This document shows, piece after piece, positions 1-64,000 of a stretch of 64,000 nt of DNA (the first letter of the stretch is position 1; every line of letters starts with the position of its first letter). This DNA comes from Methanobacteriota archaeon. GTDB lineage: Archaea; Halobacteriota; Methanosarcinia; Methanosarcinales; Methanosarcinaceae. The notes beneath the pieces were generated by a model. It had not been told where the DNA came from. It saw only the letters and a program-made list of their open reading frames with translations, and made no database searches. The stretch is from contig JAENZL010000005.1 of assembly GCA_016841265.1 (NCBI GenBank), positions 1 through 64,000 of the forward strand. The letters are read 5' to 3'. Both the position numbers and the translations under genes were made by a program.

Positions 1-390
1 TCCAAACTTCTGTAATAATTAGACGTTCGGAACTATACTTAATCGGAACTACTGATATTATTAATAGAGAGTTATTTTATTGTAGTGTTGGGAAGTTGAC
101 GGCTCCCATCTCCCACCTGTCGGCCGACGGCCTCCGAGGAAGGAGTCTTCCCGCCTTCGGAGATAAAATCAATAATATATATGACTGCCCGACTGTTAAA
201 ACCTACCAAAAAAAGACCTGCCTTATGAAGTGGTTACCATTCAAATTGCGGCCATTCCCGACTCCCGGGAACTGGAAACAGAAAACTTCAGGTTCACAAA
301 AAAAGGGGAATTAGAAACACCAGTTTTCAAAAAAAGGGGAATTAAAAACTCCGGTTTTCAAAAAGAGGGGCATCCGGAACTTGCAGTCTT
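1..390. other. Intergenic left edge with short direct repeats
   Basis: I see no convincing gene here; the short open frames lack ribosome-binding sites and family resemblance. Positions 288-378 hold three imperfect copies of a unit of about 32 bases (an A-run followed by GGGGAATTA or a variant). A GC-richer patch at 100-160 could form a weak hairpin but lacks a clear T-run. Confidence 0.5.
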
Positions 391-1608
391 TTACGAATTC
401 CATTCCCCGACCACCCGATAAGCAGATTGAGGGAACAACATTACAGTATTTTTTATATTTTCACAGCACCCGGCAGGGGAGAACCCGGGCATTTCAGGAA
501 GCCGGGAGTTGAAGGCGTTCCAGAGGGCGTCCATTTTTTCAGAGGGCGCGTTCAGGGGGATTTCACAGCCTGTTGAGAGGATAAAACCCTTTGAAGGAGC
601 GGCTTCCAGACAGCTTTTCACTTCGAGCCTTATATCGGCTGTCGAGCCGGGGGCAAAGGTGGTCGGGTTGATGTTTCCCATAAGGCAGATCCCGCTTTCC
701 GTGAAGTCCCGGAGACCCTTGAAACAGCAGCGAGAACTGCAGCCGATGCATTTGTGCTTGTGAAGCCTCGTGCATTCGGCTCCGTAGGGCTTCCCGAGAG
801 CTGCAACATCCCCGAAGGCGAAGTTCAGAGCGTCGGGTTCAAGCGCCATTTCCAGGTCAAGGAAAGCATGGGATGCGCAGTTGTGGGAGATGACGTACCC
901 ATCGTTTGCCTTGATGTGCGTGTAGAGCTCTTTTGTGTAGGGCAGCATGAACTCCTCGGCCATTTGCCGGCTAAAGAGGTCGGCTGCGCTTCCCCCGTTA
1001 TCCACAAAGATGCCGTCTACCCCTGCCTCGAGCAGGAGGTCTGCAAAGAGGGTGGAGCATTCCGTGAGCACGTCAAGCAGGAAATGGACATTTTCCTCGT
1101 TTTTGAGCATCTCAACGCAGAGCCTGCTTACCCCAAGCATCTGGCCTGCAAGCATCAGCGGGGAAAGCATGGCTCCCGTGATGAAAGCCTCGTCTCCGAT
1201 TTCTTTTTTGAGGATTTCAATGGCTTCTATGATATCTGCGGTCCGGTCCGAGCAATCGAGATTCCGGGGATTTAGAACCCAGTAGTCCGCTGCGCATTCC
1301 AGGGCATAGCGCCCAACCGTCGGATACCCGTCCTCTTTGATGCACACCCTCGTCCCGAGCGCTTCCGCCTCCGCGAGCAGACAGCCCCAGGGAGCCATCA
1401 CGTTGTCGTGATGGTACATCTCTCTTGCAAGGATCTGCGCCTGCGCAATCCCCCGGGCAGAATGATAGACATCCTTAAAGCTGGCCCCCATCCTCTCAAG
1501 CACCGCATTCCCGGCTCCGAACCAGAGGTAGCCGTAAGGTACCCTGTCTACTTCCCTCATCTCAAGCGCATTAATAAAACGTTCCCTGGATGTCATTTCA
1601 TAGAACAT
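391..1608 (-). CDS. MtaA/MtbA/UroD-family zinc methyltransferase
   Basis: This is a uroporphyrinogen-decarboxylase-fold protein of the MtaA/MtbA/CmuA superfamily, whose characterised archaeal members move methyl groups between corrinoid proteins and thiols such as coenzyme M. The N-terminal MTSRERFINAL and DRVPYG segments are typical. The zinc site of the family (His-X-Cys plus a distal Cys) is visible as HNCASH in the second half and STGCEIP near the C terminus. A Cys-rich segment (KCIGCSSRCCFKG) between them is unusual for MtaA and might bind a further metal. The start is uncertain: ATG codons at 1626, 1608 and 1596 are in frame, none with a strong ribosome-binding site; a TATA-like element lies near 1650. 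No corrinoid protein gene adjoins it, so the methyl donor cannot be named. It might instead belong to the many uncharacterised UroD-like proteins of methanogens. Confidence 0.85.
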   Translation of the reverse strand: MFYEMTSRERFINALEMREVDRVPYGYLWFGAGNAVLERMGASFKDVYHSARGIAQAQILAREMYHHDNVMAPWGCLLAEAEALGTRVCIKEDGYPTVGRYALECAADYWVLNPRNLDCSDRTADIIEAIEILKKEIGDEAFITGAMLSPLMLAGQMLGVSRLCVEMLKNEENVHFLLDVLTECSTLFADLLLEAGVDGIFVDNGGSAADLFSRQMAEEFMLPYTKELYTHIKANDGYVISHNCASHAFLDLEMALEPDALNFAFGDVAALGKPYGAECTRLHKHKCIGCSSRCCFKGLRDFTESGICLMGNINPTTFAPGSTADIRLEVKSCLEAAPSKGFILSTGCEIPLNAPSEKMDALWNAFNSRLPEMPGFSPAGCCENIKNTVMLFPQSAYRVVGEWNS

Positions 1609-1876
1609 TAACACACACCCAACCATTCGATAAAAATAAATTGAATAATATAAAACTGTATGAAAGAGTAACAGTGTTAACCTATATTTACTTTCTGCCC
1701 ATGGGAAGGCGAGAGAAGCGGAAAAACTTTAGGGAAAGAGGCCGGAAAATAAGGGATCAGGAAAGCCGGATTCCTTTAAAGCCAGAGAAAGAGGGACAGA
1801 GGAAGAGAAAAAAAGAAGAGAAAAAAAGAAGAGAAAAAACAAAAAATTTAATTACAGCCCAACAGTATTTAAAAAC

Positions 1877-2125
1877 ATGACAGAAACGTTCACATTCACT
1901 GTAATCGTGAACAAAAAAGGGGAATCTTACGAGTCACTTTGTCTGGAACTGGACGTAACAAGCCGGGGGGAAACAATCGAAGAAGCAGTTACAAACCTGA
2001 AAGAAGCCGTTGAACTTTATCTTGACAACGAAGATATCGCCCTTCCAATCAAGCGTCCCTTTATGACCACTTTCGAGGTGACGGCTCAAAGGAAAATAAA
2101 AAAGCAAACAAAAGAACCACAGTAA
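1877..2125 (+). CDS. HicB-like small protein, orphan antitoxin-type
   Basis: This 82-residue protein has the compact HicB-like fold signature: an N-terminal strand (TFTVIVNKK), then ESYESLCLELDVTSRG and ETIEEAVTNLKEAVELYL, as in UPF0150/HicB antitoxins. HicB normally pairs with the small RNase HicA. No HicA-sized frame with a double-stranded-RNA-binding pattern lies on either side, so it is an orphan here. The tail after residue 65 is Lys-rich and low in complexity. There is no Shine-Dalgarno sequence; an AT-rich TATA-like stretch about 27-35 bases upstream fits a leaderless transcript starting at this ATG. It could also be one of the stand-alone HicB-like proteins with no known toxin partner. 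Confidence 0.75.
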   Translation: MTETFTFTVIVNKKGESYESLCLELDVTSRGETIEEAVTNLKEAVELYLDNEDIALPIKRPFMTTFEVTAQRKIKKQTKEPQ

Positions 2126-2200
2126 AAAAAGAGAGAAAGGAAAGCAGAGAAAAAATAAAAAAGAAGAGATGTACAGAGAAAGAAGATGCCCGGGAACACT

Positions 2201-2470
2201 TTATCCTTTTTACTTTATCCCCTTGTACAGCAGCTCCGGAAAATCCACCCTCCCTCAAGAGTGAAATCAGGAGCAGGATTCAGCAATCCCAGGCATTTCT
2301 TTCACAATTATCACGTCTTGTTCTTTTCACTTCCCATATCCAGTATACAATAATCGTCTAAATTATTTTAAATTAATTCGTTGAAAATTTTTAGTCACAT
2401 AAAAAATAATCTCCCTGAAAAAGTTTCTAAACCTGCATAGAATTTTACAGGGCATATATTTTCAATCAGA
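2201..2470. repeat. Structured repeat family, copy 1 (divergent)
   Basis: First of five long copies of a repeat of about 275 bases. It carries the conserved AT core TTATTTTAAATTAATTCGTT near 2360 and the downstream motif CTGCATAGAATT. The 5' hairpin region is degenerate compared with copies 2-5. No coding capacity is apparent. Confidence 0.7.
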
Positions 2471-2729
2471 TGGGCGGATTCCGGAAAAACTTCTCCTTTT
2501 CAAAGAAATAGGATGCAGGAGCGAAGGTAAAGGTTGAGAAGGAACTGATGAAGTAAACCGTAGAAAAAACAGAGAAAATGAAAGATCCCTCCTTGTCTCC
2601 TTCGGACTTAAACGCACAGAAAATAAGAGTGGAACCATCTACAGGGAAAAACACAATCGGCAACAAGTGAAAAAAATAAAAAAAGAAAAAGACGGAGGAA
2701 AATGAGGTAATAAGAAACCCGGAAACACC

Positions 2730-3005
2730 TGATCTTTCTTACTGTATCATCGACTACAGACTCTCCGAAGATGTGCTCCCCTTAAGCACGGGTCCGAAGC
2801 AGAACCGGTAATTCCCGGGTTTTCATTTCAATGAGTTATTTCCCTTATTCGTGTTCCCATTTAGCGTACCATTTCCCAATCATACAATTATACCGGAAAT
2901 TATTTTAAATTAATTCGTTGGAAATTTTTAATTGTACAAAAAACTTCTCCCCTGAAAAACTTTTGAAGCCTGCATAGAATTGGACATGAAACTTATTTTT
3001 AATCA
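2730..3005. repeat. Structured repeat family, copy 2
   Basis: Shares order and spacing of blocks with the other copies: hairpin CTGTA/TACAG (2742-2746 with 2755-2759), hairpin GTGCT/AGCAC (2773-2777 with 2785-2789) with a C-rich loop, a pyrimidine-rich middle, the AT core near 2905 and CTGCATAGAATT near 2970. Confidence 0.75.
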
Positions 3006-3104
3006 GAGACACCGCTCAATAAAAACAGAAAGGACGGAAACAAATGGAGAAAAATGAAGAAAAAGGGAGAAAAATGAAGAAAATGAGAGAAAAATGAAGA
3101 AATA

Positions 3105-3530
3105 CCATTTCCAGAGAATTTGGGCCGAGAAAGTAGAATAACAAAAGAAAATCAAAAAAGCAGAGACAAAGACATCGAAAAAAAGAAAAGATTCACAGCG
3201 TAAGAAAAAGCCCGGAAATTTTTGATCCTTTTTACTGCAGCCCCCACTGCAGCCCCTCCGAAAATGTGCTTCCCTTAAGCGCGGATCCGGATCAGGACCG
3301 ATGATTTCCAGGCATTTCTTTCAACCGGTTTATTTCCCCTGTTAATTTCCCCGGTTCACTTACCATTTCCCAATCATACAATTATACCAGAAATTATTTT
3401 AAATTAATTCATTGAAAATTTTTAATCGCAAAAAAAAGTTCTTAGCTAAGAAACTTTCAAGCCCTGCATAGAATTAGACAGGAGAGTTAATTTCAACCAG
3501 ATATCCTGGATATGGAGAGTCTACGGAACG
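3105..3530. repeat. Structured repeat family, copy 3 with extended duplicated flanks
   Basis: Core element at about 3221-3505, inside a larger unit of about 425 bases duplicated almost exactly 543 bases downstream. The first hairpin is CTGCAG/CTGCAG (3235-3240 with 3247-3252) around loop CCCCCA. The second is GTGCT/AGCGC (from 3266) around a loop rich in C and T. The near identity of the two units indicates a recent segmental duplication. Confidence 0.8.
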
Positions 3531-3647
3531 GAATAGAGAATCGTAGGATATAAGTAACCCCTCCTACGAAGACCGTAAAATCAAATAGTAAAATCGAATA
3601 TCCCAGGAATCCTGGCGAGCATAAGTAAAGAGAAACAGAAACTTACC

Positions 3648-4073
3648 TCATTTACAGAGAATTCAGGCTGGAAAAGCAGGAAAACAAAAGAAAATCAAAA
3701 ACGCAGAGACAAAAACATCGAAAAAAAGAAAAGATTCACAGCGTAAGAAAAAGCCCGGAAATTTCTGATCCTTTTTACTGCAGCCCCCACTGCAGTCCCT
3801 CCGAAAATGTGCTCCCCTTAAGCACGAGTCCGGATCAGGACCGATGATTTCCAGGCATTTCTTTCAACCGGTTTATTTCCCCTGTTAATTTCCCCGGTTC
3901 ACTTACCATTTCCCAATCATACAATTATACCAGAAATTATTTTAAATTAATTCATTGAAAATTTTTAATCGCAAAAAAAAGTTCTTAGCTAAGAAACTTT
4001 CAAGCCCTGCATAGAATTAGACAGGAGAGTTAATTTCAACCAGATATCCTGGATATGGAGAGTCTACGGAACT
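3648..4073. repeat. Structured repeat family, copy 4 (near-identical to copy 3)
   Basis: Tandem duplicate of 3105-3530 at an offset of 543 bases, ending in the same ATATCCTGGATATGGAG segment. The hairpins are CTGCAG/CTGCAG (3778-3783 with 3790-3795) and GTGCT/AGCAC (3809-3813 with 3821-3825). Confidence 0.8.
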
Positions 4074-4369
4074 GGAGGAACCAGATAAACAGCAAATTCT
4101 TCGTCTTTCAGGTTTCCTTCAGTCCCCCAAACTTTCCCTCTACATAATACCTGGAAAAACCGGATTTTGTCGACATGTCAAAAAACATACCCCGCCGAGA
4201 GACCTTTTCAAAAGAAGACGGAGCAAAAAACAGATAAAAACACAGTAAAAAAGAACATAAAAACACACAGTCACACAAAAACGTACAATCACACAAAAAA
4301 GCGCATCAATAAAAAAGCATAGCAAGAGAAGTAAAAAAAGAAGAGGAAGAAGAAGAAGCCCGAGAACAC

Positions 4370-4645
4370 CGCGCCTTTTTACTGTATCCCCCAATACAGC
4401 CGCTCCGAAGATATGCTCCCCCAAGCATAATGATACGAAGCAGGATCAGAGTCCTCAGGCATTTTATTTTGTGTCTGATTTCTCCCCTATTCTCTCCCAG
4501 TCCCAATTACACAATTATATTGGAAATTATTTTAAATTAATTGATTGAAAATTTTTAATCACACAAAAAAGTATTTCCCCGAAAAAGTTTCGAACCCTGT
4601 ATGAAATTGGACAGGACACGTATTTTCAACCAGAAACACGGACTT
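4370..4645. repeat. Structured repeat family, copy 5
   Basis: The hairpins here are CTGTAT/ATACAG (4382-4387 with 4394-4399) and TATGCT/AGCATA (4412-4417 with 4424-4429). Both close the same loop, CCCCCA. The AT core lies near 4525. Base changes relative to copies 2-4 keep both stems paired. The frames running through this copy on the minus strand are low-complexity and are not called as genes. Confidence 0.75.
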
Positions 4646-4704
4646 CCAAAAACTGCCCTCAAATTAGAACTTTGATCGAAATTAAAAACTTAACAATTTG
4701 AAAG

Positions 4705-5160
4705 TTACTTTTGACTTTTACATGATTCCTTTTTACCAAAGGGGCGTTCTCCTGTTAGATAAACAATGAGGATTGTAAGGTATCCACCTGCAATATTGAC
4801 AGGGTAAGGAAGGAAAATATCTAATGAAGAAGTTACCACCGTTACCAATAACCACAAAAGAAAACCCGTCAGCGCACTTTTCATAAAAAAGATGTCACGG
4901 CGTTTTACATTTCCACCAAAACTCCTGCTGTATACCAGATAATGTCCGAAGAACAAGAAGAATAACAACAAACCACTCGTGAGCCATTGGTCAACTTGGT
5001 TTTCAGGAGGTATTGAAGTAATTTCATTACCACTCACTACAGTAGTTTCTGAGAATAAAATAAATTTAGTAAAACTGATCAAAAAAATCCAAAAATAAAA
5101 TAATGTGAGCCCAAAAAGGACACCACATATTTCATGAAATTTTTCACCATTTGATTTCAT
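4705..5160 (-). CDS. 151-residue four-helix membrane protein
   Basis: I do not recognise a family. About four hydrophobic segments are visible: residues ~11-33 (LFGLTLFYFWIFLISF), ~62-80, ~93-113 and ~120-136, followed by a basic C terminus (KKESCKSQK). It lies 31 bases downstream of a secreted glycine-zipper protein on the same strand and is probably cotranscribed with it. The ribosome-binding site is weak. The same arrangement, a glycine-zipper gene followed by a membrane protein of exactly 151 residues, recurs at 6885-7657. A role as partner or protector of the secreted product is inference only. Confidence 0.7.
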   Translation of the reverse strand: MKSNGEKFHEICGVLFGLTLFYFWIFLISFTKFILFSETTVVSGNEITSIPPENQVDQWLTSGLLLFFLFFGHYLVYSRSFGGNVKRRDIFFMKSALTGFLLWLLVTVVTSSLDIFLPYPVNIAGGYLTILIVYLTGERPFGKKESCKSQK

Positions 5161-5191
5161 TTATAGCACCATGAGGAGTTTTGCGCGCTTA

Positions 5192-6139
5192 TTAAGGAGT
5201 ACCTAAACCTAAGTCATCCCATAGAGTATAGGCAGAAATGCGGAAATATTCAGGTAGATACTCTACAAAAGGAGGCACCGGAACGATTGTCCAGCCCCAG
5301 TCATAAGATTCCCAGCACCAAATGCAACCCTCCTCGTCCAGAAGAATTGCACAGTAAGCATTACCCAGTATCAGACCAAGTGCTGCTCCGGCAATAGCAC
5401 CGACTGGATTCATCTCCGATAAAATTGCACCAATAGCAGCTCCTGCCACCACTGCTGGCATATTGGAGATAGTATTTGAGATAGAATAAGAAATGTGATA
5501 ATGCCTGAGATCGTATCCATTTATGTAGCAACTCTCCCATGGCTCAATTCTATAGGCGTAGTAATCAGGGTGTGGATACTTTATCCCATACCCATCGGCA
5601 AAGTAGACCCCATCCCACCGGTAATTATAACTTGAGATAGTAGCTGTTAGTGAGGCATCGTTTTCACAGATTGCACTTCCAGTAGAACATCTGATGCCCT
5701 CTTCAGCCGATCCAGGGGCAAGAGGGTTGTAATCAGTTATGTAGGTATCATACAAGTCATCTTCGTAATATACATTTGTCTTGAACTTATTCGAATCTTT
5801 GGAGACTTCATACCGGACATTCACTTTATCTTTTTTCTTATTTTTCCCGTTTTTACTCAAATCTTCTATTTCCATTACAGCTTCCGTGAGTTCTGGATTT
5901 GATTTAAAGGAAATACATACGTCACCAACTTCCAAAATGACAGATGTTTTTGTGTTTTCAATTATTTCAATCTCAGGAATGTTTTCTTTTTGAACCTGAT
6001 CAGCAAGATTCAATGATTTTTTATCTAATTCTGCCGAGGCACTTACAACCGGTGCAAATACAACGCATACCATTATTGCAGCAGCCAGAAGTGCAGAAAC
6101 TCTTAATGAGATAGTTTTCAATATTTTCACATCTTCCAT
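5192..6139 (-). CDS. Secreted protein with C-terminal glycine zipper and Cys-rich segment
   Basis: Residues 1-35 look like a signal peptide: basic start, hydrophobic core (SALLAAAIMVCVVFAPVV), then SASA as a likely cleavage site. A charged central region (GKNKKKDKVNV) follows. Near residues 230-260 there is a glycine/alanine zipper (VVAGAAIGAILS and AIAGAALGLILG), typical of membrane-inserting helices in pore-forming peptides and some bacteriocins. Next comes a Cys/Trp-rich stretch (CAILLDEEGCIWCWESYDW). No family could be named. It precedes the four-helix membrane gene at 4705-5160. A precursor of an exported membrane-active peptide is one reading; an envelope protein is another. Confidence 0.7.
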   Translation of the reverse strand: MEDVKILKTISLRVSALLAAAIMVCVVFAPVVSASAELDKKSLNLADQVQKENIPEIEIIENTKTSVILEVGDVCISFKSNPELTEAVMEIEDLSKNGKNKKKDKVNVRYEVSKDSNKFKTNVYYEDDLYDTYITDYNPLAPGSAEEGIRCSTGSAICENDASLTATISSYNYRWDGVYFADGYGIKYPHPDYYAYRIEPWESCYINGYDLRHYHISYSISNTISNMPAVVAGAAIGAILSEMNPVGAIAGAALGLILGNAYCAILLDEEGCIWCWESYDWGWTIVPVPPFVEYLPEYFRISAYTLWDDLGLGTP

Positions 6140-6449
6140 TTAGATCGTAACGAGGCAAAAACAAAAAGATTAAACTGGAATAAAACCCCTTTATTTTTGC
6201 CTTCGGGCTCATGGGATTCATCCAGAGTGACGAATGCAGGTTGAGCCTCATGAAATATCTATTGAAATAATGTTAGACACTAGTAACTAAATAGAAACAA
6301 AATATAAGAAGTTGTCGCACTTTTCAAAAAAATAATAACACAATGAATAATTATTAAATCAGTTTTCAACTTTTACGACGCTGCCAACAATAACACATAG
6401 AAACTTTTTAAAGAGATCATTTCAGGACATGCTACCTTCAAAAAAAATA

Positions 6450-6592
6450 ATATAATACGTTGTGAATTATTTTAACACTATGTTGAATTTTTAATCGCAC
6501 AAAAAAGTTTTTCCCTGAAAAAGTTTCGAACCCTGTATGGAATTGGACAGGACACGTATTTTCAACCTGAAACACGGACTTCCAAAAACAAC
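6450..6592. repeat. Structured repeat family, truncated copy 6
   Basis: Only the 3' half is present: AT core with ATTTTTAATCGCAC, then the segment ending in GAATTGGACAGGACACG and the ACACGGACTTCCAAAAAC tail also found after copy 5. The hairpin half is missing. The rest of 6140-6650 holds no gene that I can support. Confidence 0.65.
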
Positions 6593-6650
6593 CCCCATGG
6601 CACAAAAATTAAGTACCATAAATAAGGTATAGCTAAAAGCCTTCATGCGC

Positions 6651-6723
6651 AGTCCTGTAGGGTAGTGGTCAATCCTTCGGGCCTTTGGAGCCCGGGACAG
6701 CGGTTCGAATCCGCTCAGGACTA
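6651..6723 (+). tRNA. tRNA-Gln (anticodon TTG)
   Basis: The sequence folds as a cloverleaf. The acceptor stem is AGTCCTG/CAGGACT with discriminator A at 6723. The anticodon stem CGGGC/GCCCG closes loop CTTTGGA with anticodon TTG at 6685-6687. The T arm has the canonical GGTTCGAATCC. No CCA is encoded. A TATA-like AT stretch lies about 25-35 bases upstream. Confidence 0.95.
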
Positions 6724-6737
6724 TACTATTTTTTTTG
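6724..6737 (+). terminator. T-rich terminator after tRNA-Gln
   Basis: A run of nine T residues starts a few bases after the discriminator base, as expected for archaeal termination. Confidence 0.6.
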
Positions 6738-6884
6738 GGAAAATCCTTAGCCGTATTTATTTGCTCCTAAAATTATTCTCATTTTTACAAAACCCCCTCG
6801 GATAAATCCTACTAACTGACCATTGCAAAAGACAACGGGATTTATCTTTACTTCATCCCCGTGCAGTTCAGATTCAAAAAGTAC

Positions 6885-7340
6885 TCATTCTCCAAAATTG
6901 GACATATCTTCACAATTATCTTGAACAAAGTCGTAAACATCCTGAATTACATAAAAAAATACAACAACAACGTTAAAACCAAGAACTCCCATTGTTGTTT
7001 TTATCTCACAAGGCCACAAATTGCAGATAAGGTAAATAATTATGCTTAAAATTACAAACAACATCGAAGCAAAATAAAATGCTTTTTTTAAAATATCCAA
7101 AACGAAACCAAAATCAAATCTTTTACTCATCAGTTTTGTCTTATAATTATAATGCTGTTTATAAAATCTCTTTGGATTTTCTTCATAAACTTTATAAAAT
7201 ATATATATAGAAGAAAAAAAGAAAGAAAAAAATGGGGAATATATTACAAACTGTTGAGGAGTTAATTTTTGCATACAAGTTGCAATAATAAATATGAAAA
7301 AAATCACAAAGTATGTGAAAAATAAATATTTACTCTTCAA
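6885..7340 (-). CDS. 151-residue membrane protein, second copy of the pair type
   Basis: This protein has hydrophobic segments at residues ~6-23, ~31-50, ~85-108 and ~118-135. No family is recognised. The start is a TTG whose last bases overlap the TGA of the upstream gene (TTGA). A GGAGG lies about 11 bases upstream, inside the end of that gene, which supports translational coupling. Its length equals that of the membrane protein at 4705-5160, and both follow a glycine-zipper gene. Sequence similarity between the two is low by eye, so the parallel rests on architecture. Confidence 0.7.
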   Translation of the reverse strand: MKSKYLFFTYFVIFFIFIIATCMQKLTPQQFVIYSPFFSFFFSSIYIFYKVYEENPKRFYKQHYNYKTKLMSKRFDFGFVLDILKKAFYFASMLFVILSIIIYLICNLWPCEIKTTMGVLGFNVVVVFFYVIQDVYDFVQDNCEDMSNFGE

Positions 7341-7657
7341 CTGTTATTGAACCTCCTCATAGCTTTAACATCACTATCCCTAGCACTCGCTCCAATCGTA
7401 CCCCCTAAAGTTGCCCCGATTAAAGCGCCTTCTGGGCCAATACATAATCCAATTAACCCACCAATAATAGCGCCCGCCGTTGCATCTGCCGCATCAGATT
7501 CAGCATAGACTTGATCACTCAAAAAATTGGCATGTGACCCACATTGAGGACAAACCACAGATATGAATGAGGGGAGATTACTTCGTATATTAACACTAAA
7601 GTCAAAATCGAGGTATATTTTTTCTCCACACCTTCTACATATGACATAAAGTTTCAT
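7337..7657 (-). CDS. Zinc-ribbon plus glycine-zipper protein
   Basis: This protein of about 106 residues starts at the ATG at 7657; a GTG seven codons upstream is the alternative. The N-terminal half has two CxxC knuckles (ICRRCGE and VCPQCGS), a probable zinc ribbon. The C-terminal half is a textbook glycine zipper (AGAIIGGLIGLCIGPEG, then ALIGATLGGTIGAS). There is no signal peptide, unlike the protein at 5192-6139. It overlaps the downstream membrane gene by four bases and forms a clear two-gene unit. Zinc ribbon plus glycine zipper suggests a membrane-associated protein made in the cytoplasm; function unknown. Confidence 0.75.
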   Translation of the reverse strand: MKLYVICRRCGEKIYLDFDFSVNIRSNLPSFISVVCPQCGSHANFLSDQVYAESDAADATAGAIIGGLIGLCIGPEGALIGATLGGTIGASARDSDVKAMRRFNNS

Positions 7658-8319
7658 TATCTCAAAGTAACTACCCACTTGTCACACTTAATGTTTTTGA
7701 TATGTAATTACTAATTATATATCAAAACTCTGGACAAAAGGATAAAACATTATAAACCTCCCCCAGCCTCCTAATCTTCCTCGTTCTAGCCACCAAGCCT
7801 TCATAACTCTTTGCCATCTTTATTGGCTTTACAAACCCTTTTTTTGCAGGGAACTGATATCGATCACGGAACGCCACAAACATTCTAGGTGGCAGGAAAA
7901 AATGGGCACTTGTAGGAAGAGAAAAGACAATGTGAGTTTTCACTGGTAAATATAATTTGGAATTTATATTATAAAAACTTACAATTCCAAACTTCATTTT
8001 CAAATTTAAGGAAAGCCGCCAGGCAAGCTGGCGGAGGCACCCTGCAATTATCAGAAAAAAATATAGATGGTTAATGAAAGCATTATAAATTCGAATCCTC
8101 ACCAACCTGCACATTAAAGGAACAAAAAAACCCGAAAAAGTCGAAAAAGTGGACTATCCGCCTGTGAAATTAAAAAAAATCGTATTCAGGACATGCGACA
8201 TGAAACTCGTAACCACATGTCCTTTTGCTAAGAAGTTTTCCGTTTGGCGATAGTATTTTCAGAGACTTTGGCACTTATCGCCGAATTCAATTAAGTACTA
8301 TTTGGGAACCAGCAGTGAA
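7658..8319. other. Intergenic region with one GC-rich hairpin
   Basis: I find no gene here that I can support. A strong hairpin lies at 8016-8034 (CCGCCAG/CTGGCGG, loop GCAAG) in otherwise AT-rich DNA. The sequence GAATCCTCACCAACCTGCA at about 8094 recurs with two changes near 8690. Confidence 0.5.
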
Positions 8320-8502
8320 TTAGAGTTTATGCCCGGATTTTTGTTCGCAAATAATTGCATCCCAGTATTTTTCAACTCTTTCTGCAGAAATCATAGCTCC
8401 TGTGACTTTAATGTCCTCGTTTATAATTCTACAATGGGTGGGGTATAGATTTTCTTCATATTCGGGACATTGATTGCATTCTCTATAACACAAAAATTCC
8501 AT
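8320..8502 (-). CDS. Small Cys-rich protein, 60 residues
   Basis: The start is supported by a GGAG eight bases upstream. Four Cys residues sit in the first third (CYRECNQCP ... THC), which suggests a small metal-binding site, followed by a mixed helical segment. I do not recognise the family. It stands alone with no near neighbour on its strand. Confidence 0.55.
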   Translation of the reverse strand: MEFLCYRECNQCPEYEENLYPTHCRIINEDIKVTGAMISAERVEKYWDAIICEQKSGHKL

Positions 8503-9058
8503 TACACTAACTCCGTGGGGTTTTTTAAATTAAGGGAAATATAATAGATTCAGTATATTGGCATACATTATAAATATATACATTTATTTCCAAAACTTTT
8601 TTTGTTAGTTGGCTGGGGACTCCCTTCGGAGAAAAACCTGTTAAACCCCTTCCAATCTTCCGGATCGTCCTTAATTAAGGCAACTGATCTGAATCCTCAC
8701 CAGCCCGCAGATTCTCAAACAAAAAGAAAACGATGCTTGAAAATAGAAACCTGAAATGAAAAAAAGCTCGATATAGGGGTGATCCATAAGGATCTTCCAA
8801 AATTGAATGAAGTCCCGTACTCATCAAGTTGCACGGCTTCCCCATTCTTTGTATCTCTGTCCCTATGGATCAAGTAATAATATGTAACGAATAATATAAA
8901 AGAATAACCATAGAATATCAGTTTCTTCAATTAGTCCTATTATTTTGCGGATCAGGGGCCCCATAATAAGGACAAAAACATATTCGAGAGTACCTGAACC
9001 GGGGCCTTGCCCATCTCTTACCGTGCCTATCTCTTACATTGCTTATCCTTCCCCTTGC
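8503..9058. other. Intergenic region; weak minus-strand frame at 8715-8930
   Basis: A 71-residue minus-strand frame (8715-8930, TTG start) encodes one hydrophobic helix followed by unremarkable sequence. It has no good ribosome-binding site, so I do not call it a gene. The remainder shows no recognisable signal beyond the short repeat near 8690. Confidence 0.4.
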
Positions 9059-10306
9059 TTACCCTTCCCGCATATTCCTGAGGATTTCCCGGAGAGCCGG
9101 CCTTTTTCCGTACATAAGGAGGTAAGCCCTGAAAAGGCGGCTTGAGAATATGATTACACCGTGGATTGAGATCATCAGGATGAAAAGGCTTGCTGCAATC
9201 TGGTAAAAAGGCACTTCCGTAGCCCCGATCCGGACCAGCATGGCTACAGGAGACGTGATGGGAAAGAGGGAGAGAGAGATGGCGAGGAGGCTGTCGGGTT
9301 TTGTAAGCAGGAGCTGCATGAAAACCAGGGGGGCAGCGGCTGCGAAGGTAAAGATCCCGGCTACCTGCTGGCTTTCCTGGAGGGAGGAGGTCATGGCTCC
9401 AACAGCGGCCATAAGGCTTGCGAAAAAGAGGTAGCCGAATAGGAAATAAACCACAGCCAGGAAGAGCAGGAAGGGGTCCAGGCTCAGAGGAAGGGCATAC
9501 GAGGCCCCGAGAGCGACTGCAGAGATCCAGACCACGATTTGAAGGAGGCCGACTGCACCCAGGCCCAGGACCTTGCCGGTCAGGAGTTCGGTGGGAGTTG
9601 CGGAAGAAAGCAGGACTTCGATGACCCGGTTCTCCTTTTCTTCGGAAACGCCGCGGAGAAGGAATCCTGATGCCGAAAAGATGCTGAAGAAGAGGAGGAA
9701 GGCGGTGAGGAAAGGAAGGCCAAGATCCCCCAGGATATCCGCAACGCCCTGTTCATTGGCTTCTCCTCCCTCCCCGATGTCGAACATCTTAATGTTGACC
9801 GGGTCCTTGACCCTCACGAGCACGGCTTCGTCAACCTCGTCCTGCAGGAGAGAGGTGACAACGATATCGGAAAGGTCTGCCGCAAGATTGGCCCTGGGTA
9901 CTGTAACTCCTTTTTCGGAGACATAAAGTTCGATTACCCCGGTCTCCAGGAAGCCCTCCGGGATTAAGAGATAGGAAGAGATCTCACCGGCCCTGAGCGC
10001 CCGGCTGGCTTCAGGGTTATCCTCGTACCTGACAAACTCTATTGTCGAACTTTTTTCCCCGAAAGGTCCCACCGCAAACCCTCCGTCTGTGACTTCCTCG
10101 GGAAAGTCAAAGGACCCGGTAATGTCTACATAACCTACGCTCTGGTCCTCGGAAGGGGTCATGCCGGCAAGCAGGGCAGGCACAAGGGTGATCCCTGCCA
10201 GAAAGACCGGAAAAATGAAAGTCATGAAAAGGAATTCCTTGCGCTTCACGGTTTTCAGGAACTCGTGCCTGGCAACCGTAAATGCCTTTCCTGAAAATTT
10301 ACTCAT
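9059..10306 (-). CDS. ABC-2 type exporter permease (NatB-like)
   Basis: This is the membrane subunit of an ABC-2 exporter. Residues ~20-42 form the first membrane helix, followed by a large extracytoplasmic domain up to ~residue 205. Then come five or six helices, including LPFLTAFLLFFSIFSASGF and the ABC-2 signature region EEKENRVIEVLLSSATP. This is the NatB/YhaP architecture: one helix, an external domain, then a helix cluster. The start is the ATG at 10306 (MSKFSGKAF). It overlaps the stop of the ATPase gene (ATGAGTAA) and has a GGAGG about ten bases upstream. The substrate is unknown; relatives export sodium, drugs or peptides. Confidence 0.88.
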   Translation of the reverse strand: MSKFSGKAFTVARHEFLKTVKRKEFLFMTFIFPVFLAGITLVPALLAGMTPSEDQSVGYVDITGSFDFPEEVTDGGFAVGPFGEKSSTIEFVRYEDNPEASRALRAGEISSYLLIPEGFLETGVIELYVSEKGVTVPRANLAADLSDIVVTSLLQDEVDEAVLVRVKDPVNIKMFDIGEGGEANEQGVADILGDLGLPFLTAFLLFFSIFSASGFLLRGVSEEKENRVIEVLLSSATPTELLTGKVLGLGAVGLLQIVVWISAVALGASYALPLSLDPFLLFLAVVYFLFGYLFFASLMAAVGAMTSSLQESQQVAGIFTFAAAAPLVFMQLLLTKPDSLLAISLSLFPITSPVAMLVRIGATEVPFYQIAASLFILMISIHGVIIFSSRLFRAYLLMYGKRPALREILRNMREG

Positions 10307-11366
10307 TGGCGTTGGCCTCCACCGTTTCAATAAAGATCTCGTTCAAGGACGGAAGTGCCTGCTCGAAACGCAAGACTTCGACCCTCCGGACAAGCTCCTC
10401 CAGGATTGCTTGCGTCCCTGTACCATCCTCCGGAAAGATCTCCACGAACTTTTTATGCTCTTCTTCGTGCTCCACAATTCTCCTGACCCCCGGGATTCCC
10501 CTGAGCACACTCAGAGCGTCACCTCCTGAACCGGCTCCTGCACCGCTTCCAACATTGAGTCCAGTACCGAGTCCAGTACCGAGTCCAGTACCGAGTCCAG
10601 TACCGAGTCCAGTACCGAATCCAGCATCGAGTCCTGAGCCGTATTCCGAACCATGTCCCGAGCCATACCCTGCGAATTCCACCAGCAGGGAATTTTTCCC
10701 GCGCTCTTTCCGGATCTCTTCCACGCTGCCGTAAAGCACCCTTCTTCCCCTGTCGACCACCAGGATCCGGTCGCAGAGCGTCTGGGCCTGTTCCATTATG
10801 TGCGTGGAGAGGATGACCGTCTTCCCGGCATTCCTGTACTCGATAATCCTGTCCTTGACCGTCTTTGTGCTCACCGGGTCAAGCCCCGAAAAAGGTTCGT
10901 CCAGGACTACAAGGTCCGGGTAATGAATAATTGAAGAAAGAAACTGGATTTTTTGCTGCATCCCTTTGGAGAGTTCTTCAACCCTTTTTCCCCTGTGCTC
11001 GTAGAGCCCGAGGGACCGCAGCAAGGATTCGGCATTTTCCCGGGCCTGCTTCCTGGAAACGTTCTTAAGCTGCGCCAGGTAGACCAGCATATCGACAAGT
11101 TTTGTTTTCCGGTACAGCCCCCGCTCCTCCGGGAGATAGCCGATCCTGTCCTTTCCGGCAGGGTCCAGGGATGCCCCAAAAACCCGGATCTCCCCCGAAT
11201 CGGGCCTGATAATATCCAGAAGCATCCTGATAAGCGTGGTCTTCCCGGCCCCGTTTGGTCCGAGCAGCCCGAAAATTTCTCCTTTTTCGACGGAAAAAGA
11301 GATGTCACTGATGACATCTGTTCCCCCGAAGGACTTTGACACTCCTTCAACTTCAACAACATGCAT
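10299..11366 (-). CDS. ABC exporter ATPase with glycine-repeat insert
   Basis: This is the ATP-binding partner of the adjacent permease. Walker A (GPNGAGKTT), the ABC signature (ELSKGMQQK), Walker B (LVVLDEPFSG) and the switch His (STHIMEQA) are all present. The C-terminal domain, typical of NatA-like proteins, is interrupted by about 50 residues of Gly-rich low complexity built on a GLGT repeat. The insert comes from a 12-base microsatellite and lies outside the catalytic core. I prefer the ATG at 11366 (MHVVEV) over an upstream TTG. The pair is translationally coupled. Confidence 0.88.
   Translation of the reverse strand: MHVVEVEGVSKSFGGTDVISDISFSVEKGEIFGLLGPNGAGKTTLIRMLLDIIRPDSGEIRVFGASLDPAGKDRIGYLPEERGLYRKTKLVDMLVYLAQLKNVSRKQARENAESLLRSLGLYEHRGKRVEELSKGMQQKIQFLSSIIHYPDLVVLDEPFSGLDPVSTKTVKDRIIEYRNAGKTVILSTHIMEQAQTLCDRILVVDRGRRVLYGSVEEIRKERGKNSLLVEFAGYGSGHGSEYGSGLDAGFGTGLGTGLGTGLGTGLGTGLNVGSGAGAGSGGDALSVLRGIPGVRRIVEHEEEHKKFVEIFPEDGTGTQAILEELVRRVEVLRFEQALPSLNEIFIETVEANANE
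10552..10632. repeat. 12-base tandem repeat inside ABC ATPase gene
   Basis: About five perfect and two imperfect copies of GAGTCCAGTACC. The repeat is in frame and encodes GLGT units on the minus strand. Confidence 0.9.
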
Positions 11367-11454
11367 CCGATTAACTATATCCCCATAAGGCAATAAAGCT
11401 AATTCAGTACAAAATCAGAAAAATACCCACATATCCGGGTCTCCGGGATACACA

Positions 11455-11646
11455 ATGCTCCCGAAACTAATCATCCACAACAGTATCAGCCTCGACTGCT
11501 CAATAAGAGGCTTCGAAACCAACCTCAAACCCAACCTCGAACTCCACTACGGAATCCTGAAAAGCTAAAGTCCCGATGCCATACTCATCGGCTCGAACAC
11601 CGCAAAAACCGGAATCGAACTCTTCTGTGAAGAAATTGAAAGCTGA
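11455..11646 (+). pseudogene. Remnant of a RibD-C/dihydrofolate-reductase-like gene
   Basis: Read in one frame, the stretch gives a RibD C-terminal type start (LIIHNSISLD ... GFE) and then SPDAILIGSNTAKTGIELF, matching the start and nucleotide-binding region of the pyrimidine/dihydrofolate reductase superfamily. An in-frame TAA at 11566-11568 interrupts it, and the frame ends at 11646 after about 63 codons, far short of a full domain (about 220 residues). It is therefore an internal-stop, 3'-truncated fragment. Its parent is probably a riboflavin- or pterin-pathway-like reductase. Confidence 0.7.
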
Positions 11647-11676
11647 AATTGAAAGCGTGAACTTCAGGACAGGGTA

Positions 11677-12099
11677 TTAAGAGGCAATTCCCTCGTGCAC
11701 GAACTTCCGGTAAACAAACTCTGAGATTGCAAACATTGGAAGTTTTGAATATTTAACAAGCATGTGTTTTTTACCCTCAGGGATATAGACCCCTATTTTT
11801 CCAGCCTCCTCAAGGGCATTATTGGAAAGGCTGTAAGTGTAAATTACACCGTCATCATGATATTCTATCTTTTCACTCACAAAACCGGTTATAATCATAT
11901 CCTCAAGAATGTCACTCAAATCCCAGGAATATGGTCCGTAATGATATTCGTCGAACTGAAAAAGCTTTGGAAGCTCCAGTTCTTCCTGTCCGAGAAAAAC
12001 CACTTTTTGAAGTTTGGTTATTCCTCTTATTTTTCCGAGGCAAGAGAGCAGTTCAATCAAAAACCACTTTCTTGAATCGAAGATATACTCCCCGTTCAT
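11677..12099 (-). CDS. DUF4065 (Panacea/SocA)- or YwgA-like protein
   Basis: This 140-residue protein has the pattern of the DUF4065/SocA and YwgA-like families: a helical N terminus, ITKLQKVVFLGQEE, then FDEYHYGPYSWDLSDILEDM, where YGPYS is the most characteristic motif. Related proteins serve as antitoxin or chaperone-like partners in some toxin-antitoxin systems, but no toxin candidate adjoins this gene. It lies alone between the reductase remnant and the hydrogenase-like operon. Function cannot be stated further. Confidence 0.6.
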   Translation of the reverse strand: MNGEYIFDSRKWFLIELLSCLGKIRGITKLQKVVFLGQEELELPKLFQFDEYHYGPYSWDLSDILEDMIITGFVSEKIEYHDDGVIYTYSLSNNALEEAGKIGVYIPEGKKHMLVKYSKLPMFAISEFVYRKFVHEGIAS

Positions 12100-12798
12100 A
12101 GTTATACGGATAAGGTATGTACGCAGGCTTTATATCATGTTCGATTTTGTTCTGCTGCATAAAAGAACATTATCGTGTCATTGCTGAATCATTAATGCAG
12201 CCGGGATAATTGCTGAATCATTAATGTAAAAGGGCTCGAAGCGTAAAAGCACGAATTAATGCGGGACATTAGGAGAGAAGAAAGTGAATCAGGTTCTCTG
12301 GCAAGTGCGCAACACGACAGGGATGCCCCATCTTTTCAAATATTTCTAGGAGAAAAGCCGGGAAAAAGGTCAAAATAAACTTTTTAAAGGAAAGCTCATG
12401 GAAGATAATTATAATTCCGTAGTGATCGGATTTTTTACCGCCTCTGGGCCATATTGGGGTAAAAGTCCGGAAATAAAGCCGATATAATCTGTTTATTCCA
12501 CCAGGTTTGGCGTTGTTCCGGAAGGAAATTCCAGGAAAACCTCCATCATGATCATTAGTTACCAATTTTTAGAAAAAAATGCTCAATGAAAAGCTATATA
12601 ATCCGAGGGGATATCAGACGCCCAAACTCCCGGAGAAAAAAAATGCCCGGGAAAGGATATTAACGGTGGAATGTGGATACGATTAAAAGATTCCTTTGTA
12701 TTATATGCAATAGAGAGAACGGTTTCAGGAAAACAGCTTCAGAAGGGTACGGAACTGAAAAACCTGCAAACCCTTCAAAGTCTGGAAAAATATTAGAC
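12100..12798. other. Intergenic region upstream of the hydrogenase-like operon
   Basis: I find no supported gene here. A direct repeat (ATTGCTGAATCATTAATG) occurs twice between about 12180 and 12226. Minus-strand frames in 12269-12565 lack start signals and similarity. Confidence 0.5.
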
Positions 12799-12905
12799 TA
12801 TGCATTTTTAATTACCGGACCCCAGTTTCGGAAATATGCATTTTTAATTACCGGACCAAAGCTCCGGGAATATGCCCATTTAATTGCCGGGCCCCGGCTT
12901 TGGGA
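12799..12905 (+). promoter_or_regulatory. Triplicated 36-base unit containing TATA-like boxes
   Basis: Three tandem units of 36 bases start at 12799, 12835 and 12871. Each contains an archaeal TATA-like element, TTTTTAATTA in the first two and CATTTAATTG in the third, followed by a CCGGACC or GCCGGGCC block. The array ends exactly at the predicted GTG start of the first operon gene. The third box is about 24 bases from that GTG, which would fit a leaderless transcript. The units could also be read as a 12-residue coding repeat, but no supported gene contains them. Confidence 0.6.
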
Positions 12906-14864
12906 GTGAATGGCTTGCTCGAAGCCCTGGTGTACGGCGCTTTTGCCGCACTGTTTTCCGGAACCGTCCTTCCTCTTCTGTACCGCAGTAAAAACGCAAG
13001 AAAGGCCTCCTTTGGCCTATCCTTTATTTCTTCAATCCTGCTCCTGGGTTTTGCAGGGACAATCCTCTACACAGGAAAAGGGGCTCAATTTCCAGCTATC
13101 AGCTTTCTTCCGGGGCTGGACTTCACCCTGGGAGTAGACCGGCTCTCGGCAGGGTTTGTCCTGCTGATTGCAGCAGTCGTGCCCGGGGTCTCAATCTATT
13201 CCCTGGAATACACGGAACACGCAAAAAGTGAAGCAGGAAAAGACCTTCAGGCAGCCCTGACAAACCTCTTCATCCTTGCCATGCTGCTGGTCGTGCTTGC
13301 AGGCAATATGGTGGTTTTCCTCATATTCTGGGAAATCATGTCTCTCTCCTCCCTCCTGCTAGTACTCCATGACTATTCCTCAGAGGAGAACAAAAAAGCA
13401 GGTTTCTTTTACTTCGTGATGACGAACCTGAGCACGGCTTTTCTTTTCCTGGGCTTCATCAGCCTTTTCAGGCTGACCGGCTCTGCCGAATTAGGGCAGC
13501 TCGGACCGGTGGAACCCGGAACCCTGACCCTGCCCTTCCTCTGCCTCTTCACAGGCTTCGGGATCAAGGCAGGACTTGTGCCCTTTCACAAGTGGCTCCC
13601 CTATGCCCACCCTGCAGCCCCTTCGGGGGTCTCGGCTCTCATGTCCGGGGTAATGTTAAAGGTTGCAGTCTACGGCTTCCTGCGCTTCCTGCTTGCAGTT
13701 TCCTCCCCGGAACTATGGTGGGGCATCCTGGTCCTGACCGCAGGCAGCCTTTCAGCCCTTTTCGGGGTAATCTACGCCCTTAAGGAAAGTGACATAAAAA
13801 GGCTGCTTGCCTACAGCAGCATCGAAAATATCGGGATAATCTTCATCGGGATAGGGCTTTACATCATATTCGAAGCCGAAGGGCTCCCTGCCCTTGCCCT
13901 GATGAGCCTTACAGGGGCCTGCTTCCATGCCTTCAACCACGCCCTATTCAAAAGCCTGCTATTCCTCTGTGCAGGTTCGGTGGTCCATGCCACAGGTACC
14001 AGGAACATCGAAGCTTTCGGCGGGCTGGTAAAAAGCATGCCCGTTACCTCAGCCTTTTTCCTGATAGGCTCGGTCTCGATTGCAGCCCTGCCCCCGGCAA
14101 ACGGCTTTGCAGGCGAACTCCTGCTCTACCAGGCCTTTTTCCAGGCATCGGCCCTCAACGACCCCCTGCTCACCGTGCTCCTGGTAATCGCCCTTTCGGG
14201 CTTTGCCCTGGCCGGAGCCCTGGCAGCAGCTCTTTTTGTAAAACTTTTCGGGATCACCTGCCTTGCCCTCCCGCGCTCCGAAGAGAGCCGGCTGGCTAAA
14301 GAAGTCCCTAAACTCATGCTAATCGGGGCAGCCGTGCCTGCAGCTTTCTGCATCCTGGCCGGGCTATTTTCAAAGCAGCTCCTTTCCCTTGCGGGCCTGG
14401 ACGTCGAATACCCGGACCTGCTCCTGCTCGGGCTGCTGCTGGGGCTCATATACGCAGCCCTCTTCCTGGCAGTCCGTGCAAAGGAAAAGAGTGAAAAGGA
14501 AAAGAGACCTGCCCGGACCAGCGAGACCTGGGGCTGTGGGGCTCCCACCCTGACACCTTCCATGGAGTACAGCTCAGCAGGGTTTTCCGAGCCCCTGGTC
14601 ATGATCTTCAAGAGCATATACAGGACCCGGATAGTGCACCGGCCGAAGTATTTCGACGGGCAGGAAAGCCTGTTAAAAAACGGAAATGTGGAAATCCGCC
14701 TGCTCCGCTTCTTTGAAGAATACCTCTACATCCCCCCTGCCCTCGCTATTGAGAACATTTCAAAGCGGGTCTCCAGACTGCAGAACGGCAAGCTTGACAG
14801 CTACCTCCTCTACGCCTTCCTTGCAGTCATTACCCTGATTCTTGTCACGGGGGTCCTCATATGA
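12906..14864 (+). CDS. HyfB/NuoL-like proton-translocating membrane subunit
   Basis: First gene of a six-gene operon related to hydrogenase-4 and complex I. This antiporter-type subunit of about 652 residues has 14 or more predicted helices. The residues thought to carry protons are kept: Glu143 in FWEIMSL, Lys221 in GFGIKAGLVPFHKWLP, and Lys252 in MSGVMLKVAVYG. The long C-terminal part (after ~residue 540, SETWGCGAPT...) is typical of HyfB. The GTG at 12906 immediately follows a triplicated promoter-like array; a TTG at 12900 is an alternative. It overlaps the next gene by four bases (ATGA). In group 4 hydrogenases this subunit couples electron transfer to H+ or Na+ movement; what drives it here is unclear because the redox subunits lack their cofactor ligands. 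Confidence 0.9.
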   Translation: MNGLLEALVYGAFAALFSGTVLPLLYRSKNARKASFGLSFISSILLLGFAGTILYTGKGAQFPAISFLPGLDFTLGVDRLSAGFVLLIAAVVPGVSIYSLEYTEHAKSEAGKDLQAALTNLFILAMLLVVLAGNMVVFLIFWEIMSLSSLLLVLHDYSSEENKKAGFFYFVMTNLSTAFLFLGFISLFRLTGSAELGQLGPVEPGTLTLPFLCLFTGFGIKAGLVPFHKWLPYAHPAAPSGVSALMSGVMLKVAVYGFLRFLLAVSSPELWWGILVLTAGSLSALFGVIYALKESDIKRLLAYSSIENIGIIFIGIGLYIIFEAEGLPALALMSLTGACFHAFNHALFKSLLFLCAGSVVHATGTRNIEAFGGLVKSMPVTSAFFLIGSVSIAALPPANGFAGELLLYQAFFQASALNDPLLTVLLVIALSGFALAGALAAALFVKLFGITCLALPRSEESRLAKEVPKLMLIGAAVPAAFCILAGLFSKQLLSLAGLDVEYPDLLLLGLLLGLIYAALFLAVRAKEKSEKEKRPARTSETWGCGAPTLTPSMEYSSAGFSEPLVMIFKSIYRTRIVHRPKYFDGQESLLKNGNVEIRLLRFFEEYLYIPPALAIENISKRVSRLQNGKLDSYLLYAFLAVITLILVTGVLI

Positions 14865-15802
14865 ATACATCATTCCTGCTCTTTGCCCTGTTAAACCCGG
14901 CTTTTGCCCTGCTGGCAGCCTCCCTCTACATGGCCCTGATCCGGAAGGTAAAGGCCCAGGCCCAGGGGCGGAAAGGCCCGGGGCTCTTCCAGGCATACTA
15001 TGACCTGAGAAAACTCATGCACAAAGAGGTAATTTATTCCCCGGTATCTTCCGGGATCATGCGGTTTACCCCATACCTCAACCTCGCGGCCCTGCTGGTC
15101 TGCTCCCTCTTCGTGCCCCTGGTCTTTGTACCGGAACCGGCGGGAGGGTTCGGGAACGTTATCGTCTTCCTCTACCTCCTTGCCCTGGAACGCTTCTTTA
15201 CAGCCCTTTGCGGGCTTGATGCGGGAAGCGCCTTCGGAGGCATGGGAAGTTCCCGGTCCATGAGCCTGGCAGCTGTTATCGAGCCTACCATGGTGGTGGC
15301 CTTTGCCGCACTTGCCTTTGTCCTGAAGAGCCTGAACCTGCACGAGATGTTCGCCCTGACCGCAGGCTCCCTCCTACCGGTAAGCCCGACCCTTGTCCTG
15401 GTCTCTATTTCCCTCTTCATCATCCTCATCGTGGAGACCGGGAGGCTTCCCGTGGACAACCCGGCAACCCACCTTGAACTCACCATGATCAACGAGGCCA
15501 TGGTCCTGGAACAGTCCGGGAAGAACCTGGCACTCCTGGAGCTTGCCCATGCCCTCAAACAGCTCCTCCTCATGGGGGTCCTGATAAACACGATCCTGCC
15601 AGTGGGACTAAGCACGGAAGCCAACGCCGGAAAAATTGCAGTATCAGCCCTGTCCTTCCTCCTGAAAGCCGGGGCTCTTGCCGTGGTGATCGGGCTCTTT
15701 GAATCTTCCCTTGCAAAAATGCGCCTCTTCAGGCTTCCTGCCTTTTACATGATGGCGTTTTTCTTTTCAGCCCTTACCATCCTTATCGAGGTGTTTGCAT
15801 GA
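14861..15802 (+). CDS. HyfC/NuoH-like membrane anchor subunit
   Basis: This 313-residue membrane protein has eight or so helices and the HyfC/HycD/NuoH signatures. The cytoplasmic loop LERFFTALCGLDAGSAFGG followed by MGSSRSMSLAA is well conserved. So is ETGRLPVDNPATHLELTM, the acidic loop that faces the peripheral arm in the family. It joins the peripheral large and small subunits to the antiporter subunits. Both loops being intact implies that docking of the peripheral arm is under selection even though the arm lacks redox ligands. It overlaps its neighbours by ATGA on both sides. Confidence 0.92.
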   Translation: MNTSFLLFALLNPAFALLAASLYMALIRKVKAQAQGRKGPGLFQAYYDLRKLMHKEVIYSPVSSGIMRFTPYLNLAALLVCSLFVPLVFVPEPAGGFGNVIVFLYLLALERFFTALCGLDAGSAFGGMGSSRSMSLAAVIEPTMVVAFAALAFVLKSLNLHEMFALTAGSLLPVSPTLVLVSISLFIILIVETGRLPVDNPATHLELTMINEAMVLEQSGKNLALLELAHALKQLLLMGVLINTILPVGLSTEANAGKIAVSALSFLLKAGALAVVIGLFESSLAKMRLFRLPAFYMMAFFFSALTILIEVFA

Positions 15803-16485
15803 TTGACCCGCTTTATCTCGAAGGCGTAATCAAGATCCTCTTCGTCTTCGTCCTGATCAGTGCAGCCCTGATCATCTCCACCCGCAGCCTTTCTTCGGTC
15901 CTTAATACCTACACTGTTCAGTCCTTCCTGCTTGCCGCAGTTTCCGTCCTCCTCTACCTGATAGACGGGAAGAGCGAACTCCTGCTGCTGGCAGGGCTGA
16001 CCCTGGCAAGCAAAGTGCTCCTGATCCCCCATTTCATTAACAGGATCGAGGAGAAAATCAAAATCAGGAGAGACCTGGACTTCACCTACCTGGAACCCAC
16101 TACCTCCCTCCTGCTGAGTATAGGCCTTATCCTGCTTTCCTATACCTTCCTTTCCCGGGTCTTCGGGGACCTTGCCCTCTCAAGGCTCTTCTTTTTCGGG
16201 GCGGTCATAGGGCTTTCCCTGACCCTCATGGGCATGCTTGTCATGTTCAGCCGGAAAAAGGTCATTACAAAAGCTCTCGGCTACCTCAGCATGGAAAACG
16301 GAGTCCTGATGTTAGGCATCTTTGTCACGGAACTCCCCTTCATCCTCGAAGTCCTGATTGTAATCGACCTGATAATCCTGGTCCTGCTGACCTCTATCCT
16401 GGCTGTGGGTCTGGACTCGAGCATCGAGGAGTACAGGGCAAAAATAAGGAAACTGCAGATCTGGAACGGAGGTGAAGCCCTGTGA
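15799..16485 (+). CDS. HyfE-like membrane subunit
   Basis: This 228-residue protein has about seven hydrophobic segments. Position, length and motifs (LNTYTVQSFLLAA near the N terminus, LGYLSMENGVLMLGIFVTEL in the second half) match HyfE, the fusion of MrpC/NuoK-like type with extra N-terminal helices in hydrogenase-4. The charged loop RIEEKIKIRRDLDF separates the two halves. It overlaps the upstream gene by four bases and the downstream gene by four (GTGA). Confidence 0.88.
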   Translation: MIDPLYLEGVIKILFVFVLISAALIISTRSLSSVLNTYTVQSFLLAAVSVLLYLIDGKSELLLLAGLTLASKVLLIPHFINRIEEKIKIRRDLDFTYLEPTTSLLLSIGLILLSYTFLSRVFGDLALSRLFFFGAVIGLSLTLMGMLVMFSRKKVITKALGYLSMENGVLMLGIFVTELPFILEVLIVIDLIILVLLTSILAVGLDSSIEEYRAKIRKLQIWNGGEAL

Positions 16486-17972
16486 TTCGATTCTACCTGC
16501 TGGCAATGGGGGCTTTCCTTGCCCTCGGCCTCTTTCCGAAGTCGCACAGGCTCATGAACGCCCTTGCCTCAGGCAATGCCCTGCTGCACCTCGCCCTGAC
16601 CTGCACAGCCCTGCTGACCCTTGACCTGCCTGTCCGGTACGGGCCGTCCCTTTACCTGGACCACCTGAACCTCTATGTAGAACTGATAACGGTCCTTGGT
16701 TTCTGCGCAGCAGCCCCCTATGCAAAAGGGTATACGGAAAGCCTGATGGAAGAGGGGGAACTTGACCCGAAGAACCTGAAACTCTTCTACCTGGCCTTCA
16801 ACCTCCTGCTTGTTACAGCCACAGCAGCGCTTTTCTCGGATAACCTGGCCCTCTTCTGGATCTTTGCCGAACTTACCACGGTCTGTGCAGCCGTGCTCGT
16901 GTCGATCCTCTCGGCACGGGAGAACATTGACGCCGGCATGAAATACGTCTTCATAGTTTCAGGGGCTATGCTCTTTGCCTTCCTGGGGCTGATTTTCCTC
17001 TTCACCCTCTCGGCCAGGGCTCTTGGGGAAGGGACTCTCTCCTGGACAGAACTTATGGAAAACGCTTCGAGCTTTTCCCCTGCCCTCCTCCTTGCAAGCT
17101 TTACCTTCGTCTTCATAGGCTTCGGGGCAAAGGCAGGAATAGCTCCTTTCCACACCTGGCTTCCCGACGCTTATGCACGAGCTCCTTCCGTAAGCGCAAT
17201 CCTCTCGGGGCTCATGCAGAACCTGGGGATCTACGGCATCCTCAGGACCTACGCCCTGCTCAGGGTCAGCGATTCAGCCCCCCAGGCTTCTTTCATCCTT
17301 ATCGCGGCAGGCCTGTTTTCAATTGCCCTTGCGGCGTTCAGCATGCTCCAGCAAAGGAACCTGAAGAGGCTGATCGCCTTTTCAAGTGTCGAGCACATGG
17401 GACTCCTGCTCATAGGAATAGGGATAGGCACTCCCCTTGCCCTTTTCTGGGTCCTCTTCTATATGCTGGTCCACGTCCTGGTAAAAGAAGCCCTGCTCTT
17501 TGCCGCAGGCATCCTGCACAGGCAGTACGGGAGCAACATGCGCGAGGACGTGAGGGACGTGTTCAAACTCCAGCCCCGCGCAGCCTGGACCCTGATCCTG
17601 GGGAGTGTCGCAATCGTCGGTATGCCGCCTTTCCCCCTCTTCCCGGCAAAATTTTTCATCTTGCTGGAAAGCGCGGAAGTTTCCCCCTACCTGACCCTGG
17701 CAATCCTGCTCCTGCTCATCCTGGCAGCCGCATCCTTCTCAAACTTCCTGTTAAAAGCCTTCTCAAAGGTTACCGAAGAAGGAGAAGAAAAAGGAGAAGG
17801 AAAAGAAACGGGATACCGGAAAAAAAGCTTTCATGACCCCTATGTTGTAAGAGCAGGGATGAGGATTCCCACAGTCTTCATGCTCGCCCTTGCCCTCCTC
17901 CTGGGCATCTGGTTCCCGGAACCACTCAGGGTGCTCCTTGAAGCGATAGTCCTTGAACTGGGATATGTGTAA
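16482..17972 (+). CDS. HyfF/MrpD-like proton-translocating membrane subunit
   Basis: This is the second antiporter-type subunit, 496 residues with a GTG start overlapping the previous stop. Glu130 (WIFAELTT) and Lys217 (GFGAKAGIAPFHTWLPDAY) are kept, as is a His-rich pairing region (VEHMG, LVHVLVKEA). At the TM8-equivalent position it has SGLMQNLGIYG rather than a Lys, as in HyfF and several MrpD-like proteins. A Lys/Glu-rich loop (about residues 426-447) near the C terminus is not typical. Together with the HyfB-like protein it gives two candidate ion paths per complex. Confidence 0.9.
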   Translation: MIRFYLLAMGAFLALGLFPKSHRLMNALASGNALLHLALTCTALLTLDLPVRYGPSLYLDHLNLYVELITVLGFCAAAPYAKGYTESLMEEGELDPKNLKLFYLAFNLLLVTATAALFSDNLALFWIFAELTTVCAAVLVSILSARENIDAGMKYVFIVSGAMLFAFLGLIFLFTLSARALGEGTLSWTELMENASSFSPALLLASFTFVFIGFGAKAGIAPFHTWLPDAYARAPSVSAILSGLMQNLGIYGILRTYALLRVSDSAPQASFILIAAGLFSIALAAFSMLQQRNLKRLIAFSSVEHMGLLLIGIGIGTPLALFWVLFYMLVHVLVKEALLFAAGILHRQYGSNMREDVRDVFKLQPRAAWTLILGSVAIVGMPPFPLFPAKFFILLESAEVSPYLTLAILLLLILAAASFSNFLLKAFSKVTEEGEEKGEGKETGYRKKSFHDPYVVRAGMRIPTVFMLALALLLGIWFPEPLRVLLEAIVLELGYV

Positions 17973-17985
17973 GGAGACGGTGCGT

Positions 17986-19818
17986 ATGGATATGAAAAAG
18001 AATAACGATATAATGGATTTGCTTTCAGAAATTTCGGAAATGACGGGAGAAGAGCCCGAAATACTCAACGCTCGCGCAGACGAGGCCTATGTCCGGCTCT
18101 CCGAAGCCGGGTTTGAAAGGGCAGCCTTAGCCCTTGCGAAACAGCAGTTCAGCCTCATCGGGCTATTCTGCGCGGAAGCCTTTGAGAAAGAGGACGGATT
18201 TACCCTCTTTTATGCCTTCAAACAGGCAGGGAGGGCACCTGTCCTCGTCCTGGTGCGGGAAGCCGGCAGGGAAGAAAAAGTGTCTTCGGTTGCGGAAAGC
18301 TTCCCTTCGGCCTCCTGGTTCGAACGGGAAGTCAGAGACGGCTTCGGGCTTGAGTTTACCGGGGCTTTTGACACAAGACGGCTCTTCCTGCACGAGTGCT
18401 ACCCCAAAGGTTTCCACCCCTTGCGAAAGGCCTTCAAAAACGGTCCTCTGCCCCTCCGGGAAACTGAAGCCGGAACAACTAAAGTAGGATCAAACGAAGC
18501 CAGAACAACTAAAGTAGGATCAAACGAAGCCGGAGCAGCTGAAGCCGGAGCAGCTGAAGCCGGAGCAGCTGAAGCCGGAACAACTAAAGTAGGATCAAAC
18601 GAAGTCGGGACAAATGAAGTCGGGAAGCCCGGAGAAGAATACCGGTTCAGGCAGCTGAAAGGAGAAGGCGTCTACCAGGTCCCGGTAGGGCCGGTACATG
18701 CCGGGATCATTGAGCCCGGACACTTCAGGTTCAGCGTTATAGGCGAGCCCATCTTCAGCCTGGAAATCCGGCTCTTTTACAAGCACAGGGGCATCGAAAA
18801 ACTGGCAGAGGGTAAAAGCCCTTCCGAATGCGTTGCTCTTGCCGAAGCCATAAGCGGGGACGAAAGCGCGGCAAATGCTGTGGGGTTCTGCACGGCCGTG
18901 GAAAGGGCCTGTGGGATTCCGGTGCCAGAAAGGGCAGAATGCCTGCGGGCCGTACTGCTGGAACTCGAAAGGGTCTACTCTCTCCTGGGCGACCTTGCGG
19001 GCATGGCTGTGGACGTTGGTTTTTCCCTGGTGGCAAGCCCCTTCTTAATTCTCAGGGAAGAAATGTTCAGGCAAAACGAGAAACTCACAGGTTCAAGGTT
19101 CCTGCGGGGGATGATGATGCCCGGAGGGCTGAAAAAAGACATCCCGTATTCGGCTTTGAAAGAGCTGGCTCCTTTCTTCGCAAAGTTTTCCCGGACTTTC
19201 GAATCGGCTTTCGAACGGGCAATGTCCTCATCCTCCCTGATCGACAGGTTCGCAACTACAGGCGTGGTAAAAAAAGGACTTGTCGTACCCCTCAACCTCA
19301 CAGGCCCTCTGGCAAAAGCCTCGGGCTGCCCTGCCGATACCAGGCTTAACAGGCCTTATGGGGCCTACGGGTACTTTGCTCCGGGACCTTCCGTAAGGAA
19401 AGGAGGGGATGTGCTCTCCCGTTATGAGGTAAAAGCTGACGAGATAAGGGAATCTCTGAAGCTCATCGACCGCCTCTTAGAAGAAATGCCTGAAGGCCCC
19501 GTGTTTGCAGGAAATACCCTCGCGGAAGGCGAAGAAGCCGGGCCCGGCAGTTTAAGCACTTCCGGTACTTCCGGCGATTCCGGTACTTCCAGCACTTCCG
19601 GAATTTCCGGTTATGCCCTGACCCTGGTAGAAGCCCCGAGAGGGCAGAACCTGCACTGGGTCTACCTGAAAAACGGGCTTGTCGACCGCTACAAGGTAAG
19701 GACCGCCTCCTTTTGTAACTGGCAGGCCATCGAACATGCGGTCCTCGGGAACATCATTCCTGACTTTCCCGTTATCAACAAGAGCCTGAACATGTCATAT
19801 GCAGGGACCGACCTTTGA
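17986..19818 (+). CDS. HyfG/HycE-like large subunit without NiFe ligands
   Basis: This is a fusion of a NuoC-like domain (residues ~1-150, with SASWFEREVRDGFGLEF and HPLRKAF) and a hydrogenase-large/NuoD-like domain (from ~residue 215). In active group 4 hydrogenases two Cys pairs bind NiFe, in the motifs RxCGxC and DPCxxC. Here the first reads AISGDES (Ser290, Glu293, and Asn297 for the usual His). The second reads NKSLNMS (Ser600, Met603). No Ni site is possible. Two low-complexity linkers are inserted: a repeat rich in TKVGSNEAG and AAEAG between the domains, and a Ser/Thr/Gly repeat at ~residues 525-542. The ATG at 17986 has GGAG nine bases upstream. The loss of the first Cys pair fits Ehr-type (energy-converting-hydrogenase-related) proteins. 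Its partner has also lost its Fe-S ligands. Confidence 0.9.
   Translation: MDMKKNNDIMDLLSEISEMTGEEPEILNARADEAYVRLSEAGFERAALALAKQQFSLIGLFCAEAFEKEDGFTLFYAFKQAGRAPVLVLVREAGREEKVSSVAESFPSASWFEREVRDGFGLEFTGAFDTRRLFLHECYPKGFHPLRKAFKNGPLPLRETEAGTTKVGSNEARTTKVGSNEAGAAEAGAAEAGAAEAGTTKVGSNEVGTNEVGKPGEEYRFRQLKGEGVYQVPVGPVHAGIIEPGHFRFSVIGEPIFSLEIRLFYKHRGIEKLAEGKSPSECVALAEAISGDESAANAVGFCTAVERACGIPVPERAECLRAVLLELERVYSLLGDLAGMAVDVGFSLVASPFLILREEMFRQNEKLTGSRFLRGMMMPGGLKKDIPYSALKELAPFFAKFSRTFESAFERAMSSSSLIDRFATTGVVKKGLVVPLNLTGPLAKASGCPADTRLNRPYGAYGYFAPGPSVRKGGDVLSRYEVKADEIRESLKLIDRLLEEMPEGPVFAGNTLAEGEEAGPGSLSTSGTSGDSGTSSTSGISGYALTLVEAPRGQNLHWVYLKNGLVDRYKVRTASFCNWQAIEHAVLGNIIPDFPVINKSLNMSYAGTDL
18466..18630 (+). 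repeat. In-frame minisatellite in the large-subunit gene
   Basis: Alternating units encoding TTKVGSNEAG and GAAEA, several copies nearly identical at DNA level. The repeat forms a flexible linker between the NuoC-like and NuoD-like domains. Confidence 0.85.
19549..19611 (+). repeat. Short in-frame Ser/Thr/Gly-coding repeat
   Basis: Repeats of about nine bases around TCCGGTACT and TTCCGG encode alternating S, G, T. They lie in a probable surface loop of the large subunit. Confidence 0.75.
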
Positions 19819-19904
19819 GCAAAAGTGCCTTTGAAAGCAGAGATGCCCGTGAACAAAGAGATTAACACGGAAAAAAAAATCAAGAAATGCAGTGAGGTCT
19901 GAGA

Positions 19905-20417
19905 ATGATAAAACCGCTTTCCCTTTTCCTCCGTCCGAAGGTGACGGAGACTTTTGAATTCCGGGATGAGGAACTCGAAACCCTGGGGTCCGAAATAAAA
20001 AAAGAAATGCCTAAAGTCTTCGGACGCAGCCTGGCAATCCGCGAATTGGACTCGGGCAGTGATAATTCCACGGAAATAGAGATCTCAAACCTGGGAACCC
20101 CGTACTACGACGTAGAAAGGTTCGGAATCTCCTTTGTAGCATCCCCACGGCACGCCGACGTCCTGCTGGTAACCGGGGCAGTCACCCTGAACATGGCCGA
20201 AGCCGTGAAAAAGACCTATGAAGCCATGCCTTCCCCTAAATTCGTTGTCGCAGTCGGAGACGATGCCTGTAACGGGGGGATCTATAAAGGTTCCTACGCA
20301 GTGCTGGGAGGAGTCGACAAGATCCTGCCCGTAGACATGAGAATTCCCGGAAACCCCCCTTCTCCAAAAGAGATTTTGAAAGGATTGCTTGCACTCCTCA
20401 AAAAGGCTTCCGAGTAA
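19905..20417 (+). CDS. HyfI/NuoB-like small subunit lacking all Fe-S ligands
   Basis: This 170-residue protein follows the NuoB/HyfI fold closely: YYDVERFGISF, ASPRHADVLLVTGAVT, MPSPKFVVAVGD, GVDKILPVDMRIPG. In the family four Cys hold the [4Fe-4S] cluster next to NiFe or quinone (GSCNGCEIE, GxCA, PGCPP). Here the aligned residues are Asp53 and Thr56 (GSDNSTEIE), Asp120 (VGDDACNGG) and Asn150 (PGNPPSP). All four are replaced while the surroundings are conserved. Cys122 is kept but is not a family ligand. The gene starts 86 bases after the large subunit and has GAGGT upstream. The pattern argues against random decay, because the frame is intact and the substitutions fall on ligands. It is the main reason to call the complex redox-silent. 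Confidence 0.9.
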   Translation: MIKPLSLFLRPKVTETFEFRDEELETLGSEIKKEMPKVFGRSLAIRELDSGSDNSTEIEISNLGTPYYDVERFGISFVASPRHADVLLVTGAVTLNMAEAVKKTYEAMPSPKFVVAVGDDACNGGIYKGSYAVLGGVDKILPVDMRIPGNPPSPKEILKGLLALLKKASE

Positions 20418-20615
20418 AATGATTCAGAAGATTTCCGGATAAAAAGACTCAGGATAAAGATGCGGAGCCATTTTCTGCCCCTGGCAAAGGGGGCTTCTCC
20501 TTTTACCTGCAGGGCCCTAATGCCCTTCCCTACATCGAACCTTCTGACCCAACGACATACTTCCAGTGTATTCAATTCCAAAAATCGGCTTTTCCATAAA
20601 TTGTACATTGATAAA

Positions 20616-20752
20616 TGAAAAGTGCATTCGAATAACTAAAAAGTACATTCCGATGACTGAAAAGTACATTCGAATAACTGAAAAGTATATTCCGATGACT
20701 GAGAAGTGTATTTGAATGACTGAAAAGTACATTCGAATGACTGAAAAGTATA
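20616..20752. repeat. Tandem array of 20-21-base units
   Basis: About six and a half copies of a unit close to TGAAAAGTACATTCGAATGA, alternating between AAT and GAT versions. It lies downstream of the hydrogenase-like operon. I see no coding role. Confidence 0.85.
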
Positions 20753-20834
20753 GCGGGCTGACCGGGGAGAAGAGTTCAAAAAAATGTGAGGATCAATTGC
20801 GGAAGCTCTCGGATGTGAAGTTACAAAATGGGAG

Positions 20835-21014
20835 ATGAAATATGAAAACGGCTGGAAACCGGATTTCGAGTATTTAAGCGGGGAAGAATTCTGCGTAGAT
20901 TTCGTGGAGAAGCAGGGAGTCGTGCTGCTTCCGGGGACTGACAATGATTTTGGAGAGCGAAACGTCCGGCTGGGGTTCGACAGGAAAAACATGGCAGAAG
21001 CGCTGGAAAAATAA
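20835..21014 (+). pseudogene. C-terminal fragment of a class I/II aminotransferase
   Basis: The 59 codons end in a pattern typical of the end of PLP aminotransferases: FCVDFVEKQGVVLLPGTD, then ERNVRLGFDRKNMAEALE. The catalytic Lys and the rest of the fold (about 330 residues) are absent, and the upstream sequence is a tandem repeat. This is a truncated remnant rather than a working gene. Confidence 0.7.
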
Positions 21015-21094
21015 GGAAAGTACATAAAGAAGGATTTATAGATAAGGACATATATTTATCGAGTGTCCCGGATCAGGGCATACGGGGGCTTTCC

Positions 21095-21265
21095 ATGTCA
21101 GGATATTCCCTTTCGATTCAGGAAATAGAAACCCTTAGCTACTACGATTTCAGGAGCTACCTTGAGGTGCCCTGCTTCCACGTAGAGAACCTGGTTTCCA
21201 CGGAAAAACTGACAGAACTCTGCCAGTTTGACAGGGATACTTCCGTGGTTATAATGCAAGTGTAA
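21095..21265 (+). pseudogene. N-terminal fragment of a SAM-dependent methyltransferase
   Basis: The 56-residue frame (MSGYSLSIQEIETLSYYDF ... STEKLTELCQFDRDTSVVIM) resembles the N terminus of class I SAM methyltransferases up to motif I. It stops where GCGTG would be expected. The SAM site and all later motifs are missing. Its position next to the aminotransferase fragment marks a small graveyard of decayed genes. Confidence 0.6.
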
Positions 21266-21558
21266 ATACTTTACATTCGGAACTATAATTGCTGACAAAA
21301 CCGGCTAAATTAAAAAAGGAAATAAAAGAAAAGAAAAAGGAACAGGAAATTGTCCGGGACTGTGAAAAAATAAATGTTTTTTGGAAAAGGATATAAGCAA
21401 TCAATTGGAAAACCTAGAGCAATAGTTCCTCAAGAAGTTACCGGTGGGGTTTTCAAGAAATGAAACCGGGACTTCAGATTAGGCAAAACGGGTTTTGGGA
21501 AAAATGAAGGGAAATTACCTCCGGCGTATTCATGAGGTTCCCGGGGAGGTAGACTTGC

Positions 21559-22341
21559 ATGAAAGTTTCACTTATTGATCTGGCATTTCTTTCAGAAAAA
21601 AGAACAAATGTTTTGCTCCTTCTGGAAGAGGGGCCAAAAACCAGCGACGAGATAAAAACAGCCCTGAACGTTAGCTCGACGTCGATTATGCCCCAGATAA
21701 AGAAATTAAAAGAAGGTCACATGATCACCCAGGAAAGCGACAGGTACCAGCTCTCGGAAATGGGAGAGATAGTTGTCGAAAAGATGGAACCCCTTTTAAA
21801 TACAGTGAGGGTTTTCGAAGAAAATTACGATTACTGGGTAAACCACGACCTGAGCGCAATTCCTGAGAACCTTCTAAACAGGATCGAAGAACTGGGAAAC
21901 TATTTCCTGCTCGAACCCGACCTTAACAGGCTCTTTGAAGTGCCTGAAGACTTTAAGATAAACCTCCTGGAATCCAGACGTGTCATGACATTTCTTTCTT
22001 ATTTCCACCCCCTCTATCTTAACCTGTATTCCGAACTGGCACGAAAAGGAGCTGAAATGTGCCTCATCCTGACCGAACCTGTCTTTGAAAGAATGAAAAA
22101 AGACTACACAGAAGACCTCCAGGAACTTCTGGATTTCAAAAACGCGAAAATTTACATTTGCGGTGAGAAAATAACCCTGAAAAACGTTGTAACAGACCGC
22201 TTCTGTTCACTGGTACTCTTTGACAGAAAGGGGAAATTCGACCACCAGCGCCTGATGAGCTTTGACGAAAGTGCGCTGGAATGGTGTGAAGAACTCTTCA
22301 ATCATTACAGAGATAGGTCTATACCCCTTGAAAAACTCTGA
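21559..22341 (+). CDS. Msr/FilR1-type transcriptional regulator
   Basis: This is a 260-residue member of the methanogen regulator family that contains the Msr proteins. It has an N-terminal ArsR-like winged helix (residues ~1-75: DLAFLSEKRTNVLLLLEEG and SSTSIMPQIKKLKEGHMI). A FilR1-type middle/C-terminal domain follows (DYWVNHDLSAIPENLLNRI, LLEPDLNRLFEVP, and the terminal ESALEWCEELFNHY). Msr proteins control methanol or methylsulfide methyltransferase genes in M. acetivorans. This one is not next to any methyltransferase gene; its nearest intact neighbour is a receiver protein. The ATG has GGGGAGGT upstream. Target unknown. Confidence 0.85.
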   Translation: MKVSLIDLAFLSEKRTNVLLLLEEGPKTSDEIKTALNVSSTSIMPQIKKLKEGHMITQESDRYQLSEMGEIVVEKMEPLLNTVRVFEENYDYWVNHDLSAIPENLLNRIEELGNYFLLEPDLNRLFEVPEDFKINLLESRRVMTFLSYFHPLYLNLYSELARKGAEMCLILTEPVFERMKKDYTEDLQELLDFKNAKIYICGEKITLKNVVTDRFCSLVLFDRKGKFDHQRLMSFDESALEWCEELFNHYRDRSIPLEKL

Positions 22342-22555
22342 AGATATATAAAAAATAGAAATCCCCTTGATTTCCGATTTGATACCAGTCAGAGCTCCGG
22401 ATTTGTTGTAACCGGAGTATACAGGTGTTTAATTTCGATTTGATATCAACCGGAGTTCACAGGTTTTTGATTCGAATGGATATTACAACATGTTTAACCC
22501 GGAAAAGGGACCATAAATACCTGGCATTTCACAAGAGATGCCAGGAATACTGTCC

Positions 22556-22921
22556 TCAATCATTGAGATATTTGTCAATCAGGGATCTAAACCTGTTTAT
22601 GTCAATGGGCTTTGAGATGTAATCAACGCATCCCTTTTCTATGAAGTGTTCCTCACTTCCTTTCATTGCATGAGCAGTTACCGCGATCACCGGGATGTCG
22701 GCAGTGGCAGGGTTCTGCTTTATCCTTTCAAGAACCTCGAGCCCGTCCATTTTCGGAAGCTGCATATCCAGGAGAATGATGTCGAATATTTCCTCATCGA
22801 GGCACTCAAGGGCCCTTATTCCGTCCTCCGCTCCGGTTACGCTGTGCCCGTAGAATTCCAGCAGATCAAGTATCAATTCCATATTCATTGGGTTGTCTTC
22901 AACAATCAGAATTTTTTTCAT
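22556..22921 (-). CDS. Stand-alone CheY-like response regulator
   Basis: This 121-residue receiver domain has no output domain. The acidic pocket (ILIVEDNP), the phospho-acceptor Asp (DIILLDMQLPKMDG), the Thr of the switch (IAVTAHAM) and Lys (YISKPID) are all present, so it should be phosphorylatable. The PMNMELI and AHAMKGSE segments resemble receivers linked to hybrid histidine kinases. No kinase gene is near. It is convergent with the Msr-like gene at 21559. Confidence 0.9.
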   Translation of the reverse strand: MKKILIVEDNPMNMELILDLLEFYGHSVTGAEDGIRALECLDEEIFDIILLDMQLPKMDGLEVLERIKQNPATADIPVIAVTAHAMKGSEEHFIEKGCVDYISKPIDINRFRSLIDKYLND

Positions 22922-22941
22922 CTTTATGCCTCTTAAGCATG

Positions 22942-23060
22942 GTAGGACTTACGCAGTTGAATTGAAAAACACGAGCGGAAAAGACATAACTGAACAAACC
23001 CGAATAATGTTGACGAGTCCACATGTGCCTGATATTACATTTCAAGTGCGTAAGTCCTAC
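22942..23060. mobile_element. 119-base MITE with 20-base terminal inverted repeats
   Basis: The ends are GTAGGACTTACGCAGTTGAA and the inverted copy ending TGCGTAAGTCCTAC; 19 of 20 positions match. Size and ends fit a non-autonomous miniature element mobilised by a DDE transposase. No transposase with these ends is in the window. I could not identify a clear target-site duplication. Confidence 0.8.
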
Positions 23061-23339
23061 ATAGTTAGTTGTTTTATAAATAAGAGCGTAGAACCCCTGG
23101 TACTGCGATTCCAAAATATCGCTATAAATATAGGACTCGAAATGAACCTGCATGTCAACGTAAAAAACCATAGATAGACACGGCTTTGGTTGATCTGTGT
23201 CAATCTGTGTTAATCCATAGTTTATTCACCAACTTTGGAATCGATCTACCAGGTCTTTAGCCTGGGGGATATAAGCGTAAACTTAACCCTGATTCCGTAT
23301 ATACATTTCTAAAGTTTCCCTGCTAACTCATAGTTCACA

Positions 23340-23735
23340 TTTTTGCATTTACCGCAATGTAAATACGCCGTTAAAGCATATGGTTGTATGATGTTAAAAG
23401 CCTATAAATTCAGGTTGTATCCTACAACTGAACAAAAAACAATGATAGCAAAACATATAGGTAGCTGTCGATTTGTTTTTAATTGGGCTTTAGAACTAAA
23501 AATTAAATCATATCAAGAAGAAGGAAAATCATTTTCCAGAACAGAACATGATAGGGACATAAACGCAGCTATAAACATTAAAAAGTTTGCTCTGCAAGAG
23601 CAAAATTTGATAGTAATCTAATCTTTCCTGCGGAACGTGGGGTTAAGCTTGTGGATTCGTCTGGGGTACCAGGGAAAATGAAGCAAGAAGTCCGTTAAAT
23701 CTTTAGATTTAGCGGGCAGTTCACCCTGTTAATTA
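23340..23735 (+). mobile_element. Deleted IS605/IS1341-like element including right end
   Basis: It spans the tnpB remnant plus flanks. The right end contains a palindrome near 23692-23716 (CCGTTAAATC / GATTTAGCGG) of the kind found at IS605-type ends and in the scaffold part of TnpB omega RNAs. The left boundary is an estimate from the start of the non-coding leader. The right end abuts the truncated receiver gene. Confidence 0.6.
23388..23621 (+). pseudogene. Internally deleted TnpB (IS200/IS605-IS1341 type)
   Basis: The frame joins a TnpB N terminus (MLKAYKFRLYPTTEQKTMI, then GSCRFVFNWALELK) directly to its C terminus (HDRDINAAINIKKFALQEQ), where DRDxNAAxNI is the last part of the RuvC-like nuclease site. 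About 300 residues between them are missing. The protein cannot be an active RNA-guided nuclease. What remains has both gene ends and the downstream element end, as in a deletion derivative that could be moved in trans. Confidence 0.85.
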
Positions 23736-23905
23736 ACTCTTTTCTTCCGAAAGTGCCTTTCTTCATTATAGAGAGCAAATGGTCCTGCATTTCATTGTTC
23801 AATTCTTCAATATTCTTTTCATCAAACTCCCCTGCCGTATAGACAATCAGGGGGACATCCCTGGTCTCCTGGGCACCCCTCATGATGGAAATTACGTCAA
23901 GATGG
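23695..23905 (-). pseudogene. C-terminal fragment of a receiver domain
   Basis: The recognisable part (VISIMRGAQETRDVPLIVYTAGEFDEKNIEEL then SIMKKGTFGRKELINRV, given here in pieces) matches the last third of receiver domains seen in Methanosarcina hybrid kinases. The phospho-acceptor region is missing. The last few codons come from the adjoining TnpB element end, so the element insertion probably cut this gene. The reading frame continues upstream to 24069, but that part has no receiver similarity. Confidence 0.55.
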
Positions 23906-24062
23906 GTACATGGCCGAATATTTTGTACAATGGAAGTTGAATACTTTATGCAGAGAAACTTTTTCACAAAAGAAAATTGAGAGCATTTATACAGAGGAAA
24001 TTGACCACCCATGTGAAAGAAAAGGTGGGAATGAGTAGAAAATAATTTAGAACTAGAGGAAC

Positions 24063-26915
24063 TCACCACCGGAACAAGCGAGAAACCCAGCCCACGTTCT
24101 TTCTGAGAGCGTACTTCCTGAGTTCGTCAACTGCAAGAAGGAAGATGGCAAAGGGAAGAGCTAGCAGCAGGTATTTGAAGTCAATTGGAGAGGTATTGAA
24201 AATCAGGTTGGCAAGGGGGCTCCAGATAATAAAGGAAAGGATGAGAAGCTCGCTTACAATACCTGCCAGAACATACCGGTTTTTGAAAATACCTTTGGTG
24301 AAGACCGACTGTAGCCGGGTCCTGGAGGTGAAGACGTTTGCAATCTGGCAGATAATCACCGCCGAAAAAAAAGCCGTAATCGACTGCATGTAGAGGGGAT
24401 TACTGTTTGCAAGCTGTTCCCCGAAACTCCAGCCCCCGCCGAAAAGGACGGCAAAGTAGCAGAAAAAACCGGCAGCTGCCTCTATGGGCCCTTTTATTCC
24501 GTAAGAAGTAAAAAGCACCTGGGATGTAAGCAGTTTTTCGTCCCTGGACCTGGGAGGCCGCCTCATAATATCTCCCTCTCCCTTTTCCACACCCAGGGCA
24601 AGGGCAGGCAGGATATCGGTCCCCAGGTCAATTGCCAGGATGAGCTGCACGTTCATAGGGAGAGGCAGGGCGAAGAGGACAAAGGCGATAAAAGGCAGGA
24701 TTTCCGGGATATTGCTGGTAAGGATGTAAGCAATAAACTTTTTGATGTTATCAAAGACGGTCCTGCCCTCTTCCACAGCCTTCACTATGGTGGCAAAGTT
24801 GTCGTCCAGAAGCACCATGTCCGCAGCTTCCCTGGCAACATCGGTGCCGCTCCCCATGGCAACCCCCATATCCGCATTCTTGATTGCGGGGGCATCGTTG
24901 ACCCCGTCTCCGGTCATGGTGACGATTTCCCCCTCTGCCTGAAAGAGTTGCACGATTTTCAGTTTCTGTACGGGGGAGGTCCGGGCAAAGACTATACTCT
25001 TCTTTTTCAAACGCTTCGCAAGTTCTTCTCTGGAAAGAGCTTTCAGCTCGTCACCCGTGATTATTTCCAGAGCTTCGGAATCCGAAAGCCCCACATTCCG
25101 GGCAATGGACTCTGCAGTTACGGGGTGGTCCCCTGTAATCATGACGACCTTGATCCCCGCAGCATGGCACTTTGCAATAGCCCCTTTTGCTTCGGGGCGC
25201 GGAGGGTCCACAATCCCGATGAAACCCAGGAAAACGAAACCTTCAGTATACTCTTCCAGCTTTTCCGCTTCCCTGTAAGCAAGAGCTATCACCCGCTCTC
25301 CCCTCTCCGCCATCTTCAGGTGCCGGTCCAGCAGTTCTTCTTTCTCCCTTCTGCTAAGTTCCCTCACCCCTTCGGCCTCAATTAGGGAATCGCACATCTC
25401 AACCACAATTTCCGGAGCCCCTTTGAGGTAAGATTCAAGCCCGCCTTCGGGAGTACGGCAGAGGACTTCCATCCGCTTGGTAAGAGAATCAAACGGGAAT
25501 TCCTCCAGCCGGGGATAATTAACGTTGAGTTCCTTCAGGTCCGTAAAGCCGTTTGCAAAGACCAGGAGGGCTCCTTCGGTGGGGTCTCCCGTATATCCCG
25601 GAGCCCTTTCCGAAAACCTCGCATTGTTGCAGAGCCCGGCGACCCGCAGGAAAACAGGAGGAATCTTTTCAGGGTCCCAGCCAGGACCCTGCAGCCCTTC
25701 CCCGGAAATCACCTCTTCCCCCACAGGCATTTCTCCGGTGTTCATACCTGCTTCCTGCCCTGCTGCTTCCTGCCCTGCCGCGTCCTCTGCGGAACCTTCA
25801 GGGTCTTCAGGGTCTACATCTTCATACCCGATGATGAGGGAGTGAACAGCCATTTTGTTCTGGGTCAGGGTCCCTGTCTTATCCGTACAGATAACCGTGG
25901 TCGAACCCAGGGTTTCCACGGACTCGAGCTGTTTTATCAGGGCTTTTCTGTCGGCCATCCGGCGGGAGGCCAGGCTAAGGGCAAGGGTAACTGTTGGCAG
26001 GAGCCCTTCAGGTACATTGGCGACGATGATCCCGATGGAAAAAATAAGGCTCGCAAGGAAGATATCCTGGAGGAAAAAGGCAAGCAGAAAAAAAGTTACC
26101 CCGAGGAAAATCGCTATTGAAGAAATTACCTTTATGAAATGGTTGAGTTCCTTCCGGATAGGAGTGTCCACGGTTGAGGTCTGTTCGGTCAGGGTAGCCA
26201 GGTTCCCGATCTGGGTATGTGCTCCTGTCCCGAACACGATAGCTTTTCCGTTTCCGCTCTGCACCAGGGTTCCGGAAAAAACCATGTTCCTGCACTCCAG
26301 CATTTCCGGATGAGTGCAATTAAGAGAACGCAACTGCGGTTCGGCTTCCCCGGTCAGAGCGGAATTGTCTACTTTCAGGGAATTGGCTTCTATCAAACGC
26401 CCGTCTGCCGGGACCTTGTCCCCTTCTTCAAGAAGGATAACGTCCCCGACAACCAGTTCCAAAGCCAGGACGTCAAGGACCACCCCTTCCCTTAAAACCC
26501 TTGCATGGGGCGGGATAAGCTGCCGGAAGCTTTCCATGGTCTTTTCGGCCTGGTACTCCTGGATAAAAGTAAAGGTCCCGTTCAGGACGACGACACCCCC
26601 GAGAGCTACCCCTATATATAGATTACCCTGCCCGGGGTCCAGGTACTCGGCTAAGAAGGAGAGAAGGGCTCCTATGGCCAGCAGAATGGAAAAGAAATTT
26701 CGGAATTGCCGGAAGTATTTCCGGGCTATGCTTTCTTTTTCCGTATCTTCCAGGACATTGGGACCGCAGTCCTGCAAGCGGCGGGCAGCTTCCCGTCCTA
26801 TGAGCCCGTTTTCAGCTGTCCCGAACCTCTCCAGGAATTCCGGGAGGGGAATCCTGTGTTCATCACCCCGGGGAGAGCACAAAGCTTCCCTGTCTACAGC
26901 CGCTGTCGACTCCAT
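24063..26915 (-). CDS. P2-type cation-transporting ATPase (Na+/K+-ATPase-like)
   Basis: This protein of about 950 residues has all P-type ATPase landmarks: actuator loop LTGEAEP, phosphorylation site DKTGTLT (Asp345), KGAPE in the nucleotide domain, TGDHPVTA, and the hinge TGDGVNDAPAIK. Ion-site helices read NVPEGLLPTVT (M4), SNIPEILPF (M5) and DLGTDILPAL (M6). That resembles P2C Na+/K+-ATPases more than SERCA-type Ca2+ pumps (PEGLP, NIGEV, NLVTD). An acidic Ala/Gly/Gln-rich insert of about 45 residues follows the phosphorylation site and looks like repeat expansion. I chose an ATG at 26915, which has GGGGG just upstream and a TATA-like box about 30 bases further. Transport of Na+, K+ or H+ is inference. 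Confidence 0.88.
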   Translation of the reverse strand: MESTAAVDREALCSPRGDEHRIPLPEFLERFGTAENGLIGREAARRLQDCGPNVLEDTEKESIARKYFRQFRNFFSILLAIGALLSFLAEYLDPGQGNLYIGVALGGVVVLNGTFTFIQEYQAEKTMESFRQLIPPHARVLREGVVLDVLALELVVGDVILLEEGDKVPADGRLIEANSLKVDNSALTGEAEPQLRSLNCTHPEMLECRNMVFSGTLVQSGNGKAIVFGTGAHTQIGNLATLTEQTSTVDTPIRKELNHFIKVISSIAIFLGVTFFLLAFFLQDIFLASLIFSIGIIVANVPEGLLPTVTLALSLASRRMADRKALIKQLESVETLGSTTVICTDKTGTLTQNKMAVHSLIIGYEDVDPEDPEGSAEDAAGQEAAGQEAGMNTGEMPVGEEVISGEGLQGPGWDPEKIPPVFLRVAGLCNNARFSERAPGYTGDPTEGALLVFANGFTDLKELNVNYPRLEEFPFDSLTKRMEVLCRTPEGGLESYLKGAPEIVVEMCDSLIEAEGVRELSRREKEELLDRHLKMAERGERVIALAYREAEKLEEYTEGFVFLGFIGIVDPPRPEAKGAIAKCHAAGIKVVMITGDHPVTAESIARNVGLSDSEALEIITGDELKALSREELAKRLKKKSIVFARTSPVQKLKIVQLFQAEGEIVTMTGDGVNDAPAIKNADMGVAMGSGTDVAREAADMVLLDDNFATIVKAVEEGRTVFDNIKKFIAYILTSNIPEILPFIAFVLFALPLPMNVQLILAIDLGTDILPALALGVEKGEGDIMRRPPRSRDEKLLTSQVLFTSYGIKGPIEAAAGFFCYFAVLFGGGWSFGEQLANSNPLYMQSITAFFSAVIICQIANVFTSRTRLQSVFTKGIFKNRYVLAGIVSELLILSFIIWSPLANLIFNTSPIDFKYLLLALPFAIFLLAVDELRKYALRKNVGWVSRLFRW

Positions 26916-27380
26916 CATACCCCCTATATTCAATGCCGCATAGACATATAAGCTTGACATTTCGAAGAGAAGAGGGTAGGAGCTTGAAATGCCCTGGTAG
27001 GCGGGTCAAAAATTTTCACCGCATTTATCAGAAACAGGGCAAAAAAAAATTCCCGTCAATTATGTTTTATAATTTGCTAACGAAAAAATAATCCCTACTC
27101 AATGCAAAAATAGAGGGTTTGAGAATTTATTTTACGCTCAGGTTCTCAGCCCTGTGCAAGCGAACATGAAAAGGAGTTGCATAAAGCTTTGTCCTGCTCC
27201 TTTTCCCCTACATATATTTTATGGTTTTTAATAATGTTTGAGGACTCAGGAGTCTAAAAGCCCTGAGTATGAAACATTTTGGATTGAAAAGGTCTATATA
27301 ATATCGTACAGTAGAAAATAAAATTGTAAATATAATAAAATAAATGTAATAAGAAATAAATAAAAAAGGTATGACCGATT
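26916..27380 (+). promoter_or_regulatory. Upstream region and promoter of mtaA
   Basis: An AT-rich region without a gene. A strong TATA element (TCTATATAATA) lies at about 27293-27303, predicting a start near 27325 and a leader of about 55 bases that is very A/T-rich and poor in structure. GGT about ten bases before the ATG is the only weak ribosome-binding signal. Confidence 0.6.
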
Positions 27381-28400
27381 ATGAGCGAATTTACACTTAA
27401 AACGAGACTGTTAGCCGCCCTGAAAGGCGAAGAAGTTGACAAGGTACCTGTTTGTTCCGTTACCCAGACCGGAATCGTAGAACTCATGGACGTTGTCGGG
27501 GCACCCTGGCCGGAGTCCCACACCGATGCCGAACTTATGGCAAAGCTGGCCCTCGCAAACCACGAGCTCAGCGGGCTCGAAGCTGTCAGGGTCCCCTACT
27601 GCCTGACTGTCCTTGTCGAAGCCATGGGCTGTGAAATCAACATGGGTACCAAGAACAGACAGCCCTCTGTCACCGGACACCCCTACCCCAAGAGCCTGGA
27701 CGACGCAGCAATTCCCGAAGACCTTCTGCAGAGAGGAAGGATTCCGGCAGTACTCGAAGCCATCAAGATCGTCAGGGAAAAGGTCGGCCCCGACGTACCT
27801 ATCATCGGCGGTATGGAAGGCCCAATCACTGTTGCCTCCGACCTGGCAAGTGTAAAGTCCTTCATGAAATGGTCCATAAAGAAGCCTGACCTCTTCGAAC
27901 AGGTTCTGGACCTCGCAACCGAAGCCTCCGTCCTCTATGCAAACGCAATGGTCGAAGCAGGCGCAGACGTCATCTCCGTTGCAGACCCTGTAGCTTCCCC
28001 TGACCTCATGAGCCCGGACTCCTTCAAGCAGTACCTCCAGCCCAGGCTGCAGAATTTCTCATCTAAAGTGGACTCTGTGACCATTCTCCACATCTGCGGG
28101 AACGTAAACCCTGTCATTAGCTACATGGCAGACTGCGGCTTTGAAGGACTCAGCGTCGAAGAAAAGATCGGAGACGTGAAGAAGGCAAAGGAAGTCATCG
28201 GAGACAGAGCAAGGCTCGTCGGAAACATCTCCAGTCCCTTCATCCTGCTGCCAGGACCCGTTGAGAAAGTCAACGAAGAAGCCAAGAAGGCCCTTGCAGA
28301 CGGCATCGATGTACTCGCCCCTGGTTGCGGAATTGCTCCGATGACCCCACTCGAGAACATCAAAGCCATGGTCGCAGCAAGAGACGAATACTACGCCTGA
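27381..28400 (+). CDS. mtaA: Methylcobamide:CoM methyltransferase MtaA
   Basis: MtaA moves the methyl group from the methylated corrinoid protein MtaC to coenzyme M, giving methyl-CoM for methanogenesis. It is a soluble zinc enzyme of the UroD fold. Length (339 residues) and motifs fit: TLKTRLLAALKGEEVDKVPV at the N terminus, and the zinc ligands in LHICGN and APGCGIAP. The gene is followed by a corrinoid activase gene and lies in the same island as mtaC and mtaB about 12 kb downstream. The paralogue MtbA (methylamine-specific) is the main alternative; the neighbourhood favours the methanol enzyme. Codon use is of the highly expressed type, unlike the flanking repeats. Confidence 0.93.
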   Translation: MSEFTLKTRLLAALKGEEVDKVPVCSVTQTGIVELMDVVGAPWPESHTDAELMAKLALANHELSGLEAVRVPYCLTVLVEAMGCEINMGTKNRQPSVTGHPYPKSLDDAAIPEDLLQRGRIPAVLEAIKIVREKVGPDVPIIGGMEGPITVASDLASVKSFMKWSIKKPDLFEQVLDLATEASVLYANAMVEAGADVISVADPVASPDLMSPDSFKQYLQPRLQNFSSKVDSVTILHICGNVNPVISYMADCGFEGLSVEEKIGDVKKAKEVIGDRARLVGNISSPFILLPGPVEKVNEEAKKALADGIDVLAPGCGIAPMTPLENIKAMVAARDEYYA

Positions 28401-28520
28401 AACGGCAAAAACATTTTCTTATTTTTTTCGGGCAGGCCCCCGGGATAAAACCGTCTCATGCCCCGGGAACCATTGCCCGGTTCTTAACATTTTTTTTAAA
28501 TTTTGCCGGGAATTAAAATC
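28401..28520 (+). terminator. T-rich terminator region after mtaA
   Basis: Two poly-T stretches, 28412-28430 and 28488-28502, flank GC-rich complementary segments around CCCGGG. This suits archaeal T-run termination of the abundant mtaA mRNA. The remainder up to 28722 is AT-rich, with TATA-like sequence near 28610-28650 for the next gene. Confidence 0.55.
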
Positions 28521-28722
28521 TCGGATGAGGTATCCGAAATTACAGACCTTGCAGGCTGACAATCCAGGTAATCCGGGAAATAATTACATTGTAATTCACA
28601 AGGGAAACTAATTCATAAATTAATTCATAATTACACTTATTCATATTTGTTAAAAGTCCATGAATGCTTGAGCGCGTTCATGAGAAACAGTGTCTCAGAT
28701 TTTTTCAGGAGGAGGTTAAAAT

Positions 28723-30342
28723 ATGAGAACCGGCGTTGCAATAGACCTTGGGACCAGTGGTTTCAGGGCACAGAAAATTGATCTGGAAAGTGAAACGATT
28801 CTAAAAACCGTCATAACCCTGCGAAACCCCCTACCGGGCGCAAACGTGATGGACCACCTGGATTTTGCAATCCACTACGGACAGGACAAAGCCCACGGCC
28901 TCTCGGCAACTGCGGTCAAGAATATCCTTGAGGAACTGGAAGTAAAGCCTGAAGAGCTGGAAAAATTCTCAATCTGTGGAAACCCGATCCAGCTATCCAT
29001 CTTCCAGGAAATTCCCATTGAAGACCTGGCATATGCAGGAGAGCGCAAGAAACAGAAATACCACATTGAAGAACAAAACCGGGACGCCCGTATAATTCCT
29101 CTGGCAGAAATCGAAGGTTTCGAGGAATTCGAGAACTGCAAGCTCTATGTCCCACCTGCCATCAAGCACGAGGTCGGTGCCGATGCTCTGGCCCTCATTG
29201 AAAAATCAGGGATGCTCGAAAAGGACGAAATTGCAATCGCAACAGACTATGGGACAAACGCAGAGATGGCTCTCAAGGCAAATGGAGTCATTTACACGGG
29301 GTCTGCAGCTGCGGGTCCTGCTCTCGAGGGGCAGGAAATTGAGTACGGGTCCATTGCCTCCCCCCACACGATCAGCGATGTTGAGTTCGAAGGGGAAAAT
29401 CTCCGCTGCTATGTCCTTGATAAAGAAATGGCTTCCGTAAAAGGAGACCTTGTAGACCCGAAGACCGGGAATGTGGTGGAAAAGGAAGATGTCAGGGCAA
29501 AGGGCATCACAGGAACCGGAGTCATTGCCCTCATAGAAGCAGGGATGCGGAACAAACTGATAACACTCCCAAAGATCCTGACCCCGGACAGCGCCATCCA
29601 CCTCCAGGACGGGATCAAGTTCACGGAAAAAGACCTGATTGAAGCCGGAAGAGCCATCGGGGCAATCCGGGCAGGCCACATAACCCTCTGTGCCGAAGCC
29701 GGCATCGAGATGGAAGACCTGAAAATCGCCCACATGTCCGGAGCTGCCGGGACATATATGGACGCTGCAAAGGCCCATCAGGTGGGAATGATCCCCTATA
29801 ATGCAGGTTATGTCTCCCAGATAGGAAACACTTCCCTGGCCGTGGCCCGGGAGATCCTGATCTCGGAAGACAGGCTCTGGGAACTGCAGAAAATTGCAAA
29901 GGAGATCGTCGGGACCCACGTGATGTTTGCAACCTCGGAAGCTTTCAAGGAAGCCTACATGCTGGAACTTGCCTACTGGAACGAAGGCATGATGTTCAAA
30001 ATGCATAAGAAGTTCCTGAAAAAGAAAAAACTCCCCATGCTTGACGAACCTTCCCCCATTCTGAAAATTGACCGCCAGGTTGAGAAGGACATCCCGGAAC
30101 TGGGTGAAGAAGGCCTACAAGTGCTCGAGAAAGTAGGGACATACCTTACCATGGTCATCGAGGGCTGTGAAGGCTGCCACGAATGCGTAAAGGTCTGCCC
30201 GAACGGCGCCCTCAGGGTTGACGACGGCGGGAAGGTAAAGATAAGGACCGACCTTTGCGATGGAGCAAACTGCCAGCGCTGCCTCCATGCCTGCCCTGAA
30301 GACAGGTTCAAGTGGGAAAACCTGTCAGTGGCAGGGAACTGA
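28723..30342 (+). CDS. RamA-family corrinoid reductive activase
   Basis: This is a 539-residue iron-sulfur ATPase that reduces inactive Co(II) corrinoid proteins back to Co(I). The N-terminal two thirds form an ASKHA-type ATPase (GVAIDLGTSGFRAQKID; ATDYGTNAEMALKA; MSGAAGTYMDAA). The C terminus has two ferredoxin-type clusters: Cys482, 485, 488, 492 (CEGCHECVKVCP) and a second set starting at Cys512 (CDGANCQRCLHACP). This matches RamA and the methanol-specific activating protein MAP. Immediately downstream of mtaA, it most likely activates MtaC; serving the fused Mts-like protein is equally possible. A strong AGGAGGAGGT precedes the ATG. Confidence 0.93.
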   Translation: MRTGVAIDLGTSGFRAQKIDLESETILKTVITLRNPLPGANVMDHLDFAIHYGQDKAHGLSATAVKNILEELEVKPEELEKFSICGNPIQLSIFQEIPIEDLAYAGERKKQKYHIEEQNRDARIIPLAEIEGFEEFENCKLYVPPAIKHEVGADALALIEKSGMLEKDEIAIATDYGTNAEMALKANGVIYTGSAAAGPALEGQEIEYGSIASPHTISDVEFEGENLRCYVLDKEMASVKGDLVDPKTGNVVEKEDVRAKGITGTGVIALIEAGMRNKLITLPKILTPDSAIHLQDGIKFTEKDLIEAGRAIGAIRAGHITLCAEAGIEMEDLKIAHMSGAAGTYMDAAKAHQVGMIPYNAGYVSQIGNTSLAVAREILISEDRLWELQKIAKEIVGTHVMFATSEAFKEAYMLELAYWNEGMMFKMHKKFLKKKKLPMLDEPSPILKIDRQVEKDIPELGEEGLQVLEKVGTYLTMVIEGCEGCHECVKVCPNGALRVDDGGKVKIRTDLCDGANCQRCLHACPEDRFKWENLSVAGN

Positions 30343-30418
30343 GCAAAAGCTAAGAAACGCTTATTGGAGCTGAAAGGTAAGTACTTTAAATAAAACGGAA
30401 GGTATGGAGGAAAATAAA

Positions 30419-31621
30419 ATGCAGGTTATTGTGGTGGGAGGATTCCTGGGAAGCGGGAAAACTACCACTATTATCAATATGGGGAAATACCTCGCAGACC
30501 GGGGAAAAAAAGTCGCCATCATAGTAAATGAGATCGGAGAGATCGGAATTGATGGGGATGTAATCGACCGGTTCGGATTCGACTCAAAGGAAATCACAAA
30601 CGGATGCATCTGCTGCACCCTTAAAGTAAGCATGAAGACAACCGTGACCCTTCTTGCAAAAGAATACAAGCCCGATATACTCCTGGTAGAACCCACGGGA
30701 ATCGCTTTCCCCCATGTAATTAAAGAAGATATCGAACTTATGAACCTGGGAGAAAGCGTAACAGTTGCCCCCCTTGTCACTCTGATTGACGGGAGCCGCT
30801 TCAAGCATATGATGAAGGAAGTAAAAAACTTCTCCATGCGGCAGATAATTGATGCGGAGATTCTCGGGATCAACAAAGTGGACCTTATAGAGCCTATCAG
30901 GGTCCCAATCCTTGAAGCTTCGGTCCAGCAGCTGAACCCCAAAGCAAAGGTAATCCGGTTATCCGGAAAAGCAATGGATGAGAGGTTCGAGGGCCTGATG
31001 CAAATGCTGCTTCCCGAATTCGCCGGGGAAAACCCTTCGGAGATGGAAAAACCTTTGGAAAAGGAAAAGGCCCCCGCAGAAAAAGTTCCTGCAAAAGAAG
31101 TAACCAGAGCTCCTGAAGCTTCCGGAGAAGCCGAAAGTTCCATCGAAGCTTCGGGCGTCGGGAGCTATGCTGTGGAATTTGCGGTAGAACAGCAGAACAT
31201 TAACAGAGAAGCTTCCAGAGAAATAACAACCGAGCTGATGAAAAGGATCAAAACAAAAGTTCTTGACCTCAACCCCGAGTTCATAGGGCACATCAAGCTC
31301 TTCCTGGACAACGGCACGGAAACCGTGAAACAGAGCGTAACCATCTACTCCGAAGAACCCCAGGAAGATATAGTAAACTCAAAACCCGACGCAAACCCTT
31401 CCTTGAAAGTCCTCTCCGCGGTATCAAACGTGAAGACAGAAAACCTCTTCGATGCCGTGAACAGTTCAATACAGGAAATTTTCGAAAAGCAGGGAATCAG
31501 CATCCGTAAAGTAGAGCATGCCCACGAACACGGGCATAACCATGATGAGCATGAACATCATGAACATGGACATGAAGAACATGAACATGAAGAACATGAA
31601 CATGAACATCATGGGCATTAA
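30419..31621 (+). CDS. CobW/COG0523 GTPase with His-rich tail
   Basis: A P-loop GTPase of the CobW family, which delivers metals such as Zn or Co to client proteins. The motifs are Walker A (GGFLGSGKTT), the Cys motif NGCICC, the G4-like motif INKVDL, and a CobW C-terminal domain (PEFIGHIKLF). A Pro/Glu/Lys/Ala-rich linker separates the domains. The last 34 residues are about half His (AHEHGHNHDEHEHH and similar), a likely metal buffer. The ATG at 30419 has GGAGG eight bases upstream, preferred over the ATG at 30404. Position between the corrinoid activase and the mts-type gene suggests that zinc methyltransferases or corrinoid proteins are the clients (inference). Confidence 0.88.
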   Translation: MQVIVVGGFLGSGKTTTIINMGKYLADRGKKVAIIVNEIGEIGIDGDVIDRFGFDSKEITNGCICCTLKVSMKTTVTLLAKEYKPDILLVEPTGIAFPHVIKEDIELMNLGESVTVAPLVTLIDGSRFKHMMKEVKNFSMRQIIDAEILGINKVDLIEPIRVPILEASVQQLNPKAKVIRLSGKAMDERFEGLMQMLLPEFAGENPSEMEKPLEKEKAPAEKVPAKEVTRAPEASGEAESSIEASGVGSYAVEFAVEQQNINREASREITTELMKRIKTKVLDLNPEFIGHIKLFLDNGTETVKQSVTIYSEEPQEDIVNSKPDANPSLKVLSAVSNVKTENLFDAVNSSIQEIFEKQGISIRKVEHAHEHGHNHDEHEHHEHGHEEHEHEEHEHEHHGH

Positions 31622-31776
31622 TTAGAGCGTGAAAAACACAGGTAAAACAGGGACGCTCGCTGGGTGTTGAGAAAAAAGGATCCATAAACTTATGGATTCG
31701 GACACAGGACACCGGGAACGGAAAACCCCATTTTTAACACGAATTTCCGGGTATCCTGCTTTTTTCATTTACTTTT

Positions 31777-32550
31777 TCAATTGATCTTCTCGGAGTGGTC
31801 TATGTAATACTGGGCCAGTTCATTACCCCATTCCAGAGCACTGGAATTGAAACTCGTAATCTTTCTGTGATCGAATTCTCCTTCCTTTCCGAAGAGTTTC
31901 AACATCATGAAATCGTCCGCAACCATGAAAGAAGAGGGCCTCACATCTCCGGAATAGATATAGAGAGACACCTTGTTCTCAAGGAGTATGTTATATTCGT
32001 CCTCAAAATCGTTCTTCAACCTGTTATAGACCTTTTTGTCAAGGATGAGATGCACTTCGGCGCCGTTCTTTGAACATGTCGCCTGGATTGAAGGACAGTC
32101 CGGGCAGAAGTATGAATAGAAGGACTTAAGAGTCCTTGATTTGTTTAAAGAATCCCGCAGGTACTTTGGAAACTCAAAAAGATGGTCAAGGTCAGGTTCG
32201 TCGAGGGTGCACTGTCCCAGCATATCCAGCTTCTTAATCAGATGCCTGGGAATTGGAGACCTGTCGTGCTTTGACCAGTAATCCTTGTTACCGTCGAAGA
32301 CATCCAGAAGAGAGGTCAGAGGGAGCATCTTTTCAACGATTACTTCGCCTATGTCCGAGAGTTCATAGATGTTTCCTCGCTGCTCGATGATGTCCATATC
32401 CTTCAATTTTTTGATTTGCGGCATTACCGCACAGGCCTTCACATTAAGGGATTCCTTGATCTCATCGATATCCTTTGGCCCGTTTGCTAACATGATGAGG
32501 ATATTTTTTCTCTTTTCAGAAAAGAAAATCAAGTCTATCAGGGAACTCAT
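31777..32550 (-). CDS. msrC: Msr-type regulator next to the mts fusion gene (MsrC-like)
   Basis: This 258-residue Msr protein has an ArsR-like winged helix (LIDLIFFSEKRKNILIMLANG; AVMPQIKKLKDMDII) and a FilR1-type domain (DYWSKHDRSPIPRHLIKKL; EPDLDHLFEFP; SALEWGNELAQYY). It carries more Cys than its relatives in the middle (YFCPDCPSIQATC), which might sense redox or metal. It is divergent from the fused methyltransferase gene, across about 1.1 kb. In M. acetivorans the regulator MsrC is encoded next to mtsF and controls it; the symbol rests on this synteny, not on a search. Start: the ATG at 32550 with GGAAG upstream. Confidence 0.82.
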   Translation of the reverse strand: MSSLIDLIFFSEKRKNILIMLANGPKDIDEIKESLNVKACAVMPQIKKLKDMDIIEQRGNIYELSDIGEVIVEKMLPLTSLLDVFDGNKDYWSKHDRSPIPRHLIKKLDMLGQCTLDEPDLDHLFEFPKYLRDSLNKSRTLKSFYSYFCPDCPSIQATCSKNGAEVHLILDKKVYNRLKNDFEDEYNILLENKVSLYIYSGDVRPSSFMVADDFMMLKLFGKEGEFDHRKITSFNSSALEWGNELAQYYIDHSEKIN

Positions 32551-33370
32551 ATTATCAACTTCCAACCATACATCTATTTTGTTCAGTACCGATTTCCGGA
32601 ATTAATCCTGATTCCACAAAGCCCACTAGAGAAAAATATCCGGAGACCTGGCAAATAATCGGCAAAATTATACAAATATTACATTTTGAACTTATGAATT
32701 CAACCATTTAAGCTTATGAATTCAACAATTTGAGATTTTCACATTTTATTTATTGATTTCAAAGGCCAGAATAATCCGATGATCTCTAAATTAAACACAA
32801 TTTTTTGAAATGGGAAACAACATTCTAATAATATCAGAATAATTATATCACCGAGATAATATATAAGTTTTGATATTGAACAGTAAATAAAAACAACCGA
32901 CAACATATTTAAATCATAATAGGAAGAATAAAATCAAAAATTATAAAAATGAGAGAGAAGATACTAGTTATCTATTTTTGACGGAATAAAAACCCGGTTC
33001 CACTGATTTCAAGGAAAAATTCGATAAGCATCAAAAGGATGTATAGCCGGAAACGAAAAGGGTGAGTACTGGATAAGAACCCATATACAGCATCTTCCCA
33101 TCAATACCCCTCATTTTTTCAATGCCCTCGTTTTTTCAATGCCCCTTGTTTTTTCAACGTGCGGCATTTTTCAAAATCCCCCGGTTCCTGGAATACAGGC
33201 CCTTTTTAAAGAATCGTTTTTATTGGGGGGCAAATATTTTAACCACCCCCATAAAAACAAACCATAAAGCAAAAAAATGCCGCAGATAGAAACATACGGA
33301 GGAATGAAAAAATCCCCGGAACACAGATTTTTAACACCGATAAATATTGACCCTTTGTTGAAAAACGGCG
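32551..33370. other. Divergent AT-rich region between msrC-like and mtsF-like genes
   Basis: No gene is supported. TATA-like sequences lie near 32860-32875. Short C-rich/T-rich repeats (variants of TTTTTTCAATGCCCC) occupy 33105-33180. The imperfect palindrome AACGGCGTCGTT at 33364-33375 sits directly upstream of the TATA box of the next gene and is a candidate regulator site. Confidence 0.5.
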
Positions 33371-33377
33371 TCGTTTA

Positions 33378-33691
33378 AGCTATATAGAATAGAAAAGATC
33401 CTTTGATATGGAATAGTCATTCACCTGAATGGGAGTTTAGATACAAGGCTTCAGGTTAAGAAAAACTCTCTCTTGCCCTGCAAAGCAGGACAAGGAAAAA
33501 CGGATTTTATCAGAGTGATGATTATTTTGTGGACTTAAGGAGTATATTAGTGGATTTTAGTGGATTTAGGGATTTGACGGGCTGTGGAATCCGTTAAAGG
33601 ATCTAAATGCAGTAAAAAACAAGGATTAAGATCCGGAAAAACAGGCAGACAACTGGCTGTTTGGATCCTTCACAAAAAAAGGAGATTTTCA
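33378..33691 (+). promoter_or_regulatory. Promoter and hairpin-containing leader of the mtsF-like gene
   Basis: TATA element AAGCTATATAGAATA at about 33377-33391, giving a predicted leader of about 280 bases. The leader can form two stem-loops. One is ACCTGAA/TTCAGGT (33423-33429 with 33451-33457). The other is CTTG-C-CCTGC/GCAGG-A-CAAG (33472-33480 with 33485-33494, loop AAA). GGAG at 33681 is the ribosome-binding site. Confidence 0.65.
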
Positions 33692-35587
33692 ATGGCAAAA
33701 GAAGACATTCTGAACGCTTTAGCGGATGCTGTAGTTGAAGGCGACGACGACATTGCAGAAGAATTTGCACAAAAAGCCCTTGATGAAGAAGTCGATGCAT
33801 ACGAAGCAATTGTCGACGGTCTTGCAAAGGGTATGAAGATCATCAGTGACATGTACGAGAAGGGAGAAGCATTCGTGCCAAGCCTTCTGCTCGCAGCTGA
33901 CGCAATGTATGCCGGAATGGACATCCTCACTCCCTACATCAACGCAGACACAAGCGCTGAGCCCAAGAACGTTATCATCGGTACCGTCGAAGGGGACGTG
34001 CACGACATCGGGAAGAACCTTGTTAAGACAATGATGACCGCAGCAGGTTTCAACATGATCGACCTCGGCTGCGACGTGCCTCTCGACAAGTTCGCAGAAG
34101 TCGCAAAGGAGAAAAAGGCAACCGGCATCTCCATGAGCACACTCATGACCACCACAATGGGCGGCATGGAAACAGTTATCGAGCAGCTCCAGGAAGAAGG
34201 TATCAGAGACTCCCTCGTAGTTATGATAGGCGGAGCACCTGTTTCCAGAGACTTCTCAGACTCGATCGGCGCAGACGGCACAGCCCTTGACGCCAGCGCA
34301 GCAGTCGAAACCATGACTTCCCTTACAAGCGAACTTCCTGCAGATTCCTGGAGCGACTCCTCAATCGCAGAAAGCAAAATGAAGTACAAGGAAGTCCTGG
34401 CCCAGAAAGGAACAAAGGAAAATATAGACATCGGTCTTGTAACCGCCGAAAAGGTCATGGCAGAGTTCGACTCCGTCGTACCCAAATTCAATGAAACCAT
34501 GACCAAGATCGAGAGGTTCTCCGCTTCCTTCGAAGACAAGAAGGTTGACAGGCTTCCGATCGCAACTCTCGCTTGCGGCGTATCCAGGAAGTTTGTGCCC
34601 TGTTCCTACAAGGAATACTCCACCAGTGCAGAGAAGTACGCAGAAAGCGCCTTTACAGGTATCAAATACTTCAACATGGACACCTTCGTTGGGCTGACTG
34701 ACCTCTGTGTTGACGCAGCTGACTTCGGCGCAACCATCAGGTACCCTGAAGAGGACACCCCTGCAGCAATCGGCCACCTTGAAGACTACGAGAAACTCGA
34801 AGTCCCCGAAATCAAGGAAGGAACCCGGGCTTACAACCTTATCCAGGGTAACAAGCTAGCAACCGAAAAGGCACACTCCATCGATGCCCCTATGACCGCC
34901 TTGATCGAAGGCCCGATGGTTGCCCTGACCCAGATAATGGGAGCAACCCGCGTGCTTTCCGACCTCAGGACCAACCCGGATGTCGTCCTCAAGGCCCTTG
35001 ACAAGACCTCCACCTACGTTGAAGAGATCATGAAGGGCATGTTCGAAGAAGCCCAGCCGGACAACCTCTGTATGGTAACCCTCTGGACCAACAACGTCAT
35101 CCTCAGCGCTGACGAATACATGAAGTCCGAAGGCCAGCTCATGCAGAACAGGATCGCCCCGCTGTACAAGCAGTACAACAAGCCAACGGTTATCCACAAC
35201 TGTTCCGACGCCCCGCACTGGGACCTCATCAACAAGTGGGACACCAAGTACTACAGTTACACCTTCTATCCGGATGAAGTCAACAAGGGATCCAAGGACC
35301 ACAAGCACCTGATCTCCACCTACGGCAAGGACACGATGTTCGCCGGAGAAGTCAGTCCGATCCTTTTCCTCGACAACTCCCCAGAAGGCATCGAGAAAAT
35401 AAAAGCAGACACCGTGACCCTCCAGGAGAGCGTCCTCACTGCCCTCAAGGAAAACGGCATGCAGTCCAAGTATGCGATTGCAACCGGTTGTGAAGTGCCT
35501 CCAGGAGCACCCTGCGACTCAATCACTGCCCAGACCTACACGGTAGCAGAGAAGGGTCCGGAAATCTACAAGAACATCATCGGATAA
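33692..35587 (+). CDS. mtsF: Fused corrinoid protein/methyltransferase (MtsD/F/H type)
   Basis: Single-polypeptide methyltransferase of 631 residues. Residues ~1-215 are a corrinoid-binding domain with helical cap and Rossmann part (GDVHDIGKN, base-on His104; STLMTTTMGGME; GGAPVS). Residues ~260-631 are a UroD-fold CoM methyltransferase domain with zinc ligands His502 and Cys504 (IHNCSD) and Cys600 (ATGCEVPPGAP). This is the architecture of MtsD, MtsF and MtsH, which demethylate dimethylsulfide or methanethiol and methylate coenzyme M in M. acetivorans. The ATG at 33692 has GGAG upstream; frames starting earlier add unrelated sequence. The symbol mtsF follows from the neighbouring regulator and mtaCB and is inference. 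High-expression codon use. Confidence 0.88.
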   Translation: MAKEDILNALADAVVEGDDDIAEEFAQKALDEEVDAYEAIVDGLAKGMKIISDMYEKGEAFVPSLLLAADAMYAGMDILTPYINADTSAEPKNVIIGTVEGDVHDIGKNLVKTMMTAAGFNMIDLGCDVPLDKFAEVAKEKKATGISMSTLMTTTMGGMETVIEQLQEEGIRDSLVVMIGGAPVSRDFSDSIGADGTALDASAAVETMTSLTSELPADSWSDSSIAESKMKYKEVLAQKGTKENIDIGLVTAEKVMAEFDSVVPKFNETMTKIERFSASFEDKKVDRLPIATLACGVSRKFVPCSYKEYSTSAEKYAESAFTGIKYFNMDTFVGLTDLCVDAADFGATIRYPEEDTPAAIGHLEDYEKLEVPEIKEGTRAYNLIQGNKLATEKAHSIDAPMTALIEGPMVALTQIMGATRVLSDLRTNPDVVLKALDKTSTYVEEIMKGMFEEAQPDNLCMVTLWTNNVILSADEYMKSEGQLMQNRIAPLYKQYNKPTVIHNCSDAPHWDLINKWDTKYYSYTFYPDEVNKGSKDHKHLISTYGKDTMFAGEVSPILFLDNSPEGIEKIKADTVTLQESVLTALKENGMQSKYAIATGCEVPPGAPCDSITAQTYTVAEKGPEIYKNIIG

Positions 35588-35613
35588 GCCGAAGAATAGT
35601 TGTTTCCTGAAAA

Positions 35614-35635
35614 AAAGCAAGTTTGGACTTGCTTT
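35614..35635 (+). terminator. Stem-loop after mtsF-like gene
   Basis: Perfect 9-bp stem AAAGCAAGT/ACTTGCTTT with loop TTGG, 26 bases after the stop. No long T-run follows, so it may act as mRNA 3'-end protection as much as termination. Confidence 0.6.
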
Positions 35636-35749
35636 GAGAAAGGGTGGGATTTATTCCCCCCTTTCTTCACCCCCTTAAAAGGATGAAGTTCCCGCTGTTT
35701 CCTGTAGCCTTATGTGTGTTCAAAAAAGTGCAGGTGAACTCCAAAAAAG

Positions 35750-35875
35750 GACCCGAACCAGACCCAAAAAACGGATCGAAAAACGGGATCAAAAACAGAC
35801 CCAAAACGGATCGAAAACAGATCAAAAAACAGATCAAAAAACAGATCCGAAACAGATCGAACAGAAAAAAAGTGT
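35750..35875. repeat. Tandem array of 11-15-base units
   Basis: Repeated variants of AAAACAGATC and AAACGGATCG. They can be read through in one frame as Lys/Gln/Arg-rich sequence, but I consider this non-coding leader of the next small gene. Confidence 0.7.
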
Positions 35876-35940
35876 GCAAATCTTTGCAGAAAATAGTGGA
35901 GAACCTTCATAACCCCTTTAGGAAAGAGGTGAAACTGGAA

Positions 35941-36336
35941 ATGAGACACCAGAGAAGACCCGAACCTGAAGAAAAAACTATCAATTCGATTCCTGTACGC
36001 ATTCCTGTAACTCATTTGCAGGAAACCAGCCACTCATCCCGGAGGACTTTCTTCCGATATTCGGATATCGAAGCAGCCCCGGCAAACTATGAACTCGATT
36101 CCGATTCCGTATCTGTGGCATACACATTTCCCATTAATACCGGGCTACCTTCCGAAATTAGCCTTACGATGGAAGACCCTTACGCTTATCTAAGGAGTGT
36201 CCAGAAGCATTCCTTATCCACAGGCATTCCAAAATCCGGAAAGAAAAAGAAGCCTGAGACTAAAATACCGGCAAAAACCTCCACCATAAAAACTCCGATT
36301 AAACGCTGTACAAATCCAAAAAATTTCCTTCAATAA
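35941..36336 (+). CDS. Small hypothetical protein between mtsF-like and chaperonin genes
   Basis: This 131-residue product starts at an ATG with GAGGTG eight bases upstream; longer upstream readings run through a repeat array and are not preferred. The first 95 residues look like real protein sequence (IPVRIPVTHLQETS; FRYSDIEAAPANYELD; SLTMEDPYAYLRSV). The tail is Lys/Pro/Thr-rich and basic. The FPINTGLPSEISLTMED stretch and length vaguely recall archaeal Hsp20 C-terminal regions, but I cannot confirm that. It lies just upstream of a chaperonin gene on the same strand. Confidence 0.5.
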   Translation: MRHQRRPEPEEKTINSIPVRIPVTHLQETSHSSRRTFFRYSDIEAAPANYELDSDSVSVAYTFPINTGLPSEISLTMEDPYAYLRSVQKHSLSTGIPKSGKKKKPETKIPAKTSTIKTPIKRCTNPKNFLQ

Positions 36337-36499
36337 AAAAACGAACTCCTTCAATAAAAACGTCCAGAGAAAATAGTTCAAAAATTCGGTGTTACCGAAA
36401 CCGGAACATTTCCCTATAGGCTTGCAAAGAGCCTGCGGGAAAAAATAGCAGACCTCTCAACAGATCAGGATTCAAAGCAACGCTATCTTGGGGAAAAAC

Positions 36500-38107
36500 A
36501 TGGCAAGCGAACTAAAAACACCTAACGGAACTGATCTTGAAAGCCGGGACGGAATGGCAAAACTGGCCCGGACCATAAGAGATAAGGTTCTCATCAACGA
36601 ACCGGTAAAAGAAGAAGGGCTTATCGATCAGGTCGAAAGGGCAGCAGTGGAAATCGACGAGGTCCTGGCATCATCCCTGGGCCCGAAGGGAATGAACAAG
36701 ATAATAATAAACCCGGTAAACGACGTGTTCGTCACAAACGACGGGAAAGTTATCCTCAAGGAGATGGACGTCCTCCACCCGATTGTCACGTCCCTCAAAA
36801 AGCTTGCGGAATCCATGGACAAAGCCTGCGGAGACGGAACAAAAACCGCAGTGATCCTGGCAAGCAACCTGATCAAAAACGCAATCAAACTGAGAAGAGC
36901 AGGGGTCCACCCCACAACCATAATTGAGGGCTACGAACTTGCCCTGAAAAAGGCTTACGAGATGCTCCAGTACGGCATCAAGCAGGCCGGGGAAGAAGAC
37001 GTCCGGACAACGATTATGTGTTCTGCTACCGGAAAAGGAGTAGAAAGACAGCAAGCAGAGGCAATCACGGAGATCGTACTCGGGGTGATCGAACACCTGA
37101 CAGAGACCAGGGAAGGCCGCCTCGACCTCAACAAAAACGTGAAGATCCTCAAAAAGGTGGGAGGCCCGGGGATTGAAGCCCTGGAAGGCATAATAATGGA
37201 TGAAAACCCGGCAAGGGTGGACATGCCAAAGGATTTCGAAAACCCTTCGGTACTTATTATCAATTACGAACTGAAGATTAAAAGCGGATATCTCAACCCC
37301 CAGCACAACCTGAGAATGGATTCCGTTCAAACGGCCCTTATGTTTGAGGAAAGAAAAAAGGAAATGTGCAGGGCTCTTGCGGAAAAAATCATTAACTCGG
37401 GAGCAAACGTTCTCTTCTGCGAGGGAGATATCGACCCATATATCGAGACCCTCCTTCGGGACAGCAATATACTGGCTTTCAAGAAGCTAAAAATGAAAGA
37501 CCTGGAAAAGCTCTCACAAGCCGTTGGGACGACCCTGATGAGCAAGAATGACGAGATCCTGCCCCGACACCTCGGTAAAGCCGACAGGATTAAGCTTGAA
37601 AAACGAAACAGGGAAAACTTTGTCTTCATAACGGTGAAGGGAAAGCCAATCTCCACGGTCCTGATCTGGGACCCGGCAAGGTACGGGCTGGACAAAGTGG
37701 AAGAAGCCGTAGATGACGCTCTCAATAACGCAGCTTTCCTCATAAAGAACAAGGAAATAGTAAACGGGGGAGGCGCAATTGAGTTTGAGCTTGCGCATAT
37801 GATAAGGATCTTTGCGGCGACCCAGCAGGGAAAGAAACAGCTGGCAATCCTCGCATATGCCGAAGCCCTGGAAAGAGTCCCGGAAACCCTGGCAAGAAAC
37901 GCGGGCATGAAAACCATCGATGCGATGGTGGAGATGAGAAACGCCTACGCAAGAGGAGTGGAGGCAAGGATAGACATCTCCGGGAAAGTGACGGATAAAG
38001 GGCCGAAAGTCTACGATTCCGCAACGGTAAAGAAACTTGCCCTGGTCTCGGCAACAGAGACCGCAAGAAATGTCCTCAGGATTGACGAGATAATCCCAAA
38101 AGCCTGA
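36500..38107 (+). CDS. Divergent group II chaperonin (thermosome-like)
   Basis: A 535-residue chaperonin subunit with the group II layout: SLGPKGMNK and FVTNDGKVILKEMD in the equatorial domain, GDGTKTAV as the ATP loop, and a second equatorial half with NGGGAIEFELA and LAYAEALERVPETLARNAG. Compared with the canonical thermosome, GDGTTT reads GDGTKT and the usual C-terminal Gly/Met-rich tail is absent. Typical thermosomes also have less divergent apical sequence. Methanosarcina is known to carry genus-specific extra Hsp60 paralogues; this is probably one. Location between two methyltransferase units, with a CobW GTPase downstream, suggests a dedicated folding helper (inference). Start: ATG at 36500 with GGGG upstream. 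Confidence 0.88.
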   Translation: MASELKTPNGTDLESRDGMAKLARTIRDKVLINEPVKEEGLIDQVERAAVEIDEVLASSLGPKGMNKIIINPVNDVFVTNDGKVILKEMDVLHPIVTSLKKLAESMDKACGDGTKTAVILASNLIKNAIKLRRAGVHPTTIIEGYELALKKAYEMLQYGIKQAGEEDVRTTIMCSATGKGVERQQAEAITEIVLGVIEHLTETREGRLDLNKNVKILKKVGGPGIEALEGIIMDENPARVDMPKDFENPSVLIINYELKIKSGYLNPQHNLRMDSVQTALMFEERKKEMCRALAEKIINSGANVLFCEGDIDPYIETLLRDSNILAFKKLKMKDLEKLSQAVGTTLMSKNDEILPRHLGKADRIKLEKRNRENFVFITVKGKPISTVLIWDPARYGLDKVEEAVDDALNNAAFLIKNKEIVNGGGAIEFELAHMIRIFAATQQGKKQLAILAYAEALERVPETLARNAGMKTIDAMVEMRNAYARGVEARIDISGKVTDKGPKVYDSATVKKLALVSATETARNVLRIDEIIPKA

Positions 38108-38631
38108 ATGAAAAATATATCACGCTGATGACAGTGCCCGAACTCCTCTCTCTATGGGCATTGTTCATCTATCCCCCAAAAAGGGAGTAAGACCTGCAAC
38201 GCCTTACCCCGGGAAGTACATATTTGCCATTTTAATGTGCCTTCCCGGGAGAGGACAGTATATATTCACAGGAACTCAGAAAAATCGGATAAACCCTGTT
38301 TCGCCATTTTTGCAGGAAATGCCGGCCCGAAAACAAGAGACAAAAAAGGTCCTAGACCCGAAGCCTATAAGCTCCAGGCAGCAAATGGGGCACCCGGAAC
38401 CTGGAAGATTCAGGAAGGATATACTCCCTAAACCGGTTTGCCATTTACCGGGCAGGGAAGCTTCGGGGAACCTGAGAAACATAATGGATCGGAAAGCCCC
38501 TCACCCTGGCCCTCCGGGAGTGAAAGGGGCAGCAACCCGGTCAGAAGGGATAAAGAGATAGATACTGTCAATTTTTCAAATTTATTTTTAACTTTCGTGC
38601 AGATGAAGCTGTACAGAGGATGGGAAAAACC
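38108..38631. other. Intergenic region before the second CobW gene
   Basis: No gene is supported; short frames lack start signals. A TATA-like AATTTATTTTTAA at about 38578-38590 could drive the CobW gene with a leader of some 25 bases. Confidence 0.5.
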
Positions 38632-39669
38632 ATGAAGTGCATGATAATCGGCGGCTTCCTGGGAAGCGGGAAGACCACAACAATCCGGAAACTTGTGGAA
38701 TACCTGGGAAAACAGGGACAAAAAACAGCGATCATCGTCAATGAGATAGGGGAAATCGGAATTGACGGAGACATGGTCTCGGGATCCGGAGTTGAAACCA
38801 GAGAAATCACAAGTGGCTGCGTCTGCTGTACCCTCAGGATCAGCATGGAACACACCATAAAAAGCCTGATGTCCGAATATCGTCCGGACACTATTATAAT
38901 AGAACCTACCGGAATAGCTTTTCCAAGACAGATAAAAGGAAATATCAAAAAAATGGATCTTCCGGGACTTTCCTTTGCCCCCATAATAAACCTTGTGGAC
39001 GCCAGCCGCCTCAGTACCGACCCGGAAAACCTCCAGAACTTCATGCTAAACCAGATAGATGAGGCTGAAGTAATGGCCATAAACAAAGTAGATCTCATCG
39101 AAAGGGAGAGACTTCTGGAAATCTGTGTCTTTTTGCGCAAGCTGAACCCGAAAGCCAGGATGCTCCACTTCTCAGCCCGGGAAGGAGAAGGAGCCTTTGG
39201 TACCCTGCTGGAAATGCTGGGAGAAAACAGCCGTGAAAAATCAGCAGCTCAAGGAAGAAATTCCATAGATATGTCAGGAGTTTCGGCTTATTCATCATCA
39301 TTCGAGATAAGTTCTCCGGAAATTTCCCCGGAAATTGCAGTCTCGGTTACCGGACAGATCCTGGAAGACATAAGAGACCGGGCAAAAGAATTGAACCCGG
39401 AGTTTATCGGGCACATAAAATTATCCTTTACCCACCAGGATACCCTGGTAAAGGGGAGCGTGACCTCAGCCCACGAAAGTCCGGAAATCGAAGTCCTTAA
39501 AAAAGTCGGGAACACAAGGACGAAAATAAAGGTCCTTTCCGCTCTGACCGCAGTGCCCAGGGAAGAACTTGTCAGGGCAGTGGATACGGCGGTTTACGGG
39601 CAGCTCGAGACCCGGCAACTTTCGTTCAAAAAGGCAGAGGGTGCAGGCCATCACGGACACCACCACTAA
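38632..39669 (+). CDS. Second CobW/COG0523 GTPase
   Basis: A paralogue of the protein at 30419. It has Walker A (GGFLGSGKTT), the metal-binding motif SGCVCC, the G4-like motif INKVDL and the C-terminal CobW domain (PEFIGHIKLSF, then KVLSALTAVPREELVRAVD). The linker is shorter, and the His tail is reduced to GHHGHHH. Two CobW copies in one methyltransferase island imply different clients or metals. The ATG at 38620 is an alternative start but leaves no room for the AGAGG ribosome-binding site. Confidence 0.85.
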   Translation: MKCMIIGGFLGSGKTTTIRKLVEYLGKQGQKTAIIVNEIGEIGIDGDMVSGSGVETREITSGCVCCTLRISMEHTIKSLMSEYRPDTIIIEPTGIAFPRQIKGNIKKMDLPGLSFAPIINLVDASRLSTDPENLQNFMLNQIDEAEVMAINKVDLIERERLLEICVFLRKLNPKARMLHFSAREGEGAFGTLLEMLGENSREKSAAQGRNSIDMSGVSAYSSSFEISSPEISPEIAVSVTGQILEDIRDRAKELNPEFIGHIKLSFTHQDTLVKGSVTSAHESPEIEVLKKVGNTRTKIKVLSALTAVPREELVRAVDTAVYGQLETRQLSFKKAEGAGHHGHHH

Positions 39670-40350
39670 GAAGGTCAGATAGGCAACCGGAAATTTAGAG
39701 AGATGAAAAGCCGCGAGTTTTCCGGATCAGGCTTCCTCCGGGGGAGCCTTGAGAAAAGATTATATAGTATAATACGGTCATCGCCACCGGCTCAGAAAGA
39801 AACTCCTTAAGGGAACGGAGACTAAAAATCCGGACATTGGACCGGATGCAATCAACTGTCTATCGGGTTTCAGACAGAAGAAAAAATCAGGACAAAGCCA
39901 TAATAACTCGAGAGGGCAATGTTCGAAAAAAAAGTAAAAAACGGCAGAAAAAGACAGATATCCGGGTAACTCTGAATGCAGAGGATAAGAACCAGAAATA
40001 AACTTTGAAATCGTCTGCCTGTTTTTCCGAGAAGAGGAAGAATATCGGAAGTTTCATAAACTTTGCTGTAAAGAATCAGTTAACTTTAATACAGCCGGAA
40101 GAAACAGACATATAAAGAACTATTTTAGGACATATGGATCTTCCATAGAAGACAAGTTCACTTGAGTAAAACTAAAACCCGGAAGAAATTGCTGGATTTC
40201 TGACCCTGCGCAGCCGGGGCATGGAAACTAGAAGAAAAACAATTGCCCGGTAAATTTTAAAGGCATTGACCAGATCAATGTCAGCAAAAAAAAACTTTTT
40301 TTTGATTAAATCATATGCACGAAAAATTCTGCATAGAATTATAAAATTAT
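39670..40350. other. Region upstream of the mtaCB promoter
   Basis: No supported gene. It ends in an AT-rich promoter segment with TATA-like AATTATAAAATTA at about 40338-40350. Confidence 0.5.
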
Positions 40351-40827
40351 CGACGCCGAAAAATTAGCATCGGTTAAGGTATAAGCAAATAAATCTAACT
40401 GTTTTTTGCAAGTGCATTCCCGAATAATCAGGGATTATACATCCCTGTAAATCACTGGGAAGAGAAAGCCCGAAGGGCACCAGAAACAAAAAGATCCAGG
40501 GAAATGAAACCCCCCGGGGATACTTCGAAAAGCACCTGAAAAACGGGTCATACCGCTTAAGGTGCAAAAACGGGACACATTGTTTCAGGGTGCCTAAAAA
40601 ACGAAAAAGATCGAGCTACAGGTATCAACACAAAGGTGCTGTAAAACGCACTAAAATGGGTTGTCCAAAACTCTCTCATAATGTGGAAGAATTCGATTAT
40701 GGAGGTTTTCGAATTCATCCACATTTTTATTCGGGAAAAAACCCGGAAAACTACCGGGACAGCAACTTGGAAGGTCAAGGATTTGAGCGAATCTGAGACC
40801 ATCTTCTTTCATATTGGAGGTTAAAAT
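40351..40827 (+). promoter_or_regulatory. Long structured leader of mtaCB
   Basis: Predicted untranslated leader of about 450 bases. Two perfect hairpins stand out. One is CAGGGAT/ATCCCTG (40429-40435 with 40441-40447, loop TATAC). The other is GAATTCGA/TCGAATTC (40689-40696 with 40709-40716), whose 12-base loop exposes GGAGG. A short open frame (40590-40796) crosses the second hairpin; I do not call it a gene. The true ribosome-binding site of mtaC is GGAGG at 40816. Long leaders are known for mta genes in Methanosarcina. Confidence 0.6.
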
Positions 40828-41604
40828 ATGTTGGATTTGAAACTGGAAGACATCGATGGCATATTAGTACGCTATAACGTCGCCCTCGAAAAGGAAATGA
40901 CCCCTGACGAAGCTGCAGAAGAACTTTACCCGAAGGATGAACTCGTCTACCCCATTGCAAAGGCAATCTACGAGGGTGAAGAAGACGACGTAATTGACGG
41001 CCTCAAAGCCGCAATAGATGCAGGAAAAGACCCTATCACCCTTATCAACGAATCTCTGATGGTAGGGATGGGTGTTGTATCCCAGCTCTACGATGAAGGA
41101 ATCATTTTCCTCCCCAACGTCATGATGTCCGCAGACGCTATGCTGGATGGCATAGAATTCTGTAAGACACAGACCACTGAAGTGCCCGAACCCAAGGGTA
41201 AGGTTGTCTGCCACGTCGCAGAAGGTGACGTCCACGACATCGGTAAGAACATTGTTGCTGCCCTCCTGAGAGCAAGCGGCTACGAAGTAATTGACCTCGG
41301 AAGGGACTGCCCGGTTGACGAAGTTATCGAGGCTGTAGAGAAAGAAAAGCCAATGTTAGTCACCGGTACTGCTCTCATGACAACCACCATGTATGCATTC
41401 AAGGAAATCAATGACAAGCTCCTTGAAAAGGGCATCCAGCTCCCCTTCGCGTGTGGTGGCGGTGCTGTGAACCAGGACTTTGTAGCTCAGTATGATCTCG
41501 GAGTCTATGGTGAAGAAGCCTCTGACGCAGTGAAGATTGCAAACTTCATTGTCGAAAACGGAGAAGGGATTGAAAAATTAAGAGAGGAATTCCACAAGCA
41601 CTAA
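40828..41604 (+). CDS. mtaC: Methanol corrinoid protein MtaC
   Basis: MtaC carries the corrinoid that accepts the methyl group of methanol from MtaB and gives it to MtaA. The 258-residue protein has a helical cap domain (residues ~1-120) and a B12-binding Rossmann domain. Its motif GDVHDIGKN puts the cobalt-ligating His at position 136, the position known for M. barkeri MtaC. TGTALMTTTM and ACGGGAVNQDF complete the nucleotide-tail pocket. It is followed after 15 bases by mtaB in the same operon. Perfect GGAGG ribosome-binding site. By synteny with two Msr genes downstream it corresponds to the mtaCB2 copy. Confidence 0.95.
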   Translation: MLDLKLEDIDGILVRYNVALEKEMTPDEAAEELYPKDELVYPIAKAIYEGEEDDVIDGLKAAIDAGKDPITLINESLMVGMGVVSQLYDEGIIFLPNVMMSADAMLDGIEFCKTQTTEVPEPKGKVVCHVAEGDVHDIGKNIVAALLRASGYEVIDLGRDCPVDEVIEAVEKEKPMLVTGTALMTTTMYAFKEINDKLLEKGIQLPFACGGGAVNQDFVAQYDLGVYGEEASDAVKIANFIVENGEGIEKLREEFHKH

Positions 41605-41619
41605 TCGGAGGGAGCAAGA

Positions 41620-43005
41620 ATGGTAAAGAAATACACTTCAATGGCTTATGCTAGCGCGGACGACATGCTTTTTGGGAATGCAAAATTCCCAGTAAAGGCA
41701 GGCCTCGGCCTTGAGATCGGTGCAGGATACACAACCCCTGAAATTAACTATGCCCCCAGACCTCAGGCAGGCAAGTCCAAGGAAAAACTCATAAAGGAAT
41801 ACGAAAGGATCACCACTGACTCAATGGCAAGGATGGTCCAGATCGGTGCACCTTCAGTAGTGCTTGAAACCGAACACGTGGAACAGATGACCAACAACCC
41901 CGAATGGGGAGGCGCTGTTGCCCACGCACAGAAGACCATCATGGAAGAGTACCACGATGAATACGGCATCAAGTGTGCCCTTCGCCACACCCCCGGGGAC
42001 ATCCGTGAAGACCGTGACTACCTGAAACTCACCGGAGACAAGTTCGATCTCCTTATGGAATCCTTCGAACAGGTTGCCCAGAACGGTGCAGACCTCCTGT
42101 CTGTCGAGAGTATGGGTGGTAAGGAAGTCTTCGACTACTCTATCCTGAGAAACGACACTGCAGGGATTCTCTTTGGTATCGGTGTACTTGGTTCCATGGA
42201 CATGGAAACTGTGTGGACCGGCGTTGCGGACATCGCCAAGAAGAACGGCGTAGTTGCAGCAGGTGACACCGACTGTGCCCAGGCAAACACCGCAATGTTC
42301 ATCGCAGGCGGACTGCTTGACAAGAACCTCGCTCACACCATCGCAATCGTTGCAAGGGCAATTTCCGCTGGAAGGTCCCTCTGTGCATACGAAGCCGGTG
42401 CAACGGGCCCTGGAAAGGACTGTGGATACGAAAACACCATCCTCAAGTCCATTTCCGGTGTCCCGATCGCTCAGGAAGGTAAGACCTCAACCTGTGCCCA
42501 CTCCGACGTCATGGGTAACCTGGTCATGCAGTGCTGTGACCTCTGGTCCAATGAATCCGTTGAGTACCATGGAGAATTCGGCGGTACCAGTGTACAGTGC
42601 TGGGGAGAATCCCTTGCATATGACTGTTCCCTCATGAATGTGGCCCTTAAGACCGGAAAGGCAAAGGACCTCAGGGACATGTTCACCCTCTCTGACAAGT
42701 ACAGAGACCCGCAGGGCTACGTGCTTGCCTACGACAACGCCTACAGAGTAGGAGAGGCAATTGCCAAGGACGGAAACGACAACTACCTCCGTGCCAAGAA
42801 CGCAGCCGTCGAATGCTGCAATATTATCAACGAAGGTGTCGCATCCGGCAAACTCAAACTCACAAGGTTCGAGATCAACGCCCTTACAAAGGTCAAAGAT
42901 GACCTTGATGCACTCACTGACGACAGCGACAAGTTCATGAGTGACTGCCTGACCAGATTCAAAGAAGAAGTTGCAGTTTTCCGTCCGGAAAACTACGGGC
43001 TCTAA
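41620..43005 (+). CDS. mtaB: Methanol:corrinoid methyltransferase MtaB
   Basis: MtaB is the zinc enzyme that splits the C-O bond of methanol and methylates MtaC. The 461-residue sequence keeps the three zinc ligands: Glu163 (SVESMGGKE), Cys219 (DTDCAQANT) and Cys268 (GKDCGYEN). Each sits one residue before the numbering published for M. barkeri MtaB. A GGAGG lies upstream and a T-run follows the stop. Codon use is strongly biased, consistent with a very abundant enzyme. Confidence 0.96.
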   Translation: MVKKYTSMAYASADDMLFGNAKFPVKAGLGLEIGAGYTTPEINYAPRPQAGKSKEKLIKEYERITTDSMARMVQIGAPSVVLETEHVEQMTNNPEWGGAVAHAQKTIMEEYHDEYGIKCALRHTPGDIREDRDYLKLTGDKFDLLMESFEQVAQNGADLLSVESMGGKEVFDYSILRNDTAGILFGIGVLGSMDMETVWTGVADIAKKNGVVAAGDTDCAQANTAMFIAGGLLDKNLAHTIAIVARAISAGRSLCAYEAGATGPGKDCGYENTILKSISGVPIAQEGKTSTCAHSDVMGNLVMQCCDLWSNESVEYHGEFGGTSVQCWGESLAYDCSLMNVALKTGKAKDLRDMFTLSDKYRDPQGYVLAYDNAYRVGEAIAKDGNDNYLRAKNAAVECCNIINEGVASGKLKLTRFEINALTKVKDDLDALTDDSDKFMSDCLTRFKEEVAVFRPENYGL

Positions 43006-43007
43006 GC

Positions 43008-43030
43008 CCTAAACTTCTTTTTTTTATTTT
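43008..43030 (+). terminator. T-run after mtaB
   Basis: CTTC followed by nine T, then ATTTT, directly after the mtaB stop. This fits archaeal termination, although the next gene starts only 30 bases later and may be read through. Confidence 0.55.
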
Positions 43031-43056
43031 GGAGAAATGGCTTCAGGGGGATATTG

Positions 43057-43641
43057 ATGACCGAAAACGAAGGAGTTGCAACTTTCATTATAGACAAGAC
43101 CGCAAACCCTGCCCCTCTCGGGTTCACGGGCCTTGGCCTGTCTGCTGTCCTGTTGAGTTTGAGCTACATCGGGGTTTACCCGGTAGGATCCATGATCGTC
43201 TCTATGGCGATATTCTTAGGAGGTTTTGCACAGGTATTTGCAGGGATGATGGCCTGGAAAAAGGGCGATGTCTTTGCAGGCACTGCATTTTCGGCTTTCG
43301 GACTGTTCTGGTTCTCCCTTGCAGGACTTATTATCATGCCTGCACTAGGCTGGGTTGAAACACCCTCTGCAACTGCAATGGCTGCATACCTCTTTATCTG
43401 GGGCGTTTACACCTTTGTCATGCTGATTGCTACGATGAAGATCGGAGTCAGGGCTATCCAGTTTGTTTTTGTTACATTGTTTACATTGTTTATGTTGCTG
43501 GCAGTCGTAAACGCAACCGGAAGCACCGGGCTGCTCGCAGTTGCCGGGATTGTCGGACTTATTATGGGCCTTGGAGCCCTGTACACTGCTCTTGCCATGG
43601 TACTGAATGAAATCTATGGAAAGACAGTTGCTCCAATCTGA
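43057..43641 (+). CDS. GPR1/FUN34/YaaH-family membrane transporter
   Basis: This 195-residue protein has six hydrophobic helices and the family signature NPAPLGFTGLGLSAVLL at residues ~12-28. Characterised relatives move acetate or succinate, and a Methanosarcina member (AceP) is linked to acetate uptake. Here it follows mtaCB by about 50 bases, so a role with methanol or with export of a small acid or volatile during methylotrophic growth is possible but unproven. Start: ATG at 43057, six bases after GGGGG; a TTG lies one codon before. Confidence 0.88.
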   Translation: MTENEGVATFIIDKTANPAPLGFTGLGLSAVLLSLSYIGVYPVGSMIVSMAIFLGGFAQVFAGMMAWKKGDVFAGTAFSAFGLFWFSLAGLIIMPALGWVETPSATAMAAYLFIWGVYTFVMLIATMKIGVRAIQFVFVTLFTLFMLLAVVNATGSTGLLAVAGIVGLIMGLGALYTALAMVLNEIYGKTVAPI

Positions 43642-43837
43642 AAATAAACAGCATGCAACAGCATACCCCGGTTAAAAACGGAAAATGGCTTCAGACCGGG
43701 AAACATCAGACACGCTGTGCAGACACATCAAAACCCAAAAAAACCTCAAAGGAAAAACGGCATTAAAGCCCTATCAATCCAACCGCATAAAAAGAACACA
43801 GGTCTCAGGATCTGTGTTTTCAATTTATTTACCACTC

Positions 43838-44070
43838 TCTGAACCTCAAAATATCTATAATTCAAACCCTCTGAACCTGAAAAGAACTATAATTCAGACC
43901 TCTTAACCTGAAAAGAACTATAATTCAAACCTTCTAAACCTGAAAATAGCTATAATTCAGATCTCTGAACCTGAAAATAACTATAATTCAAACCTTCTAA
44001 ACCTGAAAATAGCTATAATTCAGACCTTAAACTGAAAATAGCTATAATTCAAACCTTCCAAACCTGAAAA
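43838..44070. repeat. Tandem array of about 33-base units with TATAATTC
   Basis: Seven imperfect units of roughly CTGAACCTGAAAATAGCTATAATTCAAAC (read in two parts: CTGAACCTGAAAATAG and CTATAATTCAAAC). The region 43642-44257 otherwise holds nothing I can support. Confidence 0.85.
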
Positions 44071-44257
44071 AACCTGTTATTCATCTTGATTATTTCCTTC
44101 CGGACAAAAACCGTGCATTCTTTATGCACATGGTTTATTTGCCAGCAATTTACCCTAACCCTAAATTTTCACAATAACCACTCCCTGTTGCCTAACCGCT
44201 CAAGAAAGCTCCGCTTCTCAGAGGAGGACTTAATTCAACGGATTGGTGCATTCCAAA

Positions 44258-45229
44258 ATGAAGGCGGAAGACATATTAAAAAGAGCAGAGGGCAGGCCCG
44301 GCAAAAGCCTGCTCCTGAACCTGATGCTGACTGTTTTCAAGCTTGTAGCAGGATTTTACGGGAACAGTACGGCCCTCCTCGCAGATGCAGTCCGGTCTTT
44401 TTAGGATTTCACAGCAGAGTCTATGAAACTCCTGGACCACCGTATCGCCCTCAAGCCCGAAGATAGGTCCCATAACTACGGACACGGGAAAGTGGCGACC
44501 CTCTGTATGGGAGCCTGGGCAGTTATGCTGCTCTTAGCAGGGTTTCAGGTCCTCTTCCAGGGCACGGGAGAGCTTATTATACTCATAAAGGGCCAGGCCC
44601 CTGTAACTCCCGGAATCTCTGCCTTTTTTGCAGCTGCACTTTCCCCCTTATCAAAGGGTATCCTTCTGCGTTACGATGAGAAGGAAAACGGGCAGCTTTA
44701 TCCCGGCGGCAGCGGGCCTGCAAAATACCTGTCCCTCCGCGAGGAGTTATTCTTCACAGGATGTGTGCTTCTCGGCATTGGATGCACGTATCTCCCAGGG
44801 AAGGGCTGGGCAGCCGCCGATTCCCTTGCAGCTGTTTTCCTGAGTCTCTTCGTGCTGAAAGCTTCGGCCAGGGCCCTTTACGGAACTGCCGATGAGTTGA
44901 TAGAAGCGTCCCTTGATGAGGAAAGCAACCTGAATATAAGGAGATTAATAAGCGAAACGGAAGGAGTCATATCCTGCCGCGGACTCAAGACCCGGAAAAT
45001 CGGGAAAAATATTGCCATTAATGTTTCCATTAACGTAAAAGAATCCCTGAACATCAGGGAGGCAGCCGGAATCTCAAGCAGAGTGGAAGAGCGACTAAAA
45101 ACCACCTATGGGGAAGAAACCTATACCCTTATAAAAGCTGAACCGGACCAGAACAGGAACTGCCCCTTTAGAAAAACAAGCAGGTCCCCCGAAAAGAGTA
45201 TAGGGAAAAACTTAATATCAAAAAATTAA
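44258..45229 (+). pseudogene. Cation diffusion facilitator with in-frame TAG, degenerate metal sites
   Basis: One continuous frame of 323 codons encodes a CDF-like transporter (LLLNLMLTVFKLVAGFYGNS at the start; HNYGHGKVATL; C-terminal cytoplasmic domain with EGVISCRGLKTRKIG and NVSINVKESLNIREA). Codon 49 (44402-44404) is TAG; downstream similarity continues in the same frame. Methanosarcina can translate UAG as pyrrolysine, so full-length protein is possible. Against function, the TM2 HSxxD motif reads RSF-stop-D and the TM5 HHRSD region reads LSLRE, so both halves of the transport metal site are damaged. I classify it as a pseudogene with moderate certainty; an alternative is a repurposed or truncated protein starting at 44423. 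Confidence 0.7.
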
Positions 45230-45580
45230 TAATATTTATATTTGCTAATTAGAATAATAAAATAGATATAAATGAGGAGAGAAACCTCCATGATAAAAAA
45301 GAGATTAAAAAAAGATTAAGAAAAAGTCGGAGCCATAAGGGGAAAAATCAGTAGCATAAGCTCCATAAATAGGTAGATATTTCCGGAAAGGAACAAAGCT
45401 TAATAATCAATCGAAAAGTAAAAAGAAGCATAAGAGTAAGCTAACTTCCGGTCTGAAAACCAGGCATGTTAGAAGAGAAAAAATAGGAAATCTGCAAACC
45501 AACAGTCTGCAAACCAGCAATCCGGAGAAAGGGCAATAAATAAAATCAACAATCCAACTCATAAAAGAGGTTTATAAGAA
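45230..45580. other. AT-rich leader region before first HyuA-like gene
   Basis: No gene is supported. TATA-like AATAATATTTATATT occurs near 45226-45240. A leader of about 310 bases would follow, in which ACCAGCAATC-like short repeats are seen at 45490-45530. Confidence 0.45.
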
Positions 45581-47587
45581 ATGCAATTCAGTCTGGGAAT
45601 CGATGCAGGAGGGACCTATACAGATGCGGTCATAGTGAGGGATTCTGACGGAATGGTAGTCGCCTCCAGCAAAGCACTCACCACCTACCCCGATCCCCTC
45701 CCGGGAATGAAGAACGCAATTGACAAACTTGACCCGGGGTATCTCAAGGATATAAAACTGGTATCCGTTTCAACCACCCTTTCCACTAACACCATCCTGG
45801 AAAAAACAGGTTTTCCCGTTGGGCTGATCATGGTAGGGGACTATGTAATTCCTGAAGACCTTCCCAGCAACTACTGGGTATCCGTGGAGGGAGGACATAA
45901 CAGCGACGGGGAAGAGTTGAAAGCCCTGGAACTGGAAGCCGTTGAAGAGTTTGCCCTGAAGGTAAAAGACAAGGTCTCGGCTTTTGCTGTTTCATCTTAT
46001 TTCAGTACCCGTAACCCGGAACACGAGCTCGCGGTCAAGAGGGCAGTGAAGGAACTCACGGGACACCCCGTTGTCTGCGGCCACGAACTGTCCCGGGACC
46101 TCGGAGCCTATGAAAGGGCCGTTACCGCTTTTTTAAACGCCCAGCTTATCCCTATCACCCACAAATTTACCCGGTCCATCATCGAGGAGTGTGAAATCCG
46201 GGGGATCGAAGCAAATATGCTGATGCTGAAATGTGACGGCTCGGTAGTGGGAATCGAAGAAGCCCTGGAAAAACCCATCGAGACAATCTTTTCCGGACCC
46301 GCTGCAAGCCTTGTTGGGGCATCCCACCTCAGTGGGCTTGCCACCTGCGCAGTAATCGACGTTGGAGGCACGAGTACGGATGTTGCAATGATGCAAAACG
46401 GGCTCCCGGAACTCAGCAGTGCGGGAGCCGTCGTCGGGGGGTGGCAGACCCGCGTGAAAGCCATCCGTATGGAAACCTCGGCCACCGGAGGAGACAGCCA
46501 CGTCTGGGTAAAGCACGAGAGAGTCCGCGTGGGCCCACGTCGGGTTATTCCCCTCTGCAGGGCATCCGCAATGTACCCGGATTTCCTGGAAAAACTGAAA
46601 AAGAACAGGGTTTCCAAGAGCCATCTGGGAGAAAACGTCCAGGCAACCAAATTTTTCATAAGGACGGATTTCAAGCCCATCGAATTGACGAATAGGGAGA
46701 GAGAGGTCTACAGGCATATAGACAAAGACCCCGTATCCTACGGGGATCTCATCGTGAACCTGCAAAAGAGGCCGTCAGTTCTTGTCCTGGACTCCCTTAT
46801 CCAGAAAAGGTTGATCCAGGCAATAGGCTTCACACCCACAGACGCCCTGCACGTCCTGGGAGAATATACGGACTGGGATGTTGAAGCTGCAAAGGTTGGG
46901 GCATCCATGCTTGGAAGACTTCTGAAGCAGGACCCTGAAAAGTTCAGTATGGAAGTGAAGCAGAAGGTTGCGCTTAACATTGCCCAGGACCTTATTGCCT
47001 ATCTCGTGGAAGGAATGCCCAGGACCGAAATAGACAGGGTACTTTCTAACAGCCACTTTACCCGCTTCAGGATAGAGATCCCGGTCATCCTCCTGGGAGG
47101 ACCTGTGAGAGCTTACGCCGAAGACATGAAAAAACTAATTGATGCCGATTTCAGGGTTCCGGAACATGCCGACGTTGGAAATGCCGTCGGAGCCCTCGTA
47201 GGGAAGGGCATCAAGAGAGTTGAAATTCTCATAAAAACAAAAGTTGTCCCGAAATCCGAAGAGCTGGCAGCTGGCAGTTCAGAGGGAGGAGCCGAAAGCG
47301 AGATTATAAGGGATACCCTGAACCAGGAAAAGAAAAACGTGTACATCGTCTTTTCCCCCCAGGGCAGGAAAAAATTCGAAACCCATCCCGAAGCCCAGGA
47401 GTATGCAGAAAAAATTGGAAAACAACTTGTTATGGATTATATGCAAAATGCGGGACTTGGAAAAGAAGAGATCAGGATAGAAGTCAGCAAAAAAAACCTT
47501 GCACCCAAAGGATGGGCAGGCCCCCCCATGGAAACGAAGCTTGTTTACGTGGGTGTGGGAGTCCCGAAAAATTCCATAGCAGGTTGA
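45581..47587 (+). CDS. HyuA/hydantoinase-oxoprolinase-family ATPase, copy 1
   Basis: This 668-residue protein has the ASKHA ATP-binding fold of HyuA: GIDAGGTYTDAVIV at the N terminus, STTLSTNTILE, GHELSRDLGAYERA and AVIDVGGTSTDVAM. Family members hydrolyse hydantoins or oxoproline, or form part of acetone carboxylase, usually with a HyuB partner; no HyuB is present. The paired copy at 47855 and the flanking Msr genes suggest a methylotrophic role. One hypothesis is ATP-driven activation or repair related to RamA-type activases, which share the ATPase fold. GAGGT precedes the ATG. Confidence 0.8.
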   Translation: MQFSLGIDAGGTYTDAVIVRDSDGMVVASSKALTTYPDPLPGMKNAIDKLDPGYLKDIKLVSVSTTLSTNTILEKTGFPVGLIMVGDYVIPEDLPSNYWVSVEGGHNSDGEELKALELEAVEEFALKVKDKVSAFAVSSYFSTRNPEHELAVKRAVKELTGHPVVCGHELSRDLGAYERAVTAFLNAQLIPITHKFTRSIIEECEIRGIEANMLMLKCDGSVVGIEEALEKPIETIFSGPAASLVGASHLSGLATCAVIDVGGTSTDVAMMQNGLPELSSAGAVVGGWQTRVKAIRMETSATGGDSHVWVKHERVRVGPRRVIPLCRASAMYPDFLEKLKKNRVSKSHLGENVQATKFFIRTDFKPIELTNREREVYRHIDKDPVSYGDLIVNLQKRPSVLVLDSLIQKRLIQAIGFTPTDALHVLGEYTDWDVEAAKVGASMLGRLLKQDPEKFSMEVKQKVALNIAQDLIAYLVEGMPRTEIDRVLSNSHFTRFRIEIPVILLGGPVRAYAEDMKKLIDADFRVPEHADVGNAVGALVGKGIKRVEILIKTKVVPKSEELAAGSSEGGAESEIIRDTLNQEKKNVYIVFSPQGRKKFETHPEAQEYAEKIGKQLVMDYMQNAGLGKEEIRIEVSKKNLAPKGWAGPPMETKLVYVGVGVPKNSIAG

Positions 47588-47629
47588 GAAAAAGGAATGA
47601 GATGTAAACAAGAAGCTAATAACGAAATA

Positions 47630-47760
47630 GAATTAAAATAAAAAATTAAAATAAGAAGCTAAATAGGAAGTTAAAATAAAAAAGTAAAATAAGAAGCTAA
47701 ATAGGAAGTTAAAATAAAAAAGTAAAATAAGAAGCTAAATAGGAAGTTAAAATAAAAGGA
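47630..47760. repeat. Tandem repeat of about 45 bases between HyuA-like genes
   Basis: Three near-perfect units containing AAGAAGCTAAATAGGAAG followed by TTAAAATAAAAAAGTAAAAT, plus a degenerate one at the start. AT-rich and non-coding. Confidence 0.88.
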
Positions 47761-47854
47761 TAAATATATATCATTTGAATAAGAATTCCATGAATCCGGC
47801 TAAAAAAAACTTGGATCGCCTGAGAAAGAAATTTAAAAATGAGGCTGTTTTAAC

Positions 47855-49786
47855 ATGCAATATAGTCTGGGTATTGACGCAGGTGGAACCTACACCGATG
47901 CAGTGATCTTAAGGGACTCCGACAGTCAGATCCTTGATACCGGCAAAGCGCTTACCACCTATCCGGACCTGATGATAGGGATTCGAAATGCTATCGATAA
48001 GTTGGATCCGGAGTACCTGAAGAAAGTCAAACTTGTATCTGTCTCCACAACACTTTCAACCAATACAATCCTGGAAAAAGCAGGGTACCCTGTTGGCCTG
48101 ATCCTTGTGGGAGATTACACTATCCCGAAAGAGCTTCCCGCCGAACACTGCATTGCCGTGAGAGGAGGGCATAATAGCAACGGAGAAGAACTCCACCCCC
48201 TTGACATCAACGAAGTGGAGCACTTTGCCCTTGGCCTGAAAAAGAAAGTGTCCGCTTTTGCCGTTTCATCCTATTTCAGTACCCGCAACCCGGACCATGA
48301 ACTCAGGATAAAAGAAGTAATCCTTAAACTAACAGGACATCCCGTGGTCTGCGGACATGAGCTCTCCCAGGAACTGGGAGCTTACGAAAGGGCAGCAACC
48401 GCAGTCCTGAATGCCCAGTTGATACCTATCACCTACCAGTTCATCCATTCCATAATTTCCGAAGTAAAGGGTAGGAAACTTGACGCAAAAGTACTCATGC
48501 TGAAATGCGACGGCTCGGTCATAGACATCAAAGGAGCGAAACAGCACCCGATAGAGACCATATTTTCAGGCCCCGCAGCAAGCATTATCGGGGCATCCTA
48601 TCTCTCCGGACTGGATACCTGCGCCGTGATCGATGTGGGAGGAACCAGTACCGATGTATCCATAATAAAGAACGGAGTCCCTGAACTCTGCGAAAAAGGG
48701 GCAGTCGTAGGAGACTGGCAGACCAGAGTGAAAGCCATCAAGATGGAGACCTCCGCAAGCGGAGGAGACAGCCACGTATGGTTCATGAAATATACGAGGA
48801 TAGGGCCAAAGAGAGTTATCCCCCTTTGCGTGGCTGCGGAACATTACCCGAATTTCAGGGAGAAACTGGAAAAGAACCCGGTGCCCCTGAGGACCATGCT
48901 CAACGAGCACATCCAGCCCACCAAGTTTTTTGTACGGACCGGGCAGATACCCATCAACCCCACGGAAAGTGAGGAAAAGTTGCTTGAAGTTATGGGTGAC
49001 GAACCTCTCTCAATTAATGAAATCCTGAACAAGATGAAAAGGTTCCCTTCCCCCTGTGTCCTTGATTCCCTGATCAACCAGAGAGTGATCCAGTCCATAG
49101 GCTTTACTCCTACCGATGCCCTCCACGTCCTCGGGGATTACACGGAATGGGACGTAGAAGCCGCCCAGATAGGCGCAAAGAAACTCGCCCGTTTTACGCA
49201 TCTGGACCCCCACAGTTTCTGTAAGAAAATAAAGCAGCAAATCGCCAGGAACATGGCTTACAGCCTGATGTCCTTTATCATGGAAGGAAGAGGAAGGGAC
49301 GGGATAAGAAAGATGCTTGAAGGGGAAGTTCCTGCCCAGTACAAGGTAAACATTCCCGTAGTCCTGCTCGGAGGCCCCGTAAAAACCTATTATGGAGAGC
49401 TTAAGCAGCTTATCGATGCGGATATCATAGTCCCCGAACATGCCCAGGTAGGCAACGCAGTAGGGGCTCTTGTCGGGAAGGGGATCAAGCGAGTGGAAAT
49501 AATGATCAGACCCGTAGCCATGGAGAACCCGGACCAGAACTTCCTGGTATTTTCCCCTGCAGGAAGAAAAAAATTCGACCAATATCGGGTAGCGGTAGAA
49601 TATGCCCAGAAAACGGGAGAGGAACTGATCCAGAATTCGATGAAAAGTTTTGGACTTCCAGAAGGTTCAATAAAGATAGATACCAGCATAGAGTATCTTA
49701 CTCCTCCTGAATGGAAACACACGCCTATGGAGACAAAAATGACCTTTGTAGGAATCTGTGCGCCGGGATATTCGGAAGACATATAA
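47855..49786 (+). CDS. HyuA/hydantoinase-oxoprolinase-family ATPase, copy 2
   Basis: A 643-residue paralogue of the preceding protein, collinear with it: GIDAGGTYTDAVIL, STTLSTNTILEKAG, GHELSQELGAYERA, VIDVGGTSTDVSI, then FTPTDALHVLG and VPEHAQVGNAVGALVGKGIK in the second half. Copy 1 has about 20 more residues near its C terminus (Ser/Gly/Glu-rich). Two divergent adjacent copies suggest a heteromer or two substrates. No HyuB-like gene follows. A weak ribosome-binding site (GAGG, 13 bases before ATG) is seen. Confidence 0.8.
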   Translation: MQYSLGIDAGGTYTDAVILRDSDSQILDTGKALTTYPDLMIGIRNAIDKLDPEYLKKVKLVSVSTTLSTNTILEKAGYPVGLILVGDYTIPKELPAEHCIAVRGGHNSNGEELHPLDINEVEHFALGLKKKVSAFAVSSYFSTRNPDHELRIKEVILKLTGHPVVCGHELSQELGAYERAATAVLNAQLIPITYQFIHSIISEVKGRKLDAKVLMLKCDGSVIDIKGAKQHPIETIFSGPAASIIGASYLSGLDTCAVIDVGGTSTDVSIIKNGVPELCEKGAVVGDWQTRVKAIKMETSASGGDSHVWFMKYTRIGPKRVIPLCVAAEHYPNFREKLEKNPVPLRTMLNEHIQPTKFFVRTGQIPINPTESEEKLLEVMGDEPLSINEILNKMKRFPSPCVLDSLINQRVIQSIGFTPTDALHVLGDYTEWDVEAAQIGAKKLARFTHLDPHSFCKKIKQQIARNMAYSLMSFIMEGRGRDGIRKMLEGEVPAQYKVNIPVVLLGGPVKTYYGELKQLIDADIIVPEHAQVGNAVGALVGKGIKRVEIMIRPVAMENPDQNFLVFSPAGRKKFDQYRVAVEYAQKTGEELIQNSMKSFGLPEGSIKIDTSIEYLTPPEWKHTPMETKMTFVGICAPGYSEDI

Positions 49787-49970
49787 GCTGCAGATTATGA
49801 AGAACGGAACACCATACTCGAAAAATTCACCTGAGAGTCAGGGAAAACACTGGAATTTGAAAAGAAGGCAAATAATCGGCCTGCTGCATAAAAAGGTCGG
49901 TCTTGTATCGCCAAAAAGCCGAAAAATCGGATTTAGATATTAAAAATTACAGCACAGGAAGTAAGGAGAT

Positions 49971-50756
49971 ATGGAATCTTCACTTGTTGATTTGGTTTTC
50001 CGCTCCGATAAAAGAAAAAACCTTCTCTTGCTACTGGAAAACGGGTCAAGAAATATTGACGACATTAAAAATGAACTGGATGTCACAGCCACGTCAATCC
50101 TCCCCCAGATTAAGAAACTGATAGATAGTGACCTGATTGTCCAGGAAGATAAGATGTACAGCCTTACCTTGCTGGGGGAGTTCATTGTCAAGAAAGTCAA
50201 GCCGCTGATCAGCGCCCTTGACGTTGTGGAACAGAACAGCACGTACTGGACAGGGCATGACCTGAACGCAATTCCCCGCAACCTCCTGGAAAGGATCTCC
50301 GAACTCGAGGGCTGTATCCTGATAGAGCCGGACCTGAACCATATTTACGAGCCGGCCCAGGAAATCATTGACAATATGGCAAACTCAAAGCGTGTGGCAA
50401 CCTTTGCATCTTATTTCAACCCTTCTTACCTGCCCCTGTACGTGGAACTCGGAAGAAAAGAAGTCGAACTTTCCCTTAACTTTACGCAGTCGGTCTGGGA
50501 TCACCTCTCAAGCGAACATTACGACATGATAAAAGAAGTTATGGAAATGGAAAATGTGAGCCTCTACATTTCCAGGGAAGGGACAAAACCAACCGAGATC
50601 ACAATTACCGATAAAATCATGCTACTCGGGCTCTTTGATAAAAACGGGAAATTCGACCAGCAGTTCGTAATGAGCGTTAAGCCCAGAGCCCTGCGCTGGG
50701 GCCAGGAATTATATGACTATTTCAAGACCCTGTCCAGGCAGGTTAACAAGATATAA
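49971..50756 (+). CDS. msrD: Msr-type regulator (MsrD-like)
   Basis: A 261-residue Msr protein: winged helix (SLVDLVFRSDKRKNLLLLL; ATSILPQIKKLIDSDLI), the linker TYWTGHDLNAIPRNLLERI, EPDLNHIYEPA, then the effector-like domain ending in ALRWGQELYDYFK. It stands downstream of mtaCB and the HyuA-like pair, as msrD and msrE do relative to mtaCB2 in M. acetivorans, where they activate that operon. The symbol is by synteny only. A good AGGAG lies upstream of the ATG. Confidence 0.8.
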   Translation: MESSLVDLVFRSDKRKNLLLLLENGSRNIDDIKNELDVTATSILPQIKKLIDSDLIVQEDKMYSLTLLGEFIVKKVKPLISALDVVEQNSTYWTGHDLNAIPRNLLERISELEGCILIEPDLNHIYEPAQEIIDNMANSKRVATFASYFNPSYLPLYVELGRKEVELSLNFTQSVWDHLSSEHYDMIKEVMEMENVSLYISREGTKPTEITITDKIMLLGLFDKNGKFDQQFVMSVKPRALRWGQELYDYFKTLSRQVNKI

Positions 50757-50973
50757 AGTAGGGGTCCAATTGACCTACTAAATAAAAAGACCGAACTTAG
50801 AGCAAGAAAATATCATATTAACCCCCATAATGGCATTAATATCAAATAGTACATTCACAATTGATACTCTACTGCCAGAATCCGGGAAAACTGTCGGCAC
50901 TCGGGAAAATATCAGAAACTTTACATAAAATGGCCATTCCGGAGAACGTAAATAAAAAAGTAATGAAAAATAA
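50757..50973. other. Intergenic region upstream of the second Msr promoter
   Basis: AT-rich, no gene supported. It leads into the TATA element at 50974-50986. Confidence 0.45.
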
Positions 50974-51294
50974 TTATATATTTTATAGTAGTAATTATTG
51001 ACGTAAATTAAAACGTCAAGCGTATCTTCAGTCCCGAACCCCCCTCTGAAGCTTCTACCTCAGCAAAAGGTGAGAAAGAACCCCAGAGCTTCCATCCCAA
51101 GGAAGCAAGTCACAAGAGGACCACAGAGCTTCCATCCCACAGGAAGCAGAAGTCATGAGAGGACCCCAGAGCTTCCGTCCCACAGGAAGCAAAAATACAG
51201 GAAATGGCAGGAAGGGACTGCAGGACTCGCAAGCACAGATATATAAACAGCCTTGAATATAAATAAGGTGATTTATAAGAGAGAGGGAATCTTA
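50974..51294 (+). promoter_or_regulatory. Promoter, palindrome and triple-hairpin leader of the second Msr gene
   Basis: The TATA element TTATATATTTTATAG is followed at 50998-51019 by a perfect palindrome (TTGACGT/ACGTCAA, 8-base spacer) placed where transcription should start. Three tandem units of 40-43 bases follow. Each contains a hairpin GCTTCC/GGAAGC with a loop like ATCCCAC: 51088-51106, 51128-51147 and 51171-51190. The gene starts about 100 bases after the last hairpin, with GAGGG at 51282. Confidence 0.65.
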
Positions 51295-52083
51295 ATGGAA
51301 TCATCATTACTGGACGTACTCTTTCTTTCGGAAAAAAGAAAAAGCCTCCTTCTATTGCTACTTGACGGGCCCAAGAACATTGAAGAAATAAAGAGCACGC
51401 TCAATGTCCGCTCGAGTCCGATAATGACCCAGATAAAAATTCTGATGAAGCATGACATTATAGTTGAAAATAACAGGCTCTACAAACTGTCCAGTATAGG
51501 AGAAATCCTTGTTCCCAAAATGAAAACCATCCTCGAAACGTTCAATGTTTTTGATAAAAACCATGAGTACTGGGTAAACCAGGACATGACCTCCATCCCA
51601 ACGGATTTTCTGGACGAAATCGGAAAGCTCGGGGACTACATGGAGGTAAACCCCGATCGAAACCACGTTTTCGAATACCCGAAAGAAGTTGTGGACCACC
51701 TGGCAGAATCAGGGAAAGTGATGATTTCGTCCTCGTTTTTCCTGCCCATCTATCCATCTCTTTGCATAGAACTTGCCGCCAAGGGGACGGAAATTTCCCT
51801 GGTGTTTACGGAATACGTCTATGACAGGATGCTTAACGACTACAGGCGGGAACTCGAACACTTTCTGAACCTGAAATATACAAAACTCTACGTCTGTAAC
51901 AACAATAACATGAAAATTGCCTCAAGCATCGTTACTGAAAAGTTCATGGCAATTTCCCTCTTTTGCAACAGTGGCATCTACTATAACCACAACCTGGTGA
52001 GTTTTGACGACAGCGCACTAAAATGGGGCAGGGAACTTTTCGACCACTACAAGAACGTGGCAAGGCCTATAACCAGGGTTTGA
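51295..52083 (+). CDS. msrE: Msr-type regulator (MsrE-like)
   Basis: A 262-residue Msr protein starting at the ATG with GAGGG eight bases upstream. It has a winged helix (SLLDVLFLSEKRKSLLLLL; SSPIMTQIKILMKHDII), then YWVNQDMTSIPTDFLDEIG, NPDRNHVFEYP and a C-terminal SALKWGRELFDHY. It differs from the neighbour at 49971 throughout, so the pair is an old duplication. In M. acetivorans MsrD and MsrE act together on mtaCB2. The complex leader suggests that its own synthesis is controlled. Confidence 0.8.
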   Translation: MESSLLDVLFLSEKRKSLLLLLLDGPKNIEEIKSTLNVRSSPIMTQIKILMKHDIIVENNRLYKLSSIGEILVPKMKTILETFNVFDKNHEYWVNQDMTSIPTDFLDEIGKLGDYMEVNPDRNHVFEYPKEVVDHLAESGKVMISSSFFLPIYPSLCIELAAKGTEISLVFTEYVYDRMLNDYRRELEHFLNLKYTKLYVCNNNNMKIASSIVTEKFMAISLFCNSGIYYNHNLVSFDDSALKWGRELFDHYKNVARPITRV

Positions 52084-52123
52084 ATAAGGTAGCGAAAAAA
52101 ATAAAGAACCTCGAAAAAGAGGT

Positions 52124-52534
52124 TCAGTTCACCGTAACGGTCAGGTTCATTCCCTGGGCATCTTCCACCGTGAACAGGTAAGTTCCGGGCTCGTTAAAGG
52201 TATACTTAAAAGGAACCCTGTACGAAAGTTCTTCATTCGGAAACAGCCCGTCTTCACTGACCAGCACATAAGTGCCCTGCCTTTTGTTGCTCCACCAGGC
52301 AATCGTATCTCCCTGGTTGATCTCCCGTTCCGGAGGAGTCATAACCCCATAATACTCAAGATAAACAATATACTCTTCAGTAGGCCCGACAGGCAAGTTT
52401 TCATCCTGCTCCTCAACACCGGATTCCGAAACCCCGGTTTCATCAGTCTCAACCGGCCCTGCATCCTCCTCCGCACAACCGGAGATAAAAAGTGACGCGA
52501 GCACCAAAAACAAAACCAAAATTTTTGTATTCAT
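52124..52534 (-). CDS. Lipoprotein with cupredoxin-like domain lacking copper ligands
   Basis: This 136-residue protein has a lipoprotein signal (TKILVLFLVLASLFISGC, lipobox Cys near residue 20), an acidic Glu/Asp-rich spacer and a beta-sandwich-like domain (EREINQGDTIAWWSN, then FNEPGTYLFTVEDAQGM). The layout resembles plastocyanin-like cupredoxins of archaeal surfaces. The usual Cu ligands (His ... Cys ... His/Met cluster) are missing, so electron transfer by copper is unlikely. The ATG at 52534 is preceded by GGGGAT; a longer frame upstream is less likely. Confidence 0.7.
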   Translation of the reverse strand: MNTKILVLFLVLASLFISGCAEEDAGPVETDETGVSESGVEEQDENLPVGPTEEYIVYLEYYGVMTPPEREINQGDTIAWWSNKRQGTYVLVSEDGLFPNEELSYRVPFKYTFNEPGTYLFTVEDAQGMNLTVTVN

Positions 52535-52872
52535 ACGTATCCCCTGAATTCCATAGACTTTTGTATTCACTTGCTTTTGATAGACTTTTGCATTCCCTGA
52601 ATTTATTGATTCGCATAGCTTCAAGTTTTTATGATTCTATATGTCCCCACCCCTTATAATCAATTATCCTTTTGTTCGATCAGAAACATTAGGTATAGCG
52701 GTTGAAAGGGCCAGATTACCACCGATTTGTAACTGAAAACTTTAACACAAAATCCACTTGAACAAAGAGAAACGAGAACCCCTGGTTGCTGAATAAAAAA
52801 TCAGAAAATCAAACAAAGATCAGAAAATCAAACAAAAATAAGAAATCAAACAAAAATAAGAAAAGAAGTTAA

Positions 52873-52944
52873 CGTCCCGACTGAGACTTGAACTCAGGTC
52901 TAAGGCTCCGCAGGCCTCAAGGATATCCGCTACCCTATCGGGAC
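52873..52944 (-). tRNA. tRNA-Arg (anticodon GCG)
   Basis: Read on the minus strand: acceptor stem GTCCCGA/TCGGGAC with discriminator G, anticodon stem GAGGC/GCCTT closing loop CTGCGGA (anticodon GCG, 52909-52911), and a T arm with GTTCAAGTC. No CCA is encoded. A minus-strand TATA-like element lies around 52985-52995. Confidence 0.93.
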
Positions 52945-53123
52945 ACATGGTATACAGCGAGCACTCCTTCATAAGAACATTCAACGATATAAAGTTTATC
53001 GCCGGAACGCCTGGAAGGGGTCCTGACATTTTCAAGGATTTCAGAGTGGTTATCGGAGAAAACCTGTTTCCCTGGCATCTCTACCAATAAAGATTAAATG
53101 CAACTAGCTCGTTTTTATAATTT

Positions 53124-54308
53124 ATGTCGATGACTATAGGACTTGCAGGAAAACCCAATGCAGGGAAATCCACTTTTTTCAAAGCGGCTACCCTGGCAGA
53201 TGTTGAAATTGCAAATTATCCATTCACAACCATCAATGCAAACCACGGCATAACCTATGTCCGAGCCGAATGCCCCTGCAGGGAGAAGGAAAAAACCTGC
53301 GGGAAATGCGTAGACGGGGTCAGGCTCGTCCCGATTGACATTATTGACGTGGCAGGGCTTGTGCCTGACGCCTGCAAAGGGAGAGGGCTTGGAAACACCT
53401 TCCTGGACGAACTCAGGCAAGCCCAGGCAATCATCCACGTAGTCGATGCCTCGGGAGGAACGGACTCCGAAGGCAACCCCGTGGAAATAGGAGAGCACGA
53501 CCCCCTCGAAGACGTTGCGTTCCTGAACCGGGAGATTACCATGTGGCTCTATGGGATCCTGGAACGGAGCTGGTTCAAGCTTTCCAGAAAGATCCAGGCC
53601 GAAGGGCTCAAGATAGAACTTGTGGTCGCCGAACAGCTGGCAGGAGCCGGGATCAATGAGTCCCATGTGAATGCCGCACTGATTGAAACAGGGCTTGTCC
53701 GGGTGGATCACCTGAAGTGGAGCGAAGAGGACATGATAAAGCTCTGCGATACCATGCGGGAAATAAGCAAACCTCTGCTAATTGCCGCAAACAAGGCAGA
53801 TGTAGCTCCAAGGGATAACCTGGATAAGCTGGAAGAAGTCGACAGGATTGTCGTGCCCACGAGTGCTGCCGCAGAACTTGCCCTTAAATCCGCCGCCAAA
53901 AGCGGGGCAATCAAATACACCCCCGGAAACGGAAGCTTCGAAATAGTTGCCCAGGGACTGACAGCAGCTCAGAAAAAAGGGCTTGAAGCTATCAAAAAGG
54001 TGCTTGAGCACCTGGGCGGAAGCGGGGTTCAGGAATGCATCAACAGGGCAGTTTTCGAGCTTCTTGACCTGATAGTGGTCTATCCCGTAGAAGACGAAGG
54101 GAAATGGACCGACAAGAACGAGAACATGCTTCCAGACGCCTACCTTATGAAACGTGGTTCGAACTGCCACGACCTTGCCTATCAGATCCACACCGAAATA
54201 GGAGACCGTTTCCTCTACGCCGTAGACGCGAGGACCAGGCTCAGGCTAGGGGAAAAGCACGAGCTTAAAAACGGGGATGTAATCAAGATCGTATCCACCG
54301 CAAAGTAA
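53124..54308 (+). CDS. Obg/YchF-type P-loop GTPase with TGS domain
   Basis: A 394-residue archaeal YchF/Obg-like protein: Walker A GKPNAGKSTFF, switch region YPFTTINAN, G3 DVAGLVPDA, a Cys cluster (CPCREKEKTCGKC) inserted in the G domain, G4 ANKAD, and a C-terminal TGS domain (LRLGEKHELKNGDVIKIV). Family members bind ribosomes or nucleotide-dependent partners in translation control. The Cys cluster before DGVRLVPIDI is characteristic of the archaeal branch. The gene begins close to a tRNA gene on the opposite strand. Confidence 0.9.
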   Translation: MSMTIGLAGKPNAGKSTFFKAATLADVEIANYPFTTINANHGITYVRAECPCREKEKTCGKCVDGVRLVPIDIIDVAGLVPDACKGRGLGNTFLDELRQAQAIIHVVDASGGTDSEGNPVEIGEHDPLEDVAFLNREITMWLYGILERSWFKLSRKIQAEGLKIELVVAEQLAGAGINESHVNAALIETGLVRVDHLKWSEEDMIKLCDTMREISKPLLIAANKADVAPRDNLDKLEEVDRIVVPTSAAAELALKSAAKSGAIKYTPGNGSFEIVAQGLTAAQKKGLEAIKKVLEHLGGSGVQECINRAVFELLDLIVVYPVEDEGKWTDKNENMLPDAYLMKRGSNCHDLAYQIHTEIGDRFLYAVDARTRLRLGEKHELKNGDVIKIVSTAK

Positions 54309-54319
54309 AAACCCGAAAT

Positions 54320-54400
54320 AAAAACCGAAACTTAAAAAGAAACTTAAACCGAAACTTAAAACGAAACTTAAAACGAAACTTAAAACGAAACTTAAACCGG
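54320..54400. repeat. 12-base tandem repeat
   Basis: Six to seven copies of AAACTTAAAACG or AAACTTAAACCG between the GTPase and prenyltransferase-like genes. Confidence 0.88.
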
Positions 54401-54440
54401 ACCCTGAACCTTTTTGTAGTCCATGGGGAGGATTTTCCAG

Positions 54441-55115
54441 ATGAACCTGCTTTCATTCAGCTATCCAGTCTACGAGAGGTACCTGACCTGGCAGATATCC
54501 AAATACATCTCAAAGGCCCCAAAACATGTGGCAGTAATTCTTAAGGAAACTGACCTTCTGGACACGAAAAATGTTGAGAAACTCCAGCTAGCCCTCCTCG
54601 AATTCAGGAAATTCAAGGTAGACCTTGTGAGCATCTACGTGGACATCCTCAAGGATGATACAGCATTAAAAACGGAGATAGTATCCGGAATCGCGTCCAG
54701 GCTGGAAGAAAGCTTTTCGAAGCTCCCTCATGGGACAGGATATGAAATATACGGGCAGGAAGGAGAAGTCACAACCAGGTGTGAAGGAAAAGACTTCTTT
54801 GTATACGTCTCTCTCGGTTTAGGAGGGAGAGAAGAAATAACCAGGGCGGTGCTGGAAGTCCTGAAAGACGTGAAACAGGGAAGCGTCAGACCCGAAGAAA
54901 TTGATGAAACGCACCTGGAATCCTGCCTGCTTGTCAAGCAAGAACCTGACATCATGATCCGTTCCGGAGGCCAGAAACTCTCGGATTTCCTGGTCTGGCA
55001 GTCCGTGTACTCGGAACTCTATTTCACGGACGTCAACTGGAAAAAAGTCCGAAAAATAGACCTTCAGAGGGTTATAAGGGATTACCAGAAGCGGCAAAGA
55101 AGGTACGGGAGGTGA
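54441..55115 (+). CDS. Divergent cis-prenyltransferase-like subunit
   Basis: This 224-residue protein has the C-terminal half of undecaprenyl/dehydrodolichyl diphosphate synthases (PDIMIRSGGQ, LSDFLVWQSVYSELYFTDV, IRDYQKRQRRYG). The N-terminal catalytic block, normally HVAIIMDGNGRWA, reads HVAVILKETDLLD: the Asp that binds Mg2+ and the Gly-Asn-Gly-Arg are gone. It is therefore expected to be the inactive partner of a heteromeric enzyme, as NgBR/Nus1 is in eukaryotes. A heteromeric cis-prenyltransferase has been reported in Methanosarcina mazei. The ATG at 54441 has GGAGG upstream. Confidence 0.85.
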   Translation: MNLLSFSYPVYERYLTWQISKYISKAPKHVAVILKETDLLDTKNVEKLQLALLEFRKFKVDLVSIYVDILKDDTALKTEIVSGIASRLEESFSKLPHGTGYEIYGQEGEVTTRCEGKDFFVYVSLGLGGREEITRAVLEVLKDVKQGSVRPEEIDETHLESCLLVKQEPDIMIRSGGQKLSDFLVWQSVYSELYFTDVNWKKVRKIDLQRVIRDYQKRQRRYGR

Positions 55116-55121
55116 AAAAGC

Positions 55122-55652
55122 CTGGAATTCGGAATAAGTCCGGAAGAACTTCACTACTCTGTGGTAGTCTGTCCCAGGTGCAGGGAACATGCCCAGATCA
55201 TTGAGACCGGGAAAAAAACCGTAAGTTGCCAGCACTGTGGAGCCCGCCTGCGGGCAAGGAAGCTCCGGGTATTCTATTCTTCCGACGAGCTTGAAAAAGC
55301 CGTGGCTGCCAGGACCCGCCTGCAAGCCGAAATCTCGGGGAAAGAAGAAAAACGATTTACAGGGAGCCTTTCCCAGGAAAGCGGAAATTCGGATATAGGG
55401 AAGGGAACCGAAAGAAAATTTCCCGCGAACCCTTCCGGAAGACCTTCAAACCCCATAACCCGGAAAACAGATCCGAGAAAAGTAATTCTCGAAACCCTTG
55501 AAACAGCCGGGGGGGAGATGGAAATAGGAAAACTCCGGGAAAATATCCTTGAAAAAGACCCGGACCCGGAAAAATTTGAAGAAACCCTCAAAAAGCTTCA
55601 GGAAACAGGAGAAGTCTATTCCCCGGCCAGAGGGAAGGTAAAAATTGTGTAA
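55122..55652 (+). CDS. Zinc-ribbon/winged-helix protein (DUF5817-like), possible CTG start
   Basis: The N terminus after a short leader holds a CxxC pair (VVCPRCREHA) and a second (VSCQHCGARLRARKL), forming a zinc ribbon. A Ser/Gly/Pro-rich linker follows. The C-terminal ~55 residues look like a winged helix (RKVILETLETAGGEMEIGK and FEETLKKLQETGEVYSPARG). The conserved part appears to begin before the GTG at 55161: the in-frame sequence EFGISPEELHYSVV follows a CTG at 55122, and that CTG is nine bases after a perfect GGAGG that overlaps the stop of the previous gene. If the CTG is not used, the protein starts at 55161. A role in nucleic-acid binding is inference. Confidence 0.7.
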   Translation: MEFGISPEELHYSVVVCPRCREHAQIIETGKKTVSCQHCGARLRARKLRVFYSSDELEKAVAARTRLQAEISGKEEKRFTGSLSQESGNSDIGKGTERKFPANPSGRPSNPITRKTDPRKVILETLETAGGEMEIGKLRENILEKDPDPEKFEETLKKLQETGEVYSPARGKVKIV

Positions 55653-55993
55653 ATGCTCATCCCTCAGGAAAAAAATATTCCCTCAGGAAAAATATAAACA
55701 TTATGTAAGTGCTCATTCCCCGGAAAAGGGAACTCCGGAAAAAAACTTCCTTGTAAACCCGTAAAACAGTTTCGTTCAGGTTAGGAAAAAATCTGTCTCC
55801 GGCGGCACAGGAGACAAATGTATTTAAGTACTAAAAGATTTACTATAATTGAATATTTAAGATCAGCATTGGATCAAAATCAGCAACATATTTGCATTTG
55901 CCTTTTCAAAAGCATTTTCATATCTTTCACAATTTTTCTCACGGAAACCCGCGAAGATTATTATTTTCCATACAGGGTACAACGGTGTTTAAC
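55653..55993. other. Intergenic region upstream of nrpR-like gene
   Basis: No gene is supported. CTCAGGAAAAA-type short repeats lie at 55660-55690. TATA-like TTGAATATTTAAG at 55849-55861 would give a leader of about 110 bases. Confidence 0.45.
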
Positions 55994-56968
55994 ATGATGG
56001 ATCCGCAAATAGAGCGAAAACTCATAGAGATCATGAGGGTAATTCACGAAAGTGACAAGCCCATAGGTGCCCGGGCCATAGCCGACGAACTGAACAACAG
56101 GGGCTATGACATAGGGGAGCGGGCAGTCCGCTACCACCTTAGGATCCTAGATGAGAGGGGTTTTACACGCAAGCACGGGTATGCAGGGCGCACGCTTACG
56201 GAACTCGGGGAAAGCGAGATGCACGACGCCCTTATAGGGGACCGTTTCGGTTTTGTGATATCCCGAATCGAGGAGATGGCGTTCAGGACCACGTACAACC
56301 CCGAGACTAACAAAGGGGATGTGGTAGTAAACGTTTCGTATTTTGACAAGGACGATTTCGAAACCGTCATTGACGTGCTTTCTTACACGGCAAATTCCGG
56401 GTACACAATAAGCTCGAGGGTCAAGATCTTTGAAGAGGAGACGGATACGGAAATATCCCTTCCCCCAGGGAAAATAGGGATTGCTACCATCTGCAGCGTC
56501 ACCTTCGACGGACTCATGCTAAAAGCGGGAATCCCCGTGGAACCTGCTTACGGAGGGGTCATGCAGATCGAAAACAACGCACCTGACCGCTTCCTGGACC
56601 TTATATCCTACAGCGGGACATCCATCGACCCGATAAAGGTCTTCATGGCGAGGAAACCGACCTCGGTACTCGAAGTGCTTGAGCACGGGAACGGGAAAAT
56701 CCTTGCCAACATGCGCCAGGTCAATTCTTCGGCATATGATAAGGTAAAAGAAATTATTGAAAAGGCAGAAAAAGCCGGGTTAAAAGGCTGCCTTCCTCCG
56801 GGAGACATCGACGAGTTTCTATATGGAGCTCCCGTCGAAATAGGAAAGTTTGGAATTGCGGTGGTAGGCGGGATCAACGGGATCTGCGCCCTGGAAGAAA
56901 CCGGGATAGAAATCGTCACCGACCCCATCTCAACAGTGCTGGAATACAGCAGCATGTCCGAACTATGA
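55994..56968 (+). CDS. nrpR: NrpR-type nitrogen regulator (HTH plus one NrpR domain)
   Basis: A 324-residue protein. Residues ~1-75 form a winged helix of the RNase R/NrpR type (IERKLIEIMRVIHESDKPIG; GERAVRYHLRILDERGFT). The remainder is one NrpR (DUF128) domain (YFDKDDFETVIDVLSY; LPPGKIGIATICSVTFDG; PVEIGKFGIAVVGG). NrpR represses nitrogen-fixation and assimilation genes and is released by 2-oxoglutarate. Methanosarcina splits the function between NrpRI (with HTH) and NrpRII (without); the HTH makes this NrpRI-like. Start chosen at the first ATG of ATGATGGATCC with GGTG upstream. Confidence 0.88.
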   Translation: MMDPQIERKLIEIMRVIHESDKPIGARAIADELNNRGYDIGERAVRYHLRILDERGFTRKHGYAGRTLTELGESEMHDALIGDRFGFVISRIEEMAFRTTYNPETNKGDVVVNVSYFDKDDFETVIDVLSYTANSGYTISSRVKIFEEETDTEISLPPGKIGIATICSVTFDGLMLKAGIPVEPAYGGVMQIENNAPDRFLDLISYSGTSIDPIKVFMARKPTSVLEVLEHGNGKILANMRQVNSSAYDKVKEIIEKAEKAGLKGCLPPGDIDEFLYGAPVEIGKFGIAVVGGINGICALEETGIEIVTDPISTVLEYSSMSEL

Positions 56969-57027
56969 GGCAGAGGAAGAATAGAAGAGGGAAAATAGAA
57001 GAGAGAGAATAGAAGAAAGGGGGAAGT

Positions 57028-57690
57028 ATGCTAAAGCTGACCATAGTATACGACAACGAGGCAAAACCCGGATTCGCCGGAAGCTGGGGCTTTGCAGCCC
57101 TCCTTGAAACGGAAGAAGAAACACTCCTTTTTGACACTGGCTGGGACGGCGGGCTCCTTCTTGAAAACCTTAAAAAACTGGAAATTGACCCCACAAGTAT
57201 CCGGAAACTTGTCCTGTCCCACCAGCACTGGGACCATATCGGCGGGGTGCCCGAAGTCCTCAGGGCAAGTCCCGGAATTACGGTCTATGCCCCCACTTCC
57301 TTTTCAAAAAATATGAAGGCTGAAATCGTAAAAAGAGCCAGGCTTATAGAAATTAGTGAAAGCCAGGAGATAATTTCAGGAGTTTGGAGTACCGGAGAAC
57401 TGGGGGATAAAATCAAAGAACAGTCCCTTCTCCTCGATACCGGCAAGGGACTTCATGTGCTGACAGGTTGTGCCCACCCCGGTCTTTCAGCGATCATGGA
57501 CTCCGCCCTTAGCTTCGGAAAGGTAAAAGGGATCATCGGAGGCCTGCACGACAGCAAGGAGTTCGAAAGGCTTGAAGGGCTTGAACTTATTGCAGCCGGG
57601 CACTGCACAACCCATAAAGAAGAAATAAAAAAACTGTTCAGGGCAGAATATGTGGAAATCGGAGCTGGACTGCGCCTTGAATTGGAGTGA
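57028..57690 (+). CDS. Metallo-beta-lactamase-fold hydrolase
   Basis: A 220-residue MBL-fold protein with the two-metal motif HQHWDHIGG and the later ligands in TGCAHPGL, GGLHDS and AAGHCTTHKE. The GCAHPG pattern is shared with the archaeal proteins annotated as 7,8-dihydropterin-6-methyl-4-(beta-D-ribofuranosyl)aminobenzene-5'-phosphate synthase, an enzyme of methanopterin biosynthesis. That assignment is plausible but family annotation is loose. AGGGGGAAGT precedes the ATG; a purine-rich GAAGAATAGAAGAGG-type repeat fills the gap after nrpR. Confidence 0.82.
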   Translation: MLKLTIVYDNEAKPGFAGSWGFAALLETEEETLLFDTGWDGGLLLENLKKLEIDPTSIRKLVLSHQHWDHIGGVPEVLRASPGITVYAPTSFSKNMKAEIVKRARLIEISESQEIISGVWSTGELGDKIKEQSLLLDTGKGLHVLTGCAHPGLSAIMDSALSFGKVKGIIGGLHDSKEFERLEGLELIAAGHCTTHKEEIKKLFRAEYVEIGAGLRLELE

Positions 57691-57721
57691 ATAGTTCTTC
57701 GATCCCGGGCACCCGAAATCC

Positions 57722-57822
57722 TCCTGTTCCTCAGCAATTTCCCTGTCCCTTCAGTAATTTCCCTGTTCCTCAGCAATTTCCCTGTTCCTCAGTAATTTCC
57801 CTGTTCCTCAGCAATTTCCCTG
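57722..57822. repeat. Tandem array of 20-base units
   Basis: About five copies of TTTCCCTGTTCCTCAGCAA with small variations. A second, looser repeat family (TTTGAATGACACGCAATCGTG) fills 58053-58165. No other signal is seen between the MBL and SufC genes. Confidence 0.88.
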
Positions 57823-58228
57823 CTCTAAATATTACACACCTTCTTGACCTCTTACTTTTGGTCATCCAATACATTTTTTCAACAAATCAATCCCTTGATT
57901 TTGCAGAGGGGATACATGGAAAAACGGGGAGATGCAGGAAACGTATAATAGAAATACGATGCCCTCTTAAAATAATACAGGATTCTTGCGGGGAGATAGG
58001 AAAATCGGACAAAGTAATTTAGAATATGTGGATTTCTTATGATCTTGCCTGCAGAGTTAAGTGTCCATTGAATGATGCACTTTGAATGACACACAATCGT
58101 GTTTTTTGAATGACACGCAATCGTGTGCTTTAATGATGCGTTTTGAATGACGTGTTTTGAAAAATTATTATCCCGGAATGCGGAAGAAATTGGGAACCGG
58201 GCCGGATGAAAATGAGGGAGAATTGCCG

Positions 58229-58972
58229 ATGCTTAAAATAGAAAACCTGAGAGTAGAGGTCAACGGAAAAACACTTCTCCATGACGTCAACCTCGAAGTG
58301 GGGAAAGGGTATACTAACGTGCTCTTCGGGCCGAACGGAGCAGGAAAATCCGCCCTGATGCGGACTATCATGGGCTTTAGTGAATACAAAATCTTGGAGG
58401 GCAGGATCCTGTTCAATGGGGAAGACATAACCCATCTTCCAGTAGACGAAAGGGCCCGGCGGGGGCTCGGGATCATGACGCAGCGCCCGCCAAACATGTC
58501 GGGGATAAAGCTAGGGGACCTTGTGCGCACGGTAGCAAAAGGAGAAAAGGATCCGGAAGCCCTTGCCGAAAACCTTGACATGCAGCGTTTCCTGAACAGA
58601 GACGTGAACGTCGGTTTTTCGGGGGGAGAAATCAAACGTTCCGAGCTCCTGCAGCTTGCAGCCCAGAACCCTAGCCTCTACCTCCTGGACGAACCCGAGT
58701 CCGGAGTTGACCTTGTGAGCATAGGACATGTAGGGACGAAAATCAAGGAATTGCTAAACCAGGGGGTCGAATGTCCCGGGGAACGCTGCAAGAAAGGAAA
58801 ATCCGCCCTGATAATCACCCACACCGGCCAGATCCTGGACTACGTGCAGGCGGACAGGGGCTACATCCTCTGCAACGGGACAGTCATGTGTTCGGGGAAC
58901 CCCCTGGAAATGTTAGAAGAGATCAAGAAAAAAGGGTATGAGGAGTGTGTCAGATGCAAGCTGATGAGATAA
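58229..58972 (+). CDS. sufC: SufC, Fe-S assembly ATPase
   Basis: SufC powers the SufBC(D) scaffold that builds Fe-S clusters. The 247-residue protein has Walker A (GPNGAGKSAL), the signature FSGGEIKRSE, Walker B (LYLLDEPESGVD) and the H-loop (LIITHTG). Compared with bacterial SufC there are extra Cys pairs (CPGERCKKG and ECVRCKLMR near the C terminus), typical of the archaeal form. Start: ATG at 58229 with GAGGGAG upstream. It overlaps sufB by 19 bases, so the two are translationally coupled. No SufS or SufU lies nearby. Confidence 0.93.
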   Translation: MLKIENLRVEVNGKTLLHDVNLEVGKGYTNVLFGPNGAGKSALMRTIMGFSEYKILEGRILFNGEDITHLPVDERARRGLGIMTQRPPNMSGIKLGDLVRTVAKGEKDPEALAENLDMQRFLNRDVNVGFSGGEIKRSELLQLAAQNPSLYLLDEPESGVDLVSIGHVGTKIKELLNQGVECPGERCKKGKSALIITHTGQILDYVQADRGYILCNGTVMCSGNPLEMLEEIKKKGYEECVRCKLMR

Positions 58973-60177
58973 ACCTGAAGAAGAAAGCCGAAAGTGCGAT
59001 TGGGAAAAAAGCGGCTTTCGGGGAAGATTTCGAGCTTGAGAAATTCGAGGAGGCTTCAAAGGTTTCCGAGCCAATCGAAAACATGAAGGAACTGGATGAG
59101 GAGAGCCAGAGGACCCTTCTTAAGGTAGGAGTGCTCCCGAGCGAGGAAGGCCGGGCGGGCACCCTGCTGATGAAGGATAATGCAATTTCCCATACCTCCC
59201 AGAAGGACAAGAATATAGAGCTCATGTCCACCAAAAAAGCCATGGAAACGCACGAATGGCTCAAGGACTACGCCTGGAAACTGGTGGCTGTGGACACGGA
59301 CAAATACACGGCAAAGAGCTACCTGGAAGATGCGGACGGGTACTTCATCCGGGCGCCTGCAGGCAAAAAAACCGTATTTCCGGTCCAGACCTGTCTCATG
59401 CTGGGAAGCAAGAACGTCTCACAGACCGTACACAACATAGTGGTCGTGGAAGAAGATGCCCGGCTCGACATTATCACCGGCTGCACGACGCAGAAAGGAG
59501 TTGAGGAAGGGCTGCACCTGGGAATTTCCGAAATGTACGTAAAAAAAGGTGCCACCCTGAATTTCACCATGATCCACAACTGGGCCGAGAACATAGGGGT
59601 CCGCCCCAGGACTGTTGTCCACGTGGAAGAGGGAGGGACCTTTATCAGCAACTATATCTGCCTAAAACCAGTGCGATCAGTCCAGTCCTTCCCGACGGTC
59701 AGGCTTGAAGGAAAAGGAGCAGTAACGAGGCTTAACACCATTGCAATCGCCCATCCGGGCTCGGAACTTGACCTGGGGAGCAGGGCAATCTTCAATGCTC
59801 CGGGCACAAGGGCCGAACTAATCTCAAGGACAATCACCACGGGCGGGAAAATAATTGCAAGAGGGGAAATGATTGGAAACGCAGTAGGCGCAAAAGGGCA
59901 CCTGGAATGCAGGGGGCTCATCCTGAGCGATAAAGGAAGCCAGAGGGCAATCCCTATCCTGGAAGCAAACGTTGCCGATATAGAACTGACCCACGAAGCA
60001 GCCGTAGGAAAGATCGCCCAGGACCAGGTGGAATACCTGATGGCCCGGGGGCTTACAGAAGACGAGGCTGTGGGCATGATCGTGCGCGGTTTCCTGGACG
60101 TAGGTATAAAAGGTATCCCTGAAGAACTCAGAAGCGAAATAGAAGATACGATTACCCAGACGGCTCTCGGGATGTAA
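58954..60177 (+). CDS. sufB: SufB/SufD-type scaffold protein
   Basis: A 407-residue SufB/SufD-fold protein: a helical N terminus, then a right-handed beta-helix core (HNIVVVEEDARLDIITGC; EMYVKKGATLNFTMIHNW; SRTITTGGKIIARGEMIG) and the C-terminal ECRGLILSD, THEAAVGKI, and GLTEDEAVGMIVRGFLD. These are the SufB/D signatures, and archaea often use one such protein with SufC. The ATG at 58954 has GAGGAG upstream inside the sufC end. Methanogens have a high Fe-S demand, so this is probably essential. Confidence 0.93.
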   Translation: MQADEINLKKKAESAIGKKAAFGEDFELEKFEEASKVSEPIENMKELDEESQRTLLKVGVLPSEEGRAGTLLMKDNAISHTSQKDKNIELMSTKKAMETHEWLKDYAWKLVAVDTDKYTAKSYLEDADGYFIRAPAGKKTVFPVQTCLMLGSKNVSQTVHNIVVVEEDARLDIITGCTTQKGVEEGLHLGISEMYVKKGATLNFTMIHNWAENIGVRPRTVVHVEEGGTFISNYICLKPVRSVQSFPTVRLEGKGAVTRLNTIAIAHPGSELDLGSRAIFNAPGTRAELISRTITTGGKIIARGEMIGNAVGAKGHLECRGLILSDKGSQRAIPILEANVADIELTHEAAVGKIAQDQVEYLMARGLTEDEAVGMIVRGFLDVGIKGIPEELRSEIEDTITQTALGM

Positions 60178-60900
60178 AACTCCCGGGATCTGTCTACCTT
60201 ATTAAAAAAAACAAACTTACTAACTTTTACTTACGTATATTTTTTTTGAAAAAAGTGTGGAGGCCGACAGGAAAAAGGATAAACCTGCCGGACTTTTTTT
60301 GTGGAGTTTTGTGGAGTATTGTGGATTAAAATGAGCCGGAAATGTGACTCTAAAGTAAGGTTTCTTTGTGGAGAAGAAACCGGAGAGAATGCACCGCTCA
60401 TTTAACCGCAATTTGCAGATTAGAGAGGGGATATAAAAACCTATCTATGCCGGACAGATAGCGGGCAGTTTTTTAGACAAAAGTAGAAAAGTCACTGTTA
60501 ATAAAAGCTTAAATGGCACAAAAGAGACGGCATCTGGACAGAAGGGGATGCGAAGTTTTCCATAGAAGACTTGCACTCCTCGAAGTAAAATTTTACATAT
60601 TCAAATAGATTTGATTTATCCTGAAAATAATCGGCTCAAAATTGACTGAAAATTATTCAAATTTTATCTTACAAGTTAAAATCATGAGATGGGATCAGAA
60701 GTTAAGATGGTGGGATGGGATCAGAAGTTAAGATAGTGGGATGGGGCCATAAGATGAGAGCATAAGTTAGGATCATGAGATGGGGCCACGAGAGGAGATG
60801 ACTCAAACTTAAACGACTTAATTTCAGGTTAATCGATTTTAGTATAATTCCTTTTTGAAACTGAAGCTTTTCTCAGCCCCCTTTGCAACCGGGTCCACAA
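60178..60900. other. Intergenic region with imperfect repeats
   Basis: No gene is supported. Imperfect tandem units (variants of GAAGTTAAGATGGTGGGATG) occupy about 60680-60790. A T-run and hairpin follow the suf operon around 60200-60300 (CCTGCCGG / CCGACAGG). Confidence 0.5.
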
Positions 60901-60912
60901 TTAAAAAAGTTA

Positions 60913-60990
60913 AGTACTGCAGTTTTACAGAAGCAGAATTCAGTACTTGTCAGTGTTTATATAATACGGTCTGTATAATACAGTACTGCG
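60913..60990 (+). promoter_or_regulatory. Promoter with three AGTACT palindromes
   Basis: The palindrome AGTACT occurs at 60913-60918, 60942-60947 and 60982-60987, each within a (T/C)AGTACT(G/T) context, bracketing the TATA element GTTTATATAATA (60955-60966). Such placement suggests operator sites, perhaps for the winged-helix regulator encoded just downstream. Confidence 0.6.
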
Positions 60991-61009
60991 GAAGATTGGA
61001 GGCAATGGT

Positions 61010-61369
61010 ATGATAGACTTTGCATGTAAAGAATTCAAAGTAGAAGACGTAATCAAATGCTCCCTGAGCCTTACCAGGGCTGACCTGAAGGTATTGAAGC
61101 ATTTCTTAAACGATACCGAACACTGGTTTGACACTGACACTCTTTCAAAAGCCCTTGAGCTTGACATCTCCACTGTTCAGCGCTCCGTGAAAAAGCTGTA
61201 CGATAAAGAGATTCTTCAGAGATCTCAGCAGAACTTAGACGGCGGAGGCTACGTGTTCATCTACAAAATTCACTCCAGAACTAAAATAAAAAACATCATC
61301 ATGAGCGTTGTCCAGACCTGGGCCGAAAGACTGGGGCAAGAACTGGAACAATGGGAAAACAGAGGTTGA
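61010..61369 (+). CDS. Winged-helix regulator (TrmB/MarR-like)
   Basis: This 119-residue protein has a winged-helix domain (LTRADLKVLKHFLNDTEHW; STVQRSVKKLYDKEILQRS) and a C-terminal helix (SVVQTWAERLGQELEQW) typical of dimerisation in TrmB-like archaeal regulators. It overlaps a membrane Fe-S protein gene by 19 bases and should be cotranscribed. GGAGG lies nine bases before the ATG. The palindromes in its promoter hint at self-regulation. Confidence 0.85.
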   Translation: MIDFACKEFKVEDVIKCSLSLTRADLKVLKHFLNDTEHWFDTDTLSKALELDISTVQRSVKKLYDKEILQRSQQNLDGGGYVFIYKIHSRTKIKNIIMSVVQTWAERLGQELEQWENRG

Positions 61370-61992
61370 TAAACTTGCTTAAAATAACACCTTACCTGGG
61401 GATTCTTGTCCTCATCGTGTCCATAGGAGGGCTCTGGTACCCTGCACTCGGGTATTTCATGCTGTTAGTCTTTGCTGCCATATTCCTTATAAGCCCCTTC
61501 AGAGGCCGCTGGTTCTGTGGAAACCTATGCCCCAGAGGTAGTCTTGTAGATTTCTGGATTTCAAAAATATCTAGAAAAGAAAAGATTCCAGCCGTATTCA
61601 GAAGTCTCTGGGTGAGGATTCCGGTCTTTGTCCTGCTCATGGGTTTCATGGGTTACAGGGTCATGAGCGTCATAGGGACCCTGAATATGTTTGAAAAAAT
61701 AGGCATGATCCTCGTGACCATGTGCATTGTGACCACAGTGATTGCAGTCGTCTTCGGCACCTTCTTGAGCCCGCGGGCCTGGTGTTCTTTCTGTCCGATG
61801 GGCACAGCCCAGAAACTGCTCGGAGGCAAGAAGTACCCATTGCAGGTCAAACAGGAAAATTGCATCAGCTGCAAAAAATGTGAAAAAGTATGCCCAATGC
61901 AGCTCAATGTCTGCAACAACGAGGCAATGTCGGACTGTATCAAATGTGGACGCTGCGTGGAAGCCTGTCCCAAAGACGCTCTGCATTTCTGA
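61351..61992 (+). CDS. NapH/CcoG-like polyferredoxin membrane protein
   Basis: This 213-residue protein has about four membrane helices and three Cys-rich parts. FCGNLCPRG and SFCPMGTA are the CxxxCP motifs of the NapH/NosR/CcoG group. At the C terminus two ferredoxin-type clusters read CISCKKCEKVCP and CIKCGRCVEACP. It probably passes electrons between a membrane carrier and a soluble partner, or senses redox state. Coupling to a winged-helix regulator gene suggests that the pair forms a redox-responsive unit (inference). Start overlaps the regulator end. Confidence 0.85.
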   Translation: MGKQRLINLLKITPYLGILVLIVSIGGLWYPALGYFMLLVFAAIFLISPFRGRWFCGNLCPRGSLVDFWISKISRKEKIPAVFRSLWVRIPVFVLLMGFMGYRVMSVIGTLNMFEKIGMILVTMCIVTTVIAVVFGTFLSPRAWCSFCPMGTAQKLLGGKKYPLQVKQENCISCKKCEKVCPMQLNVCNNEAMSDCIKCGRCVEACPKDALHF

Positions 61993-62002
61993 GCGATTGC
62001 AC

Positions 62003-62066
62003 TTCCAATTTTTACTATTTCAATTATTACAATTTCAATTTTTACTATTTCAATTATTACAATTTT
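62003..62066. repeat. Two-copy AT-rich direct repeat
   Basis: Two copies of about 32 bases (CAATTTTTACTATTTCAA / TTATTACAATTT) directly after the polyferredoxin gene. The T-rich content may serve termination. A TATA-like ATACTATATAGAATA at 62109-62123 lies further on and could serve the next gene with a leader of about 165 bases. Confidence 0.7.
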
Positions 62067-62313
62067 GAGATTAGTTAACGCCCTGTAAACAATATTTTTA
62101 ATCAATTAATATACTATATAGAATATGGGGAACCCGGAAACACTTTACTAATCAGACCTGACTGTTTGTCAACCGGATATAACTTCATTCCAATTGGATA
62201 TTGGTTTATTCCATTTTATCAGGCATTATTCCAGCCAGTCAGGGCTATTCAACAGTTCATGTACATTGCTACGGTTTACGGGAATCCGGAAACTAATCCA
62301 GGAGGAAAAGAAC

Positions 62314-64000
62314 ATGACAGATCGTGTCCCGGAACTTTCAGCCACCCAGAAAACGGAACTCTCGGAAATCTTCGGAGAGTACGTCAATCTTGACAAACGC
62401 GAACGCCACTACTACAACCACGATATAGGAGCCCTGCCACCTCTTGTAAAGAAGGTTATAGGAAATACAGATCCTGCTGCGGTCGTAAAAGTTAGGAGTG
62501 AAGAAGATGCTGTCAAACTCCTGGGATTTGCAAACCGGTACAAAATTCCGGTGGTCCCGCGGGCAGGGGCATCTTCTGGATACGGAGGAGTCATCCCGAC
62601 AAAAGGCGGGATCGTTGCTGATGTGACCCTGTTGAACGGGGTTCTTAGCATTGACCCGGAAACAGAGACCGTCGTTGTACAGAGCGGGATCATCTGGGAA
62701 AAACTTGAGAGAAAGCTAAATGAAAAAGGACTTTCCCTCAGAGCCATACCCTCAAGTGCTCCTTCTTCAACCGTCGGGGGCTGGCTCATGCAGAGTGGGG
62801 CAGGCTACGGCAGTTACGAGTTTGGCTGGGGGCACGAGAGCATGGAAAATGTCCGCGTTGTCCTTCCGGACGGGAAGCTAAGGGAATTTTCAGGCCCCGA
62901 ACTCGGGAAACTCATAGGCACCATGGGGACAACAGGCATCATCACGGAAGTCACCCTGAAAGTCCAGAAACAGGAAGAAAGAGATGCCGTTTCAGCCAGT
63001 TTCCCGGATTCCGGGGCACTCAGGAAAGCCGTTGAGACCATAAGGGAGAAGAAAGTCCCGCTCTGGTCAATTTCGTTCCTGAACCCGGAATGGGCGGACA
63101 TGAAAAACAGGGCCCCACAAAAGCTCCATTACGGGGAAATTGTGGATAAGGACAGGCCTGTACTTCCCATGGCTTACGTTTGCACCTTCATGTACCCCGC
63201 TTCAAGAGACATCTCAGGCCTGAGCGAAGCGATCGAAAGCGCAGGAGGCACACTCCTCCCCGAAGAAATCGCAAAGCACGAGACTAAAGAGTGGTTTAAG
63301 TCCATGAAGGTTAAGAGGCTCGGCCCCTCATTCATCCCGGCAGAAATCCTGGTGCCGCTTGATAAGATGGACAGGGTCTTTGAAGAAATCAAAAAGAAAA
63401 TCAAACTTCCGGTGCTTACCGAAGGCATGGTCATAGGCGACGGAAACGTCGTACTCCTCTGTTTTATGCGCCATTCCGAACGCTCGGTCCTCTTTAACAC
63501 GGCTTTTGCCCTTTCCCTGAGCATCCTGAAGATTGCGGAAGAAAACGGGGGCAGGGCTTATTCCTCAGGGCTCTTCTTTGCCTCAAAGAAAAAGGACGTC
63601 TTCGGAGACAGGCTTGCCGAAATCGAAGCCCTCAGGAAAGAATTCGACCCCAACGGGATTATGAACCCCGAGACCCTGGAAGGAAAGGGGCTCCTGAACA
63701 CTGCCGTATCCATGGGTTCTGCGTTCGAGCCTCTCGGCCGGATAGCAGGGAACATGTCCGGGATAGGAAAGACCACCTTCAAAGATGAAAAGGAGATCCC
63801 TGCGGAGGTCGTGGAACTGGCTTACTCCTGTTCCCAGTGCGGTTACTGTGTGAGCGAATGCGACCAGTACTACGGCCGGGGCTGGGAGTCCCAATCGCCC
63901 AGGGGAAAATGGTTTTTTATAAAGGAATACCTGGCAGGCCGGGAAAAGCTTGACCAGCGGCAGACAAACACCTTCCTTGCCTGCACCACCTGCCAGATGT
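62314..64000 (+). CDS. FAD-linked dehydrogenase with C-terminal Fe-S domain (GlcD/DLD-like), partial
   Basis: The gene runs off the window after 562 codons. Residues ~40-210 are a FAD-binding PCMH domain (VPRAGASSGYGGV; SSAPSSTVGGWLMQSG; GTMGTTGIITEV), followed by a FAD-oxidase C-terminal domain (to about residue 455, DPNGIMNPETL). Then a ferredoxin-like motif appears (CSQCGYCVSECDQYYG) and the start of a further Cys motif (CTTCQM), as in HdrD/GlpC-type CCG proteins. This is the layout of D-lactate or glycolate dehydrogenases fused to an Fe-S domain in methanogens. AGGAGG precedes the ATG. Substrate unknown; D-lactate or a 2-hydroxy acid is the usual guess. Confidence 0.88.
   Translation, partial: MTDRVPELSATQKTELSEIFGEYVNLDKRERHYYNHDIGALPPLVKKVIGNTDPAAVVKVRSEEDAVKLLGFANRYKIPVVPRAGASSGYGGVIPTKGGIVADVTLLNGVLSIDPETETVVVQSGIIWEKLERKLNEKGLSLRAIPSSAPSSTVGGWLMQSGAGYGSYEFGWGHESMENVRVVLPDGKLREFSGPELGKLIGTMGTTGIITEVTLKVQKQEERDAVSASFPDSGALRKAVETIREKKVPLWSISFLNPEWADMKNRAPQKLHYGEIVDKDRPVLPMAYVCTFMYPASRDISGLSEAIESAGGTLLPEEIAKHETKEWFKSMKVKRLGPSFIPAEILVPLDKMDRVFEEIKKKIKLPVLTEGMVIGDGNVVLLCFMRHSERSVLFNTAFALSLSILKIAEENGGRAYSSGLFFASKKKDVFGDRLAEIEALRKEFDPNGIMNPETLEGKGLLNTAVSMGSAFEPLGRIAGNMSGIGKTTFKDEKEIPAEVVELAYSCSQCGYCVSECDQYYGRGWESQSPRGKWFFIKEYLAGREKLDQRQTNTFLACTTCQM

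Follow-up and report, generated by a model that had tools for sequence, protein, structure and literature searches.

It has long been asked how events in the redox pocket of complex I drive ion movement in the distant membrane arm. A relative found in nature that has the coupling machinery but no electron path separates these two parts and is a natural test of redox-free working. Among the systems that resemble the operon described here are the Ehr (Ech hydrogenase-related) complexes, and the founding accounts of the Geobacter sulfurreducens Ehr are reportedly those of Coppi 2005 and Marreiros 2013, as credited in citing papers. In the excerpts consulted, Ehr complexes are described as having no NiFe ligands and an unknown function (PMC6349859, PMC10284858, PMC4378227, PMC10432482, PMC6147122, PMC7304191), and HydDB classes Ehr as a non-hydrogenase family (PMC5037454). 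Excerpts of two further papers show that the Geobacter Ehr was termed "nonfunctional" solely for its inability to oxidise H2 (PMC13194489) and that its subunits are abundant on formate by proteomics (PMC7894505). The ligands of the small-subunit cluster are not part of the Ehr definition in the portions of the literature consulted. An Ehr small subunit that lacks the cluster cysteines is described nowhere in the excerpts searched, the founding texts of Coppi 2005 and Marreiros 2013 being outside the search, and this silence does not establish priority.

Ehr complexes and the present operon share complex-I-type membrane subunits, a HyfE-like subunit, and a large subunit without NiFe CxxC pairs, and many Ehr operons also have no ferredoxin subunit. 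However, most Ehr examined keep the four proximal-cluster cysteines (the Geobacter small subunit is outside this set), whereas the clade studied here features Asp/x/Asp/Asn. Formate hydrogenlyase (FHL) and hydrogenase 4, which belong to group 4a [NiFe], have the same subunit types and folds, and the large subunit finds its best structural match in HycE; the operon differs from them in lacking a NiFe site, a proximal cluster, HyfA/HyfH, and a HyfD counterpart. Among the matches listed, MbhJ from the P. furiosus MBH (6cfw) matches the small subunit best in sequence and superposes on it most tightly, although MBH itself genuinely evolves H2 and has its full set of metal centres. The Mrp cation/proton antiporters share the antiporter-like subunits and transport ions without redox chemistry, as the present complex may also do. 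Mrp consists of membrane subunits only, with no soluble arm and no NuoH-, NuoB-, or NuoD-type subunits, whereas the operon has NuoB- and NuoCD-type subunits. Respiratory complex I and Fpo have the NuoH E-channel and the NuoB and NuoCD folds in common with the operon, but the complex encoded here features neither N2 nor other clusters and has no NADH/F420H2 module.

Organization of the Operon

The window is the whole stretch of 64,000 nucleotides that was analysed. It contains six open ORFs on one strand, none of which is interrupted (Table 1), with 4-base overlaps at the B/C, C/E, and E/F junctions. The Pfam families are Proton_antipo_M (B and F), NADHdh (C), HyfE-like (E), Complex1_30kDa and Complex1_49kDa (G), and Oxidored_q6 (I). 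They are concordant with the NCBIfam assignments, and the HyfB-, C-, E-, F-, G-, and I-like set proposed in a first-pass annotation of this DNA is confirmed. That annotation placed the operon at 12906–20417; the six genes stand, and the HyfB ORF is given here from the TTG at 12900, where the earlier annotation used the GTG at 12906. As in Ehr, a membrane arm of NuoL/M-, NuoH-, and HyfE-type subunits is encoded in one cluster with soluble NuoCD- and NuoB-type subunits. The ORF of the large subunit opens at 17953, and the ATG at 17986 is the likelier start; the residue numbers given below for this subunit (S301, E304, S615, and G618) follow the ORF numbering from 17953. The large subunit also features two repetitive low-complexity linkers, which are shorter in most relatives and are predicted by AlphaFold to be disordered.

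A second, distinct 49-kDa-type protein is encoded on contig C1 of the same genome and is taken to be FpoD. The FilR1-type regulator downstream of the operon is kept in 11 Methanosarcina-type loci. The putative P-type cation ATPase-like gene near the operon, in which DKTGT and TGDGVNDAPA motifs were recognised by eye, also occurs in related loci.

Table 1. Features of the operon and its surroundings (window coordinates)
Feature	Position	Strand	Remarks
HyfB/NuoL-type antiporter-like subunit (B)	12900..14864	+	654 aa from TTG 12900; NCBIfam PRK08667 "hydrogenase membrane subunit"
HyfC/NuoH-type subunit (C)	14861..15802	+	313 aa; charged E-channel and docking residues
HyfE-type membrane subunit (E)	15799..16485	+	228 aa
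HyfF/NuoM-N-type antiporter-like subunit (F)	16482..17972	+	496 aa, GTG start; NCBIfam PRK08676
HyfG/NuoCD-type large subunit (G)	17986..19818	+	610 aa from ATG 17986
Low-complexity linkers of G	18469-18631; 19528-19594		
HyfI/NuoB-type small subunit (I)	19905..20417	+	170 aa
FilR1-type regulator	21559-22341	+	
P-type cation ATPase-like gene (putative)	24063-26960	-	

Missing Metal Sites

The proximal [4Fe-4S] ligands, which are found in most Ehr examined, are absent from the small subunit. The alignment reveals D53, T56, D120, and N150 in the columns that hold four cysteines in sister proteins, in agreement with the first-pass reading that all four ligands are gone, and the sole cysteine of the protein is C122. 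The N2 cluster ligands that characterize the NuoB-type subunit of complex I are lacking. In the large subunit, the first NiFe pair is replaced by S301/E304 (SGDES instead of CGIC), residues that had been correctly identified as Ser290/Glu293 in the numbering used earlier. Alignment with E. coli HycE (7z0s_E) places the DPCxxC motif over S615/G618 (SYAG instead of CYSC). For this second pair the loss of the cysteines had been recognised, but Ser600/Met603 lie four residues early, and the HycE alignment points to Ser604/Gly607. The large subunit features neither the RxCGxC nor the DPCxxC motif of group 4 [NiFe] hydrogenases, and in this it is like Ehr. It keeps H249 in the beta1-beta2 loop and the canopy arginine, R563. 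The ferredoxin-like subunit(s) of group 4 hydrogenase operons have no counterpart; a ferredoxin-type Cys motif was found in no frame of window 1–30000, which bears out the reported absence of a HyfA/HyfH subunit. The sequence gives good support to the absence of an encoded internal electron path.

Membrane Arm

The operon retains the NuoH-type E-channel and the antiporter-like subunits that characterize complex I. E145, K223, K300, H347, and K351 of B are invariant in 53 homologues, and K254, which was K252 in the earlier numbering, is Lys in 49 of the 53. F features four invariant residues, E130, K217, K295, and K335 (54 homologues), and in C the residues D120, E141, E192, D199, E206, E212, and E227 are invariant (52 homologues). 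Glu143, Lys221, and Lys252 of the HyfB-like subunit and Glu130 and Lys217 of the HyfF-like subunit had been described as intact, and in the 52–54 homologues they prove to be invariant or, for Lys252, nearly invariant. The docking loops of the HyfC-like subunit had been described in the same way, which agrees with the invariance of its charged E-channel/docking residues.

Distribution of the Cys-Less Small Subunit

The homologue sample from the window's phylum consisted of 394 genomes, 39 of which had a match at E <= 1e-36, and the 32 matches at about 60% identity or above are all without cluster cysteines. The same was found for the 12 closest matches in 251 genomes from the phylum of a Dehalococcoidales MAG and for the 2 closest matches in 250 genomes from the phylum of a Bathyarchaeota MAG. 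An Asp/x/Asp-or-Glu/Asn-or-Asp set replaces the cysteines in 46/46 (32 + 12 + 2) of the sampled genomes that have a close homologue, among them archaea and Chloroflexota, and the Cys-less state noted at Asp53/Thr56/Asp120/Asn150 is thus kept in all of them. Position 53 is Asp, position 120 is Asp or Glu, and position 150 is Asn and rarely Asp. The residue at position 56 varies among Thr, Ala, Pro, and Val, so that no ligand is possible there in many members. D53, D119, D120, and N150 are almost invariant. A chance substitution or a sequencing error is ruled out, as cluster cysteines occur in 0/46 genomes.

The Cys-less set is also present in named records of Methanosarcina, Methanoregula, Bathyarchaeota, Woesearchaeota, Altiarchaeales, and Dehalococcoidia. 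Confinement of this form to Methanosarcina is ruled out by the matches from the Bathyarchaeota and Dehalococcoidales phyla. PRK08667 was above the cut-off in exactly 1 of 14 control genomes, which include M. acetivorans. The genes are absent from several species of the family and are therefore dispensable in those species, which counts against the function preferred below.

Phylogeny and Order of Loss

Trees were built from G and I with the ligand columns taken out. The clade of the window is essentially one branch of Methanobacteriota, Bathyarchaeota, Woesearchaeota, Altiarchaeales, and Chloroflexota, with a modest support of 56 in the first tree and 95 in the second; it is placed beside two long-branched Aquificota rows, and this placement is unsure. 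One locus of the clade, L222, has Asp rather than Asn at position 150. Relatives outside the clade have the cysteines, so the Cys-less state is derived. The first-pass annotation considered that relatives with the Cys ligands would speak against it; such relatives are present as sisters outside the clade, and none is found among the 46 close homologues. The broader tree requires five changes between Cys and non-Cys, four of which are forced by well-supported branches (SH-aLRT only). In at least two other lineages the cluster ligands disappeared independently, and there too acidic residues took their place. Retention of the small-subunit cluster, which the first-pass annotation attributed to Ehr complexes, is seen in the proteobacterial, deltaproteobacterial-phylum (L187–L200), Bathyarchaeota, and Methanosarcinales-order homologues that were examined; those of the Scalindua, Parcubacteria, and L102 type do not show it. 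Other bacterial Ehr-like small subunits (L088, L092, L093, L094, and L102) have T/D/S, C/E, D/G/A, and D at the ligand columns, and in L088, L093, L094, and L102 the small-subunit gene is located ahead of the other operon genes.

The operons examined can be arranged by the metal sites that they retain, and the resulting series describes states found in living organisms and does not prove a historical sequence. Every NiFe hydrogenase operon has the NiFe cysteines, the cluster, and an adjacent ferredoxin gene, and every Cys-bearing relative from the order has the cluster and ferredoxin and no NiFe cysteines. Most proteobacterial Ehr keep the cluster with no adjacent ferredoxin, which reveals that the absence of ferredoxin is not unusual. 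The window clade features no NiFe cysteines, no cluster ligands, and no ferredoxin gene within the Cys-less operons. A single-motif ferredoxin-like frame lies about 1.1 kb downstream of one Cys-less locus, L221, and this counts against the preferred reading.

The nearest cluster-bearing sisters are Bathyarchaeota-side proteins with a fused and eroding ferredoxin domain. The sister loci L248–L252, from the phylum of a Bathyarchaeota MAG, feature the cluster cysteines, a large subunit with SGDE..N, and a ferredoxin domain that is fused and has partly eroded; they look like an intermediate state. As L248–L252 retain the cluster, the SGDE..N signature did not originate with cluster loss, and a joint origin of E304/N308 and cluster loss is ruled out; this, too, weighs against the preferred reading. 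The loci L239–L244 (larger loci L266–L271), from the phylum of a Dehalococcoidales MAG, have NiFe-type cysteines at both large-subunit pairs, with CGAC in 5/6 and CAAC in L240. Their small subunit features a fused ferredoxin domain and replaced cluster ligands (SDN / GDEA or GTDA / GDPP or GSPP). A NiFe site without a proximal cluster would be odd. A fixed pairing of ferredoxin loss with cluster loss is ruled out, since L239–L244 retain the fused ferredoxin and proteobacterial Ehr retain the cluster without ferredoxin.

Selection and Fold

The dN/dS values (Nei-Gojobori, against five relatives) are 0.03–0.25 across the genes and are lowest in the small subunit, 0.03–0.09, which indicates strong purifying selection. 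Together with the intact frames, these values answer the earlier concern about frameshifts and relaxed selection. AlphaFold models were made of single subunits, one at a time. The small subunit has a pLDDT of 92.5, and Foldseek matched it to MbhJ (6cfw_J) with an rmsd of 1.8 Å over 133 columns. The large subunit has a pLDDT of 83.6, with its low-confidence regions in linkers and ends, and a Foldseek TM of 0.88 (target-normalised) to HycE (7z0s_E). Both soluble subunits are thus predicted to keep their folds. A pseudogene is ruled out by the dN/dS and pLDDT values.

Proposed Function

The operon is best explained, with a probability of about one half, as a cofactor-free Ehr subclass that is probably a proton or cation translocator gated at the former redox pocket. 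H+ and/or Na+ would be moved through B, C, and F in an Mrp-antiporter-like manner, with no electrons entering the peripheral arm. The former G/I pocket would consist of S301-G-D-E304, N308, H249, and R563 together with D53, D119, D120, and N150. The pocket may bind a non-redox ligand or cation, or may hold a fixed negative charge at the old cluster site, a proposal based on the acidic residues, which are conserved at this place and arose separately in other lineages. The state of the pocket might then set the conformation of the G/I/C interface, which could open, close, or bias ion movement. Somewhat less probable is a machine wholly without redox chemistry, in which a ligand or cation in the old pocket would drive or gate a complete complex-I membrane arm. 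An ion-translocating machine with a peripheral arm free of electrons was also the first-pass proposal, and it is supported in part, by the absence of an encoded carrier and by the intact membrane machinery; the complex itself might be ligand-gated, a channel, an antiporter, or served by an outside donor.

The strongest alternative, which is nevertheless unlikely, is that the complex is still redox-driven and that a soluble donor encoded elsewhere (e.g., a flavoprotein, F420H2, or NAD(P)H) feeds electrons or hydride directly to a substrate in the pocket. The retained H249 and R563 are proton-handling pocket residues of complex I and FHL, for the FHL of E. coli the role of the beta1-beta2 loop as a proton donor has been emphasized (PMC9474812), and external formate dehydrogenase partners were proposed for other Ehr complexes (PMC6349859). 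However, no conserved candidate partner gene was found beside the operons in the neighbourhoods compared, the loss of the proximal cluster leaves no surface-to-pocket relay, and the hosts, from methanogens to Dehalococcoidia, would have no obvious small carrier in common.

It is less likely still that the Asp/Asp/Asn set binds metal, either in an Fe-S cluster ligated without cysteine or in a mononuclear site for Fe, Zn, Mg, or Ca. The near-invariance of D53, D119, D120, and N150 at the former cluster location and the change from Cys to acidic residues in separate lineages are consistent with such a site, but the T, A, P, or V at position 56 argues against it, and cluster binding without any Cys is not known to have a precedent. 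If the metal were redox-active, the complex would not be redox-free; a redox-inert hard-metal site is compatible with the gated translocator as well. Also improbable is a structural or assembly module, or an exchange of subunits with the Fpo or Mrp of the same cell, in place of a stand-alone transporter. Further genes of the 49-kDa, NuoB, and antiporter-like types do occur in this genome, but across phyla the full B-C-E-F-G-I set stays together, also in hosts whose partner complexes differ. A decaying hydrogenase relic, which the successive-loss states among relatives and the deleted copies might suggest, is very improbable given the low dN/dS, the invariant replacement residues, the intact frames, and the well-folded models.

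The gated translocator would mean that at least two classes with distinct functions are united under the Ehr label. This six-gene relative of complex I, in which the redox metal sites are gone and the ion machinery is intact and under selection, is shared by many methanogens and some bacteria. Methanosarcina acetivorans, an archaeon amenable to genetic work, appears to carry the operon, so that deletion and vesicle assays would be feasible.

Gene Turnover in the Genus

In genome G001 the neighbourhood is syntenic, with 81–88% DNA identity, and features a deletion scar in which window position 12269 is joined directly to 20136 (L053 ~9749–9755), leaving 282 bp of the small-subunit gene. This genome has a divergent intact operon on another contig. 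Remnants of 195 bp from a second operon type are present in the window's own genome, where the remnant is related to the divergent operon type of G001, and in the congener (L052 4209–4401; L054 8445–8638). Two operon types once coexisted in the genus, and each of the two compared genomes still carries one of them undamaged, an indication that the function is maintained.

Follow-up and report, generated by a model that had tools for sequence, protein, structure and literature searches.

Proximal-cluster and NiFe ligands are replaced in a six-gene Ehr-type operon of a Methanosarcinaceae archaeon

Described relatives and layout of the operon

Ehr (Ech/energy-converting hydrogenase-related) complexes without NiFe are described, with function unknown, in the Ehr passages of PMC6349859, PMC7304191, PMC10284858, PMC12342949, and PMC4378227; these, together with the corresponding passages of PMC7894505, name Geobacter, Nitrospira, Sulfobacillus, CPR, and Margulisbacteria as hosts. 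As portrayed there, Ehr complexes resemble the one predicted here in subunit set, in having no NiFe ligands in the large subunit, and in their antiporter-like membrane subunits; in contrast to them, the clade of our sequence has neither the cluster ligands of the small subunit nor a ferredoxin gene. Most of the Ehr complexes that we compared keep the proximal [4Fe-4S] ligands in the small subunit, whereas ours is without them. Within the open-access literature, a scope outside which Marreiros et al. 2013, reportedly the founding Ehr paper, and Coppi's Geobacter hydrogenase survey fall, we found no mention of small-subunit cluster-ligand loss in Ehr. The Ehr passages of the six papers above do not mention it, nor do the passages of PMC12361115, PMC11291895, PMC9474812, PMC12329440, and PMC11459464 that we consulted. 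What is added here to the already known NiFe-less Ehr is a variant that, judged from its sequence, also lacks the small-subunit cluster ligands.

Group 4 [NiFe] hydrogenases such as Mbh (6cfw) and formate hydrogenlyase (7z0s) have the same soluble-subunit folds and a homologous membrane arm, but the eight metal-ligating cysteines of their large and small subunits (G and I below) are all replaced in our operon. Complex I and the F420H2 dehydrogenase (Fpo) are homologous to it through NuoB, NuoCD, NuoH, and NuoL-N; unlike them, it has neither the cluster N2 ligands nor a NuoI-type ferredoxin subunit. The same genome also has a separate Fpo-type NuoB with its cysteines (L002). Mrp antiporters are redox-free, and to our knowledge they have no NuoB/NuoD/NuoH-type module, while the complex predicted here keeps one. 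Subunits of these Na+/H+ antiporters are homologous to subunits B and F (7qru, 6z16, 7d3u).

The window, which is the whole stretch of 64,000 nucleotides that was analysed, contains a run of six genes at 12900-20417 in the order B-C-E-F-G-I, with the gene of subunit I last:

12900..14864, + strand: subunit B, NuoL/HyfB-like antiporter-like membrane subunit, 654 aa
14861..15802, + strand: subunit C, NuoH/HyfC-like membrane subunit, 313 aa
15799..16485, + strand: subunit E, HyfE-like membrane subunit, 228 aa
16482..17972, + strand: subunit F, NuoM/N/HyfF-like antiporter-like membrane subunit, 496 aa
17953..19818, + strand: subunit G, NuoC-NuoD (hydrogenase large subunit) fusion without NiFe cysteines, 621 aa
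19905..20417, + strand: subunit I, NuoB/hydrogenase small subunit without [4Fe-4S] ligands, 170 aa, ATG start

Subunit B matched Pfam Proton_antipo_M (2.6e-62) and the NCBIfam hydrogenase membrane subunit PRK08667 (2.4e-296), and subunit F matched Proton_antipo_M (5.1e-50) and PRK08676 (7.9e-218). Subunit C belongs to Pfam NADHdh (4.2e-35), its best PDB match being HycD of formate hydrogenlyase (7z0s_D, 1.7e-35), and subunit E matched the NCBIfam hydrogenase 4 membrane subunit at 3.1e-17, which is under the curated cut-off of that model. The two halves of G matched Pfam Complex1_49kDa (3.1e-41) and Complex1_30kDa (4.5e-18). For subunit I, profile searches returned Pfam Oxidored_q6 (1.4e-27) and NCBIfam NuoB (4.4e-39), with MbhJ (6cfw_J, 4.4e-32) as the best PDB match. 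Caution is advisable here: such operons in methanogens and Dehalococcoidia should not be read as formate hydrogenlyase, hydrogenase-4, or Nuo. We infer that the six products assemble into one complex.

Several membrane-arm residues are at least 97% conserved in clade A, the group of cluster-less sequences that includes the window: E145, K223, K254, and E406 of B (n=27), E130, K217, K295, and K335 of F (n=31), and E192, R195, D199, H204, E206, E212, E217, and E227 of C (n=29). All were aligned to solved subunits; in this family generally, residues of this kind serve in the ion channels (B and F) and in the coupling loop (C). A passage of the formate hydrogenlyase structure paper gives the ND1-type loop a role in coupling (PMC9474812).

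Ligand positions of the two soluble subunits

The first-pass annotation had matched GSDNSTEIE, VGDDACNGG, and PGNPP of subunit I to the ligand motifs of its family. Residue alignment to MbhJ bore this out: GSDNSTEIE lies opposite GSCNGCDIE, GDDA opposite GACP, and PGNPP opposite PGCPP, with agreement at the flanking residues. Thus, all four proximal-cluster cysteines are replaced (D53, T56, D120, and N150). The only cysteine left, Cys122 in VGDDAC, is outside the ligand positions. The codons concerned are as follows.

20061..20072, + strand: codons D53-N-S-T56, former cluster ligands 1 and 2; D53 in 66/66 sequences, position 56 T/A/P/V
20262..20264, + strand: codon D120, former cluster ligand 3; D in 62 and E in 4 of 66
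20352..20354, + strand: codon N150, former cluster ligand 4; N in 65 and D in 1 of 66

These 66 sequences comprise the window and 65 clade A loci with a large-subunit partner in view; L018, L020, L026, L033, L034, L035, and L110, among others, stand outside the set. All four ligand positions are Cys in every one of 21 cluster-bearing relatives, which were picked by hand and include L237, a locus with NiFe-type cysteines. Conservation of the four positions among orthologues, which the annotation had put forward as a check, was found for 53, 120, and 150 but failed for 56, where T occurs 39 times, A 23 times, P three times, and V once.

We then compared the residue sets of the 66 cluster-less and 21 cluster-bearing sequences over residues 41-170 (130 columns). 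They were disjoint at the four ligand columns and nowhere else, so the suggested specificity of the substitutions for ligand positions held. The same four columns emerged when the alignment was re-cut to 44 versus 43 rows over columns 41-165. Control splits within the cluster-bearing rows produced no disjoint column for the gamma/alpha or the archaeal group, two for the delta group, and six for the planctomycete group, none of them a ligand column; 11 group 4 hydrogenases set against the 43 rows gave 10 disjoint columns, again without a ligand column. In 230 of the 234 replaced ligand cells of the cluster-less rows, a count of sequences and not of events, the residue is at least two base changes from a Cys codon, with S, G, Y, F, R, and W taken from the codon table as the one-step set. 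Wherever the positions are readable (L034 and L035 are partly masked), the replacement pattern is common to Methanosarcina, Methanoregula, other Methanomicrobiales, Bathyarchaeota, Altiarchaeales, Woesearchaeota, and Dehalococcoidia.

The gene of subunit I is under strong purifying selection. Its dN/dS was 0.092, 0.027, 0.054, and 0.060 against L008, L005, L010, and L013, and the other five genes gave 0.066-0.160 against the same loci. These are simple Nei-Gojobori counts at unsaturated dS only; in the comparisons with L010 and L013, dS had reached saturation for F and G. Against L014, dS was saturated for G and I, and B, C, E, and F gave 0.13-0.24 at dS 1.7-2.4. The singled-out ligand columns and the strong purifying selection together reject random decay, as the annotation had argued; random residues combined with broad decay in the orthologues were looked for and did not occur. 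As a single chain, subunit I was modelled by AlphaFold2 with a mean pLDDT of 95.0, and the model superposed on MbhJ with Z 20.0 and rmsd 1.4 over 135 aligned residues.

Three findings go beyond that annotation: loss of the NiFe ligands in the partner subunit, absence of a ferredoxin subunit, and recurrence of the ligand loss in other lineages. In subunit G, AISGDES stands where RxCGxC is expected and NMSYAGTDL where DPCxxC is expected, and all four NiFe cysteines are gone:

18850..18864, + strand: first former NiFe motif, G residues 300-304 (I-S-G-D-E; Cys replaced by S301 and E304)
19795..19806, + strand: second former NiFe motif, G residues 615-618 (S-Y-A-G; Cys replaced by S615 and G618)

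The motifs SGD and NKS...SY of G are common to NiFe-less relatives. Clade A is fixed for E304 and N308 of G (65 each, leaving out rows counted singly), positions at which cluster-bearing Ehr have S/T/N and H/Y. Clade A exceptions at the first NiFe position are L240 with Cys and L239 with Gly. The single-chain AlphaFold2 model of G (mean pLDDT 85.2, low in two linkers) superposed on HycE with Z 48.5 and rmsd 2.1 over 523 aligned residues. The two linkers are of low complexity (KVGSNEA and STSGTSG types), arise from in-frame repeats at 18456-18623 and 19558-19611, and are disordered in the model. HypD is needed to build the NiFe cofactor. HypD is present in the window genome, where a different contig also carries three canonical frames for hydrogenase large subunits, so the loss of NiFe ligands in the window is not for want of maturation genes.

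None of the six window subunits contained CxxC or CxC, and CxxCxxCxxxC was missing from all ORFs of at least 40 codons overlapping 10000-24000. A ferredoxin-motif ORF was likewise absent from the operon in all 21 clade A loci with the six genes in view. Among the 43 clade A loci listed, L106 alone has a 64-residue, one-motif ORF inside G, which we took as chance. The cluster-bearing archaeal relatives L123, L125, L126, L133, L135, and L241 have a two-motif ORF of 117 or 127 residues between G and I, and in L242 the ferredoxin-motif part is fused to I. Loss of the ferredoxin alone says little, however, because proteobacterial Ehr keep the cluster ligands and also showed no ferredoxin ORF in their operons.

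Number of losses and distribution

A tree was computed with the ligand columns masked. Sixteen duplicate loci were dropped first, and the remaining 197 rows were then reduced to 116 by removing further duplicates, close relatives, partial rows, and rows with at most 250 aligned large-subunit residues. Clade A (44 rows) formed one group with an SH-aLRT of 100 and grouped with Ehr; two sets of group 4 hydrogenases fell outside the Ehr part. Clade B (10 rows from CPR, Scalindua, and others) and a Chloroflexota group (six rows) were placed apart from clade A. Rows with NiFe-type cysteines also lie inside the Ehr part, namely L237, L200, and L224-L229.

The fewest changes in cluster-ligand state numbered four on the full tree and three on a 49-row set. 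On the latter, a single loss for clades A and B plus the Chloroflexota group was rejected (p-AU 0.006) and a single loss for A and B was not (p-AU 0.40); in these tests the group had been defined only once the first tree was known, and the long-branch L219 was left out. Together, the AU tests and the change counts support at least two losses of the cluster ligands, with three or four likely.

The lineages share much in their replacements. Position 53 is D in all 44 clade A rows, T in eight, S in one, and D in one of clade B, and D in the six Chloroflexota. At position 120, D and E number 40 and 4 in clade A, D and G number 8 and 2 in clade B, and E and D number 4 and 2 in the Chloroflexota; at position 150, the counts are N43 and D1, D10, and D5 and S1, respectively. 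The pocket is not uniform, since clade B has T/S/D at position 53 and keeps Cys56 in 7 of its 10 rows.

In the six Chloroflexota genomes (L224-L229), G keeps CGAC or CAAC plus CYxC, and an N-terminal ferredoxin domain with a first motif that is broken in some is fused to I; the proximal-cluster positions read D, C/A/T, D/E, and D/S. HypD was found in only one of these six genomes, which are of unstated completeness, so their four cysteines may hold something else. In the phylum of L037, L237 and L200 combine NiFe-type cysteines (CGVC/CYSC) with an unbroken set of cluster ligands; a search of the L237 genome found no HypD. CPR genome G606 encodes a small subunit of another Ehr branch (L219:8659-9411) with a D/A/D/N replacement, thus D, D, and N at positions 53, 120, and 150; its N-terminal ferredoxin domain is half degraded. 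On the tree, L219 has a long branch and is placed with cluster-bearing rows of planctomycete type, and its ligand loss is probably independent.

The genome resembles Methanosarcina: the full-length small subunits closest to that of the window are 82-95% identical and come from records named Methanosarcina or Methanosarcinaceae. Matches occurred in 4 of 4 genomes of the genus (E 0.001), in 15 of 80 of the family, and in 41 of 392 of the phylum (both E 1e-35). The 41 comprise 31 cluster-less clade A sequences, five cluster-bearing, NiFe-less Ehr (L123-L127), and five with NiFe cysteines (L128-L132). In a second family of this phylum, sequences matching over nearly their full length are still 69-75% identical. 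Of 286 genomes in the CPR phylum, nine matched, all cluster-less and including the genome of the query itself. Chloroflexota yielded matches in 30 of 251 genomes; 20 of the 31 places were examined, of which 12 are clade A (query included), six are ligand-less with NiFe-type cysteines, and two are cluster-bearing. In the phyla of G422 (53 of 247 genomes matching; 25 of 55 places examined) and G420 (24 of 199; 15 of 25), the query alone was cluster-less. Every query was a cluster-less protein, so these counts lean toward cluster-less relatives. The variant with no recognisable redox cofactor is common to methanogens, other archaea, and Dehalococcoidia.

Solo genes were also encountered. An Altiarchaeales locus (L020:9989-10519) has a small-subunit gene of the clade A type that stands alone: the flanks, about 10 kb each, contained no recognisable gene for another subunit. 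Truncated solo copies lie on contig C40 of the window genome (L138:4248-4400) and in the congener G002 (L136:4475-4755 and L137:6485-6637); they span residues 120-170, or 78-170 with a frameshift, and no other subunit was seen within the stretches searched.

Candidate functions and flanking DNA

The reading we prefer, with middling confidence, is that the operon encodes a six-subunit (B-C-E-F-G-I) Ehr-type complex that has lost its redox sites and most likely acts as a redox-free ion transporter. As far as motifs can tell, the recognisable NiFe site, the proximal [4Fe-4S] cluster site, and the ferredoxin subunit have all been lost. Purifying selection has preserved the fold, the residues that join the soluble and membrane parts, and those of the ion channels. 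Because every recognisable metal-cofactor site is replaced, ion movement without electrons is probable. The complex would most likely be an Mrp-like antiporter that still carries a complex-I-like soluble module. Conserved residues with acidic, amide, and hydroxyl side chains would line its former NiFe/FeS cavity (D53, D120, and N150 of I; S301, D303, E304, N308, and S615 of G); that they face one cavity we infer from the old ligand positions and their sequence neighbours. The probable occupant of this pocket is a cation, a small ligand, or a network of water and protons, whose binding or protonation would gate or drive the membrane arm. The replacements are mostly D, E, or N, and similar ones recur in lineages separated in the tree, which argues for the ion-transporter reading; the six Chloroflexota that keep NiFe-type cysteines and have lost the cluster ligands count against it, since a simple loss of the whole chain would not predict them. 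A full four-ligand metal site is unlikely, given that position 56 is not conserved. Tentatively, the cavity may have been rebuilt as a cation- or proton-binding cage of carboxylates and amides, independently in several lineages including the Chloroflexota, with coupling that proceeds without electron transfer.

The D/N replacements could also be structural only. Asp and Asn would then form hydrogen bonds with the backbone around the lost cluster and so maintain the fold of the small subunit, and the soluble module would be a passive antiporter cap with an empty pocket. The fold predicted with very high confidence in the absence of a cluster fits this explanation, as does the freedom of position 56 to vary, but D53, D/E120, and N150 scarcely vary among the archaeal and bacterial lineages, and this, together with the clade-specific fixation of E304 and N308 in G and the retained coupling-loop residues, weighs against it and leaves it somewhat doubtful.

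It is unlikely that the complex is still a redox enzyme in which two carriers, soluble or membrane-bound, such as F420H2 or NAD(P)H on one side and methanophenazine or a quinone on the other, pass hydride directly within the cavity with no Fe-S cluster. The cavity does come from a family with quinone-binding members, and the structures on which G superposes include the quinone-binding subunit of complex I. Against this, Pfam and NCBIfam searches identified none of the operon's products as a nucleotide-, flavin-, or F420-binding subunit, and the clade A operon maps examined, which were used because neighbourhood clustering of stop-to-stop ORFs was too noisy, showed no conserved gene in addition to the six; moreover, the intact archaeal sister type keeps both ferredoxin and cluster.

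Less probable still is a membrane arm driven by non-redox chemistry, for instance CO2 hydration or bicarbonate uptake, that the rebuilt pocket would catalyse or sense. Among 28 related bacterial loci of groups B and C, three have a SulP-type transporter gene next to the operon, but two of the three are near relatives, and the gene is absent from the clade A operon maps examined. With only 3/28 B/C loci behind it, the SulP/bicarbonate link was dropped as the main reading. The SulP-family genes beside Ehr operons are at L037:7612-9561, L058:9855-11762, and L052:10798-12546. Finally, a decaying relic of a hydrogenase-like operon, to which the patchy presence in the family (15/80 genomes) and the truncated solo copies in two genomes might point, is very improbable and was rejected on the dN/dS values, well under 1 in all six genes, with the 69-75% identity at nearly full length in another family and the singled-out ligand columns also against it.

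How soluble-arm chemistry is coupled to distant ion movement has long been debated for complex I. A natural relative with coupling and channel residues and no recognisable redox cofactor offers a ready test case. If the redox-free transporter that we favour does move ions, electron transfer would not be intrinsic to the coupling machinery.

The flanking DNA contains further repeats. Directly before gene B, at 12799-12899, a 36-base unit with an A/T-rich, TATA-like core is repeated 2.8 times and could be a multiplied promoter element. Just past the operon, at 20616-20750, lies a 21/42-base tandem repeat (6.4 copies of 21). Farther downstream, the minus strand at 24063-26960 carries a large ORF whose translation reads as P-type-ATPase-like.
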